64,000 bases of DNA from an uncultured Spirochaetales bacterium. Lineage in GTDB: Bacteria > Spirochaetota > Spirochaetia > Sphaerochaetales > Sphaerochaetaceae. A program made the position numbers and the translations under genes. A model generated the notes under the pieces. That model ran no database searches. It worked only from the letters and a program-made list of their open reading frames with translations, and had not been told where the DNA came from. The stretch is from NCBI GenBank assembly GCA_944392695.1, contig CALXXN010000004.1, positions 1 to 64,000 on the forward strand, in the 5' to 3' direction. Below, piece after piece: positions 1 through 64,000 of this stretch. Position 1 is the first letter of the stretch; each line of letters begins with the position of its first letter.

Positions 1-357
1 GAAAGCGCAATGAAAGATGAGGATGCAAGAGGATTCCATGAATGGTGTCTTGGTTCTGACTGGCAGGACATTGTCCAGAAAGATACGAAATCTCTTATTG
101 AGTGTGCCGATAGAGGAGATTCTTTGTTTGTGTCCCCTCCATCTGCATTGGACTGTCCTGTTCTTCTGACGGGGTCTGTCGAGGACCTGATGTGCCGGAG
201 CGACATGAAAGAGGAATATGGGGAGATGAAGAAGATGATGGGCAAAGCCTCGATCCATATGTTCCCACATGGAGGCCATCCTTCGATACTCAGCAATGCG
301 GAGGAATTCGCTGAGATTGCAAGGGATTTCATCATGGAAAATGTCCGTCTCAATTGA
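1..357 (+). CDS. Alpha/beta hydrolase, C-terminal part (5' end outside window)
   Basis: The reading frame is open from base 1, so the gene begins upstream of the window; only about 118 codons are visible. The visible part has the C-terminal layout of an alpha/beta hydrolase: a beta strand leading into a probable acid-residue turn (CPVLLTGSVEDLM), then a loop with the catalytic-His type motif GGHPS, and a closing helix (AEEFAEIARDFI). Known for the family: the Asp and His complete a Ser-Asp-His triad whose nucleophile would lie in the missing part. Substrate cannot be told. A short hairpin follows the stop. Confidence 0.7.
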   Translation, partial: ESAMKDEDARGFHEWCLGSDWQDIVQKDTKSLIECADRGDSLFVSPPSALDCPVLLTGSVEDLMCRSDMKEEYGEMKKMMGKASIHMFPHGGHPSILSNAEEFAEIARDFIMENVRLN

Positions 358-374
358 TGCCGTGATTCACCTGA

Positions 375-390
375 CCACCCTGAAGGGTGG
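375..390 (+). terminator. Weak hairpin after the hydrolase gene
   Basis: CCACCC-TGAA-GGGTGG lies 18 bases after the stop codon. The stem is only 6 bp and no T-run follows directly, so termination is a guess. Confidence 0.3.
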
Positions 391-692
391 CAGCTATCTT
401 ACGGGTTGTTGTATACATGGTAATATGTTTAGATTACTTGGCAAGTGAATCCATTTGCTACGTTGGACATGCATGATTACGAGTTGCAATTCCCGTGGTC
501 CAGGTACTGGCAATCATTGAGGCTTGGTTTGAACAATCCTGGTATCCTGAAATTGCTTTAATGTGGTTCATGGCTGGTGGGCAAGCTGGAAATGGGGTGT
601 TTCCAGTGCAGTAGGCTTCTCCTGGTGTTGTCAATCTAATTGATTGTATTATGGAAAATTAGGAGAAAAACAAAACAATATTGCAAAACCGA
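391..692. other. Intergenic stretch with no recognisable gene
   Basis: No open frame with a ribosome binding site is visible on either strand between the hydrolase and the tRNA promoter. The stretch is fairly AT-rich near 630-690. Nothing else can be named. Confidence 0.5.
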
Positions 693-721
693 TTGACGAA
701 AGCCACTCTTTGGGCTATCCT
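693..721 (+). promoter_or_regulatory. Sigma70-type promoter of the tRNA-Asn gene
   Basis: TTGACG (693-698), a 17-base spacer and TATCCT (716-721) match the vegetative consensus well. The expected transcription start, near 728, leaves a 5' leader of about 17 bases before the mature tRNA at 745. Confidence 0.7.
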
Positions 722-744
722 CTCAAACGTTGCGAATGACGCAT

Positions 745-817
745 TCCCCTTTAGCTCAGTCGGTAGAGCAGCGGACTGTTAATCCGCCTGTCGCAAGTTC
801 AAATCTTGCAGGGGGAG
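745..817 (+). tRNA. tRNA-Asn (anticodon GTT)
   Basis: A full cloverleaf can be folded by eye. The acceptor stem TCCCCTT pairs with AGGGGGA (one G-T pair), with discriminator G817. The D-arm starts GCTCAGTCGGTAGAGC, the anticodon stem is GCGGA/TCCGC with loop CTGTTAA (anticodon GTT at 778-780), and the T-arm is GCAAG-TTCAAAT-CTTGC. The 73-base gene does not encode CCA, since CTA follows the discriminator. It stands alone behind its own promoter. Confidence 0.95.
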
Positions 818-907
818 CTAGGAAGGACGGAACCTGATGGTTGCCGTCCTTCTTCTGTATCTGGGGCTTGGATTGTAAGCGGCACACTGTTGTGTCATCA
901 TGGTCTC

Positions 908-1078
908 ATGCGACGCCTTGTATTGTTCCTGACGATCATGCTGGTCCTGGCTTCCTGCCAGTCCCCGATCAGGGGACCTGCCACTTTGACAGCTTCTGAG
1001 CGTGCCACGCTCATCGAGAAGGCCCAGCTCTACCATAAAATCGGCAAGAGAGCCCCATCCTCTACAGGGTGGAGATGA
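908..1078 (+). CDS. Small lipoprotein, possibly frameshifted
   Basis: A 56-residue frame starts MRRLVLFLTIMLVLASC, a clean lipoprotein signal peptide with lipobox LASC, followed by a helical segment (TASERATLIEKAQLYHKIG). The frame then runs into a poor C-terminus (KRAPSSTGWR) and stops. If one base is added near 1045, the reading continues QESPILYRVEMNCLRF and ends at 1137, which looks more protein-like. So this may be either a short lipoprotein or a longer one broken by a 1-base indel. No clear ribosome binding site is visible. Function unknown. Confidence 0.45.
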   Translation: MRRLVLFLTIMLVLASCQSPIRGPATLTASERATLIEKAQLYHKIGKRAPSSTGWR

Positions 1079-1129
1079 ATTGCCTCAGATTCATATTGGA
1101 CAATCCAATCAGCTGTGGTACAATAAATT

Positions 1130-1459
1130 ATGGATGAATCGGCGCGCATCGGGAAGAACAACGCCATCAAGGAGCACGGCAAAGAGACCCGTATCCGTCA
1201 TGCGTCGATGCGTCCGCTATGCGTGGAGCTGAAACTCGACCTGAAGTGCCTCAACAAGGTTGAACAGGAGAAGCTCCGGCACTACTTCACACAGTGCCGC
1301 TGGCTATGCAACCACCTCATCTCACTTGATGAAGACTCTGTCACAGTGATCGACTCGACTTCGATTGAAAATGTCGTCGACGGGGTCTCCATAAGGACCT
1401 ATGACAGGGATGACAGCAAGATCCTAGCCTATGCCAGGATGGACCTGGTGTATGAATGA
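1130..1459 (+). pseudogene. Truncated TnpB (IS200/IS605 OrfB) remnant
   Basis: The 109-residue frame matches the start of IS605-type TnpB proteins. The segment MRPLCVELKLDLKCLN, then an EQEKLRHYF helix and CRWLCNHLISL, corresponds to the usual N-terminal wedge/REC-like start (ELKLD..LN, ...AKWLYN). TnpB proteins are about 370-450 residues with a RuvC nuclease core and a zinc ribbon; all of that is missing, and the frame stops at a strong hairpin at 1460-1485. TACAAT lies 5 bases before the ATG and no Shine-Dalgarno is visible. It is best read as a decayed insertion sequence fragment. No TnpA is seen nearby. Confidence 0.65.
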
Positions 1460-1485
1460 GGAAGGCGGCCAGGTGACCGCCTTCC
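1460..1485. terminator. Bidirectional hairpin between the TnpB remnant and dpaL
   Basis: A perfect 9-bp stem GGAAGGCGG/CCGCCTTCC with an 8-base loop starts at the base after the TnpB-remnant stop and lies just downstream of the dpaL stop on the other strand. T-runs are weak on both sides. Confidence 0.6.
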
Positions 1486-1492
1486 AACTTCC

Positions 1493-2740
1493 TTAGTGCC
1501 TTGTCCAGTATTCCTTGGGTACTGGATCGCTTCCGTCCCAGATGATCTGGCGGAAGTGGACTGGATCCGTGTTGCCTTCCGTGTTGATGAAGAGCATGCG
1601 GCTGTTCGAGTTGATACCAAGGTGCTCGATCAGCTCGGCGGCTCCTTCCTTCTCGCTCATCATGGAGTAGAAGGCTCCAAGTGGTACGGCGCCGGACTCT
1701 CCGCTGAGCACGAAGGGGTCGTCCTTCAGTGGGACTGCCAGGATCCTCATGCCACGGGCTGCGACGTAGTCAGGGACGCTTATGAAGGCGTCAACCAGTG
1801 GCCAGAGCACATCCCATGCGATAGCCGAAGGCTCTCCACAGGCAAGTCCAGCCATGATCGTGTCGAGGTCTCCCTTGACGGAGTGGGGCTTGCCATCACC
1901 AATCTTGGCGGAGTGGTAGAGGCAGGCGGCGTTCTCAGGTTCGACGACGACGAACTTCGGCAGCTTGTCCTTGAAGAGCGATGCGTAGAAGCCGATCACT
2001 GATGCGGCAAGCGCGCCGACTCCAGCCTGGACGAAGATGTGGGTCGGCCTCTCGATGCCCATGCCTGCGAACTGCTCCTGGGCTTCGAGCAGCATCGTCG
2101 TGTAGCCCTGCATGATCCAGGTCGGAATTTCTGTGTAACCTTTCCAGGATGTGTCACTGATCACGTTCCAGCCGTTGTCTGCGGCATCCTCCGCACACTG
2201 CCTGACCGCGTCATCATAGTTGCCATCGACGACCGTGACCTCGGCACCGAACATCTTGATCGCATCGATGCGTGCCTGGCTCGTGTCACGGTGGACATAG
2301 ATCCTGCATTTATGGCCCAGCATGCGGCTGGCCCAGGCTATGCCCTTGCCGTGGTTTCCATCGGTTGCCGAGGCGAAGGTCAGTGTGCCTGTCATGTCAT
2401 GGCAGTCCTTGCTGAGCAGGAACTTGTAGCTCATCTGCTCATCAGGAAGCCCGAGCTTCTTCTGGAGGAAGCGGAAGATTGCAAACGACCCTCCCATGAC
2501 CTTGAAGCTGTTGAGCTCAAGGCGCTGGGACTCGTCCTTGACATAGATGCCCTCGACACCAAGCATCTGGGCAAGGTGTGAAAGGCTTACAAGAGGCGTC
2601 TGCCTGAAGCCTGGCAGCTGGCGGTGGAAGTGGCGCGCACGGCGTGCCGTCTCCACATTGAAGAGGTTGTCAGCCTTCCAGGTCTCGTGGCTGGGATCGC
2701 GCAGCACCCAGCTGAAGTCGACATTGGTCTTTGTTTCCAT
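1493..2740 (-). CDS. dpaL: Diaminopropionate ammonia-lyase
   Basis: The 415-residue protein is a fold type II PLP enzyme matching DpaL/YgeX along its whole length. It would convert 2,3-diaminopropionate to pyruvate and two ammonia. The PLP lysine lies in LNSFKVMGGSFA, followed by the substrate loop ATDGNHGKG, the conserved WKGYTEIPTWIMQGY block, the glycine-rich phosphate clamp QAGVGALAAS and IMAGLACGEPS. The start has a GGGGAA-type ribosome site 8 or so bases upstream. It is the last gene of a leftward series after galE, but a GC-rich hairpin at 2761-2788 separates the two, so it may be partly uncoupled. The pairing with sugar genes has no obvious metabolic reason. Confidence 0.9.
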   Translation of the reverse strand: METKTNVDFSWVLRDPSHETWKADNLFNVETARRARHFHRQLPGFRQTPLVSLSHLAQMLGVEGIYVKDESQRLELNSFKVMGGSFAIFRFLQKKLGLPDEQMSYKFLLSKDCHDMTGTLTFASATDGNHGKGIAWASRMLGHKCRIYVHRDTSQARIDAIKMFGAEVTVVDGNYDDAVRQCAEDAADNGWNVISDTSWKGYTEIPTWIMQGYTTMLLEAQEQFAGMGIERPTHIFVQAGVGALAASVIGFYASLFKDKLPKFVVVEPENAACLYHSAKIGDGKPHSVKGDLDTIMAGLACGEPSAIAWDVLWPLVDAFISVPDYVAARGMRILAVPLKDDPFVLSGESGAVPLGAFYSMMSEKEGAAELIEHLGINSNSRMLFINTEGNTDPVHFRQIIWDGSDPVPKEYWTRH

Positions 2741-2760
2741 GTGTTTTTCCCCTATTGCAA

Positions 2761-2788
2761 GGAAAGGGGGCCGTACGGACCCCCTTCC
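2761..2788 (-). terminator. GC-rich hairpin between galE and dpaL
   Basis: The sequence GGAAAGGGGG-CCGTACGGA-CCCCCTTCC folds into a strong stem around a CCGTACGG core. On the minus strand only TTTCC follows, so it may be a leaky terminator or an mRNA-stabilising stem at the end of galE. Confidence 0.5.
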
Positions 2789-2807
2789 TTCATGTCAGAT
2801 GTCTTGT

Positions 2808-3800
2808 TCAGACCTCCTTCCCCTGGGCCTTGAGGTTTGCCTTGTAGACGTTCCAGGTGGAGGAGATGATCGTGTCGAGGTCGCTGTAGCGTGCCTCCCA
2901 GCCAAGGAGTTCGTGGGCGAGCTTGCTGGATGCGACGAGCTTGGCGGGATCGCCAGGGCGGCGTGCGACGATCTCGGCAGGTATGGGCTTGCCTGTGATA
3001 CGGCGGGAAGCCTCGACGATCTGCTTGACGGACAGTCCTGTCTCGGATCCGAGTCCGATGACGAGGTCCTTGTCTTCCTTGACGATGTAGTCGAGTGCCT
3101 TGACATGGCCGTCAGCCAGGTCGGTGACATGGACATAGTCCCTGACACCGGTTCCATCAATCGTGTCATAGTCATCGCCGAAGATCTGGATCTTCTCCCT
3201 CATGCCGGCTGCGACCTCCATGACAACGGGGATCAGGTTCGCGGGGTTCCTCTCAAGTCCGGTCATGCGGCCGTTGACATCGTAGCCTGCTGCGTTGAAG
3301 TAGCGCAGGGCGGCATAGCGCAGGCCCTTGAGCTTGGAGTACCACTTCAGGTTCTCCTCGATGCAGAGCTTCGTGTAGCCGTAGTAGTTCTCCGGGTTGG
3401 TCGGATGCTTCTCGTCGATTGGGAGGTACTGGGGCTCGCCGAAGGTGGCGGCTGAGGAGGAGAGGATGAAGCGCATGCATCCTGTGGCGACACACTCCGT
3501 GATGACGATCAAGGCGCCTGTGATGTTGTTCTCACTGTACTTCTCAGGCTTGACCATGCTCTCACCTGCAGCCTTGAATGCTGCGAGGAAGACCGCGCAA
3601 TCCCAACCCTTCGAAAGGACTTCGTGGACACGGGCCCTGTCAAGGATGTCACCTTCGAAGAACTCTGCCTTTGGTGACACGTTCGAGCGGAGGCCCGAGG
3701 AAAGATTGTCATAGATACCGACATGGTCGCCCCTGTCGAGGAAGGCCATGGCGACATGCGTGCCGATGTATCCGGCACCGCCGAACAAGAGTACTCTCAT
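2808..3800 (-). CDS. galE: UDP-glucose 4-epimerase
   Basis: The 330-residue protein is a short-chain dehydrogenase of the extended type and matches GalE in length and motifs. It has the NAD-binding GGAGYIG at residues 7-13, the DNLSSG segment, the SSSAATFG strand carrying the catalytic Ser/Thr region, YYGYTKLCIEE with the catalytic Tyr-x-x-x-Lys, RYFNAAG and the C-terminal GTGVRDYVHVTDLADGH. It interconverts UDP-glucose and UDP-galactose in the Leloir pathway, consistent with the galactokinase gene at 52.6-53.9 kb. AAGGAG lies 8 bases before the ATG. It starts only 16 bases after the phosphohexomutase stop, so the two are surely co-transcribed. Confidence 0.95.
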   Translation of the reverse strand: MRVLLFGGAGYIGTHVAMAFLDRGDHVGIYDNLSSGLRSNVSPKAEFFEGDILDRARVHEVLSKGWDCAVFLAAFKAAGESMVKPEKYSENNITGALIVITECVATGCMRFILSSSAATFGEPQYLPIDEKHPTNPENYYGYTKLCIEENLKWYSKLKGLRYAALRYFNAAGYDVNGRMTGLERNPANLIPVVMEVAAGMREKIQIFGDDYDTIDGTGVRDYVHVTDLADGHVKALDYIVKEDKDLVIGLGSETGLSVKQIVEASRRITGKPIPAEIVARRPGDPAKLVASSKLAHELLGWEARYSDLDTIISSTWNVYKANLKAQGKEV

Positions 3801-3816
3801 TTTCTCTTCTCCTTTG

Positions 3817-5163
3817 TCAGTGGAAGCGGCCGATGACTTCTTTCAGCGCGGCCAGCCTCTCATCCAATTCTACATCATTTTGCGCTTCGCATACTATCCT
3901 GAGATAAGGCTCTGTATTGCTCTTGCGTACATTGAACCACCAGGTCGGGTATTCGATCCTCAGACCATCGAAGTCAAGGACCTTGTCAGGCGACCCCTGG
4001 TCGACGAAACGCTCCTTCAACGCCTCTATCGCCTCATCCTTCTGGTCGAGCTTGAAGTTGATTTCCCCAGAGTTCGACCACTTGATGATCCCGTCCATGA
4101 AGGAGGAGAGGGTGCGGCCTTCCTTCTTCAGCTGTGCCACGACGGAAAGCACCATCAGGGAGGCGAGTATGCCGGAGTCGCAGTTGCCGAAGTCACGGAA
4201 GTAGTAGTGTCCTGCCAGCTCGCCGCCGAAGACAGCGCCAAGTTCACGGATCTTCAGCTTCGCGAAGGCATGTCCGACCTTCCAGGTCGTGACGCTGAAG
4301 CCAAGGCCCTCCAGCCAGGCACTGGTCGACCGGCTGGTGCGTATGTCGATCAGGGCAGGTCCTATGTCATCCTTCTGTGCATAGTAGCTGCCGATCAGGG
4401 CGGTTATGTAGTCAGGCTGGATGAAGCGTCCACGCTCATCGACGAACATGACGCGGTCGGCATCACCATCGTAGATCACACCGATGTCAGCTCCACCTGC
4501 CTTGACTGCATCGATCAGTTGCTGGCAGTTCTTCACCTCGAGTGGGTTTGGCTCATGGCCTGGGAAGGAGCCGTCAAGTGTGTCGTTGAGGTACTTCACG
4601 TCATAGGCGGACAGGAGGTCCTTGATCACGATTGATGACATGCCATTGGAGCAGTCGATGATGATGTCGAGGTTTGAGAGGTCTGGTACGAAGGTCCTCT
4701 GGTAGTCCCTGTAGATGCCGAGGTAGTCCTTGACTTCCTTGAGGCCGCCCTTCTTGGCGGCTGGGATGACCTCGCCACCGACCACCATGGCTTCAAGTTC
4801 CTTCAGGCCACTATCCCCACCGACAGGTATGGCATCGCTGCGGCTTATCTTCAAGCCGTTGTACTCAGGAGGGTTGTGGCTTGCCGTGATCTGCACAGAT
4901 GCATCGGCCTTGTAGTAGCGTGTTGCGTAGTAGACCATCGGTGTCGTACACAGGCCGAGGTCCCAGACATCCGCACCTGCGTCCATGATGCCACGGCAGA
5001 GCGCGTCATGCACCTCGTCACTGGACAGACGCACGTCGCGTCCTACGAGCACGTGGTCCGCCCCCAGCAGGCGTGGCAGGAAGTAGCCGATCCTGTAGAC
5101 CGTGTCCTTGTCGAAATCGGTGCCGTAGACACCGCGGATGTCATAAGCCTTGAATGCTCCCAT
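3817..5163 (-). CDS. Phosphomannomutase/phosphoglucomutase
   Basis: This alpha-D-phosphohexomutase (448 residues from the chosen start) interconverts hexose 6- and 1-phosphates. The motifs are complete and in order: FKAYDIRGVYG at the N-terminus, the phosphoserine loop TASHNPPEYNGLKIS, the metal-binding DGDADR, the sugar-specificity loop GGELAGH and the phosphate-binding RKSNTEPYLR near the end. The longer frame begins at 5190, but the ATG at 5163 has AAGGAG 7 bases upstream and gives the family's normal N-terminus. It overlaps the 3' end of the preceding hypothetical gene and leads into galE, forming a sugar-nucleotide operon. Mannose versus glucose preference cannot be told. Confidence 0.92.
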   Translation of the reverse strand: MGAFKAYDIRGVYGTDFDKDTVYRIGYFLPRLLGADHVLVGRDVRLSSDEVHDALCRGIMDAGADVWDLGLCTTPMVYYATRYYKADASVQITASHNPPEYNGLKISRSDAIPVGGDSGLKELEAMVVGGEVIPAAKKGGLKEVKDYLGIYRDYQRTFVPDLSNLDIIIDCSNGMSSIVIKDLLSAYDVKYLNDTLDGSFPGHEPNPLEVKNCQQLIDAVKAGGADIGVIYDGDADRVMFVDERGRFIQPDYITALIGSYYAQKDDIGPALIDIRTSRSTSAWLEGLGFSVTTWKVGHAFAKLKIRELGAVFGGELAGHYYFRDFGNCDSGILASLMVLSVVAQLKKEGRTLSSFMDGIIKWSNSGEINFKLDQKDEAIEALKERFVDQGSPDKVLDFDGLRIEYPTWWFNVRKSNTEPYLRIVCEAQNDVELDERLAALKEVIGRFH

Positions 5164-5626
5164 CTGTAAGCTCCTTGCGCAGCGCATCAATGAATTCCTT
5201 GTGGCTGATCAGTTCGAAATAATGGCAGATACCGCCTTCTGTCTCAAGTTGAGTGACGATTTGTGACATGGCCTTCGAGAAGGCCCCTGCCTCGGCAAGG
5301 GGGACCTTTGATGCCGCCCGGCAGGCAAGGTCGGCGCCCTTCTTGGTCACCCGGCTTATGCTCCTGATCCTGGACAGGGGGATGCTGAATGAGTATTTCT
5401 CATATTTTGGCCGGTTCTTCTGCTTTATCGTGTAGCCAAGGATCTGGGGAAGGCGTTCGAAATCCTCTCCATAGAGCTGGCCGCCACAGATGCACAGGAA
5501 GACACCATACTCCCTGATAACACCCTCGTTGGACCCATACCAGGTGGAGAATGTACGCCAAGTCACTGGCGAACCAAGCTTTTCCTCGATTCCTTTTATG
5601 AATATCGTGGCATCACTATTGTCCAA
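5141..5626 (-). CDS. Hypothetical protein, first gene of the phosphohexomutase-galE operon
   Basis: I do not recognise a family. The frame can begin at 5671, but a TTG at 5626 is preceded by GAGGAAA at ideal spacing and gives a 161-residue protein. It is soluble, with no signal peptide or membrane segment. A central block (YSFSIPLSRIRSISRVTKKGAD) resembles the strand pattern of small PH-like bacterial domains, but this is weak. Its end overlaps the phosphohexomutase start by about 23 bases, so translation is probably coupled. A promoter with -10 TATATT (5657-5662) fits this start with a leader of about 24 bases. Confidence 0.65.
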   Translation of the reverse strand: MDNSDATIFIKGIEEKLGSPVTWRTFSTWYGSNEGVIREYGVFLCICGGQLYGEDFERLPQILGYTIKQKNRPKYEKYSFSIPLSRIRSISRVTKKGADLACRAASKVPLAEAGAFSKAMSQIVTQLETEGGICHYFELISHKEFIDALRKELTDGSIQGL

Positions 5627-5655
5627 GGAACTTTCCTCGCTTAAGCTTTTTACAT

Positions 5656-5686
5656 TAATATAGCACGGCAATGCTTGAATATGAAA
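5656..5686. promoter_or_regulatory. Overlapping divergent promoters
   Basis: TAATAT (5656-5661, plus strand) and TATATT (5657-5662, minus strand) are -10 boxes sharing five bases. The minus-strand promoter has TTTCAT at 5681-5686 as -35 with an 18-base spacer and lies inside the methyltransferase coding start. The plus-strand box sits 9 bases before the methyltransferase ATG. The two promoters could not be occupied at the same time. Confidence 0.5.
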
Positions 5687-7479
5687 GGAAAGATCTGGTC
5701 AAACACCTGAAAAACGGCGCCCGTGAAGGTCGGCGCTGGATGGCGTCTACTGACAGCGAGGCTGTCAGGATTTATGACAGGAGCCTTGCATGCGCTCCTG
5801 TGACGATCGAGCTCTATGGCCGTTGGGCCAAGATCGTCGATTATTCCGACGCAGGCTTGAGTGATGAGGCGGAGGAGGAGGTCGTGGATCTCGTCAACCG
5901 CATGGTATATATCGAGAAGGACCACATCATCTTCCAACGGCGGAAGAAGAGGGAGGGGCTGGAGCAGCATGGCAAGCTCAGCGATGAGGCTGTCACGTTG
6001 CGTGTGAAGGAACATGGGCTCTCATTCCGTGTCGACCTTACAAGCCACATCGACACAGGTCTCTTCCTGGACATGACACCTGTCAGGGACTATGTGCGTT
6101 CGATCAGCGCGGACCTTGATGTCCTGAACCTCTTCTCTTATACAGGAGCCTTCTCGGTCTATGCGGCTGCGGGGGGTGCGAAGAGCGTCACCTCTGTCGA
6201 CATGTCGAACACCTATAGTGCCATCTGCCGTGAGAACCTCAATGAGAACGGCTTCTTCATGGAGGACCGCTTCCCAGTCGTCGTCTCGGATTGCATGCCC
6301 TTCATCGAGAAGGAGATAGCCCGTGGTGCTAAGTATGACCTGGTCATCTTCGACCCACCAAGTTTCTCCAATTCCCACAAGATGGATGAGCCTTTTGATG
6401 TGCAGAAGGACCATGTCTGGTGGATCTGGAAACTGAGCCAGTTGATGAAGGACCACTCCCTGTTGATTTTTTCCGTCAATTTAGGTAGCTTCGCCCTTGG
6501 CAAGAACATACTCAAGCAGGCCTTCAAGATCACGGAGCTTACGGGCGGGCTTGTACCCTTTGGTTTCACCAAGGCAGGTGGCGGCAGGAGCCGCATATGG
6601 GTTCTTGAGAAGGTCGCGGCCATGAAGGAACCGGCCGAGAGGAGAATGAGGACCGCAACGCCGTCGAAACGGCGCAATCAGGACAGACGTGATATGAAGG
6701 AAGTCAAGGATGAGGACCTCGAGCGCCTTGTGCTCTCGATGGACAAGGAGGACGGGGAAGAGAACCGCCCCGGCGAAGATGCGGCGACAGGTGAAGGCCG
6801 CGATGAAATGAGGAGGGAGCGCTCCTCTTATGACAGGGACCGCCGTCCCTTTGGCCGTGACGACAGGAGGCCATCCTACAACAGGGATGGACGCCGTTCT
6901 TATGGAGACAGGGACGATCGCAGGTCCTTTGGCCGCGATGAGCGCCGCTCCTATGGGGATCGTGATGAGAGGAGGTCTTCCTACAACAGGGACGACCGCA
7001 GGCCCTTTGGAGAGCGCGACAACCGCCGTCCTTATGACAGGGACCGCCGCTCTTATGGCGACAGGGACGATCGCAGGTCCTATGGGGACCGTGACGACAG
7101 GAGGTCCTTCGGCCGTGATGATCGCCGCCCCTATGACAGGGAGCGCCGTTCCTTTGGGGATCGTGATGAGAGGCGGTCTTCCTACAACAGGGACGACAGG
7201 AGGTCCTTTGACCGCGATGACAGGAGGCCCTCGTTCAACCGTGACGAGCGCAGGTCATATGGAGACCGTGACGACAGGAGGTCTTTTGGCCGTGATGAGC
7301 GCCGTCCTTATGGAGGGCGTGACAACCGCCGCTCCTTTGGAGAGCGTGATGAACGCAGGTCATTCGATGAGCGCCGTGGAAGCCAGAAGCCTTATGAGCG
7401 CCGCCGCCAGGGTGTGAAGCCCTATGGCTATGATGACATCCGCCGCAGCCGTGACCGCGGTGATGATGACAAAGAATAA
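5671..7479 (+). CDS. RlmK/RlmI-like rRNA methyltransferase with a long RDR-rich tail
   Basis: Residues about 1-320 form a class I SAM methyltransferase close to the RlmK half of RlmKL. There is an N-terminal segment with RIYDRSL, then VDLTSHIDTGLFLDMTPVR, the SAM-binding strand DVLNLFSYTGAFSVYAA, VTSVDMS, and the catalytic-type loop FDPPSFSNS. It probably modifies 23S rRNA. Residues about 380-602 are unlike the family: a low-complexity tail of repeated units such as DRDDRRSYG, FGRDERRS and SSYNRDDRR, rich in Arg, Asp, Tyr, Ser and Gly. No Shine-Dalgarno precedes the ATG; the -10 box is so close that the mRNA may be leaderless. A strong terminator follows at 7502. Confidence 0.85.
   Translation: MLEYERKDLVKHLKNGAREGRRWMASTDSEAVRIYDRSLACAPVTIELYGRWAKIVDYSDAGLSDEAEEEVVDLVNRMVYIEKDHIIFQRRKKREGLEQHGKLSDEAVTLRVKEHGLSFRVDLTSHIDTGLFLDMTPVRDYVRSISADLDVLNLFSYTGAFSVYAAAGGAKSVTSVDMSNTYSAICRENLNENGFFMEDRFPVVVSDCMPFIEKEIARGAKYDLVIFDPPSFSNSHKMDEPFDVQKDHVWWIWKLSQLMKDHSLLIFSVNLGSFALGKNILKQAFKITELTGGLVPFGFTKAGGGRSRIWVLEKVAAMKEPAERRMRTATPSKRRNQDRRDMKEVKDEDLERLVLSMDKEDGEENRPGEDAATGEGRDEMRRERSSYDRDRRPFGRDDRRPSYNRDGRRSYGDRDDRRSFGRDERRSYGDRDERRSSYNRDDRRPFGERDNRRPYDRDRRSYGDRDDRRSYGDRDDRRSFGRDDRRPYDRERRSFGDRDERRSSYNRDDRRSFDRDDRRPSFNRDERRSYGDRDDRRSFGRDERRPYGGRDNRRSFGERDERRSFDERRGSQKPYERRRQGVKPYGYDDIRRSRDRGDDDKE
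6808..7420 (+). repeat. Region coding degenerate RDDRRSYG-type repeats
   Basis: The DNA repeats variants of GACAGGGACGATCGCAGG and TTTGGCCGTGATGAGCGC with codon-level variation. The protein periodicity is 7-10 residues, alternating DRDDRRS or RDERRP with YG, FG and SSYN. The repeats are imperfect at DNA level, so they look old and selected rather than freshly amplified. Confidence 0.85.
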
Positions 7480-7501
7480 GACACAGTGACTTGAAGAAGA
7501 G

Positions 7502-7532
7502 GAATCCCGGCTGGTTGAGCCGGGATTCTTTT
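7502..7532 (+). terminator. Rho-independent terminator of the methyltransferase gene
   Basis: A perfect 11-bp stem GAATCCCGGCT/AGCCGGGATTC with loop GGTTG is followed by TTTT. Confidence 0.9.
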
Positions 7533-8039
7533 ACCCCCCGTCATGTAGGAGGAAACAGGATTACGTCTCAAGATGATTGGGAAAAGGTCTTGAGCCGTAG
7601 GCGCTCTTGGTTGCTGTGGCAGGCAAGATGAAAGGGTGCTTGGTTTGTATCCAGCAGGATTGGCTTGGTGCGCCCATCATCCTTTGTGGTGGATTATATG
7701 ATATGAGCAAATGGCCGTTGCTCCTGTCAATGGCTTGGCATACAGCTCTTTCTTTGTGCATACACTTGTAATTAAATAATCCTAATACGGTATGTAAAAT
7801 TAGTTATATAATTGTTGATGCATGGTTTTTGACAATCCACTTTGCACGATGACATGGACGCTGTCTGGAACCAGGACACCATGCATGTTGGGCTGCTGCT
7901 TGCCTGATGCATGGACCACACCATTGGGCAGGACCCGGACGTGGCCTGCTGCCAATCCATCGCCCATTGGGTATCACATGCTTATCAACTGGAGCCTTGC
8001 TTTGTGACAAGAGCACAGAAAAAGAAAGCGCACTTGTGT
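7533..8039. other. Intergenic stretch, no gene supported
   Basis: About 500 bases between a terminator and the thioredoxin gene. Small frames exist but none has a ribosome site or protein-like composition. CCATTGGG occurs twice (near 7921 and 7968) in a GC-rich part. Nothing else was recognised. Confidence 0.5.
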
Positions 8040-8051
8040 TAGCATGCACGC

Positions 8052-8705
8052 ATGAAGAAGAAGCGCATCGTACAGCTTTTGGCCCTGCTGGCCATCTTCC
8101 TTGTCCTGATCGTCCTCTTCCTTGTGAAGAGGGCTGGTGTCGCAGCTGAGTCCGACGTGCCTGTCATCCAAGAGGTCATGACTGACGACGCCGTGACTGT
8201 CGTGGATGGATCCACTGTGCTTGAAGAAGTGGTCACAACCGGGCCCTCAACAAGTACGACTGCTGGACACGTGGCAGTGGAGGAGGTCGTGGTTGCTGAT
8301 GATCAAGCCTTGTTTGTCGATGAGATCGACCTTGAGGCGCTTTCAGCAGATGGGCTGCCAGTGATGATCCAGTTCTATTCGACGAACTGCGGACCCTGTC
8401 AGTCGATGATGGATGACCTCAAGAGCTTCCATGCCTCAAGCCAGGGCATGGCGAGGGTGGTTGCGGTCAATGTGGACGAGCATCCTGAGGTCGGCCTTGA
8501 GTACCCGGTCATCGTAGTGCCCACACAGCTCTTCCTTACCTCATCGGGTGAGGTCTACAAACCGAGTCAGAGGATCATGGCATCCATAGGAGGCTTTGTA
8601 CGCTTCACTTATGCCGACACGGGTGAGGATGCATATATCGTGCACCAAGGCGTGCTGAGTGAAAGCCAGATGAGGCGCATCTGCGAGGATGCCGGGAGGC
8701 TTTGA
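8052..8705 (+). CDS. Membrane-anchored thioredoxin-like protein
   Basis: The 217-residue protein has one N-terminal membrane anchor (about residues 7-26), a Val/Thr/Asp-rich linker of about 70 residues, and a thioredoxin domain with MIQFYSTNCGPC, where Cys113 and Cys116 are the redox pair (NCGPC instead of the usual WCGPC) and a cis-Pro lies in VIVVPTQLFL. The domain should face the periplasm. The next gene, ccdA, overlaps its stop by one base, so the pair probably forms a relay carrying electrons from cytoplasmic thioredoxin through CcdA to this protein. No Shine-Dalgarno is seen; TGTTAGCAT, an extended -10 box, ends 6 bases before the ATG. Confidence 0.85.
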   Translation: MKKKRIVQLLALLAIFLVLIVLFLVKRAGVAAESDVPVIQEVMTDDAVTVVDGSTVLEEVVTTGPSTSTTAGHVAVEEVVVADDQALFVDEIDLEALSADGLPVMIQFYSTNCGPCQSMMDDLKSFHASSQGMARVVAVNVDEHPEVGLEYPVIVVPTQLFLTSSGEVYKPSQRIMASIGGFVRFTYADTGEDAYIVHQGVLSESQMRRICEDAGRL

Positions 8706-9394
8706 TGCTTGATTCCCTGCTGAACCAGGTCAGTTCAATGATGAGTGGAGGGAGTCCCTGGCTTTTCCTGCTCGTGTTCATTGGAGGTGTGCTTTCCTCC
8801 TTCCTGCCTTGCTCTTTGTCCACGGTGCCTCTTGTCATCGGCTATGTCGGAGCAGGACGGCGTGATGTGAAGCGTTCCTTCGTCTTATCACTGCTTTACG
8901 CTGTTGGGCTCACAGTCACTTACACGGTGCTCTCCCTGGCGGCCTTGGCGCTTGGACGCATGATGGGGTCGACCGGGCGTATATGGTACCTCATACTGAG
9001 TGTGCTCATGCTGATGATGGGCCTGCAGCTGCTGCACGTCTTCAACTTCATACCTGCAAGCTACCTTCAGAGGCTGAACAAGAGCAGGGGGGCTCTGGGC
9101 GCTGTCTTGTCAGGCATGCTCTCGGGTGTCTTCTCGTCCCCATGTTCGACACCTGTGCTTGTCGCCGTGCTCTCTCTTGCGAGCATGTCATCAAGCCCAG
9201 CCTTCTCTGTGGGCCTGATGCTCTCGTACGCCGCAGGCTACAGCATCCTCTCGATACTCGCAGGGACATTCACGGGCTTTGTCTCGACTCTTTCCTCATC
9301 GCCACGCTTTGAGAAGGCGGGCAGGGTGGTCGAGGTCCTGCTCGCCATCGCAGTACTGGCTCTTGGCTTCTATATGGCCTACCAGGCCTTCTAG
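8705..9394 (+). CDS. ccdA: CcdA/DsbD-type transmembrane thiol-reductant transporter
   Basis: The 229-residue membrane protein has six hydrophobic segments. The redox cysteines lie in the family motifs: one in FLPCSLSTVPL in the first helix and one in SSPCSTPVLVAVL in the fourth. It passes reducing equivalents across the inner membrane. A TTG exists at 8702, but the ATG at 8705 overlaps the previous stop (TGATG) and has GGGAGG upstream. Its stop TAG falls inside CTAG at 9391-9394, the same four bases that hold the stop of convergent mtnA. Confidence 0.88.
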   Translation: MLDSLLNQVSSMMSGGSPWLFLLVFIGGVLSSFLPCSLSTVPLVIGYVGAGRRDVKRSFVLSLLYAVGLTVTYTVLSLAALALGRMMGSTGRIWYLILSVLMLMMGLQLLHVFNFIPASYLQRLNKSRGALGAVLSGMLSGVFSSPCSTPVLVAVLSLASMSSSPAFSVGLMLSYAAGYSILSILAGTFTGFVSTLSSSPRFEKAGRVVEVLLAIAVLALGFYMAYQAF

Positions 9395-10413
9395 CGTCCG
9401 AGTTTCTGGCGCAGCATGGCCAGGTTCATGGCATAGGGTTCGCGGATCACCCCCATCTCGGTGATGATGCCCGTGATGTTCTGGTGCGGCGTCACATCGA
9501 AGGAGGGGTTGTAGACCCCGATTTCGTCAGGTGCGACCTGCACAGATCCGACATGGGTGACCTCCTCCCTGTCCCTCTCCTCGATCGGGATGCCGGCGCC
9601 GGTTGGGCAGTCGAAGTCGATCGTAGTGGTCGGGGCTGCGGAGTAGAAGGGCACGCCATAGTGCTTGCAGATCACTGAGAGGGCGAAGGTGCCAAGCTTG
9701 TTGGCCACGTCACCGTTGGCGGCTATGCGGTCAGCCCCCAGGACGACGAGGTCGATCTTGCCATCGCGGATCAGCGTGGCGGCGGCGCTGTCTGGAATCA
9801 GGGCGGATGGTATTCCAGCCTTGACAAGCTCCCAGGCTGTCAGCCTCGCACCCTGCAGCCTGGGGCGGGTCTCATCCGCGTAGACGAAGATGTCCTTGTC
9901 CTCATCCCAGGCGCTCTTGATCACGCCAAGGGCCGTACCCCAGCCACATGTGGCGAGGGCACCGGTGTTGCAATGTGTCAGGATCGTCGCCCGGGGAGGG
10001 ACCAGTGTGGAACCTATCCGACCGATTTCCAGGTTCATCGCGATGTCTTCGCTCACTATCGCATCAGCTTCAGCTTTTATTGTGGGGAGGTCGAAGGCGC
10101 ATCCCATGGCCTTCCTTGCCACCCTGTCGACCGCCCAGGCGAGGTTGACCGCCGTGGGCCTTGCTCCTTTGAGCTTCGCACAGAGCTTGTTGAAGAGGGC
10201 TTCATCGCCCTTTGCCTCCTTGGCGGCGAAGTAGACACCGTAAGCTGCCGTCCCTCCGATGGCGGGGGCGCCGCGTACGACCATGTCGCGGATCGCATAG
10301 GTCACGTCATCGACAGTCCTGCAGATGAAGTCCTCCTCCCTTACGGGCAGGAGCCTCTGGTCGAGGAGGATGAGGTCCTCACCCTCCATTCTCAATGCCT
10401 TGAAGTCTTCCAT
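9391..10413 (-). CDS. mtnA: S-methyl-5-thioribose-1-phosphate isomerase
   Basis: The 340-residue protein matches MtnA, which isomerises 5-methylthioribose 1-phosphate to the ribulose form in methionine salvage. Recognisable are RDMVVRGAPAIGGTAAYG, the catalytic-Cys strand LTHCNTGALAT, the catalytic-Asp segment VVLGADRIAANGDVANKLGT and FYSAAPTTTID. The Shine-Dalgarno AGGAG lies within the last codons of mtaD, three bases upstream of which it begins, so the two are co-translated. The aIF2B-like branch of this family has other roles, but the neighbour supports the salvage role. Confidence 0.93.
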   Translation of the reverse strand: MEDFKALRMEGEDLILLDQRLLPVREEDFICRTVDDVTYAIRDMVVRGAPAIGGTAAYGVYFAAKEAKGDEALFNKLCAKLKGARPTAVNLAWAVDRVARKAMGCAFDLPTIKAEADAIVSEDIAMNLEIGRIGSTLVPPRATILTHCNTGALATCGWGTALGVIKSAWDEDKDIFVYADETRPRLQGARLTAWELVKAGIPSALIPDSAAATLIRDGKIDLVVLGADRIAANGDVANKLGTFALSVICKHYGVPFYSAAPTTTIDFDCPTGAGIPIEERDREEVTHVGSVQVAPDEIGVYNPSFDVTPHQNITGIITEMGVIREPYAMNLAMLRQKLGR

Positions 10414-10416
10414 GGA

Positions 10417-11697
10417 TCACTCCTCGCAAAGGCGCTTCCAGCAGCGCCTGGTTTCGCGGATCACTTCCGCTTCATTGATGGTAAGCAGCTGGCCATCCTC
10501 CATCAGCTTGCGTCCCTTGACGTACACAGATGACACATTCCCCTCGTTCAATGAGAAGACGAGTGCTGAGAAGATGTCGTTGACAGGGCAGGTGTTGACC
10601 CTGTCCATGTCGAGGATGGCAAGGTCGGCGTCCTTGCCGGGTTCGATCGTGCCGATCTTGTCATCAGCACGGAGGGCCTTGGCTCCATTGAGCGTGGCCA
10701 TCTCGAGGACCTTGTAAGGGGTGAGTGCGTCGACACGCAGGGTGCTGACCGTGCTGATCATGGCGACGAGCCTCATCTCCTTGAGCATCGAGAGGTTGTT
10801 GTTCGAGCTCGCACCATCAGTGCCAAGGGCGATGGTGAGCCCGCTGTCCATGAAGTGGCGGACCGGGGCTATGCCACTTGCGAGCTTGCAGTTCGATGAG
10901 GGGTTGTGGACCACGGCGACATCGTGGCGGCGCAGTATGTCGAGTTCGCTGTCCTGGAGCCAGACGCCATGTGCCGTGTAGCATGGCACATCGAAGAAGC
11001 CTGTGTCCTCAAGCCACTGTGCTGGCAGGCAGCCATGCTGGGCAAGGCAGTCGTCCATCTCCTTCTTCGTCTCAGACAGGTGGGTGTTGACGATGGACCC
11101 GTGCTCCTTTGCCCACTCTGCAGCCAGGCGGTAGCTTCCTGCAGTGCAGGTGTAGATCGAGTGGACCGCGATGTCCTTGCGCAGGATATCGACACCCTTG
11201 ATCGCTTCGTCAAGACGCTCGATTGCAAGCCTGTCCTCTGTCTCGGCCTCATCACCGAAGAGGGTTAGGGAGAGGAAACCGCGCACCCCGGCCTCCTTGC
11301 AGGCCTGGGCTGTCATCCACTGTTTGAAGTACATGTCGGCGAAGGAGGTGCAACCGGAGCGTACGAGCTCCGCGAGCCCTGTCATCGATCCCCAGTAGAT
11401 GTCCTCCTCAGTCAACCTGTCCTCTATGGGGAAGATCTCGGAGAGCCAATCCTGCAGGTTCGCGCATGTGTCCTTGTAGTTGCGCATCAGCGTCATTGAG
11501 AGATGGGTGTGCGCATTGACAAGTCCCGGGATCACGACCTTGCCCTGTCCGTTGACGACCTCGTCGACAGGGCCAGGAGCCTTGATCCCGGATCCGACGG
11601 CTTCGATGATGCCGTCCCTGATGTAGATGTCTCCAATGAAGTGGAGTCCTTCACTGGTCATCGGGATGACCAGGATGTCCTTGATTTGTGTCCTCAT
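10417..11697 (-). CDS. mtaD: 5-methylthioadenosine/S-adenosylhomocysteine deaminase
   Basis: The 426-residue amidohydrolase has the MtaD/SsnA-type metal site: HTH in VNAHTHLSMTLMRN, the third His in VNTHLSETKKE, the fourth in YTAHGVWL, and Asp in GTDGASSNNNLSM. It would deaminate MTA or SAH to the inosyl compounds. With mtnA it handles the by-product of polyamine or SAM chemistry. The frame extends to 12027 but runs there through the start of a divergent gene; the ATG at 11697 gives the normal N-terminus (IKDILVIPM). No good ribosome site is seen at this start, which lowers start confidence. Confidence 0.88.
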   Translation of the reverse strand: MRTQIKDILVIPMTSEGLHFIGDIYIRDGIIEAVGSGIKAPGPVDEVVNGQGKVVIPGLVNAHTHLSMTLMRNYKDTCANLQDWLSEIFPIEDRLTEEDIYWGSMTGLAELVRSGCTSFADMYFKQWMTAQACKEAGVRGFLSLTLFGDEAETEDRLAIERLDEAIKGVDILRKDIAVHSIYTCTAGSYRLAAEWAKEHGSIVNTHLSETKKEMDDCLAQHGCLPAQWLEDTGFFDVPCYTAHGVWLQDSELDILRRHDVAVVHNPSSNCKLASGIAPVRHFMDSGLTIALGTDGASSNNNLSMLKEMRLVAMISTVSTLRVDALTPYKVLEMATLNGAKALRADDKIGTIEPGKDADLAILDMDRVNTCPVNDIFSALVFSLNEGNVSSVYVKGRKLMEDGQLLTINEAEVIRETRRCWKRLCEE

Positions 11698-11788
11698 GAA
11701 CAGAAGTCTGACACGGAGGAAGTGCAAGGGCAAGGGGGAAAAGAGAGGAGGCACAGCCCCAAGGCGGGACAGTGGACAAAAGAGATTT

Positions 11789-11819
11789 GTGTACAGGTGT
11801 GACGCTGATTGCTGTACAC
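11789..11819. promoter_or_regulatory. Inverted repeat upstream of the giant STAND gene
   Basis: GTGTACAG (11789-11796) and CTGTACAC (11812-11819) are exact reverse complements separated by 15 bases. The right arm overlaps TACACT (11815-11820), a possible -10 box. The site lies 30 bases before the gene start, as expected for an operator, but no convincing -35 accompanies it. Confidence 0.4.
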
Positions 11820-11848
11820 TGGGTTTATCGAGTGCGCAGGAGGGGGGA

Positions 11849-14800
11849 ATGAAAACAAAGGATTCACTCAGCTTTCCATCAATAAATGCCAGGTCTTCCA
11901 TGGCGGAGTTGATTTTGAACAAGGAATCAGCAGTTAAGAAATTCGTTGGAAGAGGGGATGAGGTAGAGAAGATCGTAAGTGCGATCAAGGCCATAGGGGA
12001 TGATGATGGCAAGGCCTCAAGTGTCATCCAGCTCTATGGTGGACCCGGAATGGGGAAAACAGAGTTGCTTGAGAAGGTATGTGAGCAACTCGATTTGGAA
12101 GATGGCAGTAAGACATGTTTCAACACTACATATGGTAATATGGTTCAGATTCCCAGCCTGCCTTGGTTTTATTACGATTTCAGGTATGGGGACCTGGATA
12201 TTGTCAGCATGGTCTTGAGCATGGCAGAAGGCTTGTCGAGGAAATGTGACTTCTCTTTTCCCCTTGTGGCTTATGCGGCTTCCCGCATCAACATGTTCAG
12301 GAACCAGGATAACAGCATAGCCAGGAAACGCAATGTTGGTGACATGGTAGGCAAGCTTGGAAACCTTGGGCTCAGCATCGCTGGCAATCTCCCTCTGGTC
12401 GGGCCTTTCCTCGGTGTTCTCAAGGACAATATGGAAAGCTTGGAAATTGGGCTTAAGAAATCCATCATGCTTTTCCACCACAAGGAAATCAAATTCTCTG
12501 GCACACGCCTTGACCGAGGCGAAGTAGTGAGGAGGATAGAAGAGACCGACCACAGGCAGCTGACGAAGAGCATCCACATCCTGTTCTCTGTGGATCTGAA
12601 CGCAAATATTGAGAAGATGAAAGGCACCGGACCTTTTGTCTTCATGCTTGACACCTATGAGCATTTCTCCCAGAAAACCAACGGGAAAGATGATTGGTTG
12701 AATGGGGCTGCAGGCTTGATCAACTCTAGCCGCAATGTGTTGTGGTTGATTGCTGGCAGGAACAAGCTTCCTGATGACCAGGGTGTGTGGGGGGATGTCA
12801 AGAATGTATATGCGAGCATGCTGAAGGAGCTTTCCGTAGATGACACGTGTAAGTTCTTCCAGTCAGTCGGCATGGAGGATGCGGATTTCTGCAAAAGCCT
12901 CGCTGGTGAAATCGACAGGACACCAATCAATCTCGACATATGCCACTTCATGTATCTGAGGCTGCCAGATGATTCCAGATATGATATCAAGTTATATGTG
13001 GACCAGTCCCCGGATGAGCTGTTCGGGAGATATACGGAACTGATGAATGGTGACAGGGAGATGGTTCACATGGTGGTGATCCTCTCACTGCTCGAAGAAG
13101 GGTGGGATAATGATATGATCTCCATCATACGCCAGCAGTTCCGATATGATTTTTCTGTCACAACTTATTCAAGGTTCTTGTTGGATTTCCCATATTTCGT
13201 TGAACATGACAGTATCGTCAATCGCTATAAGATCATCGAAAGTGCAAGGTCCGTGTTCTGTGGCAAAGCCAGTGATATTGAACGGCAGCGTGTCAAGGCC
13301 TCGCTCGCCCAATATCATGTGGCCCTTATTGAAGGTGGCAGGACAGGAGCAGATGTCTTTGAGAAGTGCGCGGCTACGATAGTTGATGCTGGTATTGTTA
13401 CGTTCGATATATTCCATGAAGTGTTCGAGCCGCACATCCTGGCCATGGTCAAGACAGGTCAGAATGAATTGGCGTCGCGGCTTTTAAGTACGCTCAAAAA
13501 GGGATGCGCCAAAGATGACCTCAGGCTGAATGTCATTCTTGATAGCCTTGCTTGCATCAATGATCTGGAGAATGATGGCCTAGTTGGAAGTCGAGGACAT
13601 GAAGGGTTGTCGGTCGTCGGTGATGTACTGGAAAAACTCAGCGGCCATCCTCGATACTATTACAACTATGCAAAGGGATTGGAAGCTCTTTCTCAAGGTG
13701 AATACCTTGCTGCATATGGCTATTTGTCCAAAGCCCTGAGACTCGCAAACGCCCTGTTTGGTGAATATGATTCCATGAGTATTGAAATCCGGACACGCTT
13801 GAGTCTTGTGTTATGTGATCTTGGACGTTACGAGGAAGCTTTGTCATATGGCAATGAGGCTTTTGATACATTGTCATTGTTATATGGCAAGTCCGCTCTT
13901 GACACGCAAAACGCCATGCTTGCTGTTGCTGATATCAATTCAGAGCTATGCGACTTTGATAAAGCAGAAAACCTCTATGTGCAATGTATTTCTGTTCAAG
14001 AAGAAACGTATGGGGAAGACCATATAGTGGTGCTGAGGGCGAAAAGCCGCTATGCCGCACATTTGCGACGTATGAAGGACTATGAGAAGGCAGAGGAGGT
14101 GGATGCCGGAATCATCAAAACAGTGGAAGCAAATCCATCAAGGGGCAACGCAGCTTCGTCCAGACTTCTGAAAGTGTCAATTCCGGGTACTGGAGCTGGT
14201 GGCGATACCGTTGAGGTTGAGGAAGAAAGACCCTTGTCTGACTTTGAGTGCATCGCCTGGACAGGTTTGGGCTTCGACCTTCTTGGACAGGACCGGACAG
14301 GTGAGGCTGGAGGATGCTTTTCAAAGGTCTGTATTGATAGTGGAAGACAGGATCCGCATTCATTCGTGAGGTCTGTCATGGCCATGTCTGGCATGGTCAG
14401 GTGTGCGATTCAAGAGAACAACGTGATATCGTTGCAAAGCCTGGCAAACAGACTTGATGAAGGACTTCAGATCCTTCCTATGCCTGCAACAATAGAGAGA
14501 TTGGTTGCTTCTTGGGCCAAGGCCTCATGTCTTTTGTTTTTCGGTCAATATGATGAGTCTTGTAGCATCTGCGAACAGGCTTTGGCTGATGGAATGAGGG
14601 TGTTTGGCCCGGAGAACAGCATCATTCAGGATATCAGGATCGTGGATGCCCGGGCTCATGCGAAGAATGGGGATGGGGGCAGGGCCATCGCTTTGTATTG
14701 CGAGTATCTTCAATATTGGAATAGGCATGGACAAGAAGACAAGCTGGAGCTGGCAATACTCGAATTGGTGGACTTGTACGAAGGCATGGGGAGATATTCT

Positions 14801-17800
14801 GATGCCATAAATATTTGCCAGGACAAGATATCGCAATGTAGTTCTAAGAGCATCCTGCTTTCAATGGCGGAATGCGCCCTCAAGGATGGCAACTGCAAGG
14901 CCGAGATAGAAGCTCTGACACGACTGTATGAGGTCGATGGTTCCACAGAATATGGCAACAGGCTTTTCAAAGCGCTTGTGCGTGATGAACGTTATGACGA
15001 TGCCGCTGATTTCTGTCTGCCAATCATAGATGAATCCAAGTATGAGAATTACATCCAACTTATTGATGCGAGTGAGAAAATATCCCAGTGGGATAGGGCA
15101 GTGGCGTTGTACAAGAAGATGTTGGATAACGAGTGGGGGCAATACAGGAGACAACTGATAGACAGGAAAATCAGAAGTTCGATTTCCAAATACTCTGGAG
15201 CCGTGATAAAGGACAGTTTTTATGTTGGGCAGCTGAAGTTGTTGATATTGCAATATGACGAGACACTTGACCAAAGATATGCCACCAATCTTGTTCATGG
15301 TGTTGTGGACTGTGCTGATGAAGTTAGAAGACTTGGTAGGCTGAAGCCCTCATCCGAGCTGCTGCTGTTGCTGATTCCTTTTGTTGAAGCCTCTGATGCT
15401 TTCGGTTATTGGCAGTCGACTTTGTCCAGTGTCCTGGAGGATTGTCTCAAGTTCAATGATTGGGGCCAGGTCAAGACAATACGGGACCAACTTCCAGAAG
15501 ACGTGCTTATCAAGTTGAAGAATGGATCTCATTCATTTGCAATAATGAAGATGCTCTTGGTTTCTTCTATCTTGGATACGCCTGATGATACAATCCATTT
15601 CAAAGATTTGCCTCATGGTGAATGGAACCAACGTGACATGGCTGTGTTCTTGGCAGTGTTTTTTGATTCGATAGGGGCGGAAGAGGCTTCACTGGCCCTC
15701 ATGCGTGAATGTTTTTCTGACGATGGTGTGGATTGGCCCGACTCATACGTCTCAGAAAAGTTGGTTCAGATATGCAGACGCCTAATCTGTTGGTATGTTG
15801 AAAATGGTGAGATAGCGGACTGTTTCAGATTTTGCATGAGGAACTGGATGCATGACTCATTTCCTGTAGATGCTGTACCTGTTGAGCGCTTCATCAAACA
15901 TATGCATTCCCATTGTGAAATCAATGATTTCCATAGCTTCATAATGTTCTTGGAGAGACAGGGAAAAGGGGAATCTGCGATTAAAGATGTGTGCAAAGAA
16001 TTTTTAGCCAATGCCGTTCCCTCGGATAATGTACAAATCGGGCTATGTGCGATCTTCACCCAATACGCATGTCTTGAGAATGGTGTGGACAAGAAAGAGG
16101 CCTTGGACATGCTGAATGGCCTGGCTCGTCAAATAGTTGAGTGCTATTGGCAGCAGAAGAAAGACGAAATCCTGGAATGGGCTGATAAAGCTGCGTTGGA
16201 AAGTGGAGGCTTTGAAATCGGCATGGCGTCATTTCGTGATTACGAGCAAGACACTGTAAGACAAGCCAAGGTTGTCAAATTTGTTGAGAGGATCGTGGTT
16301 CGGAACAACCAGATGATGGTGGGTTTCCTGGAGGACTTGCTACATATATGTGGTGAAATAGATGATGACTTATACTTGCGAAGGTTATCATTCTCAATCA
16401 CTGTCAGGAACAAGTCACTGGTATCTGAAGATGGGATATCTGCACTAAGTAACCTGATCATGTCTTTTGAGGAGGGGCCACTACAGACATATTACCTGGA
16501 AAAGGCTCAGACATGTGTTGTCAAGAGCCTTGAAAGTGGGCTTTCTTGTTGTGTTGGCTTTGATGAAGACCTTGGATGGATACGCACAAAGCTTGCAATG
16601 AAACATGTCTGTAAAAACCAGGTTACCCAGTGTAGGAACGTTTGTTCTGATTTGAGGATGATATCAAAACTCATTACATGGTTGGAAAATGCTGGAGGGG
16701 ACTTTTATGCTCTTGCTCAAATGGCCATGAATGATGAAGGAAATGCTTTTTATCATTTTGTTAGAAGCAAGTCTTTGGAGCCTCTGCTGAAACGAGTTTA
16801 TCATTCAGGTTGGCAAATTGCTGATTATCTTCTGGTTTCATTATGTGGAGTGCATCCCTCCGAGCCTGGATATGAGCGGGTTTATACTGAAGATGATAAT
16901 CTTGATATCATCAAATGCATATTGAATGCTGATTGGACTGATATCATACAATTGTTAAATCATATCCTGAACATCAGGCGGCAAAAACATGGAGATGCCC
17001 ATCCCTATGCATTGGCTATTTCTGAAAGACTGTTGGAATGCGACATCAGTAAATCGGGATTGTTCGTCATGGCTGACAAAATAAACACATATAACAGGAC
17101 GGTTCAATCTTTGTCAGCCTTGGATATCATGCAGGAAGAATCACGGAATATTGTTGGAGGCCTGCGTGAGCTGCACTTTGACATCTGTCCGGGTTTTAAC
17201 CAAACCTGTCTTGATTCAAAGCCAATAGGTTTGCGGGCATGTGTCCCGTATAAACAATTCCTGGATACCTTGGAAAAGTCATGGAGTGTTGGAAGAGATA
17301 TCTTTGCCAGGCAGGAGTGGATGCGCAGCCTTGTCTTGGATTTTGCTTCCTGGTTCGTTGGAGATTGTTCATTCGGTGCAAGTGACATCATACGCTTGTT
17401 GGCTTGGCGCAAATTGCAAAATCAAGCTGATGACAATTTGCAAAACAGTTTTAATCCTCATCCTGTCATGATTCCAACATTGTCAGAGGCTTTTCTGGAG
17501 GTTTTGGGTGATAGTGTTTTCTCCGCAGGCTTGATTTATACGTTGGCCATGCGAGATGCGGGTTCCTCTGCGAGATTCATCCGTTTGGAACACATGGCAA
17601 CTTGGTTTGAGTCCGTCAATGAGCAAAAAGCTGCGGAACAATGCACCGAAATGGCACTATGCATGCTTGAAGGACCTGAAGGCATGCAATTGATTGGAAA
17701 GCTGCATTCTTGTGGGTTGCTGCCTTCTGGCAGTGAATTGATGGAAAAGCCCAGTGTCGGATTGATCAAGCTTGTGGACTGCGCATCAGCGGCTATTGAC

Positions 17801-18400
17801 ATTCCTCCAAGTTCCAATGGCTATGTCAATATGAAGCTTGTGGATGTGATGGCTGCTTGTCGTGAGTTCCCGTCATTATCCAAAAGAGGATTGATTGAAG
17901 AATATTTCCGCAGGTATGAGTACGGAATGAATCCACTGACGGCATTGATTCACCATGCATGGTATTTGCAAAAAGGAGAAGAATCAGATGCCTTCCGAGA
18001 CTTGATGGAAAACAACAGCATCCTACTGATTAGTGATTTGCACGATAAGCTTGATGAACCATTACAATCCTATCTCGTAGAGGCTGTACAAGCTTACAAT
18101 CGTACCAAAGATGACTACTTGCATGGATCTTATAACAGTAATCACTCAGAACATGCCAAATTGGGCGGCTTTGATGATGTATACAGCAGCATTGATCGTC
18201 ATGACATGGATGGTTGTGGTGTGCGTGTCGATTCATACTATTCCGATTTTGCTGAGAACACAGATAATAGCAACGACCATCTTGACGTAGAAGGCTTTGA
18301 AGATGCGGATGCCTGGGCAGATGTATTTGATGACGTTGACTGCGCTTCAAACTATTTATGGGATCCGGAATTGTACGATGACGATGATTATTACGAGTGA
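11849..18400 (+). CDS. Giant STAND NTPase with TPR and alpha-helical repeat region
   Basis: The 2183-residue start at 11849 is set by AGGAGGGGGG just upstream. Residues 32-42 (FVGRGDEVEKI) are the lead motif of STAND ATPases, 64-71 (GGPGMGKT) is Walker A, and 263-271 (FVFMLDTYE) is Walker B. A winged-helix-like part follows to about 560. TPRs of the kinesin-light-chain type occupy about 600-755 (GRYEEALSYGNEAF, CDFDKAENLY). The rest, to about 2100, is mostly helical and unrecognised. The end is very acidic (DVFDDVD, YDDDDYYE). No signal peptide, membrane segment, or N-terminal effector domain is visible. Large STAND proteins with repeat sensors include the Avs antiphage proteins and bacterial NACHT/NB-ARC regulators. 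The gene is AT-richer than its metabolic neighbours and stands alone, suggesting transfer. Confidence 0.8.
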   Translation: MKTKDSLSFPSINARSSMAELILNKESAVKKFVGRGDEVEKIVSAIKAIGDDDGKASSVIQLYGGPGMGKTELLEKVCEQLDLEDGSKTCFNTTYGNMVQIPSLPWFYYDFRYGDLDIVSMVLSMAEGLSRKCDFSFPLVAYAASRINMFRNQDNSIARKRNVGDMVGKLGNLGLSIAGNLPLVGPFLGVLKDNMESLEIGLKKSIMLFHHKEIKFSGTRLDRGEVVRRIEETDHRQLTKSIHILFSVDLNANIEKMKGTGPFVFMLDTYEHFSQKTNGKDDWLNGAAGLINSSRNVLWLIAGRNKLPDDQGVWGDVKNVYASMLKELSVDDTCKFFQSVGMEDADFCKSLAGEIDRTPINLDICHFMYLRLPDDSRYDIKLYVDQSPDELFGRYTELMNGDREMVHMVVILSLLEEGWDNDMISIIRQQFRYDFSVTTYSRFLLDFPYFVEHDSIVNRYKIIESARSVFCGKASDIERQRVKASLAQYHVALIEGGRTGADVFEKCAATIVDAGIVTFDIFHEVFEPHILAMVKTGQNELASRLLSTLKKGCAKDDLRLNVILDSLACINDLENDGLVGSRGHEGLSVVGDVLEKLSGHPRYYYNYAKGLEALSQGEYLAAYGYLSKALRLANALFGEYDSMSIEIRTRLSLVLCDLGRYEEALSYGNEAFDTLSLLYGKSALDTQNAMLAVADINSELCDFDKAENLYVQCISVQEETYGEDHIVVLRAKSRYAAHLRRMKDYEKAEEVDAGIIKTVEANPSRGNAASSRLLKVSIPGTGAGGDTVEVEEERPLSDFECIAWTGLGFDLLGQDRTGEAGGCFSKVCIDSGRQDPHSFVRSVMAMSGMVRCAIQENNVISLQSLANRLDEGLQILPMPATIERLVASWAKASCLLFFGQYDESCSICEQALADGMRVFGPENSIIQDIRIVDARAHAKNGDGGRAIALYCEYLQYWNRHGQEDKLELAILELVDLYEGMGRYSDAINICQDKISQCSSKSILLSMAECALKDGNCKAEIEALTRLYEVDGSTEYGNRLFKALVRDERYDDAADFCLPIIDESKYENYIQLIDASEKISQWDRAVALYKKMLDNEWGQYRRQLIDRKIRSSISKYSGAVIKDSFYVGQLKLLILQYDETLDQRYATNLVHGVVDCADEVRRLGRLKPSSELLLLLIPFVEASDAFGYWQSTLSSVLEDCLKFNDWGQVKTIRDQLPEDVLIKLKNGSHSFAIMKMLLVSSILDTPDDTIHFKDLPHGEWNQRDMAVFLAVFFDSIGAEEASLALMRECFSDDGVDWPDSYVSEKLVQICRRLICWYVENGEIADCFRFCMRNWMHDSFPVDAVPVERFIKHMHSHCEINDFHSFIMFLERQGKGESAIKDVCKEFLANAVPSDNVQIGLCAIFTQYACLENGVDKKEALDMLNGLARQIVECYWQQKKDEILEWADKAALESGGFEIGMASFRDYEQDTVRQAKVVKFVERIVVRNNQMMVGFLEDLLHICGEIDDDLYLRRLSFSITVRNKSLVSEDGISALSNLIMSFEEGPLQTYYLEKAQTCVVKSLESGLSCCVGFDEDLGWIRTKLAMKHVCKNQVTQCRNVCSDLRMISKLITWLENAGGDFYALAQMAMNDEGNAFYHFVRSKSLEPLLKRVYHSGWQIADYLLVSLCGVHPSEPGYERVYTEDDNLDIIKCILNADWTDIIQLLNHILNIRRQKHGDAHPYALAISERLLECDISKSGLFVMADKINTYNRTVQSLSALDIMQEESRNIVGGLRELHFDICPGFNQTCLDSKPIGLRACVPYKQFLDTLEKSWSVGRDIFARQEWMRSLVLDFASWFVGDCSFGASDIIRLLAWRKLQNQADDNLQNSFNPHPVMIPTLSEAFLEVLGDSVFSAGLIYTLAMRDAGSSARFIRLEHMATWFESVNEQKAAEQCTEMALCMLEGPEGMQLIGKLHSCGLLPSGSELMEKPSVGLIKLVDCASAAIDIPPSSNGYVNMKLVDVMAACREFPSLSKRGLIEEYFRRYEYGMNPLTALIHHAWYLQKGEESDAFRDLMENNSILLISDLHDKLDEPLQSYLVEAVQAYNRTKDDYLHGSYNSNHSEHAKLGGFDDVYSSIDRHDMDGCGVRVDSYYSDFAENTDNSNDHLDVEGFEDADAWADVFDDVDCASNYLWDPELYDDDDYYE

Positions 18401-18458
18401 TTTGTGGGAGTGGTCCTATACTGGTCTGGATACAATGAATCCAGGTTCATGCAAAAGA

Positions 18459-18498
18459 AAGAGAGGAGGGCGGCCTGTGGACCACCCTCCCATCTCTT
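18459..18498 (-). terminator. Terminator of the acyl-CoA synthetase gene
   Basis: GGAGGG/CCCTCC with outer AAGAGA/TCTCTT pairing (2-base bulge) forms a long hairpin. On the minus strand it is followed by a T-rich run (TCTTTCTTTTG). Confidence 0.65.
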
Positions 18499-18514
18499 GT
18501 TCCGCAACGCTGGG

Positions 18515-20278
18515 TCAGCGGGCGACGTTCGCCCTCTTGATCTTCTTTGTCGTGGTCATCTCCATCGGCTTGTCGAGGATAGTGATCTTCTCGATCTTCT
18601 TGTAACCGACAAGGCTGCGGTTGACCTGGGTGACAGTGTCCTCGATATCCTTCTGGATGGCGGCGGCGTCCATGCCCTTGTCCTTGTAGTATTCACTTGA
18701 GGGATAGATGACCGCTTCAATCGCCTCGCAAGGTACATCCTTCTTCTGCTGGTAGCCACGGATCAGGATCTGCTCTATGTTCTCACAGGTCTGGAAGGCA
18801 TCCTCGATCTCCTCTGGGTAGACGTTCTTGCCACCTTCTGTGACGATGATGTTCTTCGCACGGCCCTTGAGGATGAAGTATCCTTCGTTGTCCAGGATCG
18901 CGAGGTCTCCTGTCTTGAGGTATCCATCCTTGTCGAAGAGGGCGGCTGTGTTCTCAGGATCTTTGTAATAGCCGCTTGTGACGTTCGGTCCTTTGACACG
19001 GATCTCTCCAACACCCTCGCTGTCAGGTTCGGCGACGATGATGTCCATGTAAGGCAGCGCCATGCCGATCGAATCGATCTTGAAGTGGTCGATTGGGTTG
19101 AGTGTCAGTACAGGACTTGTCTCCGTCAGGCCATAGCCCTGGAGGAAGTCCAGTCCGAACTGCTGGTACTGCTTGAAGACCTCTGGTGAGAGCGGGCCGG
19201 CGCCACAGATCAGGATGTTGCCATGGTCGAGGCCGATCTGGGAGAGGATCTTCTTGTTGAAGAAGCCCCTGAGGGGTGACTTTCCAAAGTGCTGTTTGAA
19301 GAAGCCGTTGATGGCCATGGCGCTCTTGACGACGGCGTAGGTGAGCCTGCCCTTCGCCTTGACCTGCTTCATGATGCCTGAAAGGAGCTTGTTGTACAGC
19401 AGTGGGATGCCCATGAAGATCGTGATATGACCCTGCTTGAGGTCGTTGATCATGCGGCTGATCACGATGCCATGGCCGAAGACGCACTCAGCTCCGAAGA
19501 GGACGGTCTCAAGGAGGACTGTCGTACAGGCATAAGAGTGGTGAAGCGGCAGGAGGGCATAGAGCACGTCTTCTTCAGTGACAGGGAGGCTCGCAGAAGT
19601 CGAATAGGCATCCGAGATGATGTTGCGGTTGGTCAGCATCGCTCCCTTCTCATTGCCTGTAGTGCCGCTGGTGAAGAGGATTGCCGCAAGGGCGTTCTCA
19701 TCATGGCAGACGCTCTCGACAATCGTCTTGGGCTGGGACTCCATGATGTTTGGCACGTTGTCGATATGGCCTTTGAGGGTCATGATGCCCCTAAGGCCCT
19801 TGAACCACTCATTGTCCTCTGGGACCTTGTTGATGACATCGATGTCGGCGATCATGAAGACAGCATCGGCGAAGGCCGCAAGGCGGCAGACACGGTCGAT
19901 GTGCAACTGGTTGTCTATTGGGACGATGACAGCACCCATGTAGTTGATCGCCAGATAAGCAACACCCCACTGGATCGAGTTCTTGCCGTTCAGGACGACC
20001 TTGTCACCTGGTTTGACACCCATCTCCACCAAGAGCGAGGCGGCATTCTGGACAAGGCTCCAGACCTGGCTGTAGTCATAGCTCCTGCGTCCTGGCTCGA
20101 AGACTGTGAAGCAGGGGCGGTGTGGTACGCGGTCGACCGAGATCTTGAACATCTCTGTGATAGTGGGCCACTCGCCCTTGAAGTATTTACCCCTCGAAGG
20201 AGCGAGGCGTGCCTCAATCTCCTTGACCGACCTGGCCTGTGTAGCCGTCATTGGCTTTCCTGATGCACTGTCAATCAT
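18515..20278 (-). CDS. Long-chain acyl-CoA synthetase (AMP-binding)
   Basis: The 587-residue protein belongs to the ANL adenylate-forming family. The P-loop is ILFTSGTTGNEKGAMLTNRNI, followed by YALLPLHHSYACTT, GYGLTETSPVLTLNP, the hinge segment YLKTGDLAILDNEGYFILKGRAKNIIV and the C-terminal Lys in TTTKKIKR. It should activate a fatty acid with ATP to acyl-AMP and then acyl-CoA, for membrane lipid building or remodelling. GAGG lies about 10 bases before the ATG. It is monocistronic and convergent with the STAND gene. Chain length and acceptor (CoA or ACP) cannot be told. Confidence 0.9.
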   Translation of the reverse strand: MIDSASGKPMTATQARSVKEIEARLAPSRGKYFKGEWPTITEMFKISVDRVPHRPCFTVFEPGRRSYDYSQVWSLVQNAASLLVEMGVKPGDKVVLNGKNSIQWGVAYLAINYMGAVIVPIDNQLHIDRVCRLAAFADAVFMIADIDVINKVPEDNEWFKGLRGIMTLKGHIDNVPNIMESQPKTIVESVCHDENALAAILFTSGTTGNEKGAMLTNRNIISDAYSTSASLPVTEEDVLYALLPLHHSYACTTVLLETVLFGAECVFGHGIVISRMINDLKQGHITIFMGIPLLYNKLLSGIMKQVKAKGRLTYAVVKSAMAINGFFKQHFGKSPLRGFFNKKILSQIGLDHGNILICGAGPLSPEVFKQYQQFGLDFLQGYGLTETSPVLTLNPIDHFKIDSIGMALPYMDIIVAEPDSEGVGEIRVKGPNVTSGYYKDPENTAALFDKDGYLKTGDLAILDNEGYFILKGRAKNIIVTEGGKNVYPEEIEDAFQTCENIEQILIRGYQQKKDVPCEAIEAVIYPSSEYYKDKGMDAAAIQKDIEDTVTQVNRSLVGYKKIEKITILDKPMEMTTTKKIKRANVAR

Positions 20279-20469
20279 AATAGTGGATCCTCATCTCATT
20301 GATGGTGTTTTCATGTCACTTCCGCTAATATTACATTTTGACCCTGTAATGTCAAGAAAAACCCAAGTCCTTTCAAATCCAGACATTGTCACCATAGTGC
20401 AAATTAACCACCATGCCCTGGATGGAGTGCTGTTGAGGCTCTTGGCGCTTTTCCGCAATAATAGGGGGC

Positions 20470-22047
20470 ATGAGCAACCAGAGTCATTGGGCGGACACCT
20501 ACGCCCAGAAGATCATCCGCGAGAAAGGGGAGAAGGAGTGCTACACCTGTGCCTCCGGCATCACCCCATCCGGCACTGTGCATATCGGGAACTTCAGGGA
20601 GATCATCTCCGTCGAACTAGTCGTCAGGGCATTGCGCCAGCTTGGCAAGCGCGTGCGCTTCATCTACAGCTGGGATGACTATGATGTCTTCCGCAAGGTC
20701 CCAAAGAACATGCCAAAGCCAGAACTCCTGGAAACCTACCTGCGCAAACCCATAGTCCTCGTCCCTGACACATCAGACAGGGGTGCTGAGAGCTATGCCA
20801 GGCGCAACGAGCTGGATGTCGAGGAGGTCCTGCCCACTGTCGGTGTCGCTCCTGAGTACATCTACCAGGCCTCGCGCTACCGCTCATCCTATTACGCAGA
20901 GGGCATCCGCCATGCGCTCGAGTGCCGTGATGAGATCCGCGCCATCCTCAATGAATACCGTACCGAACCCCTGGGGGATGACTGGTGGCCTGTCTCTGTC
21001 TTCTCTTCCTTCACAGGGAAGGACACCACCACCGTCCTGGGCTGGGATGGGGAGTGGGGGCTGACCTACCGTGATGACTCGACCGGCCAGGAGGAGACGA
21101 TAGACCTCCGCAGCACTTCTTATGCCAAGCTCCCATGGAGGATTGACTGGCCGATGCGCTGGGCCAAGGAGGGCGTCGACTTCGAGCCCGCCGGCAAGGA
21201 CCACCACAGCGAGGGCGGTTCCTTCGACACCTCGAGCAAGATCGTCAAGCTCTTCGGTGGCAGCGCCCCTGTCTCGTTCCAGTATGACTTCATCTCGATC
21301 AAGGGCCGTGGCGGCAAGATCAGCTCCTCATCAGGAGAGGTCGTCTCGCTGCCTGATGTCCTCGAGGTCTACACGCCAGAGCTGACACGCTACCTCTTCG
21401 CCTCCACACGCCCGAACACGGAGTTCGCGATCTCATTCGACCTTGATGTCTTGAAGATCTATGAGGACTACGACAACTGCGAGCGTGTGACCTTTGGTCT
21501 TGTGGATGCCAACGAGAAGAAGAAGGAGAAGGAGTCGAGGATCTGGGAGCTCAGCCAGGTCGATCCAGACAGGCTGCCCAAGACCCCTGGCTACCAGGTT
21601 CCATTCCGCCACCTGTGCAACCTGCTGCAGATCCATGGTGGTGACATCGACGCAGTCATCTCGCTTTTCGATGACATACTCCCGGACCAGGTCGAGCGCC
21701 TGCGCACACGTTGCCGTTGTGCCTGGAACTGGATCCGTAATTTCGCACCGGAGGACTTCCGCTTCGCCTTGCAGGGTGGGGATGATGCCCTTGCCGTGCT
21801 GACTGATGCGGAGAAGAAGGCGGTCAGGGACCTTGCCGGCTATGTTGATGAGCACCTTGGGGTGGATGATGACAAGACCTTCTCCACCTGGATCTACAAG
21901 GCCGCCTCTGACAATGGTCTTGAGAACGCCGCCTTCTTCCGCGCGGTCTACCTTGCCCTGATCGGCAAGGAGAAGGGGCCCAAGCTCGCATCCTTCCTCC
22001 GCTCTTGTGGAAAGGAGCGTGTCCACGCCATCCTCTCACGCTATTGA
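20470..22047 (+). CDS. lysS: Class I lysyl-tRNA synthetase
   Basis: The 525-residue enzyme charges tRNA-Lys and belongs to the class I type shared by archaea and spirochaetes, unrelated to the class II enzyme of most bacteria. The Rossmann signature is PSGTVHIGNFRE (HIGN at residues 38-41) and the KMSKS equivalent is GGKISSSSGE. The C-terminal half is the helical anticodon-binding domain. AGGGGGC lies directly before the ATG. This gene is the best taxonomic marker in the window. The ABC exporter genes follow after 18 bases and may share its transcript. Confidence 0.95.
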   Translation: MSNQSHWADTYAQKIIREKGEKECYTCASGITPSGTVHIGNFREIISVELVVRALRQLGKRVRFIYSWDDYDVFRKVPKNMPKPELLETYLRKPIVLVPDTSDRGAESYARRNELDVEEVLPTVGVAPEYIYQASRYRSSYYAEGIRHALECRDEIRAILNEYRTEPLGDDWWPVSVFSSFTGKDTTTVLGWDGEWGLTYRDDSTGQEETIDLRSTSYAKLPWRIDWPMRWAKEGVDFEPAGKDHHSEGGSFDTSSKIVKLFGGSAPVSFQYDFISIKGRGGKISSSSGEVVSLPDVLEVYTPELTRYLFASTRPNTEFAISFDLDVLKIYEDYDNCERVTFGLVDANEKKKEKESRIWELSQVDPDRLPKTPGYQVPFRHLCNLLQIHGGDIDAVISLFDDILPDQVERLRTRCRCAWNWIRNFAPEDFRFALQGGDDALAVLTDAEKKAVRDLAGYVDEHLGVDDDKTFSTWIYKAASDNGLENAAFFRAVYLALIGKEKGPKLASFLRSCGKERVHAILSRY

Positions 22048-22065
22048 TCCGAGGGAGGGCTGGGC

Positions 22066-23781
22066 ATGAAGACGCTCCTAGGCTACTTGAAGCCATACAG
22101 GCGTGAGTGCGTCCTGGCACCGCTGATGAAGCTTGCCGAAGCCCTCCTTGAACTCCTCGTCCCCCTGGTCGTCGCATCAATCGTGGACGAGGCCCTGCCA
22201 CAGGGTGACATGACGCTGGTCATGCGCTCTGTGCTGGTCCTCTTCGCCCTGGCCGCCGCCGGGGCGCTTGTGTCGGTCACGGCGCAGTGGTTCAGCGCCC
22301 GTGCCGCCTCTCTTTCCGCCCGTGATATAAAATCGGCCTTGCTACGCCATATACAGGGCCTGGCTCCTGCTGATCTTGACAGGATCGGCACGGCCAGCCT
22401 GATCAACCGCATGAATGGTGATATGACGCTGGTGCAGAATGGCGTCAACATGGCCCTCCGCCTCTTGTTGCGCTCTCCCTTCATCGTGCTGGGTGCCGCT
22501 GTCATGGCATTCATCGTCGATGCAAGGGCGGCCCTCATCTTCGCCGTCACGATCCCTGTCCTCTCGCTTGTCGTCTACCTGCTGCTGAGGATCAGCGTTC
22601 CACGCTCAAGCCTGGCCCAGAAGAAGCTTGATGCCATACTCCGCCGCACCCGTGAGGAGTGCAGGGGGGCCAGGGTGATCCGGGCCTTCGACCTCGATGA
22701 TGAAGAGGAGGCGGCTTTCAAGGATGAGGCGGCCGTACTCCTCAAGACCCAGAAGGCCGCTGGAGTGGTCGCGGTGCTGACCAATCCGCTTACATCGTTC
22801 ATCATCAACCTGGCGATCATCGCAGTCATCTATTACGGGGGCCTGCGTGTCAACCTCGGCACCCTCAGCCAGGGTGCTGTGATCGCCCTTTTCAATTACA
22901 TGAGCCAGATCCTGGTCGAGCTGATCAAGCTCGCCTCCCTGGTCCAGACAATCATGAAGGCCCTTGCGGGTGCGAAGAGGGTGGAAGACATCTTCGCCCT
23001 CTCCTCTTCGATGGAGGACGGGGCCTTGGAAACCTTTGATGAGGAGGCTCCCGCCCTCGAGTTCGACCATGTGGACTTCGCCTACCACCAGGGTGGTGCC
23101 AAGGCCATTGATGACATATCGTTCAGCCTTCCCAAGGGGGCTGTGCTTGGTGTCATAGGTGCGACTGGATCCGGCAAGAGCACACTGGCCGCACTGGCTG
23201 CAAGGCTCTATGACATCGACTCTGGCTCCATAAGGCTCTTCGGCCATGACATAAGGGATTACAAGCTCTCCTTCCTGCACAGCCAGCTGTCATTCGTGCA
23301 TCAGAAGTCAAGACTGATGAAGGGTACGATCCGGAGCAACCTGCTCATGGTGAGGCCCGGGGCCACACAGGAGGAGCTGAAGGCCGCGCTCAGCGATGCC
23401 CAGGTCTGGCCCATGGTGGAGGAGAAGGGCCTTGACGCCCCTGTTGAAAGCGGTGGTGGGAACTTCTCCGGCGGACAGCGCCAGAGGCTCTCCATCGCAC
23501 GTGGGCTTGTCCATGGAGGTGCCATCCTGATCCTCGATGACAGTTTCTCCGCCCTCGACTACATGACAGACGCCGCCTTGCGCAACTGCCTCAGGAAGCG
23601 TGATGGACTGACGAAAATCATCATCTCCCAGAGGGCCTCCTCGATCATCGATGCCGACCTCATCCTCGTCCTCGAGGAAGGCCGGCTTGTCGGGGCTGGC
23701 ACCAATGATGAGCTGCTGAGGACCTGTCCTGTCTACATGGAGATCCATGAGACGCAGTTCGGTTCCAAGGAGGCGCTATGA
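22066..23781 (+). CDS. ABC exporter half-transporter, degenerate-site subunit
   Basis: The 571-residue protein has six membrane helices (about residues 15-310) and an ATPase domain. Walker A is GATGSGKST and the signature is NFSGGQRQRLS. Walker B is ILILDDSFSALD, with Asp where the catalytic Glu should be. This is the classic mark of the inactive site in heterodimeric exporters of the TM287/288 and LmrCD kind. The next gene overlaps it by four bases (ATGA) and supplies the intact Glu. Substrate cannot be predicted; drugs, lipids or peptides are possible. Confidence 0.9.
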   Translation: MKTLLGYLKPYRRECVLAPLMKLAEALLELLVPLVVASIVDEALPQGDMTLVMRSVLVLFALAAAGALVSVTAQWFSARAASLSARDIKSALLRHIQGLAPADLDRIGTASLINRMNGDMTLVQNGVNMALRLLLRSPFIVLGAAVMAFIVDARAALIFAVTIPVLSLVVYLLLRISVPRSSLAQKKLDAILRRTREECRGARVIRAFDLDDEEEAAFKDEAAVLLKTQKAAGVVAVLTNPLTSFIINLAIIAVIYYGGLRVNLGTLSQGAVIALFNYMSQILVELIKLASLVQTIMKALAGAKRVEDIFALSSSMEDGALETFDEEAPALEFDHVDFAYHQGGAKAIDDISFSLPKGAVLGVIGATGSGKSTLAALAARLYDIDSGSIRLFGHDIRDYKLSFLHSQLSFVHQKSRLMKGTIRSNLLMVRPGATQEELKAALSDAQVWPMVEEKGLDAPVESGGGNFSGGQRQRLSIARGLVHGGAILILDDSFSALDYMTDAALRNCLRKRDGLTKIIISQRASSIIDADLILVLEEGRLVGAGTNDELLRTCPVYMEIHETQFGSKEAL

Positions 23782-25514
23782 CACTGAGACGCTGCCTTGG
23801 CTACCTCCGTTCCTACCGTGGACGCTTCATCCTCTCCCTGGCCTGTGCCATCGCCCAGGTCGCATCCTCCCTCTACATCCCCTTGGTTGCAGGCCGTGCC
23901 ATCGACCTCCTGCTGGGGCCGGGGGAGGTGGACATGCAGTCCCTCATGATCCATCTGTGCCAGGTCCTCTGCCTCGCACTCGTGGGCCTTGCAGCGCAAT
24001 ATGTGCTGGGGCTCTTGAACAACAGCATGTGCTATGGAATCGCGAGGGACATCAGGGACGAGGCCTTCTCGAAGATCCGCCGCCTGCCTTTCTCCTATCT
24101 CGACAGCCACAGCCATGGCGACATCGTCTCCCGCGTGACCAGCGATGTCGAGCAGCTGGCTGATGGCCTGCTTATCGGCTTCAGCCAGGCTCTTACAGCC
24201 ATCATGACACTGGCGATGACGGTCTTCTACCTTTTCTCCCTCGACTACATCATGGCCCTGGTCGTCATAATCCTCTCACCTCTTTCGCTGCTTGTCGCTA
24301 CCTTCATCGCCCGGCGCACCCATCATTTCTTCGCCGACACGGCACGCCGGAGGGGTGAGCAGACCGCGATGAGTGATGAGTACATCACCCAGTCCATGGA
24401 GGTCTTCTCCTATGGCATGGCAGGACGCTGCCAGGAAGCCTTCGACGAAGTCAACGGGAAGTGGGCTGCCGCTTCGCAGAAGGGGACCTTCTACTCATCA
24501 CTGGTCAACCCCTGCACAAGGGCGGTCAACAGCATCGTGTATGCGGTCTCGGCGCTGACAGGATCCATCCTCGTGATCATGGGACGCCTCTCAGTCGGTG
24601 GGCTGGTCAGCGCATTGAGCTATGCGACACAGTTCACCAAGCCTTTCAATGAAATCACGAGTGTGATCACTGAGCTGCAGAACGCGCTTGTGTGCGCCGA
24701 GCGTGTCTTCTCCCTGATCGATGAGGATGAACTTGTCGACGAGGGGACTGGGACGCTTGAGGGCGGGGCGATCTCCATAGACTTCGAGCATGTCTCCTTC
24801 TCATACTCGCCAGACAAGGAGCTCATCAAGGACTTCTCACTCCATGTGGGGCCTGGCGAGCATGTCGCGATAGTTGGACCCACCGGTGCTGGCAAGAGCA
24901 CGCTGGTGAACCTCCTGATGCGTTACTATGAGATTGATGATGGACGCATCCTGGTCAACGGCATGGACCAGAGGGACATCTCCCTTGAAAGCCTGCGACA
25001 GCACTTCGGCACCGTCCTCCAGGACAACTACCTGATGGCGGGCAGCGCCAGGTGGAATGTCAGCATGGGACGTCCCTTCAGCGACACTGAAGTCGAAGAC
25101 GCCTGCCGCAAGGCCCATGTGCATTCAATCATCGAGCGCTTGAGCGATGGCTATGACACGCTCCTCGATGATGACGCAGGACTCCTCAGCGCCGGGGAGC
25201 GCCAGCTCCTGTCAATCGCACGCTGCATGATAGACCTGCCATCCTTGCTGATCCTCGATGAAGCCACGAGCAGCATAGACACACGCACGGAGCGCCTGGT
25301 CCAGGAAGCCTTCAACAAGATGATGGAAGGACGTACGAGCTTCGTCGTCGCACACCGCCTCTCCACGATCCGCCGTGCTGACAAGATCCTCGTCCTCCGT
25401 GATGGTGCCGTCGTCGAGATGGGACGTCACGAGGATCTCCTTGAGCGTGGTGGCTTCTACAGTGAGCTCTACAAGAGCCAGTTCGCCTTCCAAGAGCAGG
25501 CTTTATCCAAGTAG
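23778..25514 (+). CDS. ABC exporter half-transporter, catalytic-site subunit
   Basis: The 578-residue partner has the same layout: six membrane helices, then an ATPase with Walker A GPTGAGKST, signature LLSAGERQLLS, Walker B LLILDEATSSIDTRTE with the catalytic Glu, and the H-loop VVAHRLSTIRRAD. The ATGA overlap with the previous gene ensures equal synthesis. Together they should form one asymmetric exporter in the inner membrane. Confidence 0.92.
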   Translation: MTLRRCLGYLRSYRGRFILSLACAIAQVASSLYIPLVAGRAIDLLLGPGEVDMQSLMIHLCQVLCLALVGLAAQYVLGLLNNSMCYGIARDIRDEAFSKIRRLPFSYLDSHSHGDIVSRVTSDVEQLADGLLIGFSQALTAIMTLAMTVFYLFSLDYIMALVVIILSPLSLLVATFIARRTHHFFADTARRRGEQTAMSDEYITQSMEVFSYGMAGRCQEAFDEVNGKWAAASQKGTFYSSLVNPCTRAVNSIVYAVSALTGSILVIMGRLSVGGLVSALSYATQFTKPFNEITSVITELQNALVCAERVFSLIDEDELVDEGTGTLEGGAISIDFEHVSFSYSPDKELIKDFSLHVGPGEHVAIVGPTGAGKSTLVNLLMRYYEIDDGRILVNGMDQRDISLESLRQHFGTVLQDNYLMAGSARWNVSMGRPFSDTEVEDACRKAHVHSIIERLSDGYDTLLDDDAGLLSAGERQLLSIARCMIDLPSLLILDEATSSIDTRTERLVQEAFNKMMEGRTSFVVAHRLSTIRRADKILVLRDGAVVEMGRHEDLLERGGFYSELYKSQFAFQEQALSK

Positions 25515-25748
25515 GCACCTGACATGCATCCAACCTATGTCCATGAGAAGATGTGAAGACTGCCTTCATTGATGAGGACATCATCATCTGACTTCCTTGT
25601 ACCAGGTTGTCATCTGTTGATTTCTTTTCAGTAGTTGAATTTACTCCCCTGATGATGGCCTGCCCCTGAACCGACAGGCCCCAAAAGTGGACATAATCGT
25701 CCGCACAAGGCCTGGTCATTTCCTATGATGTTGGAAAAGGAGCACGTG

Positions 25749-26531
25749 ATGAGCATGGACAGGCGGGAGATTCTTTCACGGATACTTGGGAAATCGATGA
25801 AATACGACAAGATGTCCTCAGCCTGCATGCAGGACAACAGGCGTGCTTTCGAATACCTGGCATCAAGCGTCCTGGGAAGGAAGGTGGAATCCGTAGCACA
25901 TCACATACAGCATGAGGTTGGCATACTTGGATCGCACCCGGTGCGCTATGATTGCTGGGGTGTTGAAGCCTCTGGTGTTGATTGCGTGATTGAGATGCAG
26001 CGTCTGGAAAGTGGTTTCAGCTTGGAGCGCTGGGAATCCTGCGATGCAATCCTTGCCTTGTACCATGTCTGCCATGGAGACAGCTATGAGGATGCGATTC
26101 CTGTAAGGAACATCATGGTCTTTTGCGTATTCAGGGTGCACAGCGGCGGGAAAACGCTATACACTTTGGCAGCGGGGGATGTCTGGCCAAACCGCAAGAG
26201 CGTCCTCCATATTGTCGACATGACTGTCTTTGATGGTAAGCATCCAGACATCGAGAATGCTGCCAAGGATATCCTCCAGCTGGATTGGAGGAAGATTGTG
26301 AATCCGGACTTGAGGGAGGCTATGTATTCAGTGAAGACAAGCAAAGGGATTCTCAACAAGATGACTGACGATGAGCTTGAGACTTGGAACAAGGCAGAGG
26401 GTGGATGTTTTGACCGTACAATGCAGGCAGCCAACATGCTGATCTCAGGAGAGTCATTGGACTGTGTCAGCAGGAAGACAGGGTTTAGCATCGATAGGGT
26501 CGAGGGGATAGCTTCACTTTTCGCAAGATAA
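25749..26531 (+). CDS. Rpn-family PD-(D/E)XK nuclease (transposase_31-like)
   Basis: The 260-residue protein resembles Rpn/PDDEXK_2 proteins, which cut DNA and promote RecA-independent recombination. The nuclease core is visible: the Asp in VRYDCWGVE, then DCVIEMQR as the E-x-Q motif, and the family helix segments after it. The C-terminus has the usual short HTH-like piece (SRKTGFSIDRVEGI). The frame could begin at 25725, but GGAG lies 6 bases before the ATG at 25749. The usual Lys/Gln order is slightly different from the consensus, so activity is uncertain. An ATPase regulator follows 42 bases later. Confidence 0.75.
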   Translation: MSMDRREILSRILGKSMKYDKMSSACMQDNRRAFEYLASSVLGRKVESVAHHIQHEVGILGSHPVRYDCWGVEASGVDCVIEMQRLESGFSLERWESCDAILALYHVCHGDSYEDAIPVRNIMVFCVFRVHSGGKTLYTLAAGDVWPNRKSVLHIVDMTVFDGKHPDIENAAKDILQLDWRKIVNPDLREAMYSVKTSKGILNKMTDDELETWNKAEGGCFDRTMQAANMLISGESLDCVSRKTGFSIDRVEGIASLFAR

Positions 26532-26573
26532 GGTGATGGGCACTGCCATGGTTTGGGGAAGGAATGAAGATTG

Positions 26574-27944
26574 ATGGTTGAGAACAGCAACACTGAGTAT
26601 AAGCGGGAGCTGGCTGACAGTATTGAAAAAGACGTGGTCTCCTTCCTCAACGCCCATGGTGGTGAGTTGTACATCGGCATAGACGATGATGGCACAGTCG
26701 TAGGTGTCGATGATCCTGATGCCGTGCAGCTGGCATTGGGAGACAGGGTGAAGAACAACATACGCCCAGAGACCCTTGGCCTGTTTGACATCCACACAGA
26801 GGAGAGGGAAGGGCGGACTGTCATCCGCCTCTTTGTATCAAGTGGTCCTGACAAGCCCTATTACATCGCGACATATGGGCGCAGTCCAAAGGGTTGCTTC
26901 ATGCGCATAGGTGCGGCGGCAGTCCCGATGAGTGACAAGATGATAGATGAGATGTATTCCTCCAGGATCCATACATCCATCAGCATCATGCCATCTCCCC
27001 GTCAGAACCTGGCATTCAACCAGTTGAAGGCCTACTACGCAGCTAATGGGGTCATGCTGTACGAACGTTTCGCCGATAGCCTTGGACTCCTGACAACTGA
27101 TGGGCGCTACAATTTCCTGGCCTATCTCCTGGCGGATGAGAATGACATGTCAATGCAGGTTGCCAAGTATGCTGGTACGGATAAGTGTGACTTGTTGGAA
27201 AGCACTGAATACGGTTATTGCTGCCTGATAACGGCGATGAACCGCATCCTCGACAGGATGGTCGCTGAGAATGTCACCATGACGAAGATCGCTTATCCAA
27301 GGCGCATAGAGAAGAAGCTTGTTGAGCCAGTGCCACTCCGTGAGGCCCTTGTCAACATGGTCGTCCACAATGATTACACAAGAGGGTACACCCCTGTTGT
27401 CGGGATCTTCTCAAACCGTATCGACCTGACATCGTATGGCGGTCTTGTACCCGGACAGGACGAGGATGATTTCTTCGCAGGTGTCTCGATGCCTCGCAAC
27501 AGGGAGCTGATGAGGATTTTCAAGGACCTCCACCTTGTAGAGCAGCTTGGATCCGGCATGAACCGCATCCTCCAATCCTATGACCGGAGTATTTTCAGAA
27601 TACATGATCATCGGATATGTGTCTCTTTCCCCTTTTCTGATTCGCCTAATGATAATGATCCCCGTAACAAGGGCAGGAAGAATGATGAGACGACAAATGA
27701 GACGATAAATGAGACGATAAATGAGACGATAAGAGATGATGAGTCCAACTACCACATTGAGTCCATATACCGCAAGGTCAAATCAATCATGCGTCTTGCC
27801 CCAACTGCGACGTATCAATACATGGCAGATGAGTGTGGTGTCAGCCGCGCCACCATGGGAAGGATCATCCATGAGCTGGTTGAAAAGGGTGAGGTGAGGC
27901 GTGCAGGTTCAAAGAAGAAAGGTTGGTGGCATGTTATTGAATGA
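26574..27944 (+). CDS. AlbA_2/Schlafen-like ATP-binding regulator with NETI tandem repeats
   Basis: The 456-residue protein starts with an AlbA_2 (Schlafen AAA-4) domain: NTEYKREL, then FLNAHGGELYIGIDDDGTVVG. The middle is a GHKL-like ATPase piece of the HATPase_c_4 type (LREALVNMVVHNDYTRG, then RNRELMRIFKDLHLVEQLGSGMNRI). A linker with repeated NETI units (about residues 370-385) leads to a winged helix (YQYMADECGVSRATMGRIIHEL). Such proteins are annotated as regulators or defence-linked ATPases; the role here is unknown. The TTG three bases earlier is less likely than the ATG at 26574. It may be co-transcribed with the upstream Rpn nuclease. Confidence 0.8.
   Translation: MVENSNTEYKRELADSIEKDVVSFLNAHGGELYIGIDDDGTVVGVDDPDAVQLALGDRVKNNIRPETLGLFDIHTEEREGRTVIRLFVSSGPDKPYYIATYGRSPKGCFMRIGAAAVPMSDKMIDEMYSSRIHTSISIMPSPRQNLAFNQLKAYYAANGVMLYERFADSLGLLTTDGRYNFLAYLLADENDMSMQVAKYAGTDKCDLLESTEYGYCCLITAMNRILDRMVAENVTMTKIAYPRRIEKKLVEPVPLREALVNMVVHNDYTRGYTPVVGIFSNRIDLTSYGGLVPGQDEDDFFAGVSMPRNRELMRIFKDLHLVEQLGSGMNRILQSYDRSIFRIHDHRICVSFPFSDSPNDNDPRNKGRKNDETTNETINETINETIRDDESNYHIESIYRKVKSIMRLAPTATYQYMADECGVSRATMGRIIHELVEKGEVRRAGSKKKGWWHVIE
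27686..27733 (+). repeat. 12-bp in-frame tandem repeats (NETI units)
   Basis: The unit AATGAGACGATA occurs three times in a row after a first variant copy with ACGACA, coding Asn-Glu-Thr-(Ile/Thr). As the unit is a multiple of three, copy changes would lengthen or shorten the linker without breaking the frame. Confidence 0.85.
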
Positions 27945-28157
27945 CTGGCAGTATTGTTCCACCTTGATGGCTTGGTTCCGTGCTGATGTGACTCCTGACG
28001 TTTTTTTGAAATAGCAAGGAACAATAGTTTTCACACGTGTTTTGAGCGGAATGCAAAACGCAACTTTGTATGGCATCTGTCAAAAAAGTTTCTTGGTCAT
28101 CTAGTAAAGGGGCAATGCCTCTTCAAAGGGCGGGGTGCCCTGCGGTAAGATCAAGGC

Positions 28158-28769
28158 ATGGACAAGAGCGCTTTCAAAATCCTGGACAAGAGCATGCCAG
28201 AGGACATCAACTTCCTTGATGAGAGGGATGACTTCCGCTTCCTGGTCTCTGTCGTGCTCTCGGCACAGACAAGGGATGATTATGTGAACAAAGTCACACC
28301 AGTGCTGTTCTCGACCTGGCCTGATGCCGCCTCGCTTGCAGGAGCTGACATCACAGCCCTCGAGGAGGTCCTTCACCCACTTGGCTTCTACAAGAGCAAG
28401 GCGCGTAATGTGAAGGCCCTGGCGGCCGAGGTCTCCAGGCTTGGATACATCCCTGGGACGATAGAAGAGCTGGTGAAGCTGCCAGGTGTTGGACGCAAGA
28501 CAGCCAACTGCTACATTGGCCACATACTCGGAGGAGGCGCCGTCATCGTCGACACCCACTTCGCCAGGGTGGCGAAGCGCCTTGGCTACACGGACTCTGA
28601 CGACCCTGCGAAGATCGAGAAGGACATACGTGCCTCCTTTGACGAGGATGAGTTGATGAGGCTTTCGATGACTCTCAACCTTCATGGCAGGCAGACCTGC
28701 CATGCAAGGAAGCCTGAGTGCGCATCCTGCCCGGTGGCAAGACATTGCCCATCCTTCACTCAAGTATGA
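28158..28769 (+). CDS. nth: Endonuclease III
   Basis: The 203-residue base-excision glycosylase/AP lyase has all hallmarks: the helix-hairpin-helix LPGVGRKTANC with the catalytic Lys, the catalytic Asp in VDTHFARVAKRLG, and a C-terminal iron-sulfur motif Cys-x6-Cys-x2-Cys-x5-Cys (CHARKPECASCPVARHC). It removes oxidised pyrimidines. No Shine-Dalgarno is seen; TAAGAT ends 6 bases before the ATG with TTCAAA 18 bases further up, so the transcript may be leaderless. Its end overlaps the convergent next gene by 14 bases. Confidence 0.95.
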   Translation: MDKSAFKILDKSMPEDINFLDERDDFRFLVSVVLSAQTRDDYVNKVTPVLFSTWPDAASLAGADITALEEVLHPLGFYKSKARNVKALAAEVSRLGYIPGTIEELVKLPGVGRKTANCYIGHILGGGAVIVDTHFARVAKRLGYTDSDDPAKIEKDIRASFDEDELMRLSMTLNLHGRQTCHARKPECASCPVARHCPSFTQV

Positions 28770-29139
28770 GGTAGCTTCCATCCTCCTCTTCCTCGAGTAT
28801 GGCGGTGCGTAGCTGCAGGCAGGTGAAGTCCTCCATCTGCACGGCAGGTTCCTCCTTTGAGAAGAAGAAGCCGATCTGACCATATCTTGCAGTGAGCACA
28901 TCATCATCGACTGGGAGGATGTAGCCATCACCGCTTTTGATCGGCGTTGATGCCAGGATCCTGATCCGGGGGAAGTGGAGGCGCTTGAATGGCTCCCTGC
29001 CCTGTGGATGGAGCCTGATGCAGGGTGGCATGGAGTAGGGGCTCATGTCCCCTGTTGTGGCATGATGGAGCTTCTGCAGGCGGCGGATATGCCGTCTTGC
29101 GTCCTCATCAGGCAGGAGGACAAGATGGCTTTGCTGCAT
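28756..29139 (-). CDS. Hypothetical protein convergent with nth
   Basis: The 127-residue soluble protein is not recognised. The start MQQSHLVLLPDEDARRHIRRLQKL and the later strand pattern recall the N-terminal half of 2H phosphoesterases (LigT-like), but no H-x-T/S-x motifs are present, so no function is claimed. It has no Shine-Dalgarno; TAGAAT ends 6 bases before the ATG and TTCCAG lies 17 bases above that, the same arrangement as in nth. Confidence 0.6.
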   Translation of the reverse strand: MQQSHLVLLPDEDARRHIRRLQKLHHATTGDMSPYSMPPCIRLHPQGREPFKRLHFPRIRILASTPIKSGDGYILPVDDDVLTARYGQIGFFFSKEEPAVQMEDFTCLQLRTAILEEEEDGSYLILE

Positions 29140-29178
29140 ATTGCCATTCTAGTCAAAGGGAAAAGGATCTGGAAGCCC

Positions 29179-29208
29179 TTTACAAAGAATCAGGCTTTTT
29201 GCTAAAGT
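29179..29208 (+). promoter_or_regulatory. Promoter of rpmB
   Basis: TTTACA (29179-29184), an 18-base spacer and TAAAGT (29203-29208) form a reasonable vegetative promoter, giving rpmB a leader of about 115 bases. Confidence 0.5.
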
Positions 29209-29330
29209 CAATTGCGTTGCGGCCTGCCGCCTCAACCTGTTCATGCTCACGGGATATCGCAGAAAGTACCCGTACAGGACGGTGGAAGACTGCCGGAAAA
29301 AGAAACAATATCTGAAGGTGGAATATAGTC

Positions 29331-29561
29331 ATGGCTAGAAGATGTGACATTTGCGGAAAGGGTACTGTCTCTGGATCCATCGTTCCCCGCAAGGGTAAGC
29401 CCAAGAGGGAAGGTGGTGTTGGCCAGCACATTGGCGTGACCAAGAAGAGGGTCTTCAGGCCCAACCTGGTCACAGTGAAGACGATCATCGATGGCACACC
29501 CAGGACGATCAAGGTCTGCACACGCTGCTTGAGGAGCGGCAAGATCCAGAAGGTCGTATGA
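29331..29561 (+). CDS. rpmB: 50S ribosomal protein L28
   Basis: The 76-residue basic protein matches L28: MARRCDICGKG with a CxxC pair, GVTKKRVFRPNL in the middle and VCTRCLRSGKIQKV with a second CxxC at the end, so it is the zinc-binding form. AAGGTGGAA precedes the ATG. It is followed by a terminator at 29597. Confidence 0.97.
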   Translation: MARRCDICGKGTVSGSIVPRKGKPKREGGVGQHIGVTKKRVFRPNLVTVKTIIDGTPRTIKVCTRCLRSGKIQKVV

Positions 29562-29596
29562 CCTTCCGACACTCGATACATCCGTGATTTGAGAGG

Positions 29597-29623
29597 AAGG
29601 GCCCACCAAGCGTTGGGCTCTTT
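29597..29623 (+). terminator. Terminator of rpmB
   Basis: GGGCCCA/TGGGCTC with an 8-base loop and flanking AA/TTT forms a hairpin ending in TTTCT. It sits between rpmB and the thrA start. Confidence 0.65.
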
Positions 29624-29651
29624 CTGTATATGGCGGTTGAAGGAGGTTTTT

Positions 29652-32042
29652 GTGGAAGGATGCAGGATTCATGCCCTTGAGGGCCACATGCTCTCGACAA
29701 AGGAGGGGCTTTCACGTCTTTTGGAGGTCGTTGGACTATACGACTCGGCCTCGCAGGTCTTCGTCGTACCGCCACTGAGGGAGGGGCACTTGTCCTTCAG
29801 CTCAGCCCTTTCAAGCGCCTGCCTGAGGGACGAGAGGCTGTGGGCCATGCTCGAGCGCTGTGAGAGCGCCTGGGATGCCTTCGCCCTCTCAGTCGGAGCC
29901 GCTGCTGATGTCGATGAGGAACTGCGACGTGCCTTCGCCGACATGGAGGACCTCCTGCGCTCCGTCTGGTTGCTTGGTGATGTCTCACGCCAGACGAGGC
30001 TCTGGTTCGAGGGGATGACAAGCCGCTTCCTCTCGATCATCGCCGCATCCTACCTTGCCCAGGCAGGTCTTCCCTGCACTGTGATGGATGTTTCCGAGGC
30101 CCTGCGGGTGAAGGACTTCGGCGAGGGTGTCACGATAGTCAATGGGGAGCTGCGACAGAACAGTTCCCGCGCTTATACAGGGGAGGGCGAGGGTGAGTAC
30201 ACCGCCGCACTGATCGCACGCAATTGTGGTGCCTCGCTCACCTATTGGAACAGCCGCTCGCTCTTCTGCTCGGCTCGTTCAAAGGACATACCCTCAGCCC
30301 GTGTCATCAGCCGCCTGACCTATGCCGAGGCTACAGAGCTCAGCTTCTTTGGCGCGCCAATCGTCCATCCACATGCCTTCATCCCGGCCCAGAGCGCTGG
30401 CATAGAGATCGAGTTGCGCTACTGGGGGGCCATACACGAGAAGGGGACGCTCATCACCAACACGATGTCGGTACGTGAGCGCCGCTATCCTGTCAAGGCC
30501 TTCTCTGTCATGCGAGCCGTGTCGATCATCAACGTCGAAGGCGCTGGCATGTCCGGTGTGCCTGGCATCTCCTCCCGCCTCTTCAACGCACTGCGTGAGG
30601 CGGGGATCAGTGTCATCCTGATCAGCCAGGCCTCCAGTGAGTATTCCATTTGTTTCGCGGTCCCGACGAGCCAGATGACACAGGCGGCCAGCCGGGCGCG
30701 TTACGAGTTCGCCTCAGAGCTTGAAGCCCACCAGATCGCCTCGATTTCAGCAGTCAGCGGCATGGCCATCATAGCCGCTGTCGGTGAGTACATGTCAGGC
30801 CAGGTTGGCGTGTCTGGCAAGTTCTTCTCCGCCCTGGCCCATGCTGGTGTCAACGTCTCAGCGATCGCACAGGGCTCATCCGAGAGGAACATCTCCGCAG
30901 TGATCAGCGAGGCCGACTCGCACAAGGCGCTTTCAGCACTGCACTCAGCCTTCTTCCTCTCTGCCCAGACGCTTTCGATGGGGCTTTTCGGACCTGGCAA
31001 CATCGGGGGGACGCTCCTTGACCAGCTTGCGGATGAAACCACGAGACTGCGCAAGAAGTTCGAAGTCGACATCAGGGTGCGTGGCATCGCCGACTCGAAG
31101 AAGATGCTCCTCAGCGAGGATGGCATAGACCTGACGAAATGGAGGACGCTCTTCAAACAAGAGGCTGTCGACCTGGACATGGATGCCTTCCTCTCCCATG
31201 TGGGCGCCTCCTACTTCCCACACGCCGTCCTCGTCGACTGCACATCCAGCAACGATCTTGCCATGCAGTACGCCTCCTGGCTTGAGGACTTCCATGTGAT
31301 CACACCTAACAAGAAGGCCTGCACAGCAAGCTGGGACTACTACCAGAAGCTGATGGAGACCAGCCAGAGGACTGGCCACCGCTTCCTTTACGAGACGACC
31401 GTTGGTGCTGGGCTGCCCATCATCAACACGCTCAATGACCTGATCCAGACTGGTGACAGTGTGAACAAGATCGAGGGCATAGTATCTGGCACACTGGCCT
31501 GGCTCTTCAGCTCCTACGATGGCACGCGTCCTTTCAGCGAGCTTGTACTGGAGGCAAAGAGTCTTGGCTACACAGAGCCGGATCCCAGGGATGACCTCTC
31601 CGGCATGGATGTCGCCCGCAAGACAGTCATACTCGCACGTGAGTGTGGACAGGCTGTCGAACTTGATGATTTCGAAGTCGAGTCATTGGTGCCTGAGGCC
31701 CTGCGTGAAGTCCCCAAGGATGTCTTCCTCGAACGTATCGGCGAGATGGATGATGACATGCTCCGCCGTTTCAACGAGGCCAAGGCCGAAGGCTGCGTCC
31801 TGCGCTACATCGGCAAGGTGGAGGATGGCAGGTGCTCCGTCACATTGGCCAAGCTCCCTGTGACCCATGCCTTCGCCCAGGCCGGAGGGACGGATAACAT
31901 CATCGCCTTCACGACGGAACGCTACAAGGCGGACCAGCCCCTTGTCGTCAAGGGACCAGGGGCGGGACCTGCGGTCACAGCAGGTGGTGTCTTCAGTGAT
32001 ATCATAAGACTCTCAGTCTACCTTGGGGCCGGACTGATCTGA
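29652..32042 (+). CDS. thrA: Homoserine dehydrogenase fused to a degenerate aspartokinase domain
   Basis: The overall build is ThrA: aspartokinase-like domain (about 1-285), two ACT domains (about 300-435) and homoserine dehydrogenase (about 440-796). The GTG at 29652 has AAGGAGG 5 bases upstream. The dehydrogenase looks complete: GLFGPGNIGG, VDCTSSNDLAMQY, ITPNKKA, YETTVGAGLPIINTLNDL, GYTEPDPRDDLSGMDVARK. The kinase part has lost its signatures: KFGGTS is replaced by HALEGH, the Gly-rich GRGGSDYTA motif reads GEGEGEYTA, and WTDVDGVYT reads YWNSRSLFC. HPHAFIPA is kept. It is thus probably a dehydrogenase with a pseudo-kinase regulatory part; aspartate phosphorylation would need another gene. 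thrC follows after 11 bases. Confidence 0.88.
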   Translation: MEGCRIHALEGHMLSTKEGLSRLLEVVGLYDSASQVFVVPPLREGHLSFSSALSSACLRDERLWAMLERCESAWDAFALSVGAAADVDEELRRAFADMEDLLRSVWLLGDVSRQTRLWFEGMTSRFLSIIAASYLAQAGLPCTVMDVSEALRVKDFGEGVTIVNGELRQNSSRAYTGEGEGEYTAALIARNCGASLTYWNSRSLFCSARSKDIPSARVISRLTYAEATELSFFGAPIVHPHAFIPAQSAGIEIELRYWGAIHEKGTLITNTMSVRERRYPVKAFSVMRAVSIINVEGAGMSGVPGISSRLFNALREAGISVILISQASSEYSICFAVPTSQMTQAASRARYEFASELEAHQIASISAVSGMAIIAAVGEYMSGQVGVSGKFFSALAHAGVNVSAIAQGSSERNISAVISEADSHKALSALHSAFFLSAQTLSMGLFGPGNIGGTLLDQLADETTRLRKKFEVDIRVRGIADSKKMLLSEDGIDLTKWRTLFKQEAVDLDMDAFLSHVGASYFPHAVLVDCTSSNDLAMQYASWLEDFHVITPNKKACTASWDYYQKLMETSQRTGHRFLYETTVGAGLPIINTLNDLIQTGDSVNKIEGIVSGTLAWLFSSYDGTRPFSELVLEAKSLGYTEPDPRDDLSGMDVARKTVILARECGQAVELDDFEVESLVPEALREVPKDVFLERIGEMDDDMLRRFNEAKAEGCVLRYIGKVEDGRCSVTLAKLPVTHAFAQAGGTDNIIAFTTERYKADQPLVVKGPGAGPAVTAGGVFSDIIRLSVYLGAGLI

Positions 32043-32053
32043 GGAGGAAGGTC

Positions 32054-33319
32054 ATGCTTTACCATTCAACACGAGACAAGGAGCACAAGGCGCCACTGGG
32101 CGCATCAGATGCCATACTCAAGGGCCTTGCCCCGGATGGAGGCCTCTATGTCCCTGAAAAGCTTCCAGGCCTCCCAGGGGACCTCGACCCTTCCATGGAG
32201 TACTGGCGCTTTGCCAGCAAGGTGCTTGCCCCCTTCTTCAAGGGCGATGTGCTTGAAGACGCCCTGCCTGGTATCTGCCAGAAGGCCTTCGACTTCCCTG
32301 TCCCAATAAGGGAGCTGTCGCATTCAAGCGTGCTCGAGCTCTTCCATGGCCCGACCTCGGCCTTCAAGGATTTCGGTGCTCGTTTCCTCGCTTTCTCGAT
32401 GGAGGACCTCCTGAAGCAAAGAGGTGAGGACCTGTGCATACTCGTCGCCACCTCTGGGGACACTGGTGGTGCGGTCGCAGCGGCCTTCCATGGACGCAGC
32501 CACCTCTCTGTGAAAGTCCTCTTCCCCAAGGGGAGGGTGGCTGAGAGGCAGAGGAGGCAGCTGACATGCTGGGATGGCAATGTCGAGGCTTATGAGGTCG
32601 ATGGCTCTTTTGATGACTGCCAGGCCATGGTCAAGGCGGCCTTCGTCGACCCTGCCTATGCGGCAGGACTCTCGTCGGCCAACTCAATCAATCTCGGCCG
32701 CCTGCTTCCCCAGATGGCCTACTACGTCTACGCATCCATGCTCTACAAGAAGGAGCATGGTGTGGCTCCTACCATCATCATACCCTCAGGCAATGTCGGC
32801 AACTCGACAGGTGCCTACTGGGCCAAGGAGATGGGCGCCCCGATTGAGAGGATAGTCCTCGCGGTCAATGCGAACCGTACGATTCCAGACTTCCTTGAGA
32901 GTGGGACTTATGAGGCACGTGCGAGCATCAAGACCCTTGCCAATGCGATGGATGTCGGCGCCCCGTCGAACATGGAGCGCCTCTTCGACCTCTATCCATC
33001 GCTCGACCAGATACGCGCCAAGCTCTCCGCCTGGTCTGTCAGTGATGATGAGATAAGGCAGACGATCAAGGAGACTTACGAGGAGGAGGGCTATATCATC
33101 TGCCCGCACACCGCCTGCGCAGAACGCGTCAGGCGCACCCAGTTCCCCTCTGATGAAAATGTGATGATTGTATCAACTGCCCATCCAGCGAAGTTCGAGA
33201 CAATAGTCGAACCCTTGATCGGCACAGAAGTGCCAGTGCCTGAGGCGTTGTCAAAGCTTCTCAGCCGCGAGAGCCATTCCAAGGCCATCGCGGCGGATCA
33301 CCATTTGCTTTTTCAGTGA
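32054..33319 (+). CDS. thrC: Threonine synthase
   Basis: The 421-residue PLP enzyme makes threonine from O-phosphohomoserine. It has the short-type ThrC N-terminus (MLYHSTRDKEHKAPLGASDAILKGLAPDGGLYVP), the PLP lysine in GPTSAFKDFGARFL, the TSGDTGGAV loop and the clamp IIPSGNVGNSTGAYWAKEMG. GAGGAAGG precedes the ATG, and it lies 11 bases after thrA. Its stop overlaps the convergent MATE gene by 7 bases. Confidence 0.95.
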   Translation: MLYHSTRDKEHKAPLGASDAILKGLAPDGGLYVPEKLPGLPGDLDPSMEYWRFASKVLAPFFKGDVLEDALPGICQKAFDFPVPIRELSHSSVLELFHGPTSAFKDFGARFLAFSMEDLLKQRGEDLCILVATSGDTGGAVAAAFHGRSHLSVKVLFPKGRVAERQRRQLTCWDGNVEAYEVDGSFDDCQAMVKAAFVDPAYAAGLSSANSINLGRLLPQMAYYVYASMLYKKEHGVAPTIIIPSGNVGNSTGAYWAKEMGAPIERIVLAVNANRTIPDFLESGTYEARASIKTLANAMDVGAPSNMERLFDLYPSLDQIRAKLSAWSVSDDEIRQTIKETYEEEGYIICPHTACAERVRRTQFPSDENVMIVSTAHPAKFETIVEPLIGTEVPVPEALSKLLSRESHSKAIAADHHLLFQ

Positions 33320-34704
33320 GTGGGGTGGTGCTTCCTGAAGGAGAGATGCAGGTGATGATGCTCCTCCTTCAGCCAGCCCCCCTTGAGGTAGTAGATGATG
33401 AAGGCGATGCTGGTGATTGTCCAGGTGACAGGGTAGGCGGCACACACCGTCCTGACTGTCGGCCTGATAGGCACCGCGACCTCGAGCCAGAGGATACGCA
33501 GGAGGCAGACACCGAAGATCGAGATCATCGTTGGTACGAAGGCCTTGCCCGCACCTCTCACAGCGCCTGAGAGGACCTCGATCGCGATGTAGGTGATGAA
33601 GGTCGGGGCGATGAAGAGGAGTATGTCCATGCCGATGTTGATGACAGCCTCATCGTTGGTGAAGAGGCGGTAGATCTGGCGTCCGAAGATGCACAGGACA
33701 AGTGTGATCACCACAGTGACGACTGCCGCCATGGCCATGGTCACGGCCGTGCCTTTCTTACAGCGCTCAGGTTTCCTCGCACCATAGTTCTGGCCGACGA
33801 AGGTCGTGATGGCGACACCGAAGGCGCTGATCACCATCCAGAATGCGGAGTCGAACTTGCCATAAGCCGCCCATGCTGCCGCCGTATCGGTGCCGAAGGA
33901 GTTGAAGTTCGCCTGGATGATCAGGTTGGAGATCGAGTACATGACTGACTGTATGCCGGCAGGGATGCCGATCTTGATCATGTCGCTCAGTTCGACACGG
34001 CTGAACCCCAGCTGCCTGATGCGGAGGCGCAGCATGCTTGGCAAGCGCTTCATCCATGCCAGTGAGAGGATCATGGACACGAGCTGGCTGAGGACGGTGG
34101 CGTAGGCCGCACCCTCGACTCCCATGCCCATGGGGCCGACGAAGATGATGTCGAGTATGATGTTCGTACCACAGCCACAGATCAGGAAGTAGAGTGGGTG
34201 CTTCGAGTCTCCAAGGGCACGGAAGACACCGGAGGCCATGTTGTAGATGACGAGTGTCGTACAACCAGCGAAGTAGATCCTCATGTACCTGGCGGCCAGC
34301 GGGTGCACGTCAGAAGGTGTGCCGATCGTAGCCAGGGCCCAGTCGGTTCCGAAGAAGCCGACCACGGAGATCACCACAGCCGCGACCACTGAAAGCATCA
34401 TGGCTGTGTGTATGGCCTTGCTGGTCCTGTTCATGTCGCCAGAGCCGTAACGCTGGCTTATGACGACAGAGGCGCCTGAGGCCAGTCCCGTGAAGAAGCC
34501 TATCAAGAGGTTGATGATCGTGGATGTGCCACCACCAACCGCGGCAAGGGCTTCCTTGCCAAGGAACTGTCCGACGACGATTGCATCGACCGTATTGTAG
34601 AGCTGCTGGAAGAAGGTCCCCAGCAGGATCGGGAAGAAGAAGTAGAGTACTCCCTTCCAGATGACACCTTCGGTGATCTTGTTTTCAGTGACTGACGTGC
34701 TCAC
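33313..34704 (-). CDS. MATE family multidrug/cation efflux protein
   Basis: The 463-residue inner-membrane protein has twelve hydrophobic helices in two pseudo-repeats. Typical MATE features are the N-terminal PILLGTFFQQLYNTVDAIVVGQFLG and the later VGQNYGARKPERCKKGT loop. It belongs to the DinF/NorM-like branch and should export drugs or metabolites against Na+ or H+. The start is GTG; no Shine-Dalgarno is seen, but TATGAT ends 8 bases before it, another candidate leaderless start. Confidence 0.9.
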   Translation of the reverse strand: MSTSVTENKITEGVIWKGVLYFFFPILLGTFFQQLYNTVDAIVVGQFLGKEALAAVGGGTSTIINLLIGFFTGLASGASVVISQRYGSGDMNRTSKAIHTAMMLSVVAAVVISVVGFFGTDWALATIGTPSDVHPLAARYMRIYFAGCTTLVIYNMASGVFRALGDSKHPLYFLICGCGTNIILDIIFVGPMGMGVEGAAYATVLSQLVSMILSLAWMKRLPSMLRLRIRQLGFSRVELSDMIKIGIPAGIQSVMYSISNLIIQANFNSFGTDTAAAWAAYGKFDSAFWMVISAFGVAITTFVGQNYGARKPERCKKGTAVTMAMAAVVTVVITLVLCIFGRQIYRLFTNDEAVINIGMDILLFIAPTFITYIAIEVLSGAVRGAGKAFVPTMISIFGVCLLRILWLEVAVPIRPTVRTVCAAYPVTWTITSIAFIIYYLKGGWLKEEHHHLHLSFRKHHPTH

Positions 34705-34748
34705 GGTGGGCTATCATAGGAGAAAAGCAATTCCTTGTGTAGGGGGTA

Positions 34749-34801
34749 TTGCACAAGGAAGAAATCTAGTGTAACCTTCACCTAGTTAGTTAAAGCTAAC
34801 T
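34749..34801 (+). promoter_or_regulatory. Promoter and palindromic operator of the small Cys-rich gene
   Basis: TTGCAC (34749-34754), 17 bases, TAACCT (34772-34777). Just downstream, AGTTAG (34784-34789) and CTAACT (34796-34801) form an inverted repeat around the expected transcription start. The half-sites recall DtxR/IdeR-type boxes (TTAG...CTAA) but the spacing differs. Confidence 0.5.
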
Positions 34802-34818
34802 TTGGAGCAAAGAGAATC

Positions 34819-34995
34819 ATGGCGACTTTCATTGTCCTTCTTATAATAGCCATACTCGTGGTCCTCGCGGTCCGCTCCATCCGCCACAGTGGAGGTTGCA
34901 CCTCATGTGGTGGATCCTGCCAGGGATGCAGTCATTGCGCCTCGGCGGAGAAGATCGCCAAAGACCTCGAAGACAAGGCAAGAGCAGGCAAGTGA
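34819..34995 (+). CDS. Small Cys-rich membrane protein, FeoB-associated-like
   Basis: The 58-residue frame has one membrane helix at residues 4-18 (FIVLLIIAILVVLAV), then a cluster of five cysteines (GGCTSCGGSCQGCSHC) and a charged amphipathic tail. This is the layout of the FeoB-associated Cys-rich membrane proteins that sit with iron-uptake genes. No feoB is in the window. GGAG precedes the ATG at 14 bases. The upstream palindrome suggests metal control. A hairpin follows at 35033. Confidence 0.7.
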   Translation: MATFIVLLIIAILVVLAVRSIRHSGGCTSCGGSCQGCSHCASAEKIAKDLEDKARAGK

Positions 34996-35032
34996 GCCAG
35001 GAAGAATCCTCCTACGTGTGTTTTGGAATGAG

Positions 35033-35058
35033 CAAGGGAGCCCGTGAAGGCTCCCTTG
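35033..35058. terminator. Bidirectional terminator hairpin
   Basis: A perfect 10-bp stem CAAGGGAGCC/GGCTCCCTTG with loop CGTGAA lies between the small Cys-rich gene and the convergent lipoprotein gene. The GGGAGCC/GGCTCCC core recurs in the hairpins at 51458 and 52572. Confidence 0.75.
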
Positions 35059-35080
35059 TCTCGTATCCCGTGGTAGTGGG

Positions 35081-37975
35081 TCAGTAAAGCAGTTTGACGA
35101 TGCCCTCTGCATCATCAATCGTCGTATTCATCCCACTCTCAGCATTGCTGACGAAGCAGTCATAGCCGACAATCTGGTCGAAACTGATGTGATAGTAACC
35201 ATCTCTATCACCATTGACTACGACATTGTCATAAGTAATGGTCGCTGTCCCCTGATTGCCAGGAAGTGTTACAGTAACAGGGACACTTCCACTTACACCG
35301 ACTGTTTGGAGGTTCTGCTGGCTGGTATAAGTTCCATTACCTGCATGTGTGAATCTCAAAGATCCATCTACGGTCTGCATTTCGATGTTTCCTATTCCAT
35401 CAATAGAAACAGGTCCGTTTGAACCATCAACAATCTTGATTGTGATATCTCCAAGTTCATCATAATTTATTGCAGGAGAATGAGCTGTGCTGATGCTGAT
35501 GCCTTTGTTGGAATAACTTTGTCCATCGGTGAGGAAGAACCCTCCATTTGCCCACCAGTCACCTCCAAATTTATCATTTGCTTCAAGCATGACAGTCCTT
35601 ATGGTTGTGTTGACCGCATTCAAGAGTTCAAGCGCTGAGTTGACTGTGACATCGTAGACATCAAAGGTCACTTCAAGTGGAATGCCAGACATCGGAGTGC
35701 CTGTGATGGTCACTTTTCCAGTACCTCCTGCAAATGTGACCAGCCCATTAGGAGATACTGTTGCAATGGATGAATCCGATGTCGTGTAAGTAATACCCTG
35801 CAGTGTCGCATTGGTTGGATAGACATGTGCCATGATCTGGACAGAACGTTTGGAGTCAGGATCATCACTTGTCCTTGAAGAGACACGGTAGACATTACCA
35901 GATTGGGGCAGGGTCTTGGAGGCATCTGCTCCTGTTCCATTGATGGCATCGAGCACGACGGATTCAGCTTTGACAAGCTCCTCGATGACATAGAAGGTGA
36001 GTGAGTTGTTATGAGACTGGCCATTGGCATCTTCAATCACAAGGTTCAGGGTCATCATGCCGTTCTCGTAAGCACTCCAGGTGTCCTCATAATTGAAGAT
36101 GACGTAGTTCGCTTCCTCATAGGATCCTTCCTTGACGACCTCGGTTGAAGCACCATTGTTGAGCTGCCAGATGTACTTGGTGGCGCCAGGGACAGGGGAG
36201 GCGAGGTTGATTGTGATCTTTTTGTTATCCTGGGAGATGTAGTAGATGCTGCCATCTGGGGCGAGGTCGATGTTGATACTGTCATCAATGGATGGGATGA
36301 CAAGGCTGATCGAGCCATCAGCGATGCGGATGGCATCACTCTTGGCGCCCTGCTCAGAGTCTACCTTGAAGTTATCGCCATCGTACTCTGTTGCTTTTGC
36401 GACAACAGCATAACTGTAGGTATGGGATGCGAGGACGTTTTCGTCGAGGTAGGATGTCTTCTCAGAAGAACCGATGAACGCTGCATCCCCGTTGTTGTCG
36501 AAGCGGTAGACATCGTAGGAAGTCGCATACTCACTACCAGCCCAAGAGAGGGCGATGCCATTCGACTGGGCGGTGGCGGTCGGCTTGCCAGGAGCCGCGA
36601 GACGTACAGAGATTGAAGCTTTTGCGCTGACAGACTTGTTGTCAGTGCTTGTCGCAGTGAGTGTTGCCTGTCCGGGTCGCTTTGCTGTGAAGCTGTCGCC
36701 CTGGAGGATTTCGACGACATCTGGTACATCGACAGACCAGGTGTGGGTCTGGATGCTGGCGTTGTCAGGAGTGTAAGTGACAGAGGCTGAGAAAGGAGAA
36801 CCCGAGGTGATGACACCATCAGTGACATCATTCAGACAGACCTTCATGCCACTGACAGGGACCTTTGTCCTGACGGTGAAGTCCTGGACCGCCTTACGGG
36901 AGATGAGGCCTGAGCGGTGATGGGCCTGGATGCTCACCTCATAATCGACATCAGGTGTGAGAGGGCCGATCTTGGCTGTGCTGGTGGCATCCTCCGCATC
37001 GACTTCGACTGTGACATGAGCTTCTTCTGCAGAACCATTCAGAGGCTTGTAGAAGACAGTGACAGTGTCGAAAAGTCCTGTGCGGTTCTGCCAGCTGATG
37101 TCGACATATTGCTGGGGGTTGTCACTATTGAACGTCCAGGAGGCGGAGCGCACATTCACACCATAACTGATCAGGTCAGGGGTGATGATGAAGTCACCTT
37201 GGCCATCCATGGGGCGTGAGGTGTTGCCAGATGCGACCCAGATGACACTGGGGTAGAGCCCAGAGGCGATCAGGTCCTCACCTGTGCTGTCATAGATGTC
37301 GAAGCTGACCAGCTTGGATGGTGTGACGGGAAGGGTGGCGCTGATGGTCATAGAGGTGGAGGATGTGCCAGAGGCAGGGCTGGTCCAGAGGACCGTGCCC
37401 TGTTCACCATCTTCCTGGCTTACCATCTTGATCACGATGCCACCATCAGCCATCAAATCCTGCATGCGCTGGGAACTGGAAGCGGCAGCGCTCCAGTCGA
37501 CAGGAATCTCGACAGTACCTGTGTGGCTGTCACCTGCATAGACCTGGGTGAGTGTGATGCTTATGCTGTTCGCACCGTTTGGCGCCACGCTGAGAGGAGT
37601 GTCAGCAGCGCTTGAACCTTCAAGCACCAGCTCCCCATCGGTCCAGCCCTCGACAGAGACCCTGTAGGTCCCGATCTGGACCGAGTCGATCTTGATCGAG
37701 GTCGTGCCCTCGGCACTTGCCTTCTTTGTGATGCCTTCTGGTACATCAGTCCAAACGCCATCTGAGAGGGCGGTCTCTGTCAATGTGACATCATAGCGTC
37801 CCGCAGGACGTACGGTGTCAGGACGGATCGTCCTCGTGGATGGGTCCGTGACATTTGCAAGTCCAATCGTGACAGTGCGTGTCATGTCTTCCTCAGCGCC
37901 TTTGTCGCTGCATGAAGACAGCAGGGCCAGTGCCATGATGATCAGGACTGGCAGCATCCTCATCTTCTTTCTCAT
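35081..37975 (-). CDS. Large modular lipoprotein (Ig-like/FN3 repeats)
   Basis: The 964-residue protein starts with a lipoprotein signal peptide (lipobox LSSC, Cys22). It is a string of beta-sandwich modules: early carbohydrate-adhesion-like repeats, a BIG2-type Ig domain (TWSVDVPDVVEIL ... TLTATSTDNKSV), a fibronectin III module (GIALSWAGSEYATSYDVYRF), a PKD-like module and a second BIG2 (ITYTTSDSSIATVSPNGLVTF). The C-terminal domain contains FGGDWWANGGFF and is shared with the 39963 protein. It probably sits on the outer membrane. It overlaps the upstream lipoprotein gene by four bases (ATGA), so the two are co-translated. No enzyme motif is visible. Confidence 0.85.
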   Translation of the reverse strand: MRKKMRMLPVLIIMALALLSSCSDKGAEEDMTRTVTIGLANVTDPSTRTIRPDTVRPAGRYDVTLTETALSDGVWTDVPEGITKKASAEGTTSIKIDSVQIGTYRVSVEGWTDGELVLEGSSAADTPLSVAPNGANSISITLTQVYAGDSHTGTVEIPVDWSAAASSSQRMQDLMADGGIVIKMVSQEDGEQGTVLWTSPASGTSSTSMTISATLPVTPSKLVSFDIYDSTGEDLIASGLYPSVIWVASGNTSRPMDGQGDFIITPDLISYGVNVRSASWTFNSDNPQQYVDISWQNRTGLFDTVTVFYKPLNGSAEEAHVTVEVDAEDATSTAKIGPLTPDVDYEVSIQAHHRSGLISRKAVQDFTVRTKVPVSGMKVCLNDVTDGVITSGSPFSASVTYTPDNASIQTHTWSVDVPDVVEILQGDSFTAKRPGQATLTATSTDNKSVSAKASISVRLAAPGKPTATAQSNGIALSWAGSEYATSYDVYRFDNNGDAAFIGSSEKTSYLDENVLASHTYSYAVVAKATEYDGDNFKVDSEQGAKSDAIRIADGSISLVIPSIDDSINIDLAPDGSIYYISQDNKKITINLASPVPGATKYIWQLNNGASTEVVKEGSYEEANYVIFNYEDTWSAYENGMMTLNLVIEDANGQSHNNSLTFYVIEELVKAESVVLDAINGTGADASKTLPQSGNVYRVSSRTSDDPDSKRSVQIMAHVYPTNATLQGITYTTSDSSIATVSPNGLVTFAGGTGKVTITGTPMSGIPLEVTFDVYDVTVNSALELLNAVNTTIRTVMLEANDKFGGDWWANGGFFLTDGQSYSNKGISISTAHSPAINYDELGDITIKIVDGSNGPVSIDGIGNIEMQTVDGSLRFTHAGNGTYTSQQNLQTVGVSGSVPVTVTLPGNQGTATITYDNVVVNGDRDGYYHISFDQIVGYDCFVSNAESGMNTTIDDAEGIVKLLY

Positions 37976-39750
37976 TGTCCAACCTCTATGCGGTATGTCG
38001 CAAAGCCGGAGTGGCGCTGTCCCCTGCTGTCCGTCAGGACGAGGACGAGCTGCTGTACTCCCGCTTCCGTGTCGTATATATGGTGCGGATCAGATCCGCT
38101 TATGGTCACAGTGTCAGCTGTGGAGATCACAGAGCCGTTCAACATCCATTCGACTGCCGTGATCCCTTCAATTGGCTGGAAGGTGATTGTGACTTCCTCA
38201 TCCCTTCCAAGCACAAGTCCATCAAGGATGCCTTCCATGACAATCGGAAGGTCCTCTGGTTCCTCGATGGAGATTTCGATTGATGCAGGTGGTATGGTGA
38301 TCTCCTCGGAAAGGACGCTTGATGATGAACCCGTCGCCTCATGATAGGCGGTGAGGCGGTAGCGCACAGCCCCGCCAGCACTGACATCCTTGTCAAGGAA
38401 GGAATAGTCTTCCCCGCGCTCGATACGGGCAAGCAGGCTGCCATCAGCCCTGCTGAGCTCGAAGTAGTCAGCACTGGAAGGACCTGTCCAGGAGACCAGG
38501 ACGCCTTCCTCTGTGAGTGTTGTCTTGATGTCTGGCGGGGAGAGTGTGATGGTGAGTGTCTGTGAGGCCCTGATCCTGCCGTTGTTGGCGAGGTAGGAGA
38601 GCGTCACCGTGCCAAAACCATGGACCCTCAAGTTCCCCTGCTTGTCGACCGAGGCGGTGGATGGGGCTGAGGACGTCCAGCTTCCCCCGAAGTCACTGGC
38701 ATTGGCAGGACTGGTCAGGATGCCAAGCGCCACAGAACCTCCAGGCTGGATGGATTCCACTTCATCTGGCAGCTGGATCCTCAGCGATTTCAAGGAGACA
38801 GGACTCAGGAAGGGGCCCGCTTCTGACACCACCCCTGTGATGGCAGCGTCCTTCATCGTCCATGCCTTGATACTTACAGACGTCCCTTCCTTGAGCCCTG
38901 TGATCACTCCTGTGAACGTTCCATCTTCAGCTGATGCTTCGATGCTTTCCTTGTCGAGGATGGTCCTGTGGCTTGCCTGGTCATCACTCCATTCGATGAC
39001 GACCTGGTCGTAATCGAAGGAAGGAGGTGTGAAAGAGTAGGCGAGGCTGTCAAGGGAGAAGCCGTTGTAGGCGAGGCGGAGGTCTTCGATCTTCTCTGGC
39101 TTGCTGAGCACGGTTCCTGCCGGGGAGAAGGCCACTTCGGAACCCGTCGCCAGTGAGAGTGGCAGCGCCTCACTGTAGCCGATGATACCCCCATCCAGGA
39201 TGAAACCTAGGCGGAGCGTGGCTTCTGTGAAGCTTTCCACTTCAGCCGTGAAGCTGATCGTCCCCGCCTCGAAGGGGCCTTCCTCCCTGTGGAGGATGTT
39301 GTCTTCTGTATCGACAATGATGAGCGCATCCACACTGTCGACACCAGAGAAGCCTGTGCTGACGACCAGGGTGCCTGTCGCACCTGGATCTGCTGTTGGT
39401 ACCAGTTCGATCACATGGCTGCTGTCGCTGCCTGCGCTGACTTCGACCTCCACGGAGCCCTGGGCTGCGACGTGCTCCCCAAGATAGGCGTAGGCGGAGG
39501 CCACATAGCGTCCTGGCAGGACGGCGCTGAAGACGGCTTCACCCGTCCTGGCGTCGCTTTGCTCCTCCTGGATCCTGATTCCCCCCTGTGCCGTGGAGAG
39601 GGTGAAAAGATAACGTGTTGGTGTCTGCGATGAGGCAGCGGCCTTGACTGTGATTGAAGAGTCAGGGTCGTAGGAGAATGAGCAGGAGCTGAGGCCCAGC
39701 ATCAGCACTCCTGCGATCAGGCTTGATATGAAGGCCATCACACGTCTCAT
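37972..39750 (-). CDS. Modular lipoprotein, partner of the 35081 gene
   Basis: From the ATG at 39750 the protein has 592 residues and a clean signal peptide with lipobox LSSC (Cys23); the frame extends upstream to 39894 but only through the divergent promoter region. Modules include BIG2-like (GGSWTSSAPSTASVDKQGNLRV), FN3-like (GVLVSWTGPSSADYFELSR) and a last Ig/PKD-like module (ITAVEWMLNGSVISTADT) like one in its partner. Its stop overlaps the next gene's start by four bases. An exact 30-bp inverted repeat lies 7 bases upstream of the ATG. Function unknown; a surface adhesin or sensor is likely. Confidence 0.8.
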   Translation of the reverse strand: MRRVMAFISSLIAGVLMLGLSSCSFSYDPDSSITVKAAASSQTPTRYLFTLSTAQGGIRIQEEQSDARTGEAVFSAVLPGRYVASAYAYLGEHVAAQGSVEVEVSAGSDSSHVIELVPTADPGATGTLVVSTGFSGVDSVDALIIVDTEDNILHREEGPFEAGTISFTAEVESFTEATLRLGFILDGGIIGYSEALPLSLATGSEVAFSPAGTVLSKPEKIEDLRLAYNGFSLDSLAYSFTPPSFDYDQVVIEWSDDQASHRTILDKESIEASAEDGTFTGVITGLKEGTSVSIKAWTMKDAAITGVVSEAGPFLSPVSLKSLRIQLPDEVESIQPGGSVALGILTSPANASDFGGSWTSSAPSTASVDKQGNLRVHGFGTVTLSYLANNGRIRASQTLTITLSPPDIKTTLTEEGVLVSWTGPSSADYFELSRADGSLLARIERGEDYSFLDKDVSAGGAVRYRLTAYHEATGSSSSVLSEEITIPPASIEISIEEPEDLPIVMEGILDGLVLGRDEEVTITFQPIEGITAVEWMLNGSVISTADTVTISGSDPHHIYDTEAGVQQLVLVLTDSRGQRHSGFATYRIEVGQ

Positions 39751-39756
39751 GGGCAA

Positions 39757-39786
39757 ATCGAACAAAAACCTATGATATTGTTCGAT
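39757..39786. promoter_or_regulatory. 30-bp operator-like inverted repeat, copy A
   Basis: ATCGAACAA, 12 bases, TTGTTCGAT: a perfect 9-bp inverted repeat in the divergent region between the 37972 and 39963 lipoprotein genes. The same motif with the same spacing occurs at 48029-48058. The arm centres are 21 bases apart, two helical turns, as for a dimeric regulator. Confidence 0.8.
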
Positions 39787-39870
39787 ATCTTTCAAGTGGA
39801 AAAATGAGGAAAATGGTACGCGATGTTCATAAAGTGCATTCCGTGGTAAGGAATTATCAAGAGAAGTAGG

Positions 39871-39878
39871 TTTTTTTT
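39871..39878 (+). repeat. T8 homopolymer in the divergent promoter region
   Basis: Eight T bases stand about 10 bases upstream of TTGGCA (39888-39893), the best -35 candidate for the rightward lipoprotein operon (TAATGC 16 bases further). Length change here could alter promoter spacing. Confidence 0.5.
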
Positions 39879-39962
39879 CTGACAAAATTGGCACAAACTG
39901 TCACCTTCATAATGCCTACATATTGCATTCGCTATGGTTTTCCGGGTAGAAATACTCCGCTT

Positions 39963-42900
39963 ATGAGACGGGCGCTGGCATCAATCTTATTGATCTCACT
40001 TATCATCATCACATCCTGCTCGCTTGCGATAGAACCAAGGGACGAGGATGATGTCGCCCTTTCGCGTCCACTGGCCACGCCAGGAGGTCTTTCAGGCACT
40101 GTGACCTCACGTTCAGCTTCAGGGGCCACCGTGTCACTGGGATGGGATGTGGTTGAAGGCGCTTCTGCCTACATCATCTATTACCAGACTGCTGTCGACA
40201 GGATGCGGGGTGAGGATCCTTCAACAAGCGTCAGCAGTACAGCATCATCAAGTCTTGTCCTTGACAGTGACGAAGTCTACCTCTTCCAGGTCGCATCGCT
40301 TTCTGGAGATGGGAGGGGGTCTGAGGCAAGTGGGCTCCTGGCGCTCTCAACACTCTCCACGATAGAGGATGTCACCGTATCGATCAATTCGAACCAGGTC
40401 TCCTTCATCATACGCCACGCCTCTGCCTCCTTCGAAGGCGAGGCCCTTGAGACCCCTGTCTTCTCATTCACATTGAGGGAGGCTGATGGCGGTGATGCCT
40501 ATTACAGTGATGGCAGCCTTGCCAGTGAGTCTGACCCTGTCGTCCTGCGTGGCTCCTCCTACAGCTTCCCAAAGCCACTTGCCCCTGCAAGCGACTACGT
40601 GCTCAGCATCTCGATGGAGATTGGCGATGAGGTCATTGATACATATGAGCTTTCGTTTTCAAGCGACCTTGTCTATGAACCTGGGGCGGTGTCTGACCTG
40701 GAAGCCAGTTCCGGTGATGCTTCTTCGATAAAGGTCACTTTCAAAGCACCTCCGATCAACGAAGGACTTGATGAAGGCGACATCCAGCGCCGCTTCCGCA
40801 TCACCAGGCATTCCCTGGGGGAGGATGACTACACGGTCCTCCCTGAGACATTGCCACCAGAAGGTGAGGGTGATGTCTTCACCTTCACTGACTCGGATCC
40901 AGCCCTCGCTCCCAACACAGCCTACTGGTATTCTGTCACGAGCTACTATCTCTTTTCTGACAGCGCCGTCTACTACGCGCAGTCAGCAGCTCCTGTTGAA
41001 TCGGGAGAGGCTCATCTCTTCTCCGTGCCCGTCGATGTGGACGCCTCTCTTTCATTGACCAAGTCTCATGATGAGACAGATGACGGTCATCAGGAGTATG
41101 AGGCGGTGGTCAGCTTCCGCTTCCCCTTCGGCCTCGCCCCTGATGACACGGTGGCTCTTGAACAGCGTGAGCGCTCCTTCTCTTCAAACAGCAGTGAGTG
41201 GACTCCTGTCGAGGACTTCTCCCTTGAAGCGGATGGAGAGGATGTCACGCTTTCATACAGCTTCCAGCAGGATGCGGAGGCCTCCCGTGATGAACATAGC
41301 TGGTCTTACAGGGTGACAGTGACATCTGTAGGTGGTGCCAGTTCATCTGAAGTCTCCAACATCGTCACGACGACTGCTTCCGAGGTGCATGATGACTTGG
41401 TCACAGGCTTCAGTGCGACTCAGGACCTTGCAGGACGTATCGTACTATCCTGGACTGCGTCAGAGGGAACCTCGCTGCGCCTGCTGCGTTCAACTTCCGC
41501 AGACTTCCAGGATTCCGAGGACCTCAGCATCAGCATTCCTGGTGGTCATGTCGACACTGACATCGTTGACGGTGAGGGCTATCACTATGCTTTGATCGCG
41601 GAAGCCGATGGCCATAGGGAGGCGCACTATGTCGAGGCCTCCTCGCTGCCTGCTGTATCAGGACTTGTGGCAAGCCAGGGCCGCTATGCCGACAGGATCA
41701 GCCTCAGCTGGGAGCCTGTGGTCAACGTGACGTCTTACGAGGTCCATGTATCGGCGGATCCGGCTTCGCTTGATGATGCTGACAGCTCCTCAATCGAATG
41801 GCGTGGTCCTGTCGCCACTGTCGAGGGCTCTTCTTTCGACTGGGTCGATGAGGATGTCGGCACATCAAGGGCAGGGCGTCCCTGGCTCTTCACAGTGAAG
41901 CCTGTCGACAGGACCGGGCAGGTCTCTTCCCATACAAGATCAATCGCAGAAGGCAGCCTGCTAGGTCCTGCGACGATCGTGGTCGAGGCTTCTGATGCCA
42001 CATATGCTGAAGAGATCCGGGTGAGTTGGAACGAGGTTCCTGGTGCTGGCCAGTACATCGTCAGGGCCTATGCCTCACAGGACGCCATCGACCCTGTGCT
42101 CGAAGAGCGTATCAATGCGCAGGATGGTTGTTTGTTCATCCTCCGGAGCGATGATGAGCGGCTCCGTGAGGCTTCAATCACAGAGCCTCTTTCCAGAAGC
42201 TACTGGTTCTCCATCATTCCACAGTACAATGATCAGGTGTCTGATACCGGCACCGACCGTGTCGAAGGACGCTGGATTACTCCACCTTCCTCCATAAGCG
42301 CCACCAAGGCGGCATCCAGTGAGATCACTCGTATCAGCTGGAATCCTGTCGAAGGAGCGACGCTGTACAACGTCTACCGCCGTGTGCTTGGTTCGTCAGA
42401 TGACTGGACCTTCGTCGGCTCATCCAGCCAGGACTATCTCGAGGTCATAGACCGTGGCAGTGGTGACAGGGCTGTCAATGACTACTACGAATACACTGTG
42501 AGCACCTCCATAGGCCGCTCTGAAGGCCCTGTCCAGGATGACTTCGACGGGGAGGGTGGGGACGCAGCCAATGTAGGCTTCCCCCTCTACCACCCGGAGT
42601 CTGTCAGGATCATAGATGTGGATCATGATGGCACGCCCTGGTACCTGGTGAGCTTCTACGACAACAGCTACGCGACAGGCTACCAGGTCTCATCGCCACT
42701 GCGTCCAGAAGCCCTTGTCGTCGACAGGACCTCCTTGCACTCTTCTCCAATCGACATCGCAGATGCTGTTGATGGCTCTGCCTGGATCGAGGATGGGCTT
42801 GTAAGCCTCTACATGCAGCGTCCACATGTCAGGGACTCTGTCTATATCGACATATCAATCTCGAGCATCAACGATGATGCCATCTTCGAGACTGACAAGG

Positions 42901-43400
42901 TCTCCCAGCCAACCACCCAGACCCGCCGCCCTGACAGCCTCCTCCCAATAGAGGAGCTCAACCTCGCTGAGAGCGCCATGCGTCAGGCTTTCCGAACTGC
43001 TGATGGTCTGGTTGGTGGGGACTGGTGGACGATGAATGGGGGCCGCTACACTTTCACATCAGGTACTGCGGTCACCGCATCTGGTGCTGGAGGAAGCGAT
43101 GCGAGCCTTGAACTGGATGCTTATACATACTCAGGCATCGTGGTCTCTGGCACGCTCTACTTCCCCTTCAGGTACTATGTCGGTGGAGATGGTTATCTCT
43201 GGGAAGATAATGTCGACAGGATCAACACAGCAGCTGACGCACCTATGACGATACGCCTGCCACTCGATTACGGTACGGTCCAGGTCCACTTCAACGACCT
43301 CGATTACCGGAGTGATGGCACTCCTGGGTCATATACAGTTGTTGATTCCAGTGGAAGCCATACGATCCAGCAAGGTGAGTCGGAGGTCGGCATACTATGA
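39963..43400 (+). CDS. Very large FN3-type lipoprotein, first gene of a four-gene operon
   Basis: The 1145-residue protein begins at the ATG at 39963, which gives a good lipoprotein signal (lipobox ITSC, Cys19); the frame upstream to 39888 is non-signal. It holds about eight fibronectin III-like modules, seen in repeated cores such as SLGWDVVEGASAYIIYY, SWEPVVNVTSYEVHV, SWNEVPGAGQYIV and SWNPVEGATLYNVYR. The C-terminal domain contains GGDWWTMNGGRY and PMTIRLPLDYGTVQV and matches that of the 35081 protein. It likely faces outward at the outer membrane. The next gene starts in its stop codon (ATGA). No ribosome site is clear. Confidence 0.85.
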   Translation: MRRALASILLISLIIITSCSLAIEPRDEDDVALSRPLATPGGLSGTVTSRSASGATVSLGWDVVEGASAYIIYYQTAVDRMRGEDPSTSVSSTASSSLVLDSDEVYLFQVASLSGDGRGSEASGLLALSTLSTIEDVTVSINSNQVSFIIRHASASFEGEALETPVFSFTLREADGGDAYYSDGSLASESDPVVLRGSSYSFPKPLAPASDYVLSISMEIGDEVIDTYELSFSSDLVYEPGAVSDLEASSGDASSIKVTFKAPPINEGLDEGDIQRRFRITRHSLGEDDYTVLPETLPPEGEGDVFTFTDSDPALAPNTAYWYSVTSYYLFSDSAVYYAQSAAPVESGEAHLFSVPVDVDASLSLTKSHDETDDGHQEYEAVVSFRFPFGLAPDDTVALEQRERSFSSNSSEWTPVEDFSLEADGEDVTLSYSFQQDAEASRDEHSWSYRVTVTSVGGASSSEVSNIVTTTASEVHDDLVTGFSATQDLAGRIVLSWTASEGTSLRLLRSTSADFQDSEDLSISIPGGHVDTDIVDGEGYHYALIAEADGHREAHYVEASSLPAVSGLVASQGRYADRISLSWEPVVNVTSYEVHVSADPASLDDADSSSIEWRGPVATVEGSSFDWVDEDVGTSRAGRPWLFTVKPVDRTGQVSSHTRSIAEGSLLGPATIVVEASDATYAEEIRVSWNEVPGAGQYIVRAYASQDAIDPVLEERINAQDGCLFILRSDDERLREASITEPLSRSYWFSIIPQYNDQVSDTGTDRVEGRWITPPSSISATKAASSEITRISWNPVEGATLYNVYRRVLGSSDDWTFVGSSSQDYLEVIDRGSGDRAVNDYYEYTVSTSIGRSEGPVQDDFDGEGGDAANVGFPLYHPESVRIIDVDHDGTPWYLVSFYDNSYATGYQVSSPLRPEALVVDRTSLHSSPIDIADAVDGSAWIEDGLVSLYMQRPHVRDSVYIDISISSINDDAIFETDKVSQPTTQTRRPDSLLPIEELNLAESAMRQAFRTADGLVGGDWWTMNGGRYTFTSGTAVTASGAGGSDASLELDAYTYSGIVVSGTLYFPFRYYVGGDGYLWEDNVDRINTAADAPMTIRLPLDYGTVQVHFNDLDYRSDGTPGSYTVVDSSGSHTIQQGESEVGIL

Positions 43401-45577
43401 TCCGGGTCCTGATCCTCCTCTTGCTGCCTCTCCTCACATCCTGCAACATCGACATGCTGACAGGTCCTGGTTCACTGAAGCCTGGGGATGATCATCATCA
43501 GGCGGGTGAGGTGGCCTTCTCTGGCGAGGCCCCACGCCATGTCATGGCCAGCCAGGCCTTCCATGATGACAGGATCGTCATCACCTGGGATGCTGTCGCA
43601 GGTGCCGACTATTACACCATCGAGAGGGCGGCGAGCCAGGTCGAGCCTGTGCAGTCCATGGCTGACAGCCTCAACTGGTCACGGCTCTCCGCATCAACGA
43701 CAGGTACGAGCCTTGTCGATGACTCGAGCCAGCTGGAGGCTGGATGGTACTATGCCTACCGTGTGACCGCACATGACTTCGAGAAGGGGGCGGGGGACTC
43801 ATCTTCAATCTGCCAGGGCTCCCTCCTCGCAGCACCATCGACTGTCACTGCAAGCAAGGGTACGGACAGCTCCAGAATCAGCATCAGCTGGACGCAGCGA
43901 CCTGGTGTCAGCTCCTATGAGATCAGGGTCTCGGAGGACAGTGACACGGTCAGCCTGGGCCAGGTCATCGCGAGGGTGCGTCAGAGCACGGATGGTGAGC
44001 CGAACGCTTACCTCAACAGCTACACTTACACCACTTCCTCTGATGAACGTGGCCGCACATTGTACTTCGCTGTGACGGCAGTGGGTGGGGATGGCTCATC
44101 AAGGAGCGGCCTCAGTCCTGTCAGCAGTGGTTATACCAGGGTCGTTGGCGCCCCTTCAGCCCCAAGCCTCGTCTCGATAACACGGGGTGACTCAACAGAG
44201 GCGGTCACCCTGGCCTGGTCACCTGATGACAGTGCCAGCTCTTCTGACGAGGTCTCCTACATTGTCATGAAAAGCTATCCGGGAAGCAGTGAGAGCCAGA
44301 TCTTCCCTATGTACGAAGGCCAGGAACTTGAGACCGATGAGTCTGGTAACTACATCCTCTCGGACAGCGATGTCAGGGAGAATGTGCAATACACCTATTC
44401 AATCACAGCATCAAACAGCATAGGCATGAGCGAGGCTTCTGTCCAGGACGGTTACCTGCTCTCAGCACCGCAGTCGCTTTCCTTCATACCCACAGGTGAG
44501 GGTTATGCCCTTTCTGCTGTGCTCCCCGTTGGTGCGGATCCGCTTTGGACCTACCGTGTCAGGATGACGGAGGAGGACGGGTCTGTCAGCGAGGGTGAGT
44601 TCTCTCCTGACGAGCTTTCATCTTTCGCAACCACCTTCGCGGCAACATCTGCAGATGAGGCCTCCTACCAGGATGAGCTGAGGACGCTTGAGGTCTGGAC
44701 TGTGAACAATGGACTGTCCTCGGCATCTTCCGCCTCCGCATCCATCGCAGGCATCCCTTCGACCCCGCGGATCACGGCAAGCCAGAACAAGTACACAGGC
44801 CTTGCCGCCAACTCCGCAGGTGTCTGCCCTGTGGAAATCAACCTTGCCGCTGGTGCGGGCTACGCTCCAGCATCCTATCTTGTCACCAGGACGGAAGACG
44901 ATGGAAGCGGCCAGCGTGACTTCACTGTCGATGCGCTTTCCGCACTCTTGAATGACAGCGATGGGACTGAAGTGGGGCAGGTCTACAACTACAGCGCAGC
45001 AGCCTGTGATGCACTTGGACGCAGGAGTGCCCAGACCGCTTCTGTCATGGGTTATGGTTCGATCACGGGTGAAGCCTTGATAGAGAACTTCGAAGACCAC
45101 ATCCTCAAACCCTGGGAGGCTCCAAGCAAGCATCCTGAGTACGTCAGTGGTGGCAAGTCATCGATCTGGTCCTACATACGCCAGGCGGGCATGGGCAGCC
45201 TTGGCAGCGCATCAGAGACTGGGTCTCCTTTGAGGGATGCCCCCAATGAAGGACGTACTGGTACGATCAGTTACAATGCGACACCTGATGGCATCGGTGG
45301 CAGTGTCAGTTTCACTTACACCGCCTATTACTCAGAAGCCACAGCATCCTTCTTCGACCAGGACTTCTACCTTGGCCGGGATGCTTCCTACTCGATGAAC
45401 GTGTCTCTTTCTGGAAGCGGATCTGTAAGCGCCCAGTCCTTCGAAACCGCTGGCATGTACCCGGCGACGATCGACTTCTCAAGGCTCTCTGTATCGAACA
45501 ACGCCTTCACAGGGCGCTACCTACTTGTCCAGCACCATCAGGATGCTGTCGATGTCTCATACGAGGTGAGGGTATGA
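43397..45577 (+). CDS. FN3-type lipoprotein, second gene of the operon
   Basis: The 726-residue lipoprotein (lipobox LTSC, Cys16) has four or five fibronectin III modules (ITWDAVAGADYYTIERA, SISWTQRPGVSSYEIRV, TLAWSPDDSASSSDEVSYIV), then a C-terminal beta-rich domain with LIENFEDHILKPWEAPS, GGSVSFTYTAYYS and YPATIDFSRLSV. That end has the same general shape as the terminal domains of its large neighbours but without the GGDWW motif. ATGA overlaps join it to genes on both sides. Confidence 0.83.
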   Translation: MIRVLILLLLPLLTSCNIDMLTGPGSLKPGDDHHQAGEVAFSGEAPRHVMASQAFHDDRIVITWDAVAGADYYTIERAASQVEPVQSMADSLNWSRLSASTTGTSLVDDSSQLEAGWYYAYRVTAHDFEKGAGDSSSICQGSLLAAPSTVTASKGTDSSRISISWTQRPGVSSYEIRVSEDSDTVSLGQVIARVRQSTDGEPNAYLNSYTYTTSSDERGRTLYFAVTAVGGDGSSRSGLSPVSSGYTRVVGAPSAPSLVSITRGDSTEAVTLAWSPDDSASSSDEVSYIVMKSYPGSSESQIFPMYEGQELETDESGNYILSDSDVRENVQYTYSITASNSIGMSEASVQDGYLLSAPQSLSFIPTGEGYALSAVLPVGADPLWTYRVRMTEEDGSVSEGEFSPDELSSFATTFAATSADEASYQDELRTLEVWTVNNGLSSASSASASIAGIPSTPRITASQNKYTGLAANSAGVCPVEINLAAGAGYAPASYLVTRTEDDGSGQRDFTVDALSALLNDSDGTEVGQVYNYSAAACDALGRRSAQTASVMGYGSITGEALIENFEDHILKPWEAPSKHPEYVSGGKSSIWSYIRQAGMGSLGSASETGSPLRDAPNEGRTGTISYNATPDGIGGSVSFTYTAYYSEATASFFDQDFYLGRDASYSMNVSLSGSGSVSAQSFETAGMYPATIDFSRLSVSNNAFTGRYLLVQHHQDAVDVSYEVRV

Positions 45578-46008
45578 TGAAGAAAGTATTGATTACAATC
45601 ATGAGCCTGGTCGCACTTGTATCATGTGAGTACATTCCTGACTACAAGTTCTCCGCTTCCATACCCTCCGACCTCCTTGCGGCGAGCTATGCCTACATGG
45701 TGGAGGGGAGCCGTGATGAAGCCCGCTTCATCCTGACGCTTTCACCATCTGGCACGTTCTCATTCAGCACTTATGACAGTGACTACCGGCTCCTGCCATC
45801 CAGTGGGGTCTACAGCGCCAGCTATTCCTCATACACGGTGCTTGCCGCTTCCGGTGTCCTCCATTTCTCGAACATGGAGCAGGGGACAAGTGTCGATGCA
45901 TCCTTCTCCTGGCAGACCGATGCTGTTTATGATGAACCGACGCTCACCATAGATATCGGCAGGGGGCGTTACACACTGCGCTACGCAGGGGAGGCGGGTA
46001 ACATATGA
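45574..46008 (+). CDS. Small lipoprotein, third gene of the operon
   Basis: The 144-residue protein has a lipoprotein signal peptide (lipobox LVSC, Cys18) and one small beta-rich domain (SFSTYDSDYRLLPSSGVY, LTIDIGRGRYTLRY), the look of a lipocalin-like or immunity-like beta sandwich. It has no FN3 module. Joined by four-base overlaps to both neighbours, it is probably a fixed-ratio subunit of whatever the operon builds. The family is not recognised. Confidence 0.75.
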   Translation: MMKKVLITIMSLVALVSCEYIPDYKFSASIPSDLLAASYAYMVEGSRDEARFILTLSPSGTFSFSTYDSDYRLLPSSGVYSASYSSYTVLAASGVLHFSNMEQGTSVDASFSWQTDAVYDEPTLTIDIGRGRYTLRYAGEAGNI

Positions 46009-46880
46009 TCAGACGTGTCATCCTCCTCATGGCAGTTTCTGCCTGCCTCCTGATGCCACTTGGTGCAGCAGATGATGTCGCCTCTGTCCTTTCTGATGTG
46101 CAGCGCTTCCTCATCTCCTCTGGAGAGGTGACAGTAGGACAGGTCCCAGGTGAACCCGTCCGTGTCGTCACATACACGACCAGCGCAGGTGCTGACTGGG
46201 ATTCAATCGACAGCCGGATCCGTGAGCTTGTCGACAACATGGAGCGTCCCCTGACAGAGGAGGAGGTCTCCACCATAGTCAGCCGTCTCGGGGAATCGCT
46301 TCCTACGACATACAGCCTTACAAGTGCAGACATCGATGCGATTGCTGTACGTGTCCATGAGATGATCGAGGAAGAAGAAGCCCAGCTGGCAGCTGAAGAG
46401 GAAAAAGAGCTCAACAATGGCTTCTTCTTCGATGGCTGGGCGCATGCGACACTCTTGCGCAAGGCTGACATCGTACCTGGTGGCACCCTCGCCCTTGGCT
46501 GGAAGAGCGGGAACTTCCTAACCAGCGCATATGCCCGTTTCGACTACTTCCTCAAACCACTGGGGTCAAGCACAGGACGCTATGCGACCCTCGAACTCGC
46601 ATTCGAGCCAGGTATTTCAGTGGAGTCGATAATATCATCACAGGGAACGACAGATGTGAAACTCTCATTGGACTTCGGCTACTACATCCAGCTTCTTGAG
46701 CGTAGTGGCCAGGCTTCAGTCTTCCACATCTCCTACAATGGCTTGATGCTCCGTCCAACCCTGGCTGCCTCATTTGACATCGGCTTCATCAACATCGAAG
46801 CAGGTATCTACTACCAGACCGCAGTCTACCCCCGCTACACAGACTATGATGGCTTTGGAGTGTATCTGAAACTCTTCTAA
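46005..46880 (+). CDS. Putative outer-membrane barrel, fourth gene of the operon
   Basis: The 291-residue protein has a type I signal peptide (cleavage after LGAA), a periplasmic helical region with an acidic coiled coil (VHEMIEEEEAQLAAEEEKELNN, about 110-135), then about eight amphipathic strands ending in DYDGFGVYLKLF. The terminal Phe and alternating aromatic pattern fit an outer-membrane beta barrel. It could anchor or export the three lipoproteins encoded before it. A strong terminator follows 12 bases later, so the operon ends here. Confidence 0.7.
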   Translation: MIRRVILLMAVSACLLMPLGAADDVASVLSDVQRFLISSGEVTVGQVPGEPVRVVTYTTSAGADWDSIDSRIRELVDNMERPLTEEEVSTIVSRLGESLPTTYSLTSADIDAIAVRVHEMIEEEEAQLAAEEEKELNNGFFFDGWAHATLLRKADIVPGGTLALGWKSGNFLTSAYARFDYFLKPLGSSTGRYATLELAFEPGISVESIISSQGTTDVKLSLDFGYYIQLLERSGQASVFHISYNGLMLRPTLAASFDIGFINIEAGIYYQTAVYPRYTDYDGFGVYLKLF

Positions 46881-46891
46881 GGCAACAAAAA

Positions 46892-46918
46892 AGCCTCCTG
46901 CTTGAGTGGCAGGAGGCT
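46892..46918. terminator. Bidirectional terminator
   Basis: A perfect stem AGCCTCCTGC/GCAGGAGGCT with loop TTGAGTG, flanked by AACAAAAA on the left and TGGGATTTT on the right, ends the four-gene operon and the convergent 46939 gene. Confidence 0.9.
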
Positions 46919-46938
46919 GGGATTTTGTTACGCAGGTT

Positions 46939-47886
46939 TTATGCTTCAGTCTTTTCGGTGAGTATTGCTGTGACTTTCATTATAACAACATCAGCTTCAA
47001 CCGTGAGCTGTTTTGTTCCTGAGGTTGTTTCTGACTGTGTAACAGTGATATTGATAGGGAGTTGGAATGGAGCGTTATTCATCTGGACATTATTAAGTGT
47101 TGCAATCCATTCTGTGTCTGTACTGGCAGTGTTGACAACAATATCTGCTTCATTGGCTGAAACTTTTATTCCAGTAGATGGATCGTCTGGATTCTGTGCA
47201 GTTAGATACACCATGATAGTAAACTGAGTATCTGTGACATCAAGAGCAAGTTCGCCTATTGGAGTTTCCAAATCTGAAGAATTGTAGGCGGTTCCAATAT
47301 ACGATGGGGTTGGCTCCCGAATCCAGCTTGGAATCTTAGACTCCTCTGTAGCAGAACCATTTACGATATCAGCAATCCTCTCACTGAATGAAGCCATGGC
47401 TTTTACAAGATCTTCATTGGAGATGGCCAGTTCAGTGCCTTCAGTATCTGAGATTGTAAGACCATCGGCGGAGACAACAGAGAGAGCCAAATCATCTTTG
47501 TTGACTCCAAATTTGACAGCACCACTGATTTTGTACTCAGTTGCCCCAATTACGACGGTGATTTCTGCACTTGCGTTAAGTTGCGAATTGTCAGCGTCAT
47601 ATGTAATGGAAGCTTTTGAATCTGCTTTAATGACATCTCCTACTACAAGGCTTTCGTTATTAGCAAGATCAGAGTCCACTATGGTCTTGTCTTCACTAAA
47701 AGAGATTGTGTTTTCCTCTGAAGGTGTTCCAAGAGACATCATTGCAAATGCTCTTGTGGCGACAACTGCTCCTGTTATAGATGGGGTTGATGGGTCTTCT
47801 GTGCTAGGACTTTGGGTTTCTGCATTACAGCCGACTAACGCTAGTACCGCTATGATGCTGATTAGGACAAGCAATGTCTTCTTCAT
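46939..47886 (-). CDS. Lipoprotein of unknown function under operator copy B
   Basis: The 315-residue lipoprotein (lipobox LVGC, Cys20) begins at the ATG at 47886 with AAAAGGAG about 11 bases upstream; the frame runs up to 48147 without support. After the Cys comes a Ser/Thr/Pro linker, then a beta-rich domain with repeated strand motifs (ASITYDADNSQLNASAEITVVIG, TEYKISGAVKFGV). It is AT-richer than the neighbours. Its promoter has a very good match, with the inverted repeat just above the -35 box, a position suited to an activator. Confidence 0.78.
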   Translation of the reverse strand: MKKTLLVLISIIAVLALVGCNAETQSPSTEDPSTPSITGAVVATRAFAMMSLGTPSEENTISFSEDKTIVDSDLANNESLVVGDVIKADSKASITYDADNSQLNASAEITVVIGATEYKISGAVKFGVNKDDLALSVVSADGLTISDTEGTELAISNEDLVKAMASFSERIADIVNGSATEESKIPSWIREPTPSYIGTAYNSSDLETPIGELALDVTDTQFTIMVYLTAQNPDDPSTGIKVSANEADIVVNTASTDTEWIATLNNVQMNNAPFQLPINITVTQSETTSGTKQLTVEADVVIMKVTAILTEKTEA

Positions 47887-47983
47887 GTTCTTTGTTCTCC
47901 TTTTGAACATTTTGTACTGGGTCTTGATAACGTGTCTTAGAGGATTAATTTCCCTCAGTGGGCACGGGGTGACCACGAAAAAT

Positions 47984-48012
47984 ACGATAGGGAGGGGGTG
48001 CATTCTTGTCAA
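47984..48012 (-). promoter_or_regulatory. Promoter of the 46939 lipoprotein gene
   Basis: On the minus strand TTGACA (48012-48007), a 17-base spacer and TATCGT (47989-47984). This perfect -35 lies 16 bases below operator copy B and leaves a leader of about 90 bases. Confidence 0.75.
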
Positions 48013-48028
48013 CGGAGAATGAAGGTGA

Positions 48029-48058
48029 ATCGAACATCTTTTATCTGAAATGTTCGAT
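48029..48058. promoter_or_regulatory. 30-bp operator-like inverted repeat, copy B
   Basis: ATCGAACAT, 12 bases, ATGTTCGAT: a perfect 9-bp inverted repeat, the same as copy A at 39757 except for the innermost base pair of the arms and with identical spacing. It lies between the divergent lipoprotein genes 46939 and 48274. Confidence 0.85.
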
Positions 48059-48125
48059 AACTTGCCAATTATAGAATAAAATTGATATTTATTTTCTTGT
48101 ATATGTGCAGAAGTTTTCTGACATA

Positions 48126-48208
48126 TTGCATATGCTTTGTAATACATGTACTGTGCAAGAGAGGATGAATAGGTCTAAAGACCTATGTCCTGAGGGACAA
48201 CTTTTTTT
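48126..48208 (+). promoter_or_regulatory. Promoter and attenuator-like leader of the 48274 gene
   Basis: TTGCAT (48126-48131), 17 bases, TACTGT (48149-48154). The leader then holds AGGTC-TAAA-GACCT (48171-48184, with the outer pairs) and TGTCC-TGAG-GGACA (48186-48199) followed two bases later by seven T bases (48202-48208), a small intrinsic-terminator shape well before the gene. A second copy of ATGTCCTGAG lies at 48258. Confidence 0.45.
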
Positions 48209-48273
48209 ATCAAGATTCTTGGTGAAATGGTTGTTGAAATTCTTGGACCAAGGACAAATGTCCTGAGAGAAAA

Positions 48274-50154
48274 GTGAAGACTTCGATTATGAAAATCAAA
48301 TCTTGGTTGGCTTGCTTAGTGATAGCAGTTTTGCTGGCATCTTGCTCTGCGGAAATTGTTTCAAGCTTGCCGCCTGAGGATGTTGCTGATTCTTCTGCTA
48401 CCGTGGAAATAATCAGCAGAGGAGCTGACAACCTCACTATTAGTTTTGACCCTGTGCCTTACGCTAAGAGCTATTGGTACACGGTTGGTGATAGTGTTGA
48501 TTACACAGCGTGCGATATCACCGTTGATGGCAATAAATTGACCACGGTGATTGATGTTGCTTCTCAAACATCAGGATATTTTGTCCTATATGGAAGTACA
48601 GCTACCAGCGCAGATGATACAGGATTCACCGCGGTGCCTGTTGCAACTGTAGATTACACTCTTTCCCTCGCAAATGTTGATATAAGTGAGTACGCTTATG
48701 TTTCTGCTAGGACCGAAGATGGTGTATTAATCGGCTTCAAAAACAATATTGACACAACACAGGCAAAATTCAGGGCTGATTTTGACCTCAGTGATCAGCT
48801 TCCCGGAATTGTAATCGACAATCCATCAGAACTTGAAATTCCGCTCGAGGATCCTAATCAGTCTTACACTTTTTACCTGTTCTGGGCATTATCAGATGAG
48901 GATTTCAATTCCGAAATGTATGCAACCCTTGAAGTAGGTCAGTACGATTCATCTCTTGTAGCTGATATGAGGCTGACAGCAACTGATGATGGGTTCAAGA
49001 TTACTGAAATACCTGGAAATGTTTCTGCAATAGATTTAAGGAAGTCTATTACTGGTGATTCAACTGAATACGAAACACTGGTAACTGTGGCTGTTTCTGG
49101 TGATGAGGCATTTGTCCCATTCTCTAATCTTCAATCTCTTGAGACAGGAAGCTTTTATGCGGCAACTTGTGATGGTGTGATCAGTAACATAATGATATAT
49201 ACAGTCCCAGTTACGGAGCTGTCCAGGACCGAGAATTGGAAGAGTGTGGAAATAGGTGTCATTTTTGATGATCCAGATTATGTCCAGTCACTTAGTGTGA
49301 TTGGACAGGCAAATGTAACCGCATATATCAGTGATTCCAAAGATTCTATTGTGATAGAAGGGCTAGATAGCAATAGCACTTACAATAGAATAACTGTGCG
49401 CGTTAATGGTGATTCTAATCTGGATTTTTATATTGAAGATGTAAATACAAGAAGTTTTGCAGAGGTTGGGACTTTCAGCTGGGAAGGGGCATTTGCTGCC
49501 TCTCCGAGTGTTCAAACAAATTTCGTTATTCGTGTTGAAGCATCTCCAGAAGGGAGTGACTACCCATATTACATATACTTCGATGAGTCTGATGCAGAAG
49601 TAATGAGACAGGTTGAAAAAGGTAAGATTACCAAAGGTCAGAAACTTCGCATCATGCCTCTGGTTGATAGCTCAGAGGGGCTTCCTGATGACATACGTGA
49701 ACCAAAGACTGTCAATGATCCCATGGTCAACTTTAAGAGTGGAATGGCTGGTTCTGTAAGTTTTGAAACACAAAACGCTGCATACCGAATTAATTCTGTT
49801 AAATGGAATAGCATGGCAAATGGTAATCTTGACGCTACATTTGGTTTGCCATCGAAATGGTACATCGATGAGCCGGATACAAATTCAAACAATGATATAG
49901 TAACTACTGTTACACTTTCAGTAGCCTTGGGTGTTGACAATGAGACAATTACAACATTTGAATTTGGTGAAAGATTTGTTGATGGTGTTGCTCAACCATA
50001 TATTCGGTTTGAAAACAAGGCAGGTGATGAAGGATTGGCTTATTTGGGGCTTCATAAGAATAACAATCCGCAGAACATGGAATTTGGCGATGACTTACCC
50101 GATGACGATGTTCCATATAACTGGTATCTGACCCCTGCATCAGAGGAGGTGTGA
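48274..50154 (+). CDS. Lipoprotein of unknown function with beta-rich modules
   Basis: The 626-residue protein has a lipoprotein signal (lipobox LASC, Cys24 from the GTG at 48274; an ATG five codons later is also possible). The first module resembles a fibronectin III core (NLTISFDPVPYAKSYWYTV); later modules are beta-rich and not recognised. Composition is AT-richer than the 35-46 kb lipoproteins. The next gene, an outer-membrane barrel, starts one base after its stop, so the pair mirrors the lipoprotein-plus-barrel order of the operon at 39963-46880. Confidence 0.8.
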   Translation: MKTSIMKIKSWLACLVIAVLLASCSAEIVSSLPPEDVADSSATVEIISRGADNLTISFDPVPYAKSYWYTVGDSVDYTACDITVDGNKLTTVIDVASQTSGYFVLYGSTATSADDTGFTAVPVATVDYTLSLANVDISEYAYVSARTEDGVLIGFKNNIDTTQAKFRADFDLSDQLPGIVIDNPSELEIPLEDPNQSYTFYLFWALSDEDFNSEMYATLEVGQYDSSLVADMRLTATDDGFKITEIPGNVSAIDLRKSITGDSTEYETLVTVAVSGDEAFVPFSNLQSLETGSFYAATCDGVISNIMIYTVPVTELSRTENWKSVEIGVIFDDPDYVQSLSVIGQANVTAYISDSKDSIVIEGLDSNSTYNRITVRVNGDSNLDFYIEDVNTRSFAEVGTFSWEGAFAASPSVQTNFVIRVEASPEGSDYPYYIYFDESDAEVMRQVEKGKITKGQKLRIMPLVDSSEGLPDDIREPKTVNDPMVNFKSGMAGSVSFETQNAAYRINSVKWNSMANGNLDATFGLPSKWYIDEPDTNSNNDIVTTVTLSVALGVDNETITTFEFGERFVDGVAQPYIRFENKAGDEGLAYLGLHKNNNPQNMEFGDDLPDDDVPYNWYLTPASEEV

Positions 50155-50155
50155 G

Positions 50156-51427
50156 ATGAAGAGAGTCCTTCTCACAATCTGTTTCTTGGTTTTGGCTTAC
50201 ACCTCTGTTTTCGCATCAATGGTGCCTTTCAATGATTCTTACTTTGACAAGGACAGTGTCTTCTCATCTCCCGCCAGGTTGATTGAGTCAGCAGGTGTCA
50301 CCCATTTCGGATTTGAAGTAGAAGCGATGAGTGCTTTTGACTATCTGTCTTACATCACTGATCCTTCTGCAGAGCTCAGGGCTGCGTCTAATGACCTCTA
50401 TGAGATACTGATGAATGGAGATGTGGCATTCTGGGAAAAGTATCATGGTTATCTACAGAGTATTTTCTCTTTTGACAACAATGGTAATTTTCCAACGTGG
50501 ACTGGAAGCAACCAGGACAGGTATCTTGTTGATGTCCGCGCTTACCTACGTGATTCCTATGCCAACCGCTTCACAGAGGCGCAGAAGGGACTTGCTGTCT
50601 TGAATGCGGCTTCGAATACGGATTTGTTCTCGACGTATTCACGTGATGAGCTTTATGCGGATACTGTCCTCCGGTTGAACCTCTTTGGTGGCGTGGTCTA
50701 TGAGAATGGATTTGGTTGGGACCTGGGATTCAATGCGGGCTTGAAGATGCCTGAGGACATGCTCTCGAGTGGAAACAGTTTGATGGCGTTCGATATCTAT
50801 GGTGATGTTGGTTATGCCTTCCATGTGTTCAGTGAGCGTTTCACAGTTGGTGCGAGCCTTGGACTCAACCTGTCGTTCCAGTCGAACCTGATGAACAGCA
50901 ACATGCTCCTTGCCCGTTACAACAATGATGTCCTGAGCGTTTTTGACCAGGATTTCAGACTTGGTCTTGGATTCAGCTTGGACTTTGGTACGATGTATCG
51001 TCATAACGAGGAGCTGGCTTTCACTTTCGACCTGGTCAATGTGGCGACTTTCAGGACTTATTATGACCTGGCTCCGACTGACTTCGTCGATTATGATGGC
51101 TTCGACAACGATGGCAACACTTATTACCAGCCTCTTGATTTCATCATCCGCGCCCTGTGGGACAGGGGGCCTTACCACGTGAGGGTTGAGTTCGGCGATG
51201 TCATCAACCAGGTGATCTGGATGAATGAGCTTCCTTCTTATTCCTTTGACTTCTTCATGGTTCCCAAGGTCTATTTCGATTACGACCTCACCCCGGACCT
51301 GACACTGAAGACAGGTCTTGAATACCTGAGGTTGTTGTTTGGTGTCGAGTGGCAGGGCCTTGAGGCTGAACTTGCAGTCATGCTTGACAAACCTGGTCTT
51401 GGTTTGACTGTTGGCTGGTCGTTCTGA
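50156..51427 (+). CDS. Putative outer-membrane beta barrel
   Basis: The 423-residue protein has a type I signal peptide (cleavage near SVFAS) and then many short amphipathic strands (LRLNLFGGVVYENGFGWDLGFNAGLKM, FTVGASLGLNLSF, DFRLGLGFSLDF), ending in LGLTVGWSF with the terminal Phe of outer-membrane proteins. A helical insertion lies at residues 60-150. It could be a porin-like or lipoprotein-translocating partner of the 48274 protein. GAGGTG precedes the ATG. A terminator hairpin follows. Confidence 0.75.
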   Translation: MKRVLLTICFLVLAYTSVFASMVPFNDSYFDKDSVFSSPARLIESAGVTHFGFEVEAMSAFDYLSYITDPSAELRAASNDLYEILMNGDVAFWEKYHGYLQSIFSFDNNGNFPTWTGSNQDRYLVDVRAYLRDSYANRFTEAQKGLAVLNAASNTDLFSTYSRDELYADTVLRLNLFGGVVYENGFGWDLGFNAGLKMPEDMLSSGNSLMAFDIYGDVGYAFHVFSERFTVGASLGLNLSFQSNLMNSNMLLARYNNDVLSVFDQDFRLGLGFSLDFGTMYRHNEELAFTFDLVNVATFRTYYDLAPTDFVDYDGFDNDGNTYYQPLDFIIRALWDRGPYHVRVEFGDVINQVIWMNELPSYSFDFFMVPKVYFDYDLTPDLTLKTGLEYLRLLFGVEWQGLEAELAVMLDKPGLGLTVGWSF

Positions 51428-51457
51428 TTATTGTTTGAGTCGTTATTTTTGATATGT

Positions 51458-51482
51458 ACAGGCTCCCGTTTTGGGAGCCTGT
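51458..51482. terminator. Terminator hairpin, copy 1 of a duplicated element
   Basis: ACAGGCTCCC-GTTTT-GGGAGCCTGT then TTGT. The left arm and loop (GTACAGGCTCCCGTTTT, from 51456) recur exactly at 52572. Confidence 0.85.
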
Positions 51483-51560
51483 TTGTAGTTGCGGAGGAAG
51501 TACGTAACTTTCAGAAGTGTTGCTTAAGTATGGATTTCATATTGGTAAAAGACAACATGT

Positions 51561-52532
51561 TTATCTGCATTGTATTTCTTCGTCGTATACACCAAGTAAT
51601 AGGCATGGCATAAACCAGTCTCGGCAATATGTTTCAAATGTTCCAGCACTTGTTTTGATATAATCAAAAAGGAACTTGAAGCTCACTTTCTGAGCATACT
51701 TATATGCAGGGATTCCTTCACTATCATAATCGTCAATAAAGACATTGAAGCTGTGCAGATTGTTTGTTTTGTTTGTGTCTGCCTTCAAAACAAATTTGCG
51801 TGCATTGATAGAAATGAAATCATTGCTTTTGAGGCATCTAAATTCGTGTCCAATATGTTTGAGACAATACCAACAGTTACCTAGAAGATTTAATATATCG
51901 AATTCACTGTAGTAGTTCAGGAAGCGTTTCCCAAATTCTATTTGCTCATCGATATCAGGGAGATATTCAAAATCGTCTATATCAACAATCATCTCATTGA
52001 ACATTGAGTAAATTTTTGTTCGCATACCATACCAGATGAGAGGTTGGATGTTTGTGCTGGATATTGTGTTTTTGACTGGAATATTGATAGTCACAGATTT
52101 TGATTTGCGAAAGTCATTGCCTTGCTTTAATAAGATCTTCTTGATGTAATCATTTAAGCAGATTTGATAAACTGTATTCGTATTTAAATCCACTATTATG
52201 AGCAATACTGGAATTGCACTGCCAAGTCGATTGACGAGGTTCAGTTCTGCAGTTTCCAACTGGTATTTTATGACTTTGGTTTTCAGTGACTGAAAGTGGA
52301 ACTCACCATATCTAGGATTTATTGTTCCCTTGACTTGCATAAATAGATGCTCTCCCAGAGCTATTGAATTAGCGCCTTTCTTAAGAGGTGAGAAGAGTTC
52401 GACATCTAGGTCAATCCCGTAGTCTGGAACCATTTCGCGTACAACCCACTCTTTCGGAAGTAAGTCTTTTACGATTGAAACAGCTTTGTCCCCATGAATT
52501 TGTTGGCTACTTCTCGTTTTATTATGTAGCAT
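51561..52532 (-). CDS. DUF4365-type nuclease-like protein
   Basis: The roughly 323-residue protein has the DUF4365 N-terminal domain, a PD-(D/E)XK nuclease-like fold. Visible are the helix with GDKAVSIVKDLLP, DYGIDLDVELF as the Asp site, and HLFMQVKGT as the Q-x-K site; the rest is unrecognised and Tyr/Asn-rich. DUF4365 proteins often sit in defence islands and phage-resistance loci. The ATG at 52541 lies too close to GGAG; the one at 52532 has it 10 bases upstream. Strongly AT-rich compared with galK next to it and enclosed by two copies of one hairpin, it looks acquired. Confidence 0.7.
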   Translation of the reverse strand: MLHNKTRSSQQIHGDKAVSIVKDLLPKEWVVREMVPDYGIDLDVELFSPLKKGANSIALGEHLFMQVKGTINPRYGEFHFQSLKTKVIKYQLETAELNLVNRLGSAIPVLLIIVDLNTNTVYQICLNDYIKKILLKQGNDFRKSKSVTINIPVKNTISSTNIQPLIWYGMRTKIYSMFNEMIVDIDDFEYLPDIDEQIEFGKRFLNYYSEFDILNLLGNCWYCLKHIGHEFRCLKSNDFISINARKFVLKADTNKTNNLHSFNVFIDDYDSEGIPAYKYAQKVSFKFLFDYIKTSAGTFETYCRDWFMPCLLLGVYDEEIQCR

Positions 52533-52571
52533 GTGTAACATTCTCCGTAAAAACAGCCAGTACTATGTATG

Positions 52572-52604
52572 GTACAGGCTCCCGTTTTGTCTGGGAGCCT
52601 GTAC
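52572..52604. terminator. Hairpin, copy 2 of a duplicated element, downstream of galK
   Basis: A perfect 12-bp stem GTACAGGCTCCC/GGGAGCCTGTAC with a 9-base loop GTTTTGTCT. Shares 17 consecutive bases with copy 1 at 51456-51472. No T-run follows on the galK side. Confidence 0.8.
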
Positions 52605-52628
52605 TATTGTTGGGGTGTTTGTCTTGTC

Positions 52629-53882
52629 TTAGATGAGGCGGCAGGTCGGCTTCTTGCGGATGGCAAGGACAGTGGCTGCGCCTTCACCGAAGATGCTGTC
52701 CATCAGGGCGATGTAGTCAGCTGTGTCTTCCTTGGGGATGTAGGCCTGGATGGTTCCTGCGAAGCCACCTCCATGGACACGGCAGGCGCCTTCACCGCAG
52801 AGGAAGTCCTCGGTCAGTGAGAGTGCGATGGGGAGTCCCTGGTGCTTGGTGTCGACGACGGGGTAGACGTTCTGCAGGTATTTGAAGGATGAGTTGCCAC
52901 TCTCTGTGACGAAGTAGAGGTAGCCGTCGATATCCTTCTCCTGGAGGCACTCGAGCATGGCTTCGACCCTGGTGTTCTCATTGAGGAAGTGGATGGCACG
53001 GAGCACGGCCCTGTCGTTGCCGACAGCCGCCCTGACTTCCTTGAAGTGGCTGATCAGGTCTTCCCAGCTGACCTCCCTCATGTTCTTCTTTCCGAAGTAA
53101 GCGGCGACCTCCCTCATCTCTGTGGGGATGGCTGCGTATTCACCAGTGAGGTCGGCGTGGTCTCCCTTGGTGTCGACGATGACGAGGTCGTAGCCATAGT
53201 CTTCGAAGTTGATATCGATTGGTGTCAGCACAGGGTTGGCGTTGTCTTCGAAGTCGATTCCAACGATACCTCCCTGTGCACAGCCGATCTGGTCCAAGAG
53301 CCCGCTGGGTTTGCCGTAATAGACGTTCTCAGCATACTGCCCGATCTTGGCGAGTTCGACAGGGGCGAGTACATCATCATTGAAAAGGTTGTTGAAGATC
53401 TCAGCACAGAGGACTTCAATCGCAGCGGATGACGAGAGCCCGGATCCACGGAGGACGCGGGTGGTCGTGTTGGCCTGCCAGCCTCCGATCTTGAGACCGC
53501 GGTCCTTGAAGCTTTTGGCGATACCTCTCAGCAGGGCTTGTGTCGTGTTGACTTCATCTGCTTTGACTTCAAGGTCTGTGATGTCGACGACGACTTCAGG
53601 GAAGCCTTCGCTGTTGACGATGACCTTGTTGTCATCGCGCAGGCTGACGGCCGCGATCGTGTCGAGGTTGATCGTGCCTGCGATGACCTTGCCGAGGTTG
53701 TGGTCGGTATGGTTGCCAGCGAGCTCTGTACGTCCTGCGGTTGAGAAGAGGGCGATGTCGTCCTCCTTTGTGCCGAAGAGCTCCTCATGGCGCTGGATCA
53801 AGGACTCGTAGCGTGCATCCATGTCAGCCTTGTCATAGCGCTCGCCATAGAGGTCCTTGTAAAGGTGGCTTAAGTCTTTCAT
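52629..53882 (-). CDS. galK: Galactokinase
   Basis: The 417-residue GHMP kinase phosphorylates galactose to galactose 1-phosphate. It has the galactokinase signature GRTELAGNHTDHNLGKV, the ATP-binding GSGLSSSAAIEVL, the catalytic-region DQIGCAQGG, and the third GHMP motif GEGACRVHGGGFAGTI. The frame begins at 53960, but the ATG at 53882 with GAGGAG 9 bases upstream gives the normal N-terminus. With galE at 2.8 kb it supports galactose use; galT is not in the window. It follows recQ by 61 bases on the same strand. Confidence 0.95.
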   Translation of the reverse strand: MKDLSHLYKDLYGERYDKADMDARYESLIQRHEELFGTKEDDIALFSTAGRTELAGNHTDHNLGKVIAGTINLDTIAAVSLRDDNKVIVNSEGFPEVVVDITDLEVKADEVNTTQALLRGIAKSFKDRGLKIGGWQANTTTRVLRGSGLSSSAAIEVLCAEIFNNLFNDDVLAPVELAKIGQYAENVYYGKPSGLLDQIGCAQGGIVGIDFEDNANPVLTPIDINFEDYGYDLVIVDTKGDHADLTGEYAAIPTEMREVAAYFGKKNMREVSWEDLISHFKEVRAAVGNDRAVLRAIHFLNENTRVEAMLECLQEKDIDGYLYFVTESGNSSFKYLQNVYPVVDTKHQGLPIALSLTEDFLCGEGACRVHGGGFAGTIQAYIPKEDTADYIALMDSIFGEGAATVLAIRKKPTCRLI

Positions 53883-53943
53883 TCCTGTGTTCTCCTCTTT
53901 TGCTTTCAGGATTAGGTGAATTCTAGCACATGAGTGACGCTTT

Positions 53944-55299
53944 TCAAGGTGTTGAAGCAAGGCGGAGGCGTTTGAAGCGGCGTTTCAGGTGGCCACGCTG
54001 GATCCGTATGTTGACCGCGCTCCTGACTTCGTCATCTGTGAGCAGTGGATGTCTTTTTATCAGTATCCTGACCAAGGTCTCTTCCTTGATGAGGTAGGGG
54101 ATGCGGAGAGTCTTCCTGATGCCATCCCATACCAGTCCTTCGTGATGCGTCCCATCACAGTTGTCACAACCACTGCACTCCTCATCGAGGAGCTGTCCCA
54201 TGGCCTTGACCAGGGCGGAGCGTATGCAGCCTTGGCTTTTGAAGAGCTCCTCGAGAGGAGATTCATGGTAGGTGGTTCCCAGTAATGCCCAGGCCTCTGA
54301 AGGCCTGCCATCGCGGCCTGCACGTCCCGACTCCTGCAGATAATCGGAAGGACTGTCAGGCAGGCCGTGATGGATAACAGTCCTGATATCTTTTTTATCG
54401 ACACCAAGACCGTATGCGCATGTCGATACCAATACCGCTTCACTGTCATGGAGGAAGTCGTCTTCTATCTCCGTGCGGGTTGGTTTATCGAGACCTGCAT
54501 GGTAGCAGTAGGTTTTGAAGTGTCTTGCAAGCCTCCTTGAGAGTTCCTCAGTCATCTTCCTGGAGCGGCAGAAGACTATGGCGGGGCGTCGTTCATCAGG
54601 AGAGAGGAGCTTGATGATATCGAGCAGGGGGAAGAGGGAGTCCATCCAGTGGTAGCTGATGTTCACCCTGTTGGCGCCTCCATGGATGATTACAGCATCT
54701 TCCCCCAAGAGCTCTGTCTTGAGCCTCATGCTTGTATAGGCATCACTTGTGGCGGTGAAGGCGAGGATGCGCTTGGGATGCAGGCAGTCCCTTATCCTGC
54801 CAAGCTCCTTGTAGGCAGGGCGGAAGCTTTCTCCCCATCCTATGGCTGTGTGGGCTTCGTCTATGACAAGCAGTGAGACCTTCATCTTAGACAACCTTGA
54901 CAACACCGCCTCCTGTGAGAGCATCTCGACATTGGTGATCAGGACCTTTGATTTCCTGCTTTGAAGTCCTTGGTAGACAGCGTCCTTTTCATCCTTTGTC
55001 ATGCCTCCTTTGAGGACGAGGGCAGGAATGCCCACGTCCTTGAACCTCTTCTCCTGGTCTGCCATCAAGGCAAGGAGGGGATAGACAATCACTGTAAGTC
55101 CATCAAGCAGGATGCTTGGCAGCATGAAGCACAGGCTCTTGCCAGAACCTGTCGGCATGATGGCAAGCATGTTGGCTCCTTCCTCACACTCCAGGATGCT
55201 GTTGATGATCAGCATCTGGTAGGGGCGCAGGAAGTCGATGTTGAAGACGTCCTTGGCAGTCTTCGCACTCAGTGTGGCTATGTCTTCTCTTTGTTCCAT
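53944..55299 (-). CDS. recQ: RecQ-type DNA helicase
   Basis: The 451-residue SF2 helicase has motif 0 FRPYQ, Walker A MPTGSGKSLCFMLP, VIDEAHTAIGWGESFRPAY (DEAH plus aromatic-rich loop), AFTATSD, and motif VI ESGRAGRDGRPSEA. The zinc-binding part is short (ECSGCDNCDG). It lacks the HRDC domain and most of the winged helix of E. coli RecQ (about 610 residues), so it is a short RecQ form. It unwinds DNA in repair and recombination. Basic C-terminus (HLKRRFKRLRL). Confidence 0.88.
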   Translation of the reverse strand: MEQREDIATLSAKTAKDVFNIDFLRPYQMLIINSILECEEGANMLAIMPTGSGKSLCFMLPSILLDGLTVIVYPLLALMADQEKRFKDVGIPALVLKGGMTKDEKDAVYQGLQSRKSKVLITNVEMLSQEAVLSRLSKMKVSLLVIDEAHTAIGWGESFRPAYKELGRIRDCLHPKRILAFTATSDAYTSMRLKTELLGEDAVIIHGGANRVNISYHWMDSLFPLLDIIKLLSPDERRPAIVFCRSRKMTEELSRRLARHFKTYCYHAGLDKPTRTEIEDDFLHDSEAVLVSTCAYGLGVDKKDIRTVIHHGLPDSPSDYLQESGRAGRDGRPSEAWALLGTTYHESPLEELFKSQGCIRSALVKAMGQLLDEECSGCDNCDGTHHEGLVWDGIRKTLRIPYLIKEETLVRILIKRHPLLTDDEVRSAVNIRIQRGHLKRRFKRLRLASTP

Positions 55300-55553
55300 A
55301 CCAACTCATATTCAGATGAAATTCGTAGTGTACATATTGATATTAATCATGGTATAAACGGTATGATATTCAAAGATGATTATTCTCTTGAGATGAATGG
55401 TGGAAAAATCTACTCAGCTTTCTTTTCCATCAATTTGGATGGTTGGATTATGTTGGTAATCATCCAGACCCATATGTAATAATGATTAATGTAGATGAGT
55501 GAATGGAGCTTTCCTAGCCACTGCATATGAGAGGTGCATCAGGAGGGGTTGTC

Positions 55554-55703
55554 ATGGATATCAAGAACAATGATGGGCCTAAATCAGACCCGTCTCCGTT
55601 AGTCGATAAGGTGGCATTGTGGAAAAGCTTACAGGGAAGTGTTCCTGGTGGGGACGAGGTTGATGCATTGGAAGCCAAGGATGAGAGGCTTGGCTTATCA
55701 TGA
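55554..55703 (+). CDS. Possible 49-residue protein of unknown function
   Basis: The frame has a strong AGGAGGGG 7 bases before its ATG and codes an acidic, soluble 49-residue peptide (starting MDIKNNDGPKSDPSPL and containing VALWKSLQGSVPGGDEVD). No family is recognised. The ribosome site is the main reason to list it; it may be the start of a broken longer gene. Confidence 0.35.
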   Translation: MDIKNNDGPKSDPSPLVDKVALWKSLQGSVPGGDEVDALEAKDERLGLS

Positions 55704-55975
55704 TTATGGAGTGAAGTTTTCCTGACACCTATTGTTTTGACTTTGTCTTTCTTGGCCCATTCATAGCCTTGATTGTCTTCTCCTCACCTTGGTAAAATCT
55801 TTTTTCATATTCTTACAATATCAATAATTGCTTCTTTGGTTCTATCTGTTTCGATAGGATTGCGTGGCACAAAACAGGAGAAAAAAGCGAATCAGGAAGG
55901 TAGGACCCTCCCAGAAAGGGTGCTTCCTACCATGGCGGGGGCTTGCCATGGGATTGATGCAACCCTGTATGGGGA
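55704..55975. other. Intergenic stretch before the broken Rpn gene
   Basis: About 270 AT-rich bases with no supported gene. A frame from 55773 has a hydrophobic start but no ribosome site and poor composition. Confidence 0.4.
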
Positions 55976-55987
55976 AGGAGCAATCGT

Positions 55988-56899
55988 ATGGAGAACAGTG
56001 GGAAAGGACCACCCGTTGGATTAGAAACCAGGAGATGGAAGAAGAAATTACGCAAGAAGATACTTGAGTCTTGTCTTGCGGATGACGAAGTCTTCGAATG
56101 GGTGGCGAGGCGGCATCCTGAGGTGTTGGAAATGATCATCAGCAAGATCAAGAGGCAGGATGTGCTTCTGATGTCCATCCAGACGCAGAAGCGTGTCACC
56201 TATGGTCCTGACAACGAAGCGGTGCGCTTTGATGCCTACGCTGAAGGCTTTGATGGTGTGTTGTATGTGGTCGAAATCCAGCAGGATGCTTCAAAGGCTC
56301 CTATAGGACGCTTGGAAACTTACATGGCAGTGCTGACGATTGAGGCCTTGGTCAGTGGCAAGTCTTGTTACAATATGCTGCCACATGAGTTGGTCTTCAT
56401 CTATGTAAGGGGACTGGCCTCCTTGAAACCTGGGTTATAAACTTCTTCATTAGGGATGGAGGGCTTCCGAGGTAAGGGGAAGCTTCACATCGTAGTGCTG
56501 GGTCCTGATACAGATGACCCTGTGCTGTTGCAGTTGTGGAAGGACTTTACGGAAGTGGATCCATCCAAGATCGAGGACGACTTGATCCGCGAGGTGATGA
56601 CAGGACTCAAGAAGGATGGTAAGGAGATGGCGGAGATGAGTGAATTCATTCAGAAAGCATTTGGTGCTGAGATAGAATTGGTCAAAGCTGAAGAAGATGC
56701 TGAGGCTGCAAGGGCCTTGGTAGCTAAGGATGCTGAAACAGCAAAGGCTTTAGCAGCTAAGGATGCCGGATATAAGCAGATGATGATCGATTGTGCCAGT
56801 GCGATGCTTGCCAAGGGCTATCCTGTGGCAGATGTGATGCAGTTCACAGGGCTGAGCCGGGCTGAGGTTGAAGCCCTCAGTGGTGATTCATCTATTTGA
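55988..56899 (+). pseudogene. Rpn-family PD-(D/E)XK nuclease gene broken by a stop
   Basis: AAGGAG lies 7 bases before the ATG at 55988. The first 150 codons match Rpn/PDDEXK_2 proteins: KKILESCLADDEVFEWVARRHPEV, the Asp in VRFDAYAEG, VVEIQQDAS as the E-x-Q motif, RLETYMAVL and LPHELVFIY. A TAA at 56438 ends the frame; the same frame resumes at 56456 with LHIVVLGPDTDDPVLLQLWKDF, DPSKIEDDLIREVMTGLKK and the HTH-like end PVADVMQFTGLSRAEVEAL. The joining part (VRGLASLKPGL) does not look like the family, so a pair of compensating frameshifts or a small rearrangement plus the stop is likely. A short Ala/Lys repeat (AKDAETAKALAAKDA) lies near the end. Confidence 0.75.
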
Positions 56900-56924
56900 T
56901 TGACCGCTACAGTTGGTAAAAGAG

Positions 56925-56955
56925 AGGAGGAGGCCCTGACAGCCTCCTCCTTCTT
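56925..56955. terminator. Bidirectional terminator
   Basis: A perfect 10-bp stem AGGAGGAGGC/GCCTCCTCCT with a 7-base loop, then TCTTATT on the right and CTCTCTTTT on the minus strand. It ends both the Rpn remnant and ackA. Confidence 0.88.
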
Positions 56956-56972
56956 ATTGTTGTTGGCCTTTG

Positions 56973-58316
56973 TCAGGCCTTCTTGGCAGGGCGGACGATG
57001 ATCTTCGCCAGCTCTGGCTTCTTCTTGAGGTTCTCGACCAGGCCGCGCTCACGTGCCTTGTTGACGTAGCTTGGATCCTCGAAGGTGTAGTGGAAGTTCG
57101 TGTGGACATCGTAGGTGCCGTTCATCAGGGCGAAGGCATCCTCTGTCATGACGAGCTCCTCGTCTGTCGGGATGACGAAGACCTTGACAGGTGAGTCATC
57201 TGTCGAGATGCAGGTCTCTGCATTGCGGCAGTGTGAGAGGTCGTTCTTCTCCTCATCAAGCTTGATGCCAAGGTTCTCGAGTCCACGCAATGAGCCACGG
57301 CGGATGTGTTCTCCCATCTCACCGACACCTGCGGTGAAGACGACGGCGTCGACACGGCCAAGGAGGGCAGTGTAGGAGCCGATGTACTTCTTGATCCTGT
57401 GGCACTCCATGTCGATGGCGAGCTGGGCCATCTTGTCACCCTCGTCAGCTGCCTTGTGGACATCCCTCCTGTCCTGCTTGCCGCACAGGCCGAGGAGGCC
57501 TGACTTCTTGTTCAGGATCGTGTCCATCTCCTCGACTGTGATTCCGAGGTTCTTGCAGATGTAGGGGACGATGGCGGGGTCGATGTCACCAGAGCGTGAA
57601 CCCATGACCAGACCTTCAAGCGGGGTCAGTCCCATCGAGGTGTCGACACAGATGCCGTTCTTGACGGCACAGGCGGAAGCGCCGTTGCCGATATGGAGGA
57701 TGATGACATTGGTGTCCTTGTTCTCCTTGCCCAGGAGGACAGCGGCCCTCTTGGCGCAGTAGAGGTGGCTGGTTCCATGGAAGCCGTAACGGCGGACATT
57801 GAAGTCCTTGTACCAGGAGTAGGGCACTGCGTACATGTAGGCCTCTTCAGGCATCGTCTGGTGCCAGGCGGTATCCATGATGATCGCCTGTGGGACATTG
57901 GGCATGAGCTTGCGGGCGACCTCGATACCCATGATGTTGGCAGGCATGTGCAGTGGGCCTAGGGGGATGATCTCCTTGAGCTTCTCAATGACCTCGTCTG
58001 TGACGAGCGTCGACTTCTTGAAGTACTCGCCGCCATGGAGGACGCGGTGGCCGACAGCGCCGATCTCATCAAGGGACTTGATGCAACCATAGGTCTCATC
58101 AGTCAGCATCTTCAGGATCAGCTCGATCGCCTCCATGTGGGTGGGGGATGAGAAGCGGGCTTCGTACTCAGGCTTGCCTGTGGCGTTCTGCTCGATTGTC
58201 GAATACTCGAGACCGATCCTCTCGACGACGCCGACAGCGAGGACGTCCTTGTTGTCCCAATCATAGACCTGGTACTTGGCGGAAGAGCTTCCGCAGTTCA
58301 ATGTCAGGATGACCAT
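56973..58316 (-). CDS. ackA: Acetate kinase
   Basis: The 447-residue ASKHA kinase makes ATP and acetate from acetyl phosphate. It has the N-terminal [91 protein letters not shown] and [13 protein letters not shown]. It is somewhat longer than E. coli AckA (400) because of additions near the C-terminus. AGGAG precedes the ATG by 9 bases. It is monocistronic; pta is not in the window. Confidence 0.96.
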
Positions 58317-58456
58317 TCTTTTCTTCTCCTAGTGTTTGTCTTTGCAGATGAGACAATTTAACCACCACTGACGATGATTATCAAGGAGAAGAGGGGGTGC
58401 CGGAGTGGGCTTTGGATGTGCCTTTTGAAACACTTCAGGGGCTTTGAGGGTAATGA

Positions 58457-59479
58457 ATGTGCATGAGGAAAGTGACCGCAGCCCTTGCCTTGGCCTTCCT
58501 GCTGGCGCTGCCTTGTGGTGGTGCCACTCTCAGCTTGTACAGTGGAGGTGGGCTCTATTACCGTGATGAGGTCCTGCGCTTCGACAGCAGGTCGATGGAG
58601 GCATCCCTCTCGACAGGTTTGCTGCGGCTTGGCTCCATCGACGAGGACCTTGTCGACCTGGCGCTCTCGGGTCAGCAGGCACCCTGGCTGGGAAGGCTTG
58701 CATCTGACGAGCTGGATATTTCAGGTGCCGCCCTGGTCCTGGATGAGGCGGCCGTCTTCCTGCTCTCTTCCCCACGTCCCCTGCTTGGCCTCTCGCTGAA
58801 GCCTGGCCGCTTCGCATTGAGCCTCGCCTATGGAGGCCGGACCTCCTGGGAGGAGGGACTGATGAAGGAACACACCTCACGCCATGGGCCTGCCGCCTTC
58901 GCCATGGCACTTGGCTGGCTTGGGGAGCACCTGCTCGCCAGGGGGCGCTTCAGCTGGGTTGATGAAGTCGGCATGATGTTCCAGCTCTCCCTCGGGGCCG
59001 CCTGGCAGGGGCTGGGCCTTGTCTGGACCCGGGGAGGGGAGGCCGACCTTGCCGTGTTGGATGAGGCGGTGGAAGATGAGTACGTGGTCTTCCTTGATAC
59101 CGCCCCATTCTCATTCACCCTGTCCAGGACGCTTCATGACAAGGCGGTGCGGCCTGGCACTTACAGGGTGAAGGAGGGCAGGGTCTCGGTGCGCCTGGCG
59201 CTGGGACGGCTGAGGCTGTCCTCCTCGATGACTTCATCTTTCTCGGCAAAGGGGGTATGGGAGGACGAGGTCTCCTTCCTCCTTGGCTACCGTGGCATCA
59301 TGCTGGGCTGGGACAGTGTTGATGGATTCTCCATCTCGTTGGGACGTGATGGGATCCGCTTCCACTGGGAGGATGGTGTATACGCGTTATCCGCACGTTT
59401 CGATGGCAGGATGGGGCATGTCAGGGTGAGGTTGGAGAGCGATGGCAGTGCCGAGGCCGTGCTGACACTCTATCTATGA
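58457..59479 (+). CDS. Exported envelope protein of unknown function
   Basis: The 340-residue protein has a signal peptide (hydrophobic ALALAFLLALPCGGA, residues 8-22) and then alternating beta-strand patterns (FALSLAYGGRTS, GRFSWVDEVGMMFQLSLG, RVSVRLALGRLRLSSSM, HVRVRLESDGSAEAVLTLYL). This suggests an outer-membrane barrel or periplasmic beta protein. No family is recognised. GAGG lies 7 bases before the ATG. It overlaps the convergent murB stop by 6 bases. Confidence 0.65.
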   Translation: MCMRKVTAALALAFLLALPCGGATLSLYSGGGLYYRDEVLRFDSRSMEASLSTGLLRLGSIDEDLVDLALSGQQAPWLGRLASDELDISGAALVLDEAAVFLLSSPRPLLGLSLKPGRFALSLAYGGRTSWEEGLMKEHTSRHGPAAFAMALGWLGEHLLARGRFSWVDEVGMMFQLSLGAAWQGLGLVWTRGGEADLAVLDEAVEDEYVVFLDTAPFSFTLSRTLHDKAVRPGTYRVKEGRVSVRLALGRLRLSSSMTSSFSAKGVWEDEVSFLLGYRGIMLGWDSVDGFSISLGRDGIRFHWEDGVYALSARFDGRMGHVRVRLESDGSAEAVLTLYL

Positions 59480-60373
59480 GAAGTCACCAAGGAGGCGGAC
59501 CTCGCGCTCAAGCATGATCCCTGTCTTGGCATGCACCCTGTCCTGGATGAGCCTGGACAGGTCCATCACATCCTTGCTCGTGGCATTGCCTTTGTTGATG
59601 ATGAAGCCTGCATGGAAGTCAGCCGTGGCCGCCCCGCCGATCGAGATGCCCTTGAGCCCCGCCTCATCAATCAGCTTGCCTGCTGATGTACCCCCGGGGT
59701 TCTTGAAGAAACAACCGAGCGAAGGATTCCTGAACTGCCCCATGCGTACACGTTCCGCCTTGTAGCGTTCCTTCTCCTGCCTTGCCTGGACTGTGTTGAG
59801 CGCAGGTCCAAGGCGGAAGGCGACACTGAGCAGGAGCTCGTCATCACCAATCGGGGAGCTCCTGTAGCCGAAGGCCCCGGCGTAGTGGGGCAGGCGGTGG
59901 ACCTTGGCATCCTTTGTCATGATGTCCATGTAGAGCACATGCTCGGAGATCGAGAGCCCGTTCGCACCTGCGTTGCCGACAACAGCACCTCCTACGGTCC
60001 CAGGTATCCCTCCAAGACGCTCAAGCCCTGTCAGCTTGTGCTCGACCGACTTGTTGATCACGGTGTCGAGCTTCTCTCCTGCATAGGCGGTGAAGAGGTC
60101 CCCCTTGATCAAGAGGCCCCGGATCTTGGCTGTGGAGATGACGATGCCTTCCACGCCCTCATCTGAGACAAGGGTGTTCGTCAGGCTGCCGATCACATGG
60201 GTCCTGACCCCATGGCGGCGTGCCATCTCGAGGACGGCCCGGAGCTGGCGGACAGAGGCAGGGGCGCAGAAGAATTCGGCCTTGCCTCCTGTCCTCATCC
60301 CGCTGACCGGGCCAAGGGGCCTGTCTGTCCAGGTCTCGACCCCGCGCCATCTCAAGTCATCAACTATCCTCAT
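59474..60373 (-). CDS. murB: UDP-N-acetylenolpyruvoylglucosamine reductase
   Basis: The roughly 299-residue FAD enzyme reduces UDP-GlcNAc-enolpyruvate to UDP-MurNAc. It has VSGMRTGGKAEFFCAP, the FAD-binding GGIPGTVGGAVVGNAGANG, the active-site segment GCFFKNPGGTSAGKLIDEAGLKG, and HAGFIINKGNATSKDV. The catalytic Ser of E. coli MurB (Ser229, GSFFKNP) is Cys here. The frame extends to 60478 across the cysS start; the ATG at 60373 with AGGGG directly before it gives the usual N-terminus. It shows that the organism makes peptidoglycan. Confidence 0.92.
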   Translation of the reverse strand: MRIVDDLRWRGVETWTDRPLGPVSGMRTGGKAEFFCAPASVRQLRAVLEMARRHGVRTHVIGSLTNTLVSDEGVEGIVISTAKIRGLLIKGDLFTAYAGEKLDTVINKSVEHKLTGLERLGGIPGTVGGAVVGNAGANGLSISEHVLYMDIMTKDAKVHRLPHYAGAFGYRSSPIGDDELLLSVAFRLGPALNTVQARQEKERYKAERVRMGQFRNPSLGCFFKNPGGTSAGKLIDEAGLKGISIGGAATADFHAGFIINKGNATSKDVMDLSRLIQDRVHAKTGIMLEREVRLLGDFS

Positions 60374-60476
60374 GCCCCTATCCTGCATCATCAGGGCTCC
60401 ATGGGGCAAGCTGTGCGTCAGTTTGAACTTGACGCCGTAATTGATTATTATCTTGGAGGCAATCATAGGAGAGCCC

Positions 60477-61898
60477 ATGATCAGATTCTACAACACACTC
60501 ACACGCAGCCTCGAAGACTTCGTACCACTTGAAGAAGGCAAGGTAGGACTCTATTGCTGCGGACCTACGGTATACAACTACGCCCATATCGGCAACCTCA
60601 GGACCTACATCTTCGAGGACCTCTTGCACAGGACGCTGGTCCATGCCGGCTACAAGCTCAAGCATGTCATGAACATAACCGATGTCGGCCACCTGACAGG
60701 GGATGGCGATGATGGCGAGGACAAGATGGCGAAGAGCGCAAGGGAGGCAGGCCGCTCGGTCTGGGACATCGCCGCCTTCTACACAGAGGCCTTCTTCCAT
60801 GACGAAGCCCTGCTGAACATCATACGTCCTGATGTCGTGTGCAAGGCGACTGACAACATCGATGGCATGATCGAGGTCATCAAGCTGCTGGAGGAGAAGG
60901 GTCATACCTACACCGCAGGTGGCAATGTCTATTTCTCAATCGACACGATTGATGACTATGGCAAGCTGGCGAAGCTGAACCTTGATGAGCTCAAGGAAGG
61001 TGCCCGCATCGAGGTCGATGGCAACAAGCGCAACCCCAAGGACTTTGTCCTCTGGTTCACGAACTCGAAGTTCCAGGGCCAGGCCATGCAATGGCCATCC
61101 CCCTGGGGGACGGGCTATCCTGGCTGGCATATCGAGTGCTCTGCCATGTCAAGCCGTTACCTCGGCCACCAGTTCGACATACATTGTGGTGGCATCGACG
61201 CCATACCAGTCCACCATACGAACGAGATCGCCCAGTCTGAGGCCGCCTTTGGCATCAAGCCCTGGGTGCGTTACTGGCTCCATGGAGAATTCCTCCTGAA
61301 TGACAAGGGCAAGATGAGCAAGTCTTCTGGTGGCTTCCTGACCCTGACCTCGCTTACCGACCAGGGCTATGATCCACTTGACTACCGCTACTTCTGCCTG
61401 ACAGGCCACTACCGCAGCCAGCTGCGCTTCTCCTTCGATTCCCTCTCGCAGGCACGCCAGGCGAGGCTGACACTGATGCGCCGTGTAGCCGCTTTGAAGG
61501 CTGCCACCAAGGCAGCAGCTGCCTTGAGTGGACGTGCCGCTGAACTGGAGAAGGCCTTCTTCGATGCGATGGAGGACGACCTCAAGGCCCCACAGGCCCT
61601 GGCTGTCCTCTGGACGGCGCTCAGGGATGAGTCGGTTGACGACGCCCAGAAGCTCGCCCTCGTGCTCTCGATGGATTCCATCCTCGGCCTTTCCCTTGAC
61701 AAGGCGGGTGAGGATGCCGCCCCTGCGGATTCCTTCCCCCAGGAGGCCTTGGACCTGGTCGCCCAGAGGACCGCGGCCAAGAAGGCCAAGGACTTCAAGA
61801 GGGCTGATGAGATCCGTGACCAGCTCACTGCCATGGGCTTCAAGGTCGTTGACACGCCCAAGGGCCCTGTCCTCGAGCGCTGTAACCTTGGCAATTGA
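60477..61898 (+). CDS. cysS: Cysteinyl-tRNA synthetase
   Basis: The 473-residue class I enzyme charges tRNA-Cys. It has the zinc/HIGH region LYCCGPTVYNYAHIGNLRTYIFEDLL, WPSPWGTGYPGWHIECSAMSS, GGIDAIPVHHTNEIAQSEA and KMSKS in DKGKMSKSSGGF. The frame opens at 60441 but the ATG at 60477 has AGGAG 5 bases upstream and is the family start. The sigma factor gene follows after 15 bases and may share the transcript. Confidence 0.95.
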   Translation: MIRFYNTLTRSLEDFVPLEEGKVGLYCCGPTVYNYAHIGNLRTYIFEDLLHRTLVHAGYKLKHVMNITDVGHLTGDGDDGEDKMAKSAREAGRSVWDIAAFYTEAFFHDEALLNIIRPDVVCKATDNIDGMIEVIKLLEEKGHTYTAGGNVYFSIDTIDDYGKLAKLNLDELKEGARIEVDGNKRNPKDFVLWFTNSKFQGQAMQWPSPWGTGYPGWHIECSAMSSRYLGHQFDIHCGGIDAIPVHHTNEIAQSEAAFGIKPWVRYWLHGEFLLNDKGKMSKSSGGFLTLTSLTDQGYDPLDYRYFCLTGHYRSQLRFSFDSLSQARQARLTLMRRVAALKAATKAAAALSGRAAELEKAFFDAMEDDLKAPQALAVLWTALRDESVDDAQKLALVLSMDSILGLSLDKAGEDAAPADSFPQEALDLVAQRTAAKKAKDFKRADEIRDQLTAMGFKVVDTPKGPVLERCNLGN

Positions 61899-61913
61899 GG
61901 CGCGTTTAGGCTT

Positions 61914-62450
61914 ATGGAGATAAGAAGCACAGACAGGGAAGGCTTCAGGCTGGTGTACGGCAAGTGCTATCCGGTCCTGGTCAAGATCTGTTACCACATC
62001 ACTTACGACATGGATGTGGCTGAGGACCTGGTCCAGGAGGCGTTTGAGCGTTTCTACCTGAAGAACATGGGCTTCCCCTCCGAGGATGATGCCAAGTACT
62101 GGCTGATCCGGGTCGCGAAGAACCTGGCCCTCAACCATGTGCGGCGTTCCAAGAGGGAAGGCGCCATGGTCGACAAGGTCAAGGCCGCCGCTGTCACCAA
62201 GCCTTCAGCAGGTCATGATGGTGAACGCCTGCTGATGGAAGGGGAGACGGTCAAGGAGGTCAGGGCGGCGATCAAGGCGCTGCCTGAGAACCTCAGGATG
62301 GTGATCATACTCAAGGAGTATGGCCATCTTGACTACAAGGCGATTGGACGTGTCCTTGGCATCAGCGAGGGCAATGTGAAGATCCGGGTGCACCGGGCGC
62401 GCAAGAAGCTCGAGGAGTCCCTGTCAGGAGATGAAGGCTATGTGTATTGA
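61914..62450 (+). CDS. ECF-type RNA polymerase sigma factor
   Basis: The 178-residue protein has the two DNA-binding parts of sigma70 family group 4: region 2 (VAEDLVQEAFERFYLKN, YWLIRVAKNLALNHVRRSKR) and region 4 (LPENLRMVIILKEYGHLDYKAIGRVLGISEGNVKIRVHRARKKL). It should direct transcription in response to a signal, held by the anti-sigma factor encoded next. The two genes overlap by 11 bases, so their synthesis is coupled. What it senses cannot be told, but the envelope-rich gene content suggests an envelope signal. No good ribosome site is visible. Confidence 0.93.
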   Translation: MEIRSTDREGFRLVYGKCYPVLVKICYHITYDMDVAEDLVQEAFERFYLKNMGFPSEDDAKYWLIRVAKNLALNHVRRSKREGAMVDKVKAAAVTKPSAGHDGERLLMEGETVKEVRAAIKALPENLRMVIILKEYGHLDYKAIGRVLGISEGNVKIRVHRARKKLEESLSGDEGYVY

Positions 62451-62973
62451 TGAGGCTTTGTTGTCAACTTACCTGGATGGTGAACTGAAGGAGCCATACA
62501 AGAGCCAGACCGAGGAGCACCTCTCCCATTGCGCCGCCTGCAGGGCACGCCTGGAGAAGCTCAAGGCGCTGGGACAGCTGCTTGAGGCGGACAGCATCGA
62601 TGAGGTGGAGCTTTCACGCGCCAAGGAGAAGACAGCTGGCATACTTGAGGGCAAGTTCTTTGTCGAAGGTGGCAAGAAGCCATCCTTCCTGCGCCGCCGT
62701 ATCGAGATGGGGCTTGGAAGCATGGTGACCGCAGCGGCAGGCCTTGTCGTCGTCTTCATCGGAGGCTTTGTACTCTTTGGCAGCTCGCGTGCCCAGACAA
62801 GCGAGATCATACCCTCCTACACGGTCAATGCGGACAGCGCGAATGTGCACTTCGTATCGAGCCCACAGCAGGGTCTCGACGCCTATTCGCTTGAAGAGAT
62901 ACTCAGCTATCTCGACAGCCGTGGCTACAATGTCGACATCTCCCTCAAGGGTGTGCAGCCCATAGGACAGTAA
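62440..62973 (+). CDS. Anti-sigma factor with zinc finger and one membrane helix
   Basis: The 177-residue protein starts at the ATG at 62440, with AGGAG about 12 bases upstream (a second ATG at 62431 is too close to it). The N-terminal zf-HC2 domain has the His-x3-Cys-x2-Cys zinc site (HLSHCAAC) of ZAS anti-sigma factors. A membrane helix follows at about 94-115 (MVTAAAGLVVVFIGGFVLF), then a periplasmic tail of about 60 residues with no known domain. It should sequester the upstream sigma factor at the inner membrane. Confidence 0.9.
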   Translation: MCIDEALLSTYLDGELKEPYKSQTEEHLSHCAACRARLEKLKALGQLLEADSIDEVELSRAKEKTAGILEGKFFVEGGKKPSFLRRRIEMGLGSMVTAAAGLVVVFIGGFVLFGSSRAQTSEIIPSYTVNADSANVHFVSSPQQGLDAYSLEEILSYLDSRGYNVDISLKGVQPIGQ

Positions 62974-63013
62974 GACAGGTACGAGAGATTACAGCCTACG
63001 GCTTTTGTGTTAT

Positions 63014-63048
63014 ACTCCTTCCAGAAACACGGAAGGAGTTTTTGTTTT
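63014..63048 (+). terminator. Terminator hairpin holding the next gene's ribosome site
   Basis: A 9-bp perfect stem ACTCCTTCC/GGAAGGAGT with an 8-base loop is followed by TTTTGTTTT. AAGGAG within its 3' arm is the Shine-Dalgarno of the gene starting at 63049, ten bases later. Confidence 0.85.
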
Positions 63049-64000
63049 ATGGATTTGACATCGAAGTACCTGGGCCTCAGCCTAAGGAACCCCATCATAG
63101 CAGCATCCAGCCCCTTGACCCGTTCAATCGACGCCTTGAAGCGCTGTGAGGATGCCGGAGCTGGAGCCGTCGTCCTGAAATCCATCTTTGAGGAACAGAT
63201 CGAGGCCCAGACCGACCGTGACAGGGCGGCAAGCGAGGACTTCCTCAGCCATTCTGACGCAGCTGAGTACTTCGAAGCTGTCAGCAGGGATTATTATATC
63301 AACCAGTATCTCGAGCTTGTGAGGAAGGCCAAGTCCTCACTCTCGATCCCGGTGATCGCCTCGATCAACTGCGCTTCTCTTTCCTCCTGGACCGGATACA
63401 TCTCCTCATTCAGTGAGGCTGGTGCTGATGCGATCGAGCTCAACTACTACCCGATAGCGGCAGATGCTGACACAGAGGGCAGGACGGTGGACAAGCGCCT
63501 TATCGATTTCGCACTTGCGGCACGCAAGGCGACGGACACACCCATCGCGATCAAGATCGGCTACAAGTATTCATCACTTGCCAACATCATGCGCTCATTG
63601 GACAAGGCCGGCGTTGATGGCATCGTTATCTTCAACCGCTTCTTCCGCCCTGATATAGACATAGACACGATGAGCCTCTCAAAGGCCTCCAACCCGCTCT
63701 CTGACAGTGGGGAGTACGCGGAGAGCCTGCGCTGGACCGCCTTGATGAGCGCCGAGCTTGGTTGCGACATCTGCGCTTCCACGGGGATCCACGACGCCCA
63801 GACGGTGATCAAGCTGCTCCTCGCCGGGGCTGCCGCCTGCCAGGTCTGCTCTGCCGCGGTAAAAGACATCAACATCTTCGGCAAGATGGCCGATGGGCTT
63901 TCGTCATGGATGGAGGAGAAGGGCTTCTCTTCGATAGCCGGTTTCCGTGGCCGCTTGGCACAGGAGAGGATCGCTGATGGCGCCCTCTGGGAGAGGACAC
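63049..64000 (+). CDS. Dihydroorotate dehydrogenase-like protein (3' end outside window)
   Basis: The frame is open to the last base (317 codons visible). It is a TIM-barrel flavoprotein of the dihydroorotate dehydrogenase-like family: MDLTSKYLGLSLRNPIIAASSPLT, AGAGAVVLKSIFEEQIE, IPVIASINCAS, AIELNYYPIA, IAIKIGYKYS, and the phosphate-binding DICASTGIHDAQTVIKLLLAGAAACQVCSA. True PyrD has NLSCPN-type segments with a catalytic Cys or Ser after strand 4; here the matching place reads LNYYPIAADAD with neither at the usual spot. So it may catalyse a different pyrimidine or pyruvate-type redox reaction. Confidence 0.8.
   Translation, partial: MDLTSKYLGLSLRNPIIAASSPLTRSIDALKRCEDAGAGAVVLKSIFEEQIEAQTDRDRAASEDFLSHSDAAEYFEAVSRDYYINQYLELVRKAKSSLSIPVIASINCASLSSWTGYISSFSEAGADAIELNYYPIAADADTEGRTVDKRLIDFALAARKATDTPIAIKIGYKYSSLANIMRSLDKAGVDGIVIFNRFFRPDIDIDTMSLSKASNPLSDSGEYAESLRWTALMSAELGCDICASTGIHDAQTVIKLLLAGAAACQVCSAAVKDINIFGKMADGLSSWMEEKGFSSIAGFRGRLAQERIADGALWERT

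Follow-up and report, generated by a model that had tools for sequence, protein, structure and literature searches.

TetR-family proteins often repress RND efflux operons by binding palindromes. The operators of RND operons controlled in this way (AcrR, TtgR) are ACA...TGT palindromes that stand before the efflux operon and are bound by a dimer; that of AcrR reads ACATACA-N8-TGTATGT. Broader control over the cell surface is known from enterobacteria, where MarA/SoxS/Rob, CpxR and OmpR are examples of one factor acting over efflux, porin and surface genes. Long operators with widely spaced arms have also been described: LytTR sites (AgrA type, 9-N12-9) consist of a pair of 9-bp elements separated by about two turns, and the BirA operator (TTGT...N14-16...ACAA) is a long inverted repeat with a gap of 14-16 bp. 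Here, we describe a putative operator from gut spirochaetes that resembles each of these in part. It is likewise an ACA...TGT palindrome before an RND efflux operon, with dimer binding proposed, but the gap is long (ACA-N14-TGT) where that of AcrR is short, lipoprotein operons are targets as well, and the regulator gene is not adjacent. The enterobacterial regulators belong to another phylum and use another type of site, and nothing points to homology or to a similar signal. LytTR sites are direct repeats, whereas the elements here are inverted in every site; the half-sites of BirA differ in sequence and orientation, and the targets here are not biotin genes. No account of such a regulon was found in the searchable literature. 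The operator and its regulon appear ordinary in kind, and the predicted regulon is well supported by conservation.

The window (the whole stretch of DNA that was analysed, 64,000 nt) comes from the 2.31 Mb genome of an uncultured Spirochaetales bacterium, whose congeners include Candidatus Aphodenecus pullistercoris (G009). The locus comprises, in order, a threonine synthase gene, a MatE gene, a leftward pair of Big_2 lipoprotein genes, operon 1, a small leftward lipoprotein gene, operon 2 and a galactokinase-like gene, and several congeners retain this order. The leftward pair forms an operon on the minus strand, encoding lipoproteins of 592 aa (Big_2; 37972-39750) and 964 aa (Big_2 and fn3; 35081-37975). 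Operon 1, on the plus strand, encodes a lipoprotein of 1145 aa with fn3 domains (39963-43400), a second of 726 aa with fn3 (43397-45577), a small lipoprotein of 144 aa (45574-46008) and an exported protein of 291 aa (46005-46880). Orthologues of the last of these end in DGFGLYIKLF or similar, a C-terminus typical of outer-membrane barrels, from which we infer that it may be a barrel itself. The minus-strand gene divergent from operon 2 (46939-47886) encodes a lipoprotein of 315 aa with a weak match in one relative (G015). Operon 2, again on the plus strand, encodes a lipoprotein of 621 aa with a CSAEIV motif (48289-50154) and a predicted outer-membrane beta-barrel (50156-51427), the predicted structure of which (pLDDT 88) matches a FadL/TodX-like fold (E 4e-8, TM 0.39, 9% identity). 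This resemblance is one of fold only, as the protein has no FadL-family sequence match and no Pfam family. The barrel is conserved, has a helical insert and is always paired with a 600-aa lipoprotein. Elsewhere in the window, a protein of 2257 aa with an AAA domain and TPR repeats is encoded at 11627-18400, and an ECF-type sigma factor gene followed by one for a zinc-finger (zf-HC2) protein that is likely the cognate anti-sigma factor lies directly 3′ of cysS (61914-62973).

The operator occurs at two places in this locus. Copy A (39757-39786) has the leftward lipoprotein pair on one side and operon 1 on the other, and copy B (48029-48058) is flanked by the 46939-47886 lipoprotein gene and by operon 2; both are listed without a strand. 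The two share the form ATCGAACA-N14-TGTTCGAT, which corresponds to ATCGAACAA-N12-TTGTTCGAT in copy A and to ATCGAACAT-N12-ATGTTCGAT in copy B, while their central spacers (AAACCTATGATA and CTTTTATCTGAA, respectively) are not the same. The window sequence thus confirms the positions and exact arms that the first-pass annotation had given for these palindromes. Both copies stand between divergent lipoprotein genes, as it had stated, and a signal peptide and lipobox are found at the start of each of the four flanking genes. The distances that it reported also hold. Six bases separate copy A from the ATG of the leftward lipoprotein gene (39750), and copy B is 16 bases upstream of TTGACA-N17-TATCGT (48012-47984), a predicted minus-strand promoter of the 46939-47886 gene that was read directly from the sequence.

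Within the window, copies A and B are the sole matches at up to three mismatches (shuffle mean 0.06; two matches in none of 100 shuffles), and in the whole genome they are the only two sites with zero or one mismatch. Looser searches of the genome return background, with 16 sites in the three-mismatch class against 12 in the control and fewer relaxed sites with one mismatch than in the control. The R1 model gives copy A an E-value of 7e-5, the best in the genome, and copy B one of 0.014. When CGAACA and TGTTCG are allowed any gap from 0 to 30 bases, the genome holds three matches: copies A and B (gap 14) and one with a gap of 12, which sits within a permease-like ORF. A near match with a spacing of 13 at 51996 is also intragenic. 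The scatter of copies inside genes that the first-pass annotation had named as evidence against an operator is therefore not seen in this genome.

Conservation before the lipoprotein operons was assessed in related genomes. A contig search with an alignment of the operon 2 barrel identified named relatives; one with an operon 1 protein as query gave no match. A blind scan for the operator with at most one mismatch in 60 related genomes finds 15 further sites, 11 of them within ORFs and four intergenic; all four intergenic sites (G015, G001, G013 and G030) are directly upstream of operon 2 orthologues. From operon 2 upstream regions we derived the relaxed motif AWCRRACA-N14-TGTYYGWT. In 15 such regions, allowing one mismatch, nine have a spacing of 14 and every other spacing occurs three times at most (shuffle mean 0.00), a count that is partly descriptive because the motif was drawn from those same regions; the blind scan and the tests that follow are free of this limit. 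A good 14-spaced site is absent in the operon 2 orthologues of G010, G110, G103, G072 and G086. Searching 16 congeneric genomes for the exact relaxed motif gives 12 sites against one in the control, and all 12 precede envelope genes, namely operon 1, operon 2, an outer-membrane-protein-like gene (G008) and the efflux operon (four genomes). Operon 1 has been relocated in the genome of G013, and the operator is still found upstream of it. Overall, orthologous operons have the operator upstream both in congeneric genomes and in one other genus; another genus of the family, g16, matches Candidatus Ornithospirochaeta. Upstream of operon 2 in G009 and G008 (L076, L078), there is a second, weaker copy of the site 72-73 bases further upstream, about seven helical turns away. 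What look like tandem second sites in G002 and G012 fall on a likely promoter, TTGAAC-N17-TATGTT, and were excluded from the counts.

The efflux operon encodes HlyD, AcrB-type and TolC-type proteins (RND) and most genomes of the genus have orthologues of it. A matrix trained solely on lipoprotein-class sites gives its upstream regions a mean best score of 16.1, against 4.6 +/- 0.75 for shuffles (z = 15). The score peaks again at a spacing of 14, and a secondary peak at a spacing of 10 is put down to A-rich inner bases that imitate a shifted half-site. A palindromic operator therefore precedes this RND operon, as in the TetR-regulated systems. In the genome of the window, the efflux-operon site (ATCATACA-N14-TGTCTAAT; G000:C8:41427-41461) lies 100 bases upstream of the operon. 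The site model, run over this genome at E-values up to 10, finds three places only, i.e. copy A, copy B and this efflux-operon site, which belonged to the training set of the model, though it had been located via orthology rather than by the model. In the genus, the model also located sites on which it had not been trained. In three genomes, such a site lies in the gap that separates enolase from a probable porin gene (z = 5). Operon 1 is preceded by one in G001, G010 and G005, as is a lipoprotein gene adjoining rpmA in three genomes (z = 8) that are close relatives and thus not fully independent. The gene next to enolase is called a probable porin from its signal peptide and general appearance, and its product has no Pfam match. 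The first-pass annotation had suggested a regulon of surface proteins under one factor, an idea that conservation across genomes supports and whose scope it extends: with efflux, outer-membrane-protein-like, probable porin and further lipoprotein targets, the predicted regulon is wider than surface proteins and covers the cell envelope.

Since related gut spirochaetes have the site at the same kinds of genes, the two palindromes are very probably operators of one DNA-binding regulator shared across envelope genes. The element combines what is expected of a transcription-factor operator: a motif of fixed geometry, related genes downstream and conservation across species. Its spacing is fixed at 14, while the spacer is mostly unpaired and not conserved. 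Heterotypic sites (CGAACA with CAGACA; G002 copy B and G005 copy B) have two half-sites that both fit the motif in arms that do not pair fully, and in the efflux operons the site is followed by a conserved TATACT (-10) just before the start codon. Together, the fixed spacing, the unconserved spacer, the heterotypic arms and the position upstream of a -10 speak for binding of double-stranded DNA by a protein dimer. Most likely, the regulator would be a homodimer bound to a pair of 8-bp half-sites (AWCRRACA) on one face of the helix, their centres 22 bp apart, with the A+T-rich spacer not being read base by base.

Which protein this might be is suggested by two close relatives (G013, L181:3425-3964, and G001, L182), in which a TetR-family gene lies about 1.2 kb from the site before the lipoprotein gene. 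That its product is the regulator would be a more specific form of the operator explanation, not an alternative to it. The protein has a TetR_N domain, its gene is close to the site in both relatives, and an efflux target fits a common role of TetR proteins. Against this, rplU and rpmA separate the gene from the site in both genomes, no TetR gene was seen beside operon 1, operon 2 or the efflux operon, and TetR genes are common. The adjacent or divergent TetR gene that typifies TetR-regulated RND operons is not seen at these operons; among the genes near the sites, Pfam identifies no HTH regulator gene adjoining operons 1 and 2, and the ORF lists of four efflux regions, read without profiles, contain no obvious regulator gene. 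Seen near a single target and in two relatives, the gene is no more than a lead, and we consider it rather unlikely that this protein is the regulator.

The same palindromes could instead act as RNA, in the form of a 5′ untranslated hairpin, a terminator or an attenuator. Their arms are complementary to each other, and the predicted transcript includes them in its first ~35 bases in most relatives of copy B; moreover, in G009 and G008 changes from GA/TC to AG/CT are paired across both arms. An RNA element is nevertheless hard to reconcile with a spacing of exactly 14 around a mostly unpaired, unconserved spacer, with the loss of pairing through heterotypic arms in copy B of G002, G005 and G012, and with the efflux sites, whose position upstream of the conserved TATACT puts them outside the likely transcript. 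A terminator role, the other point that the first-pass annotation had named as counting against an operator, finds no features in its favour: an intrinsic terminator has a GC-rich hairpin and then a T run, while the operator arms have three G+C in nine bases around a 12-base loop and no T run follows 3′ of the window copies. Rfam identifies one tRNA only in the window, and no family matches the operator. We therefore regard an RNA element as improbable. Less probable still is that these are sites of a known regulator such as LexA. The half-site of DinR/LexA, the Gram-positive SOS box, is CGAAC, paired with GTTCG, and the operator half-site agrees with it. However, that box requires CGAAC-N4-GTTCG, while the gap between CGAAC and GTTCG is 16 here, and the CGAACA/TGTTCG pairs in the genome of the window have gaps of 14, 14 and 12 only. 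The targets, furthermore, are envelope genes and not SOS genes, and in relatives the half-site drifts to CAGACA or CAAACA. The copies could also be recombination sites, with 9-bp arms and a 12-bp spacer, at which inversion or deletion switches surface genes. Two sites with identical arms 8 kb apart around surface genes would suit this reading, but there is next to no chance of it, as the spacers of the copies differ and so provide no common crossover region (a tyrosine-recombinase pair has an identical central overlap), the site remains tied to promoters even after operons move (G013, G001, G010), the order threonine synthase-matE-locus-galactokinase is stable, and many genomes have single sites.

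How a dimeric regulator bound to these operators would act can be judged from promoter positions, which are predictions of a simple sigma-70 scorer. In seven relatives, the site before operon 2 spans positions of about +3 to +32 relative to a predicted start; the promoter concerned is top-ranked in G009, G012, G002, G013 and G001 and lower-ranked in G005 and G008. In the genome of the window, G015 and G030, the operon 2 site is upstream of the best promoter prediction. Copy A falls within the predicted leftward promoter (-26 to +3). The activator role that had been proposed for copy B is unsupported, as the equivalent site lies just after the predicted start in most relatives, a repressor position. 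In addition, and as a correction to the first-pass annotation, copy B also overlaps the -35 of a predicted rightward promoter of the 48289 operon (TCGATA-N17-TAAAAT; 48054-48082, plus strand). Given the +3 to +32 placement in most relatives, copy A inside the predicted leftward promoter and copy B overlapping a predicted -35, the factor would be mainly a repressor at operons 1 and 2. The efflux-operon site ends about 65-70 bases upstream of the start codon, and the porin-gene site is about 240 bases upstream of its own. Because these sites are farther upstream, with a conserved -10 downstream of the efflux site, the factor may have a second mode at both; at the efflux operon the factor may activate or act in some other way.

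Besides the operator, operons 1 and 2 share a second element, ACATATTGCATNNGCTNTG, that was absent from the first-pass annotation. The genome of the window has two copies only (up to two mismatches), in the same orientation on the plus strand: ACATATTGCATTCGCTATG before operon 1 (39918-39936) and ACATATTGCATATGCTTTG before operon 2 (48121-48139). The homologous loci of relatives yield nothing better than chance-like matches with 3-4 mismatches. The TATTGC within the element may be part of a promoter. Further downstream, the operon 2 leader (48172-48273) contains an imperfect direct repeat of 29 bases and small hairpins (GGTCTAAAGACC and TGTCCTGAGGGACA), after which comes ACTTTTTTT; the region is a possible attenuator.

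Little is known about how uncultured gut spirochaetes control their surface, and the operator provides a short DNA bait for the regulator. In the predicted regulon, surface lipoproteins and outer-membrane barrels come together with a probable porin and a drug-efflux pump, i.e. the layer that meets the host, bile and antibiotics. Tentatively, the palindromes might point to an undescribed envelope regulator of gut spirochaetes that represses lipoprotein and outer-membrane operons and works differently, perhaps as an activator, at an RND efflux operon and a porin gene. If this is true, surface coat, permeability and efflux would be switched together.
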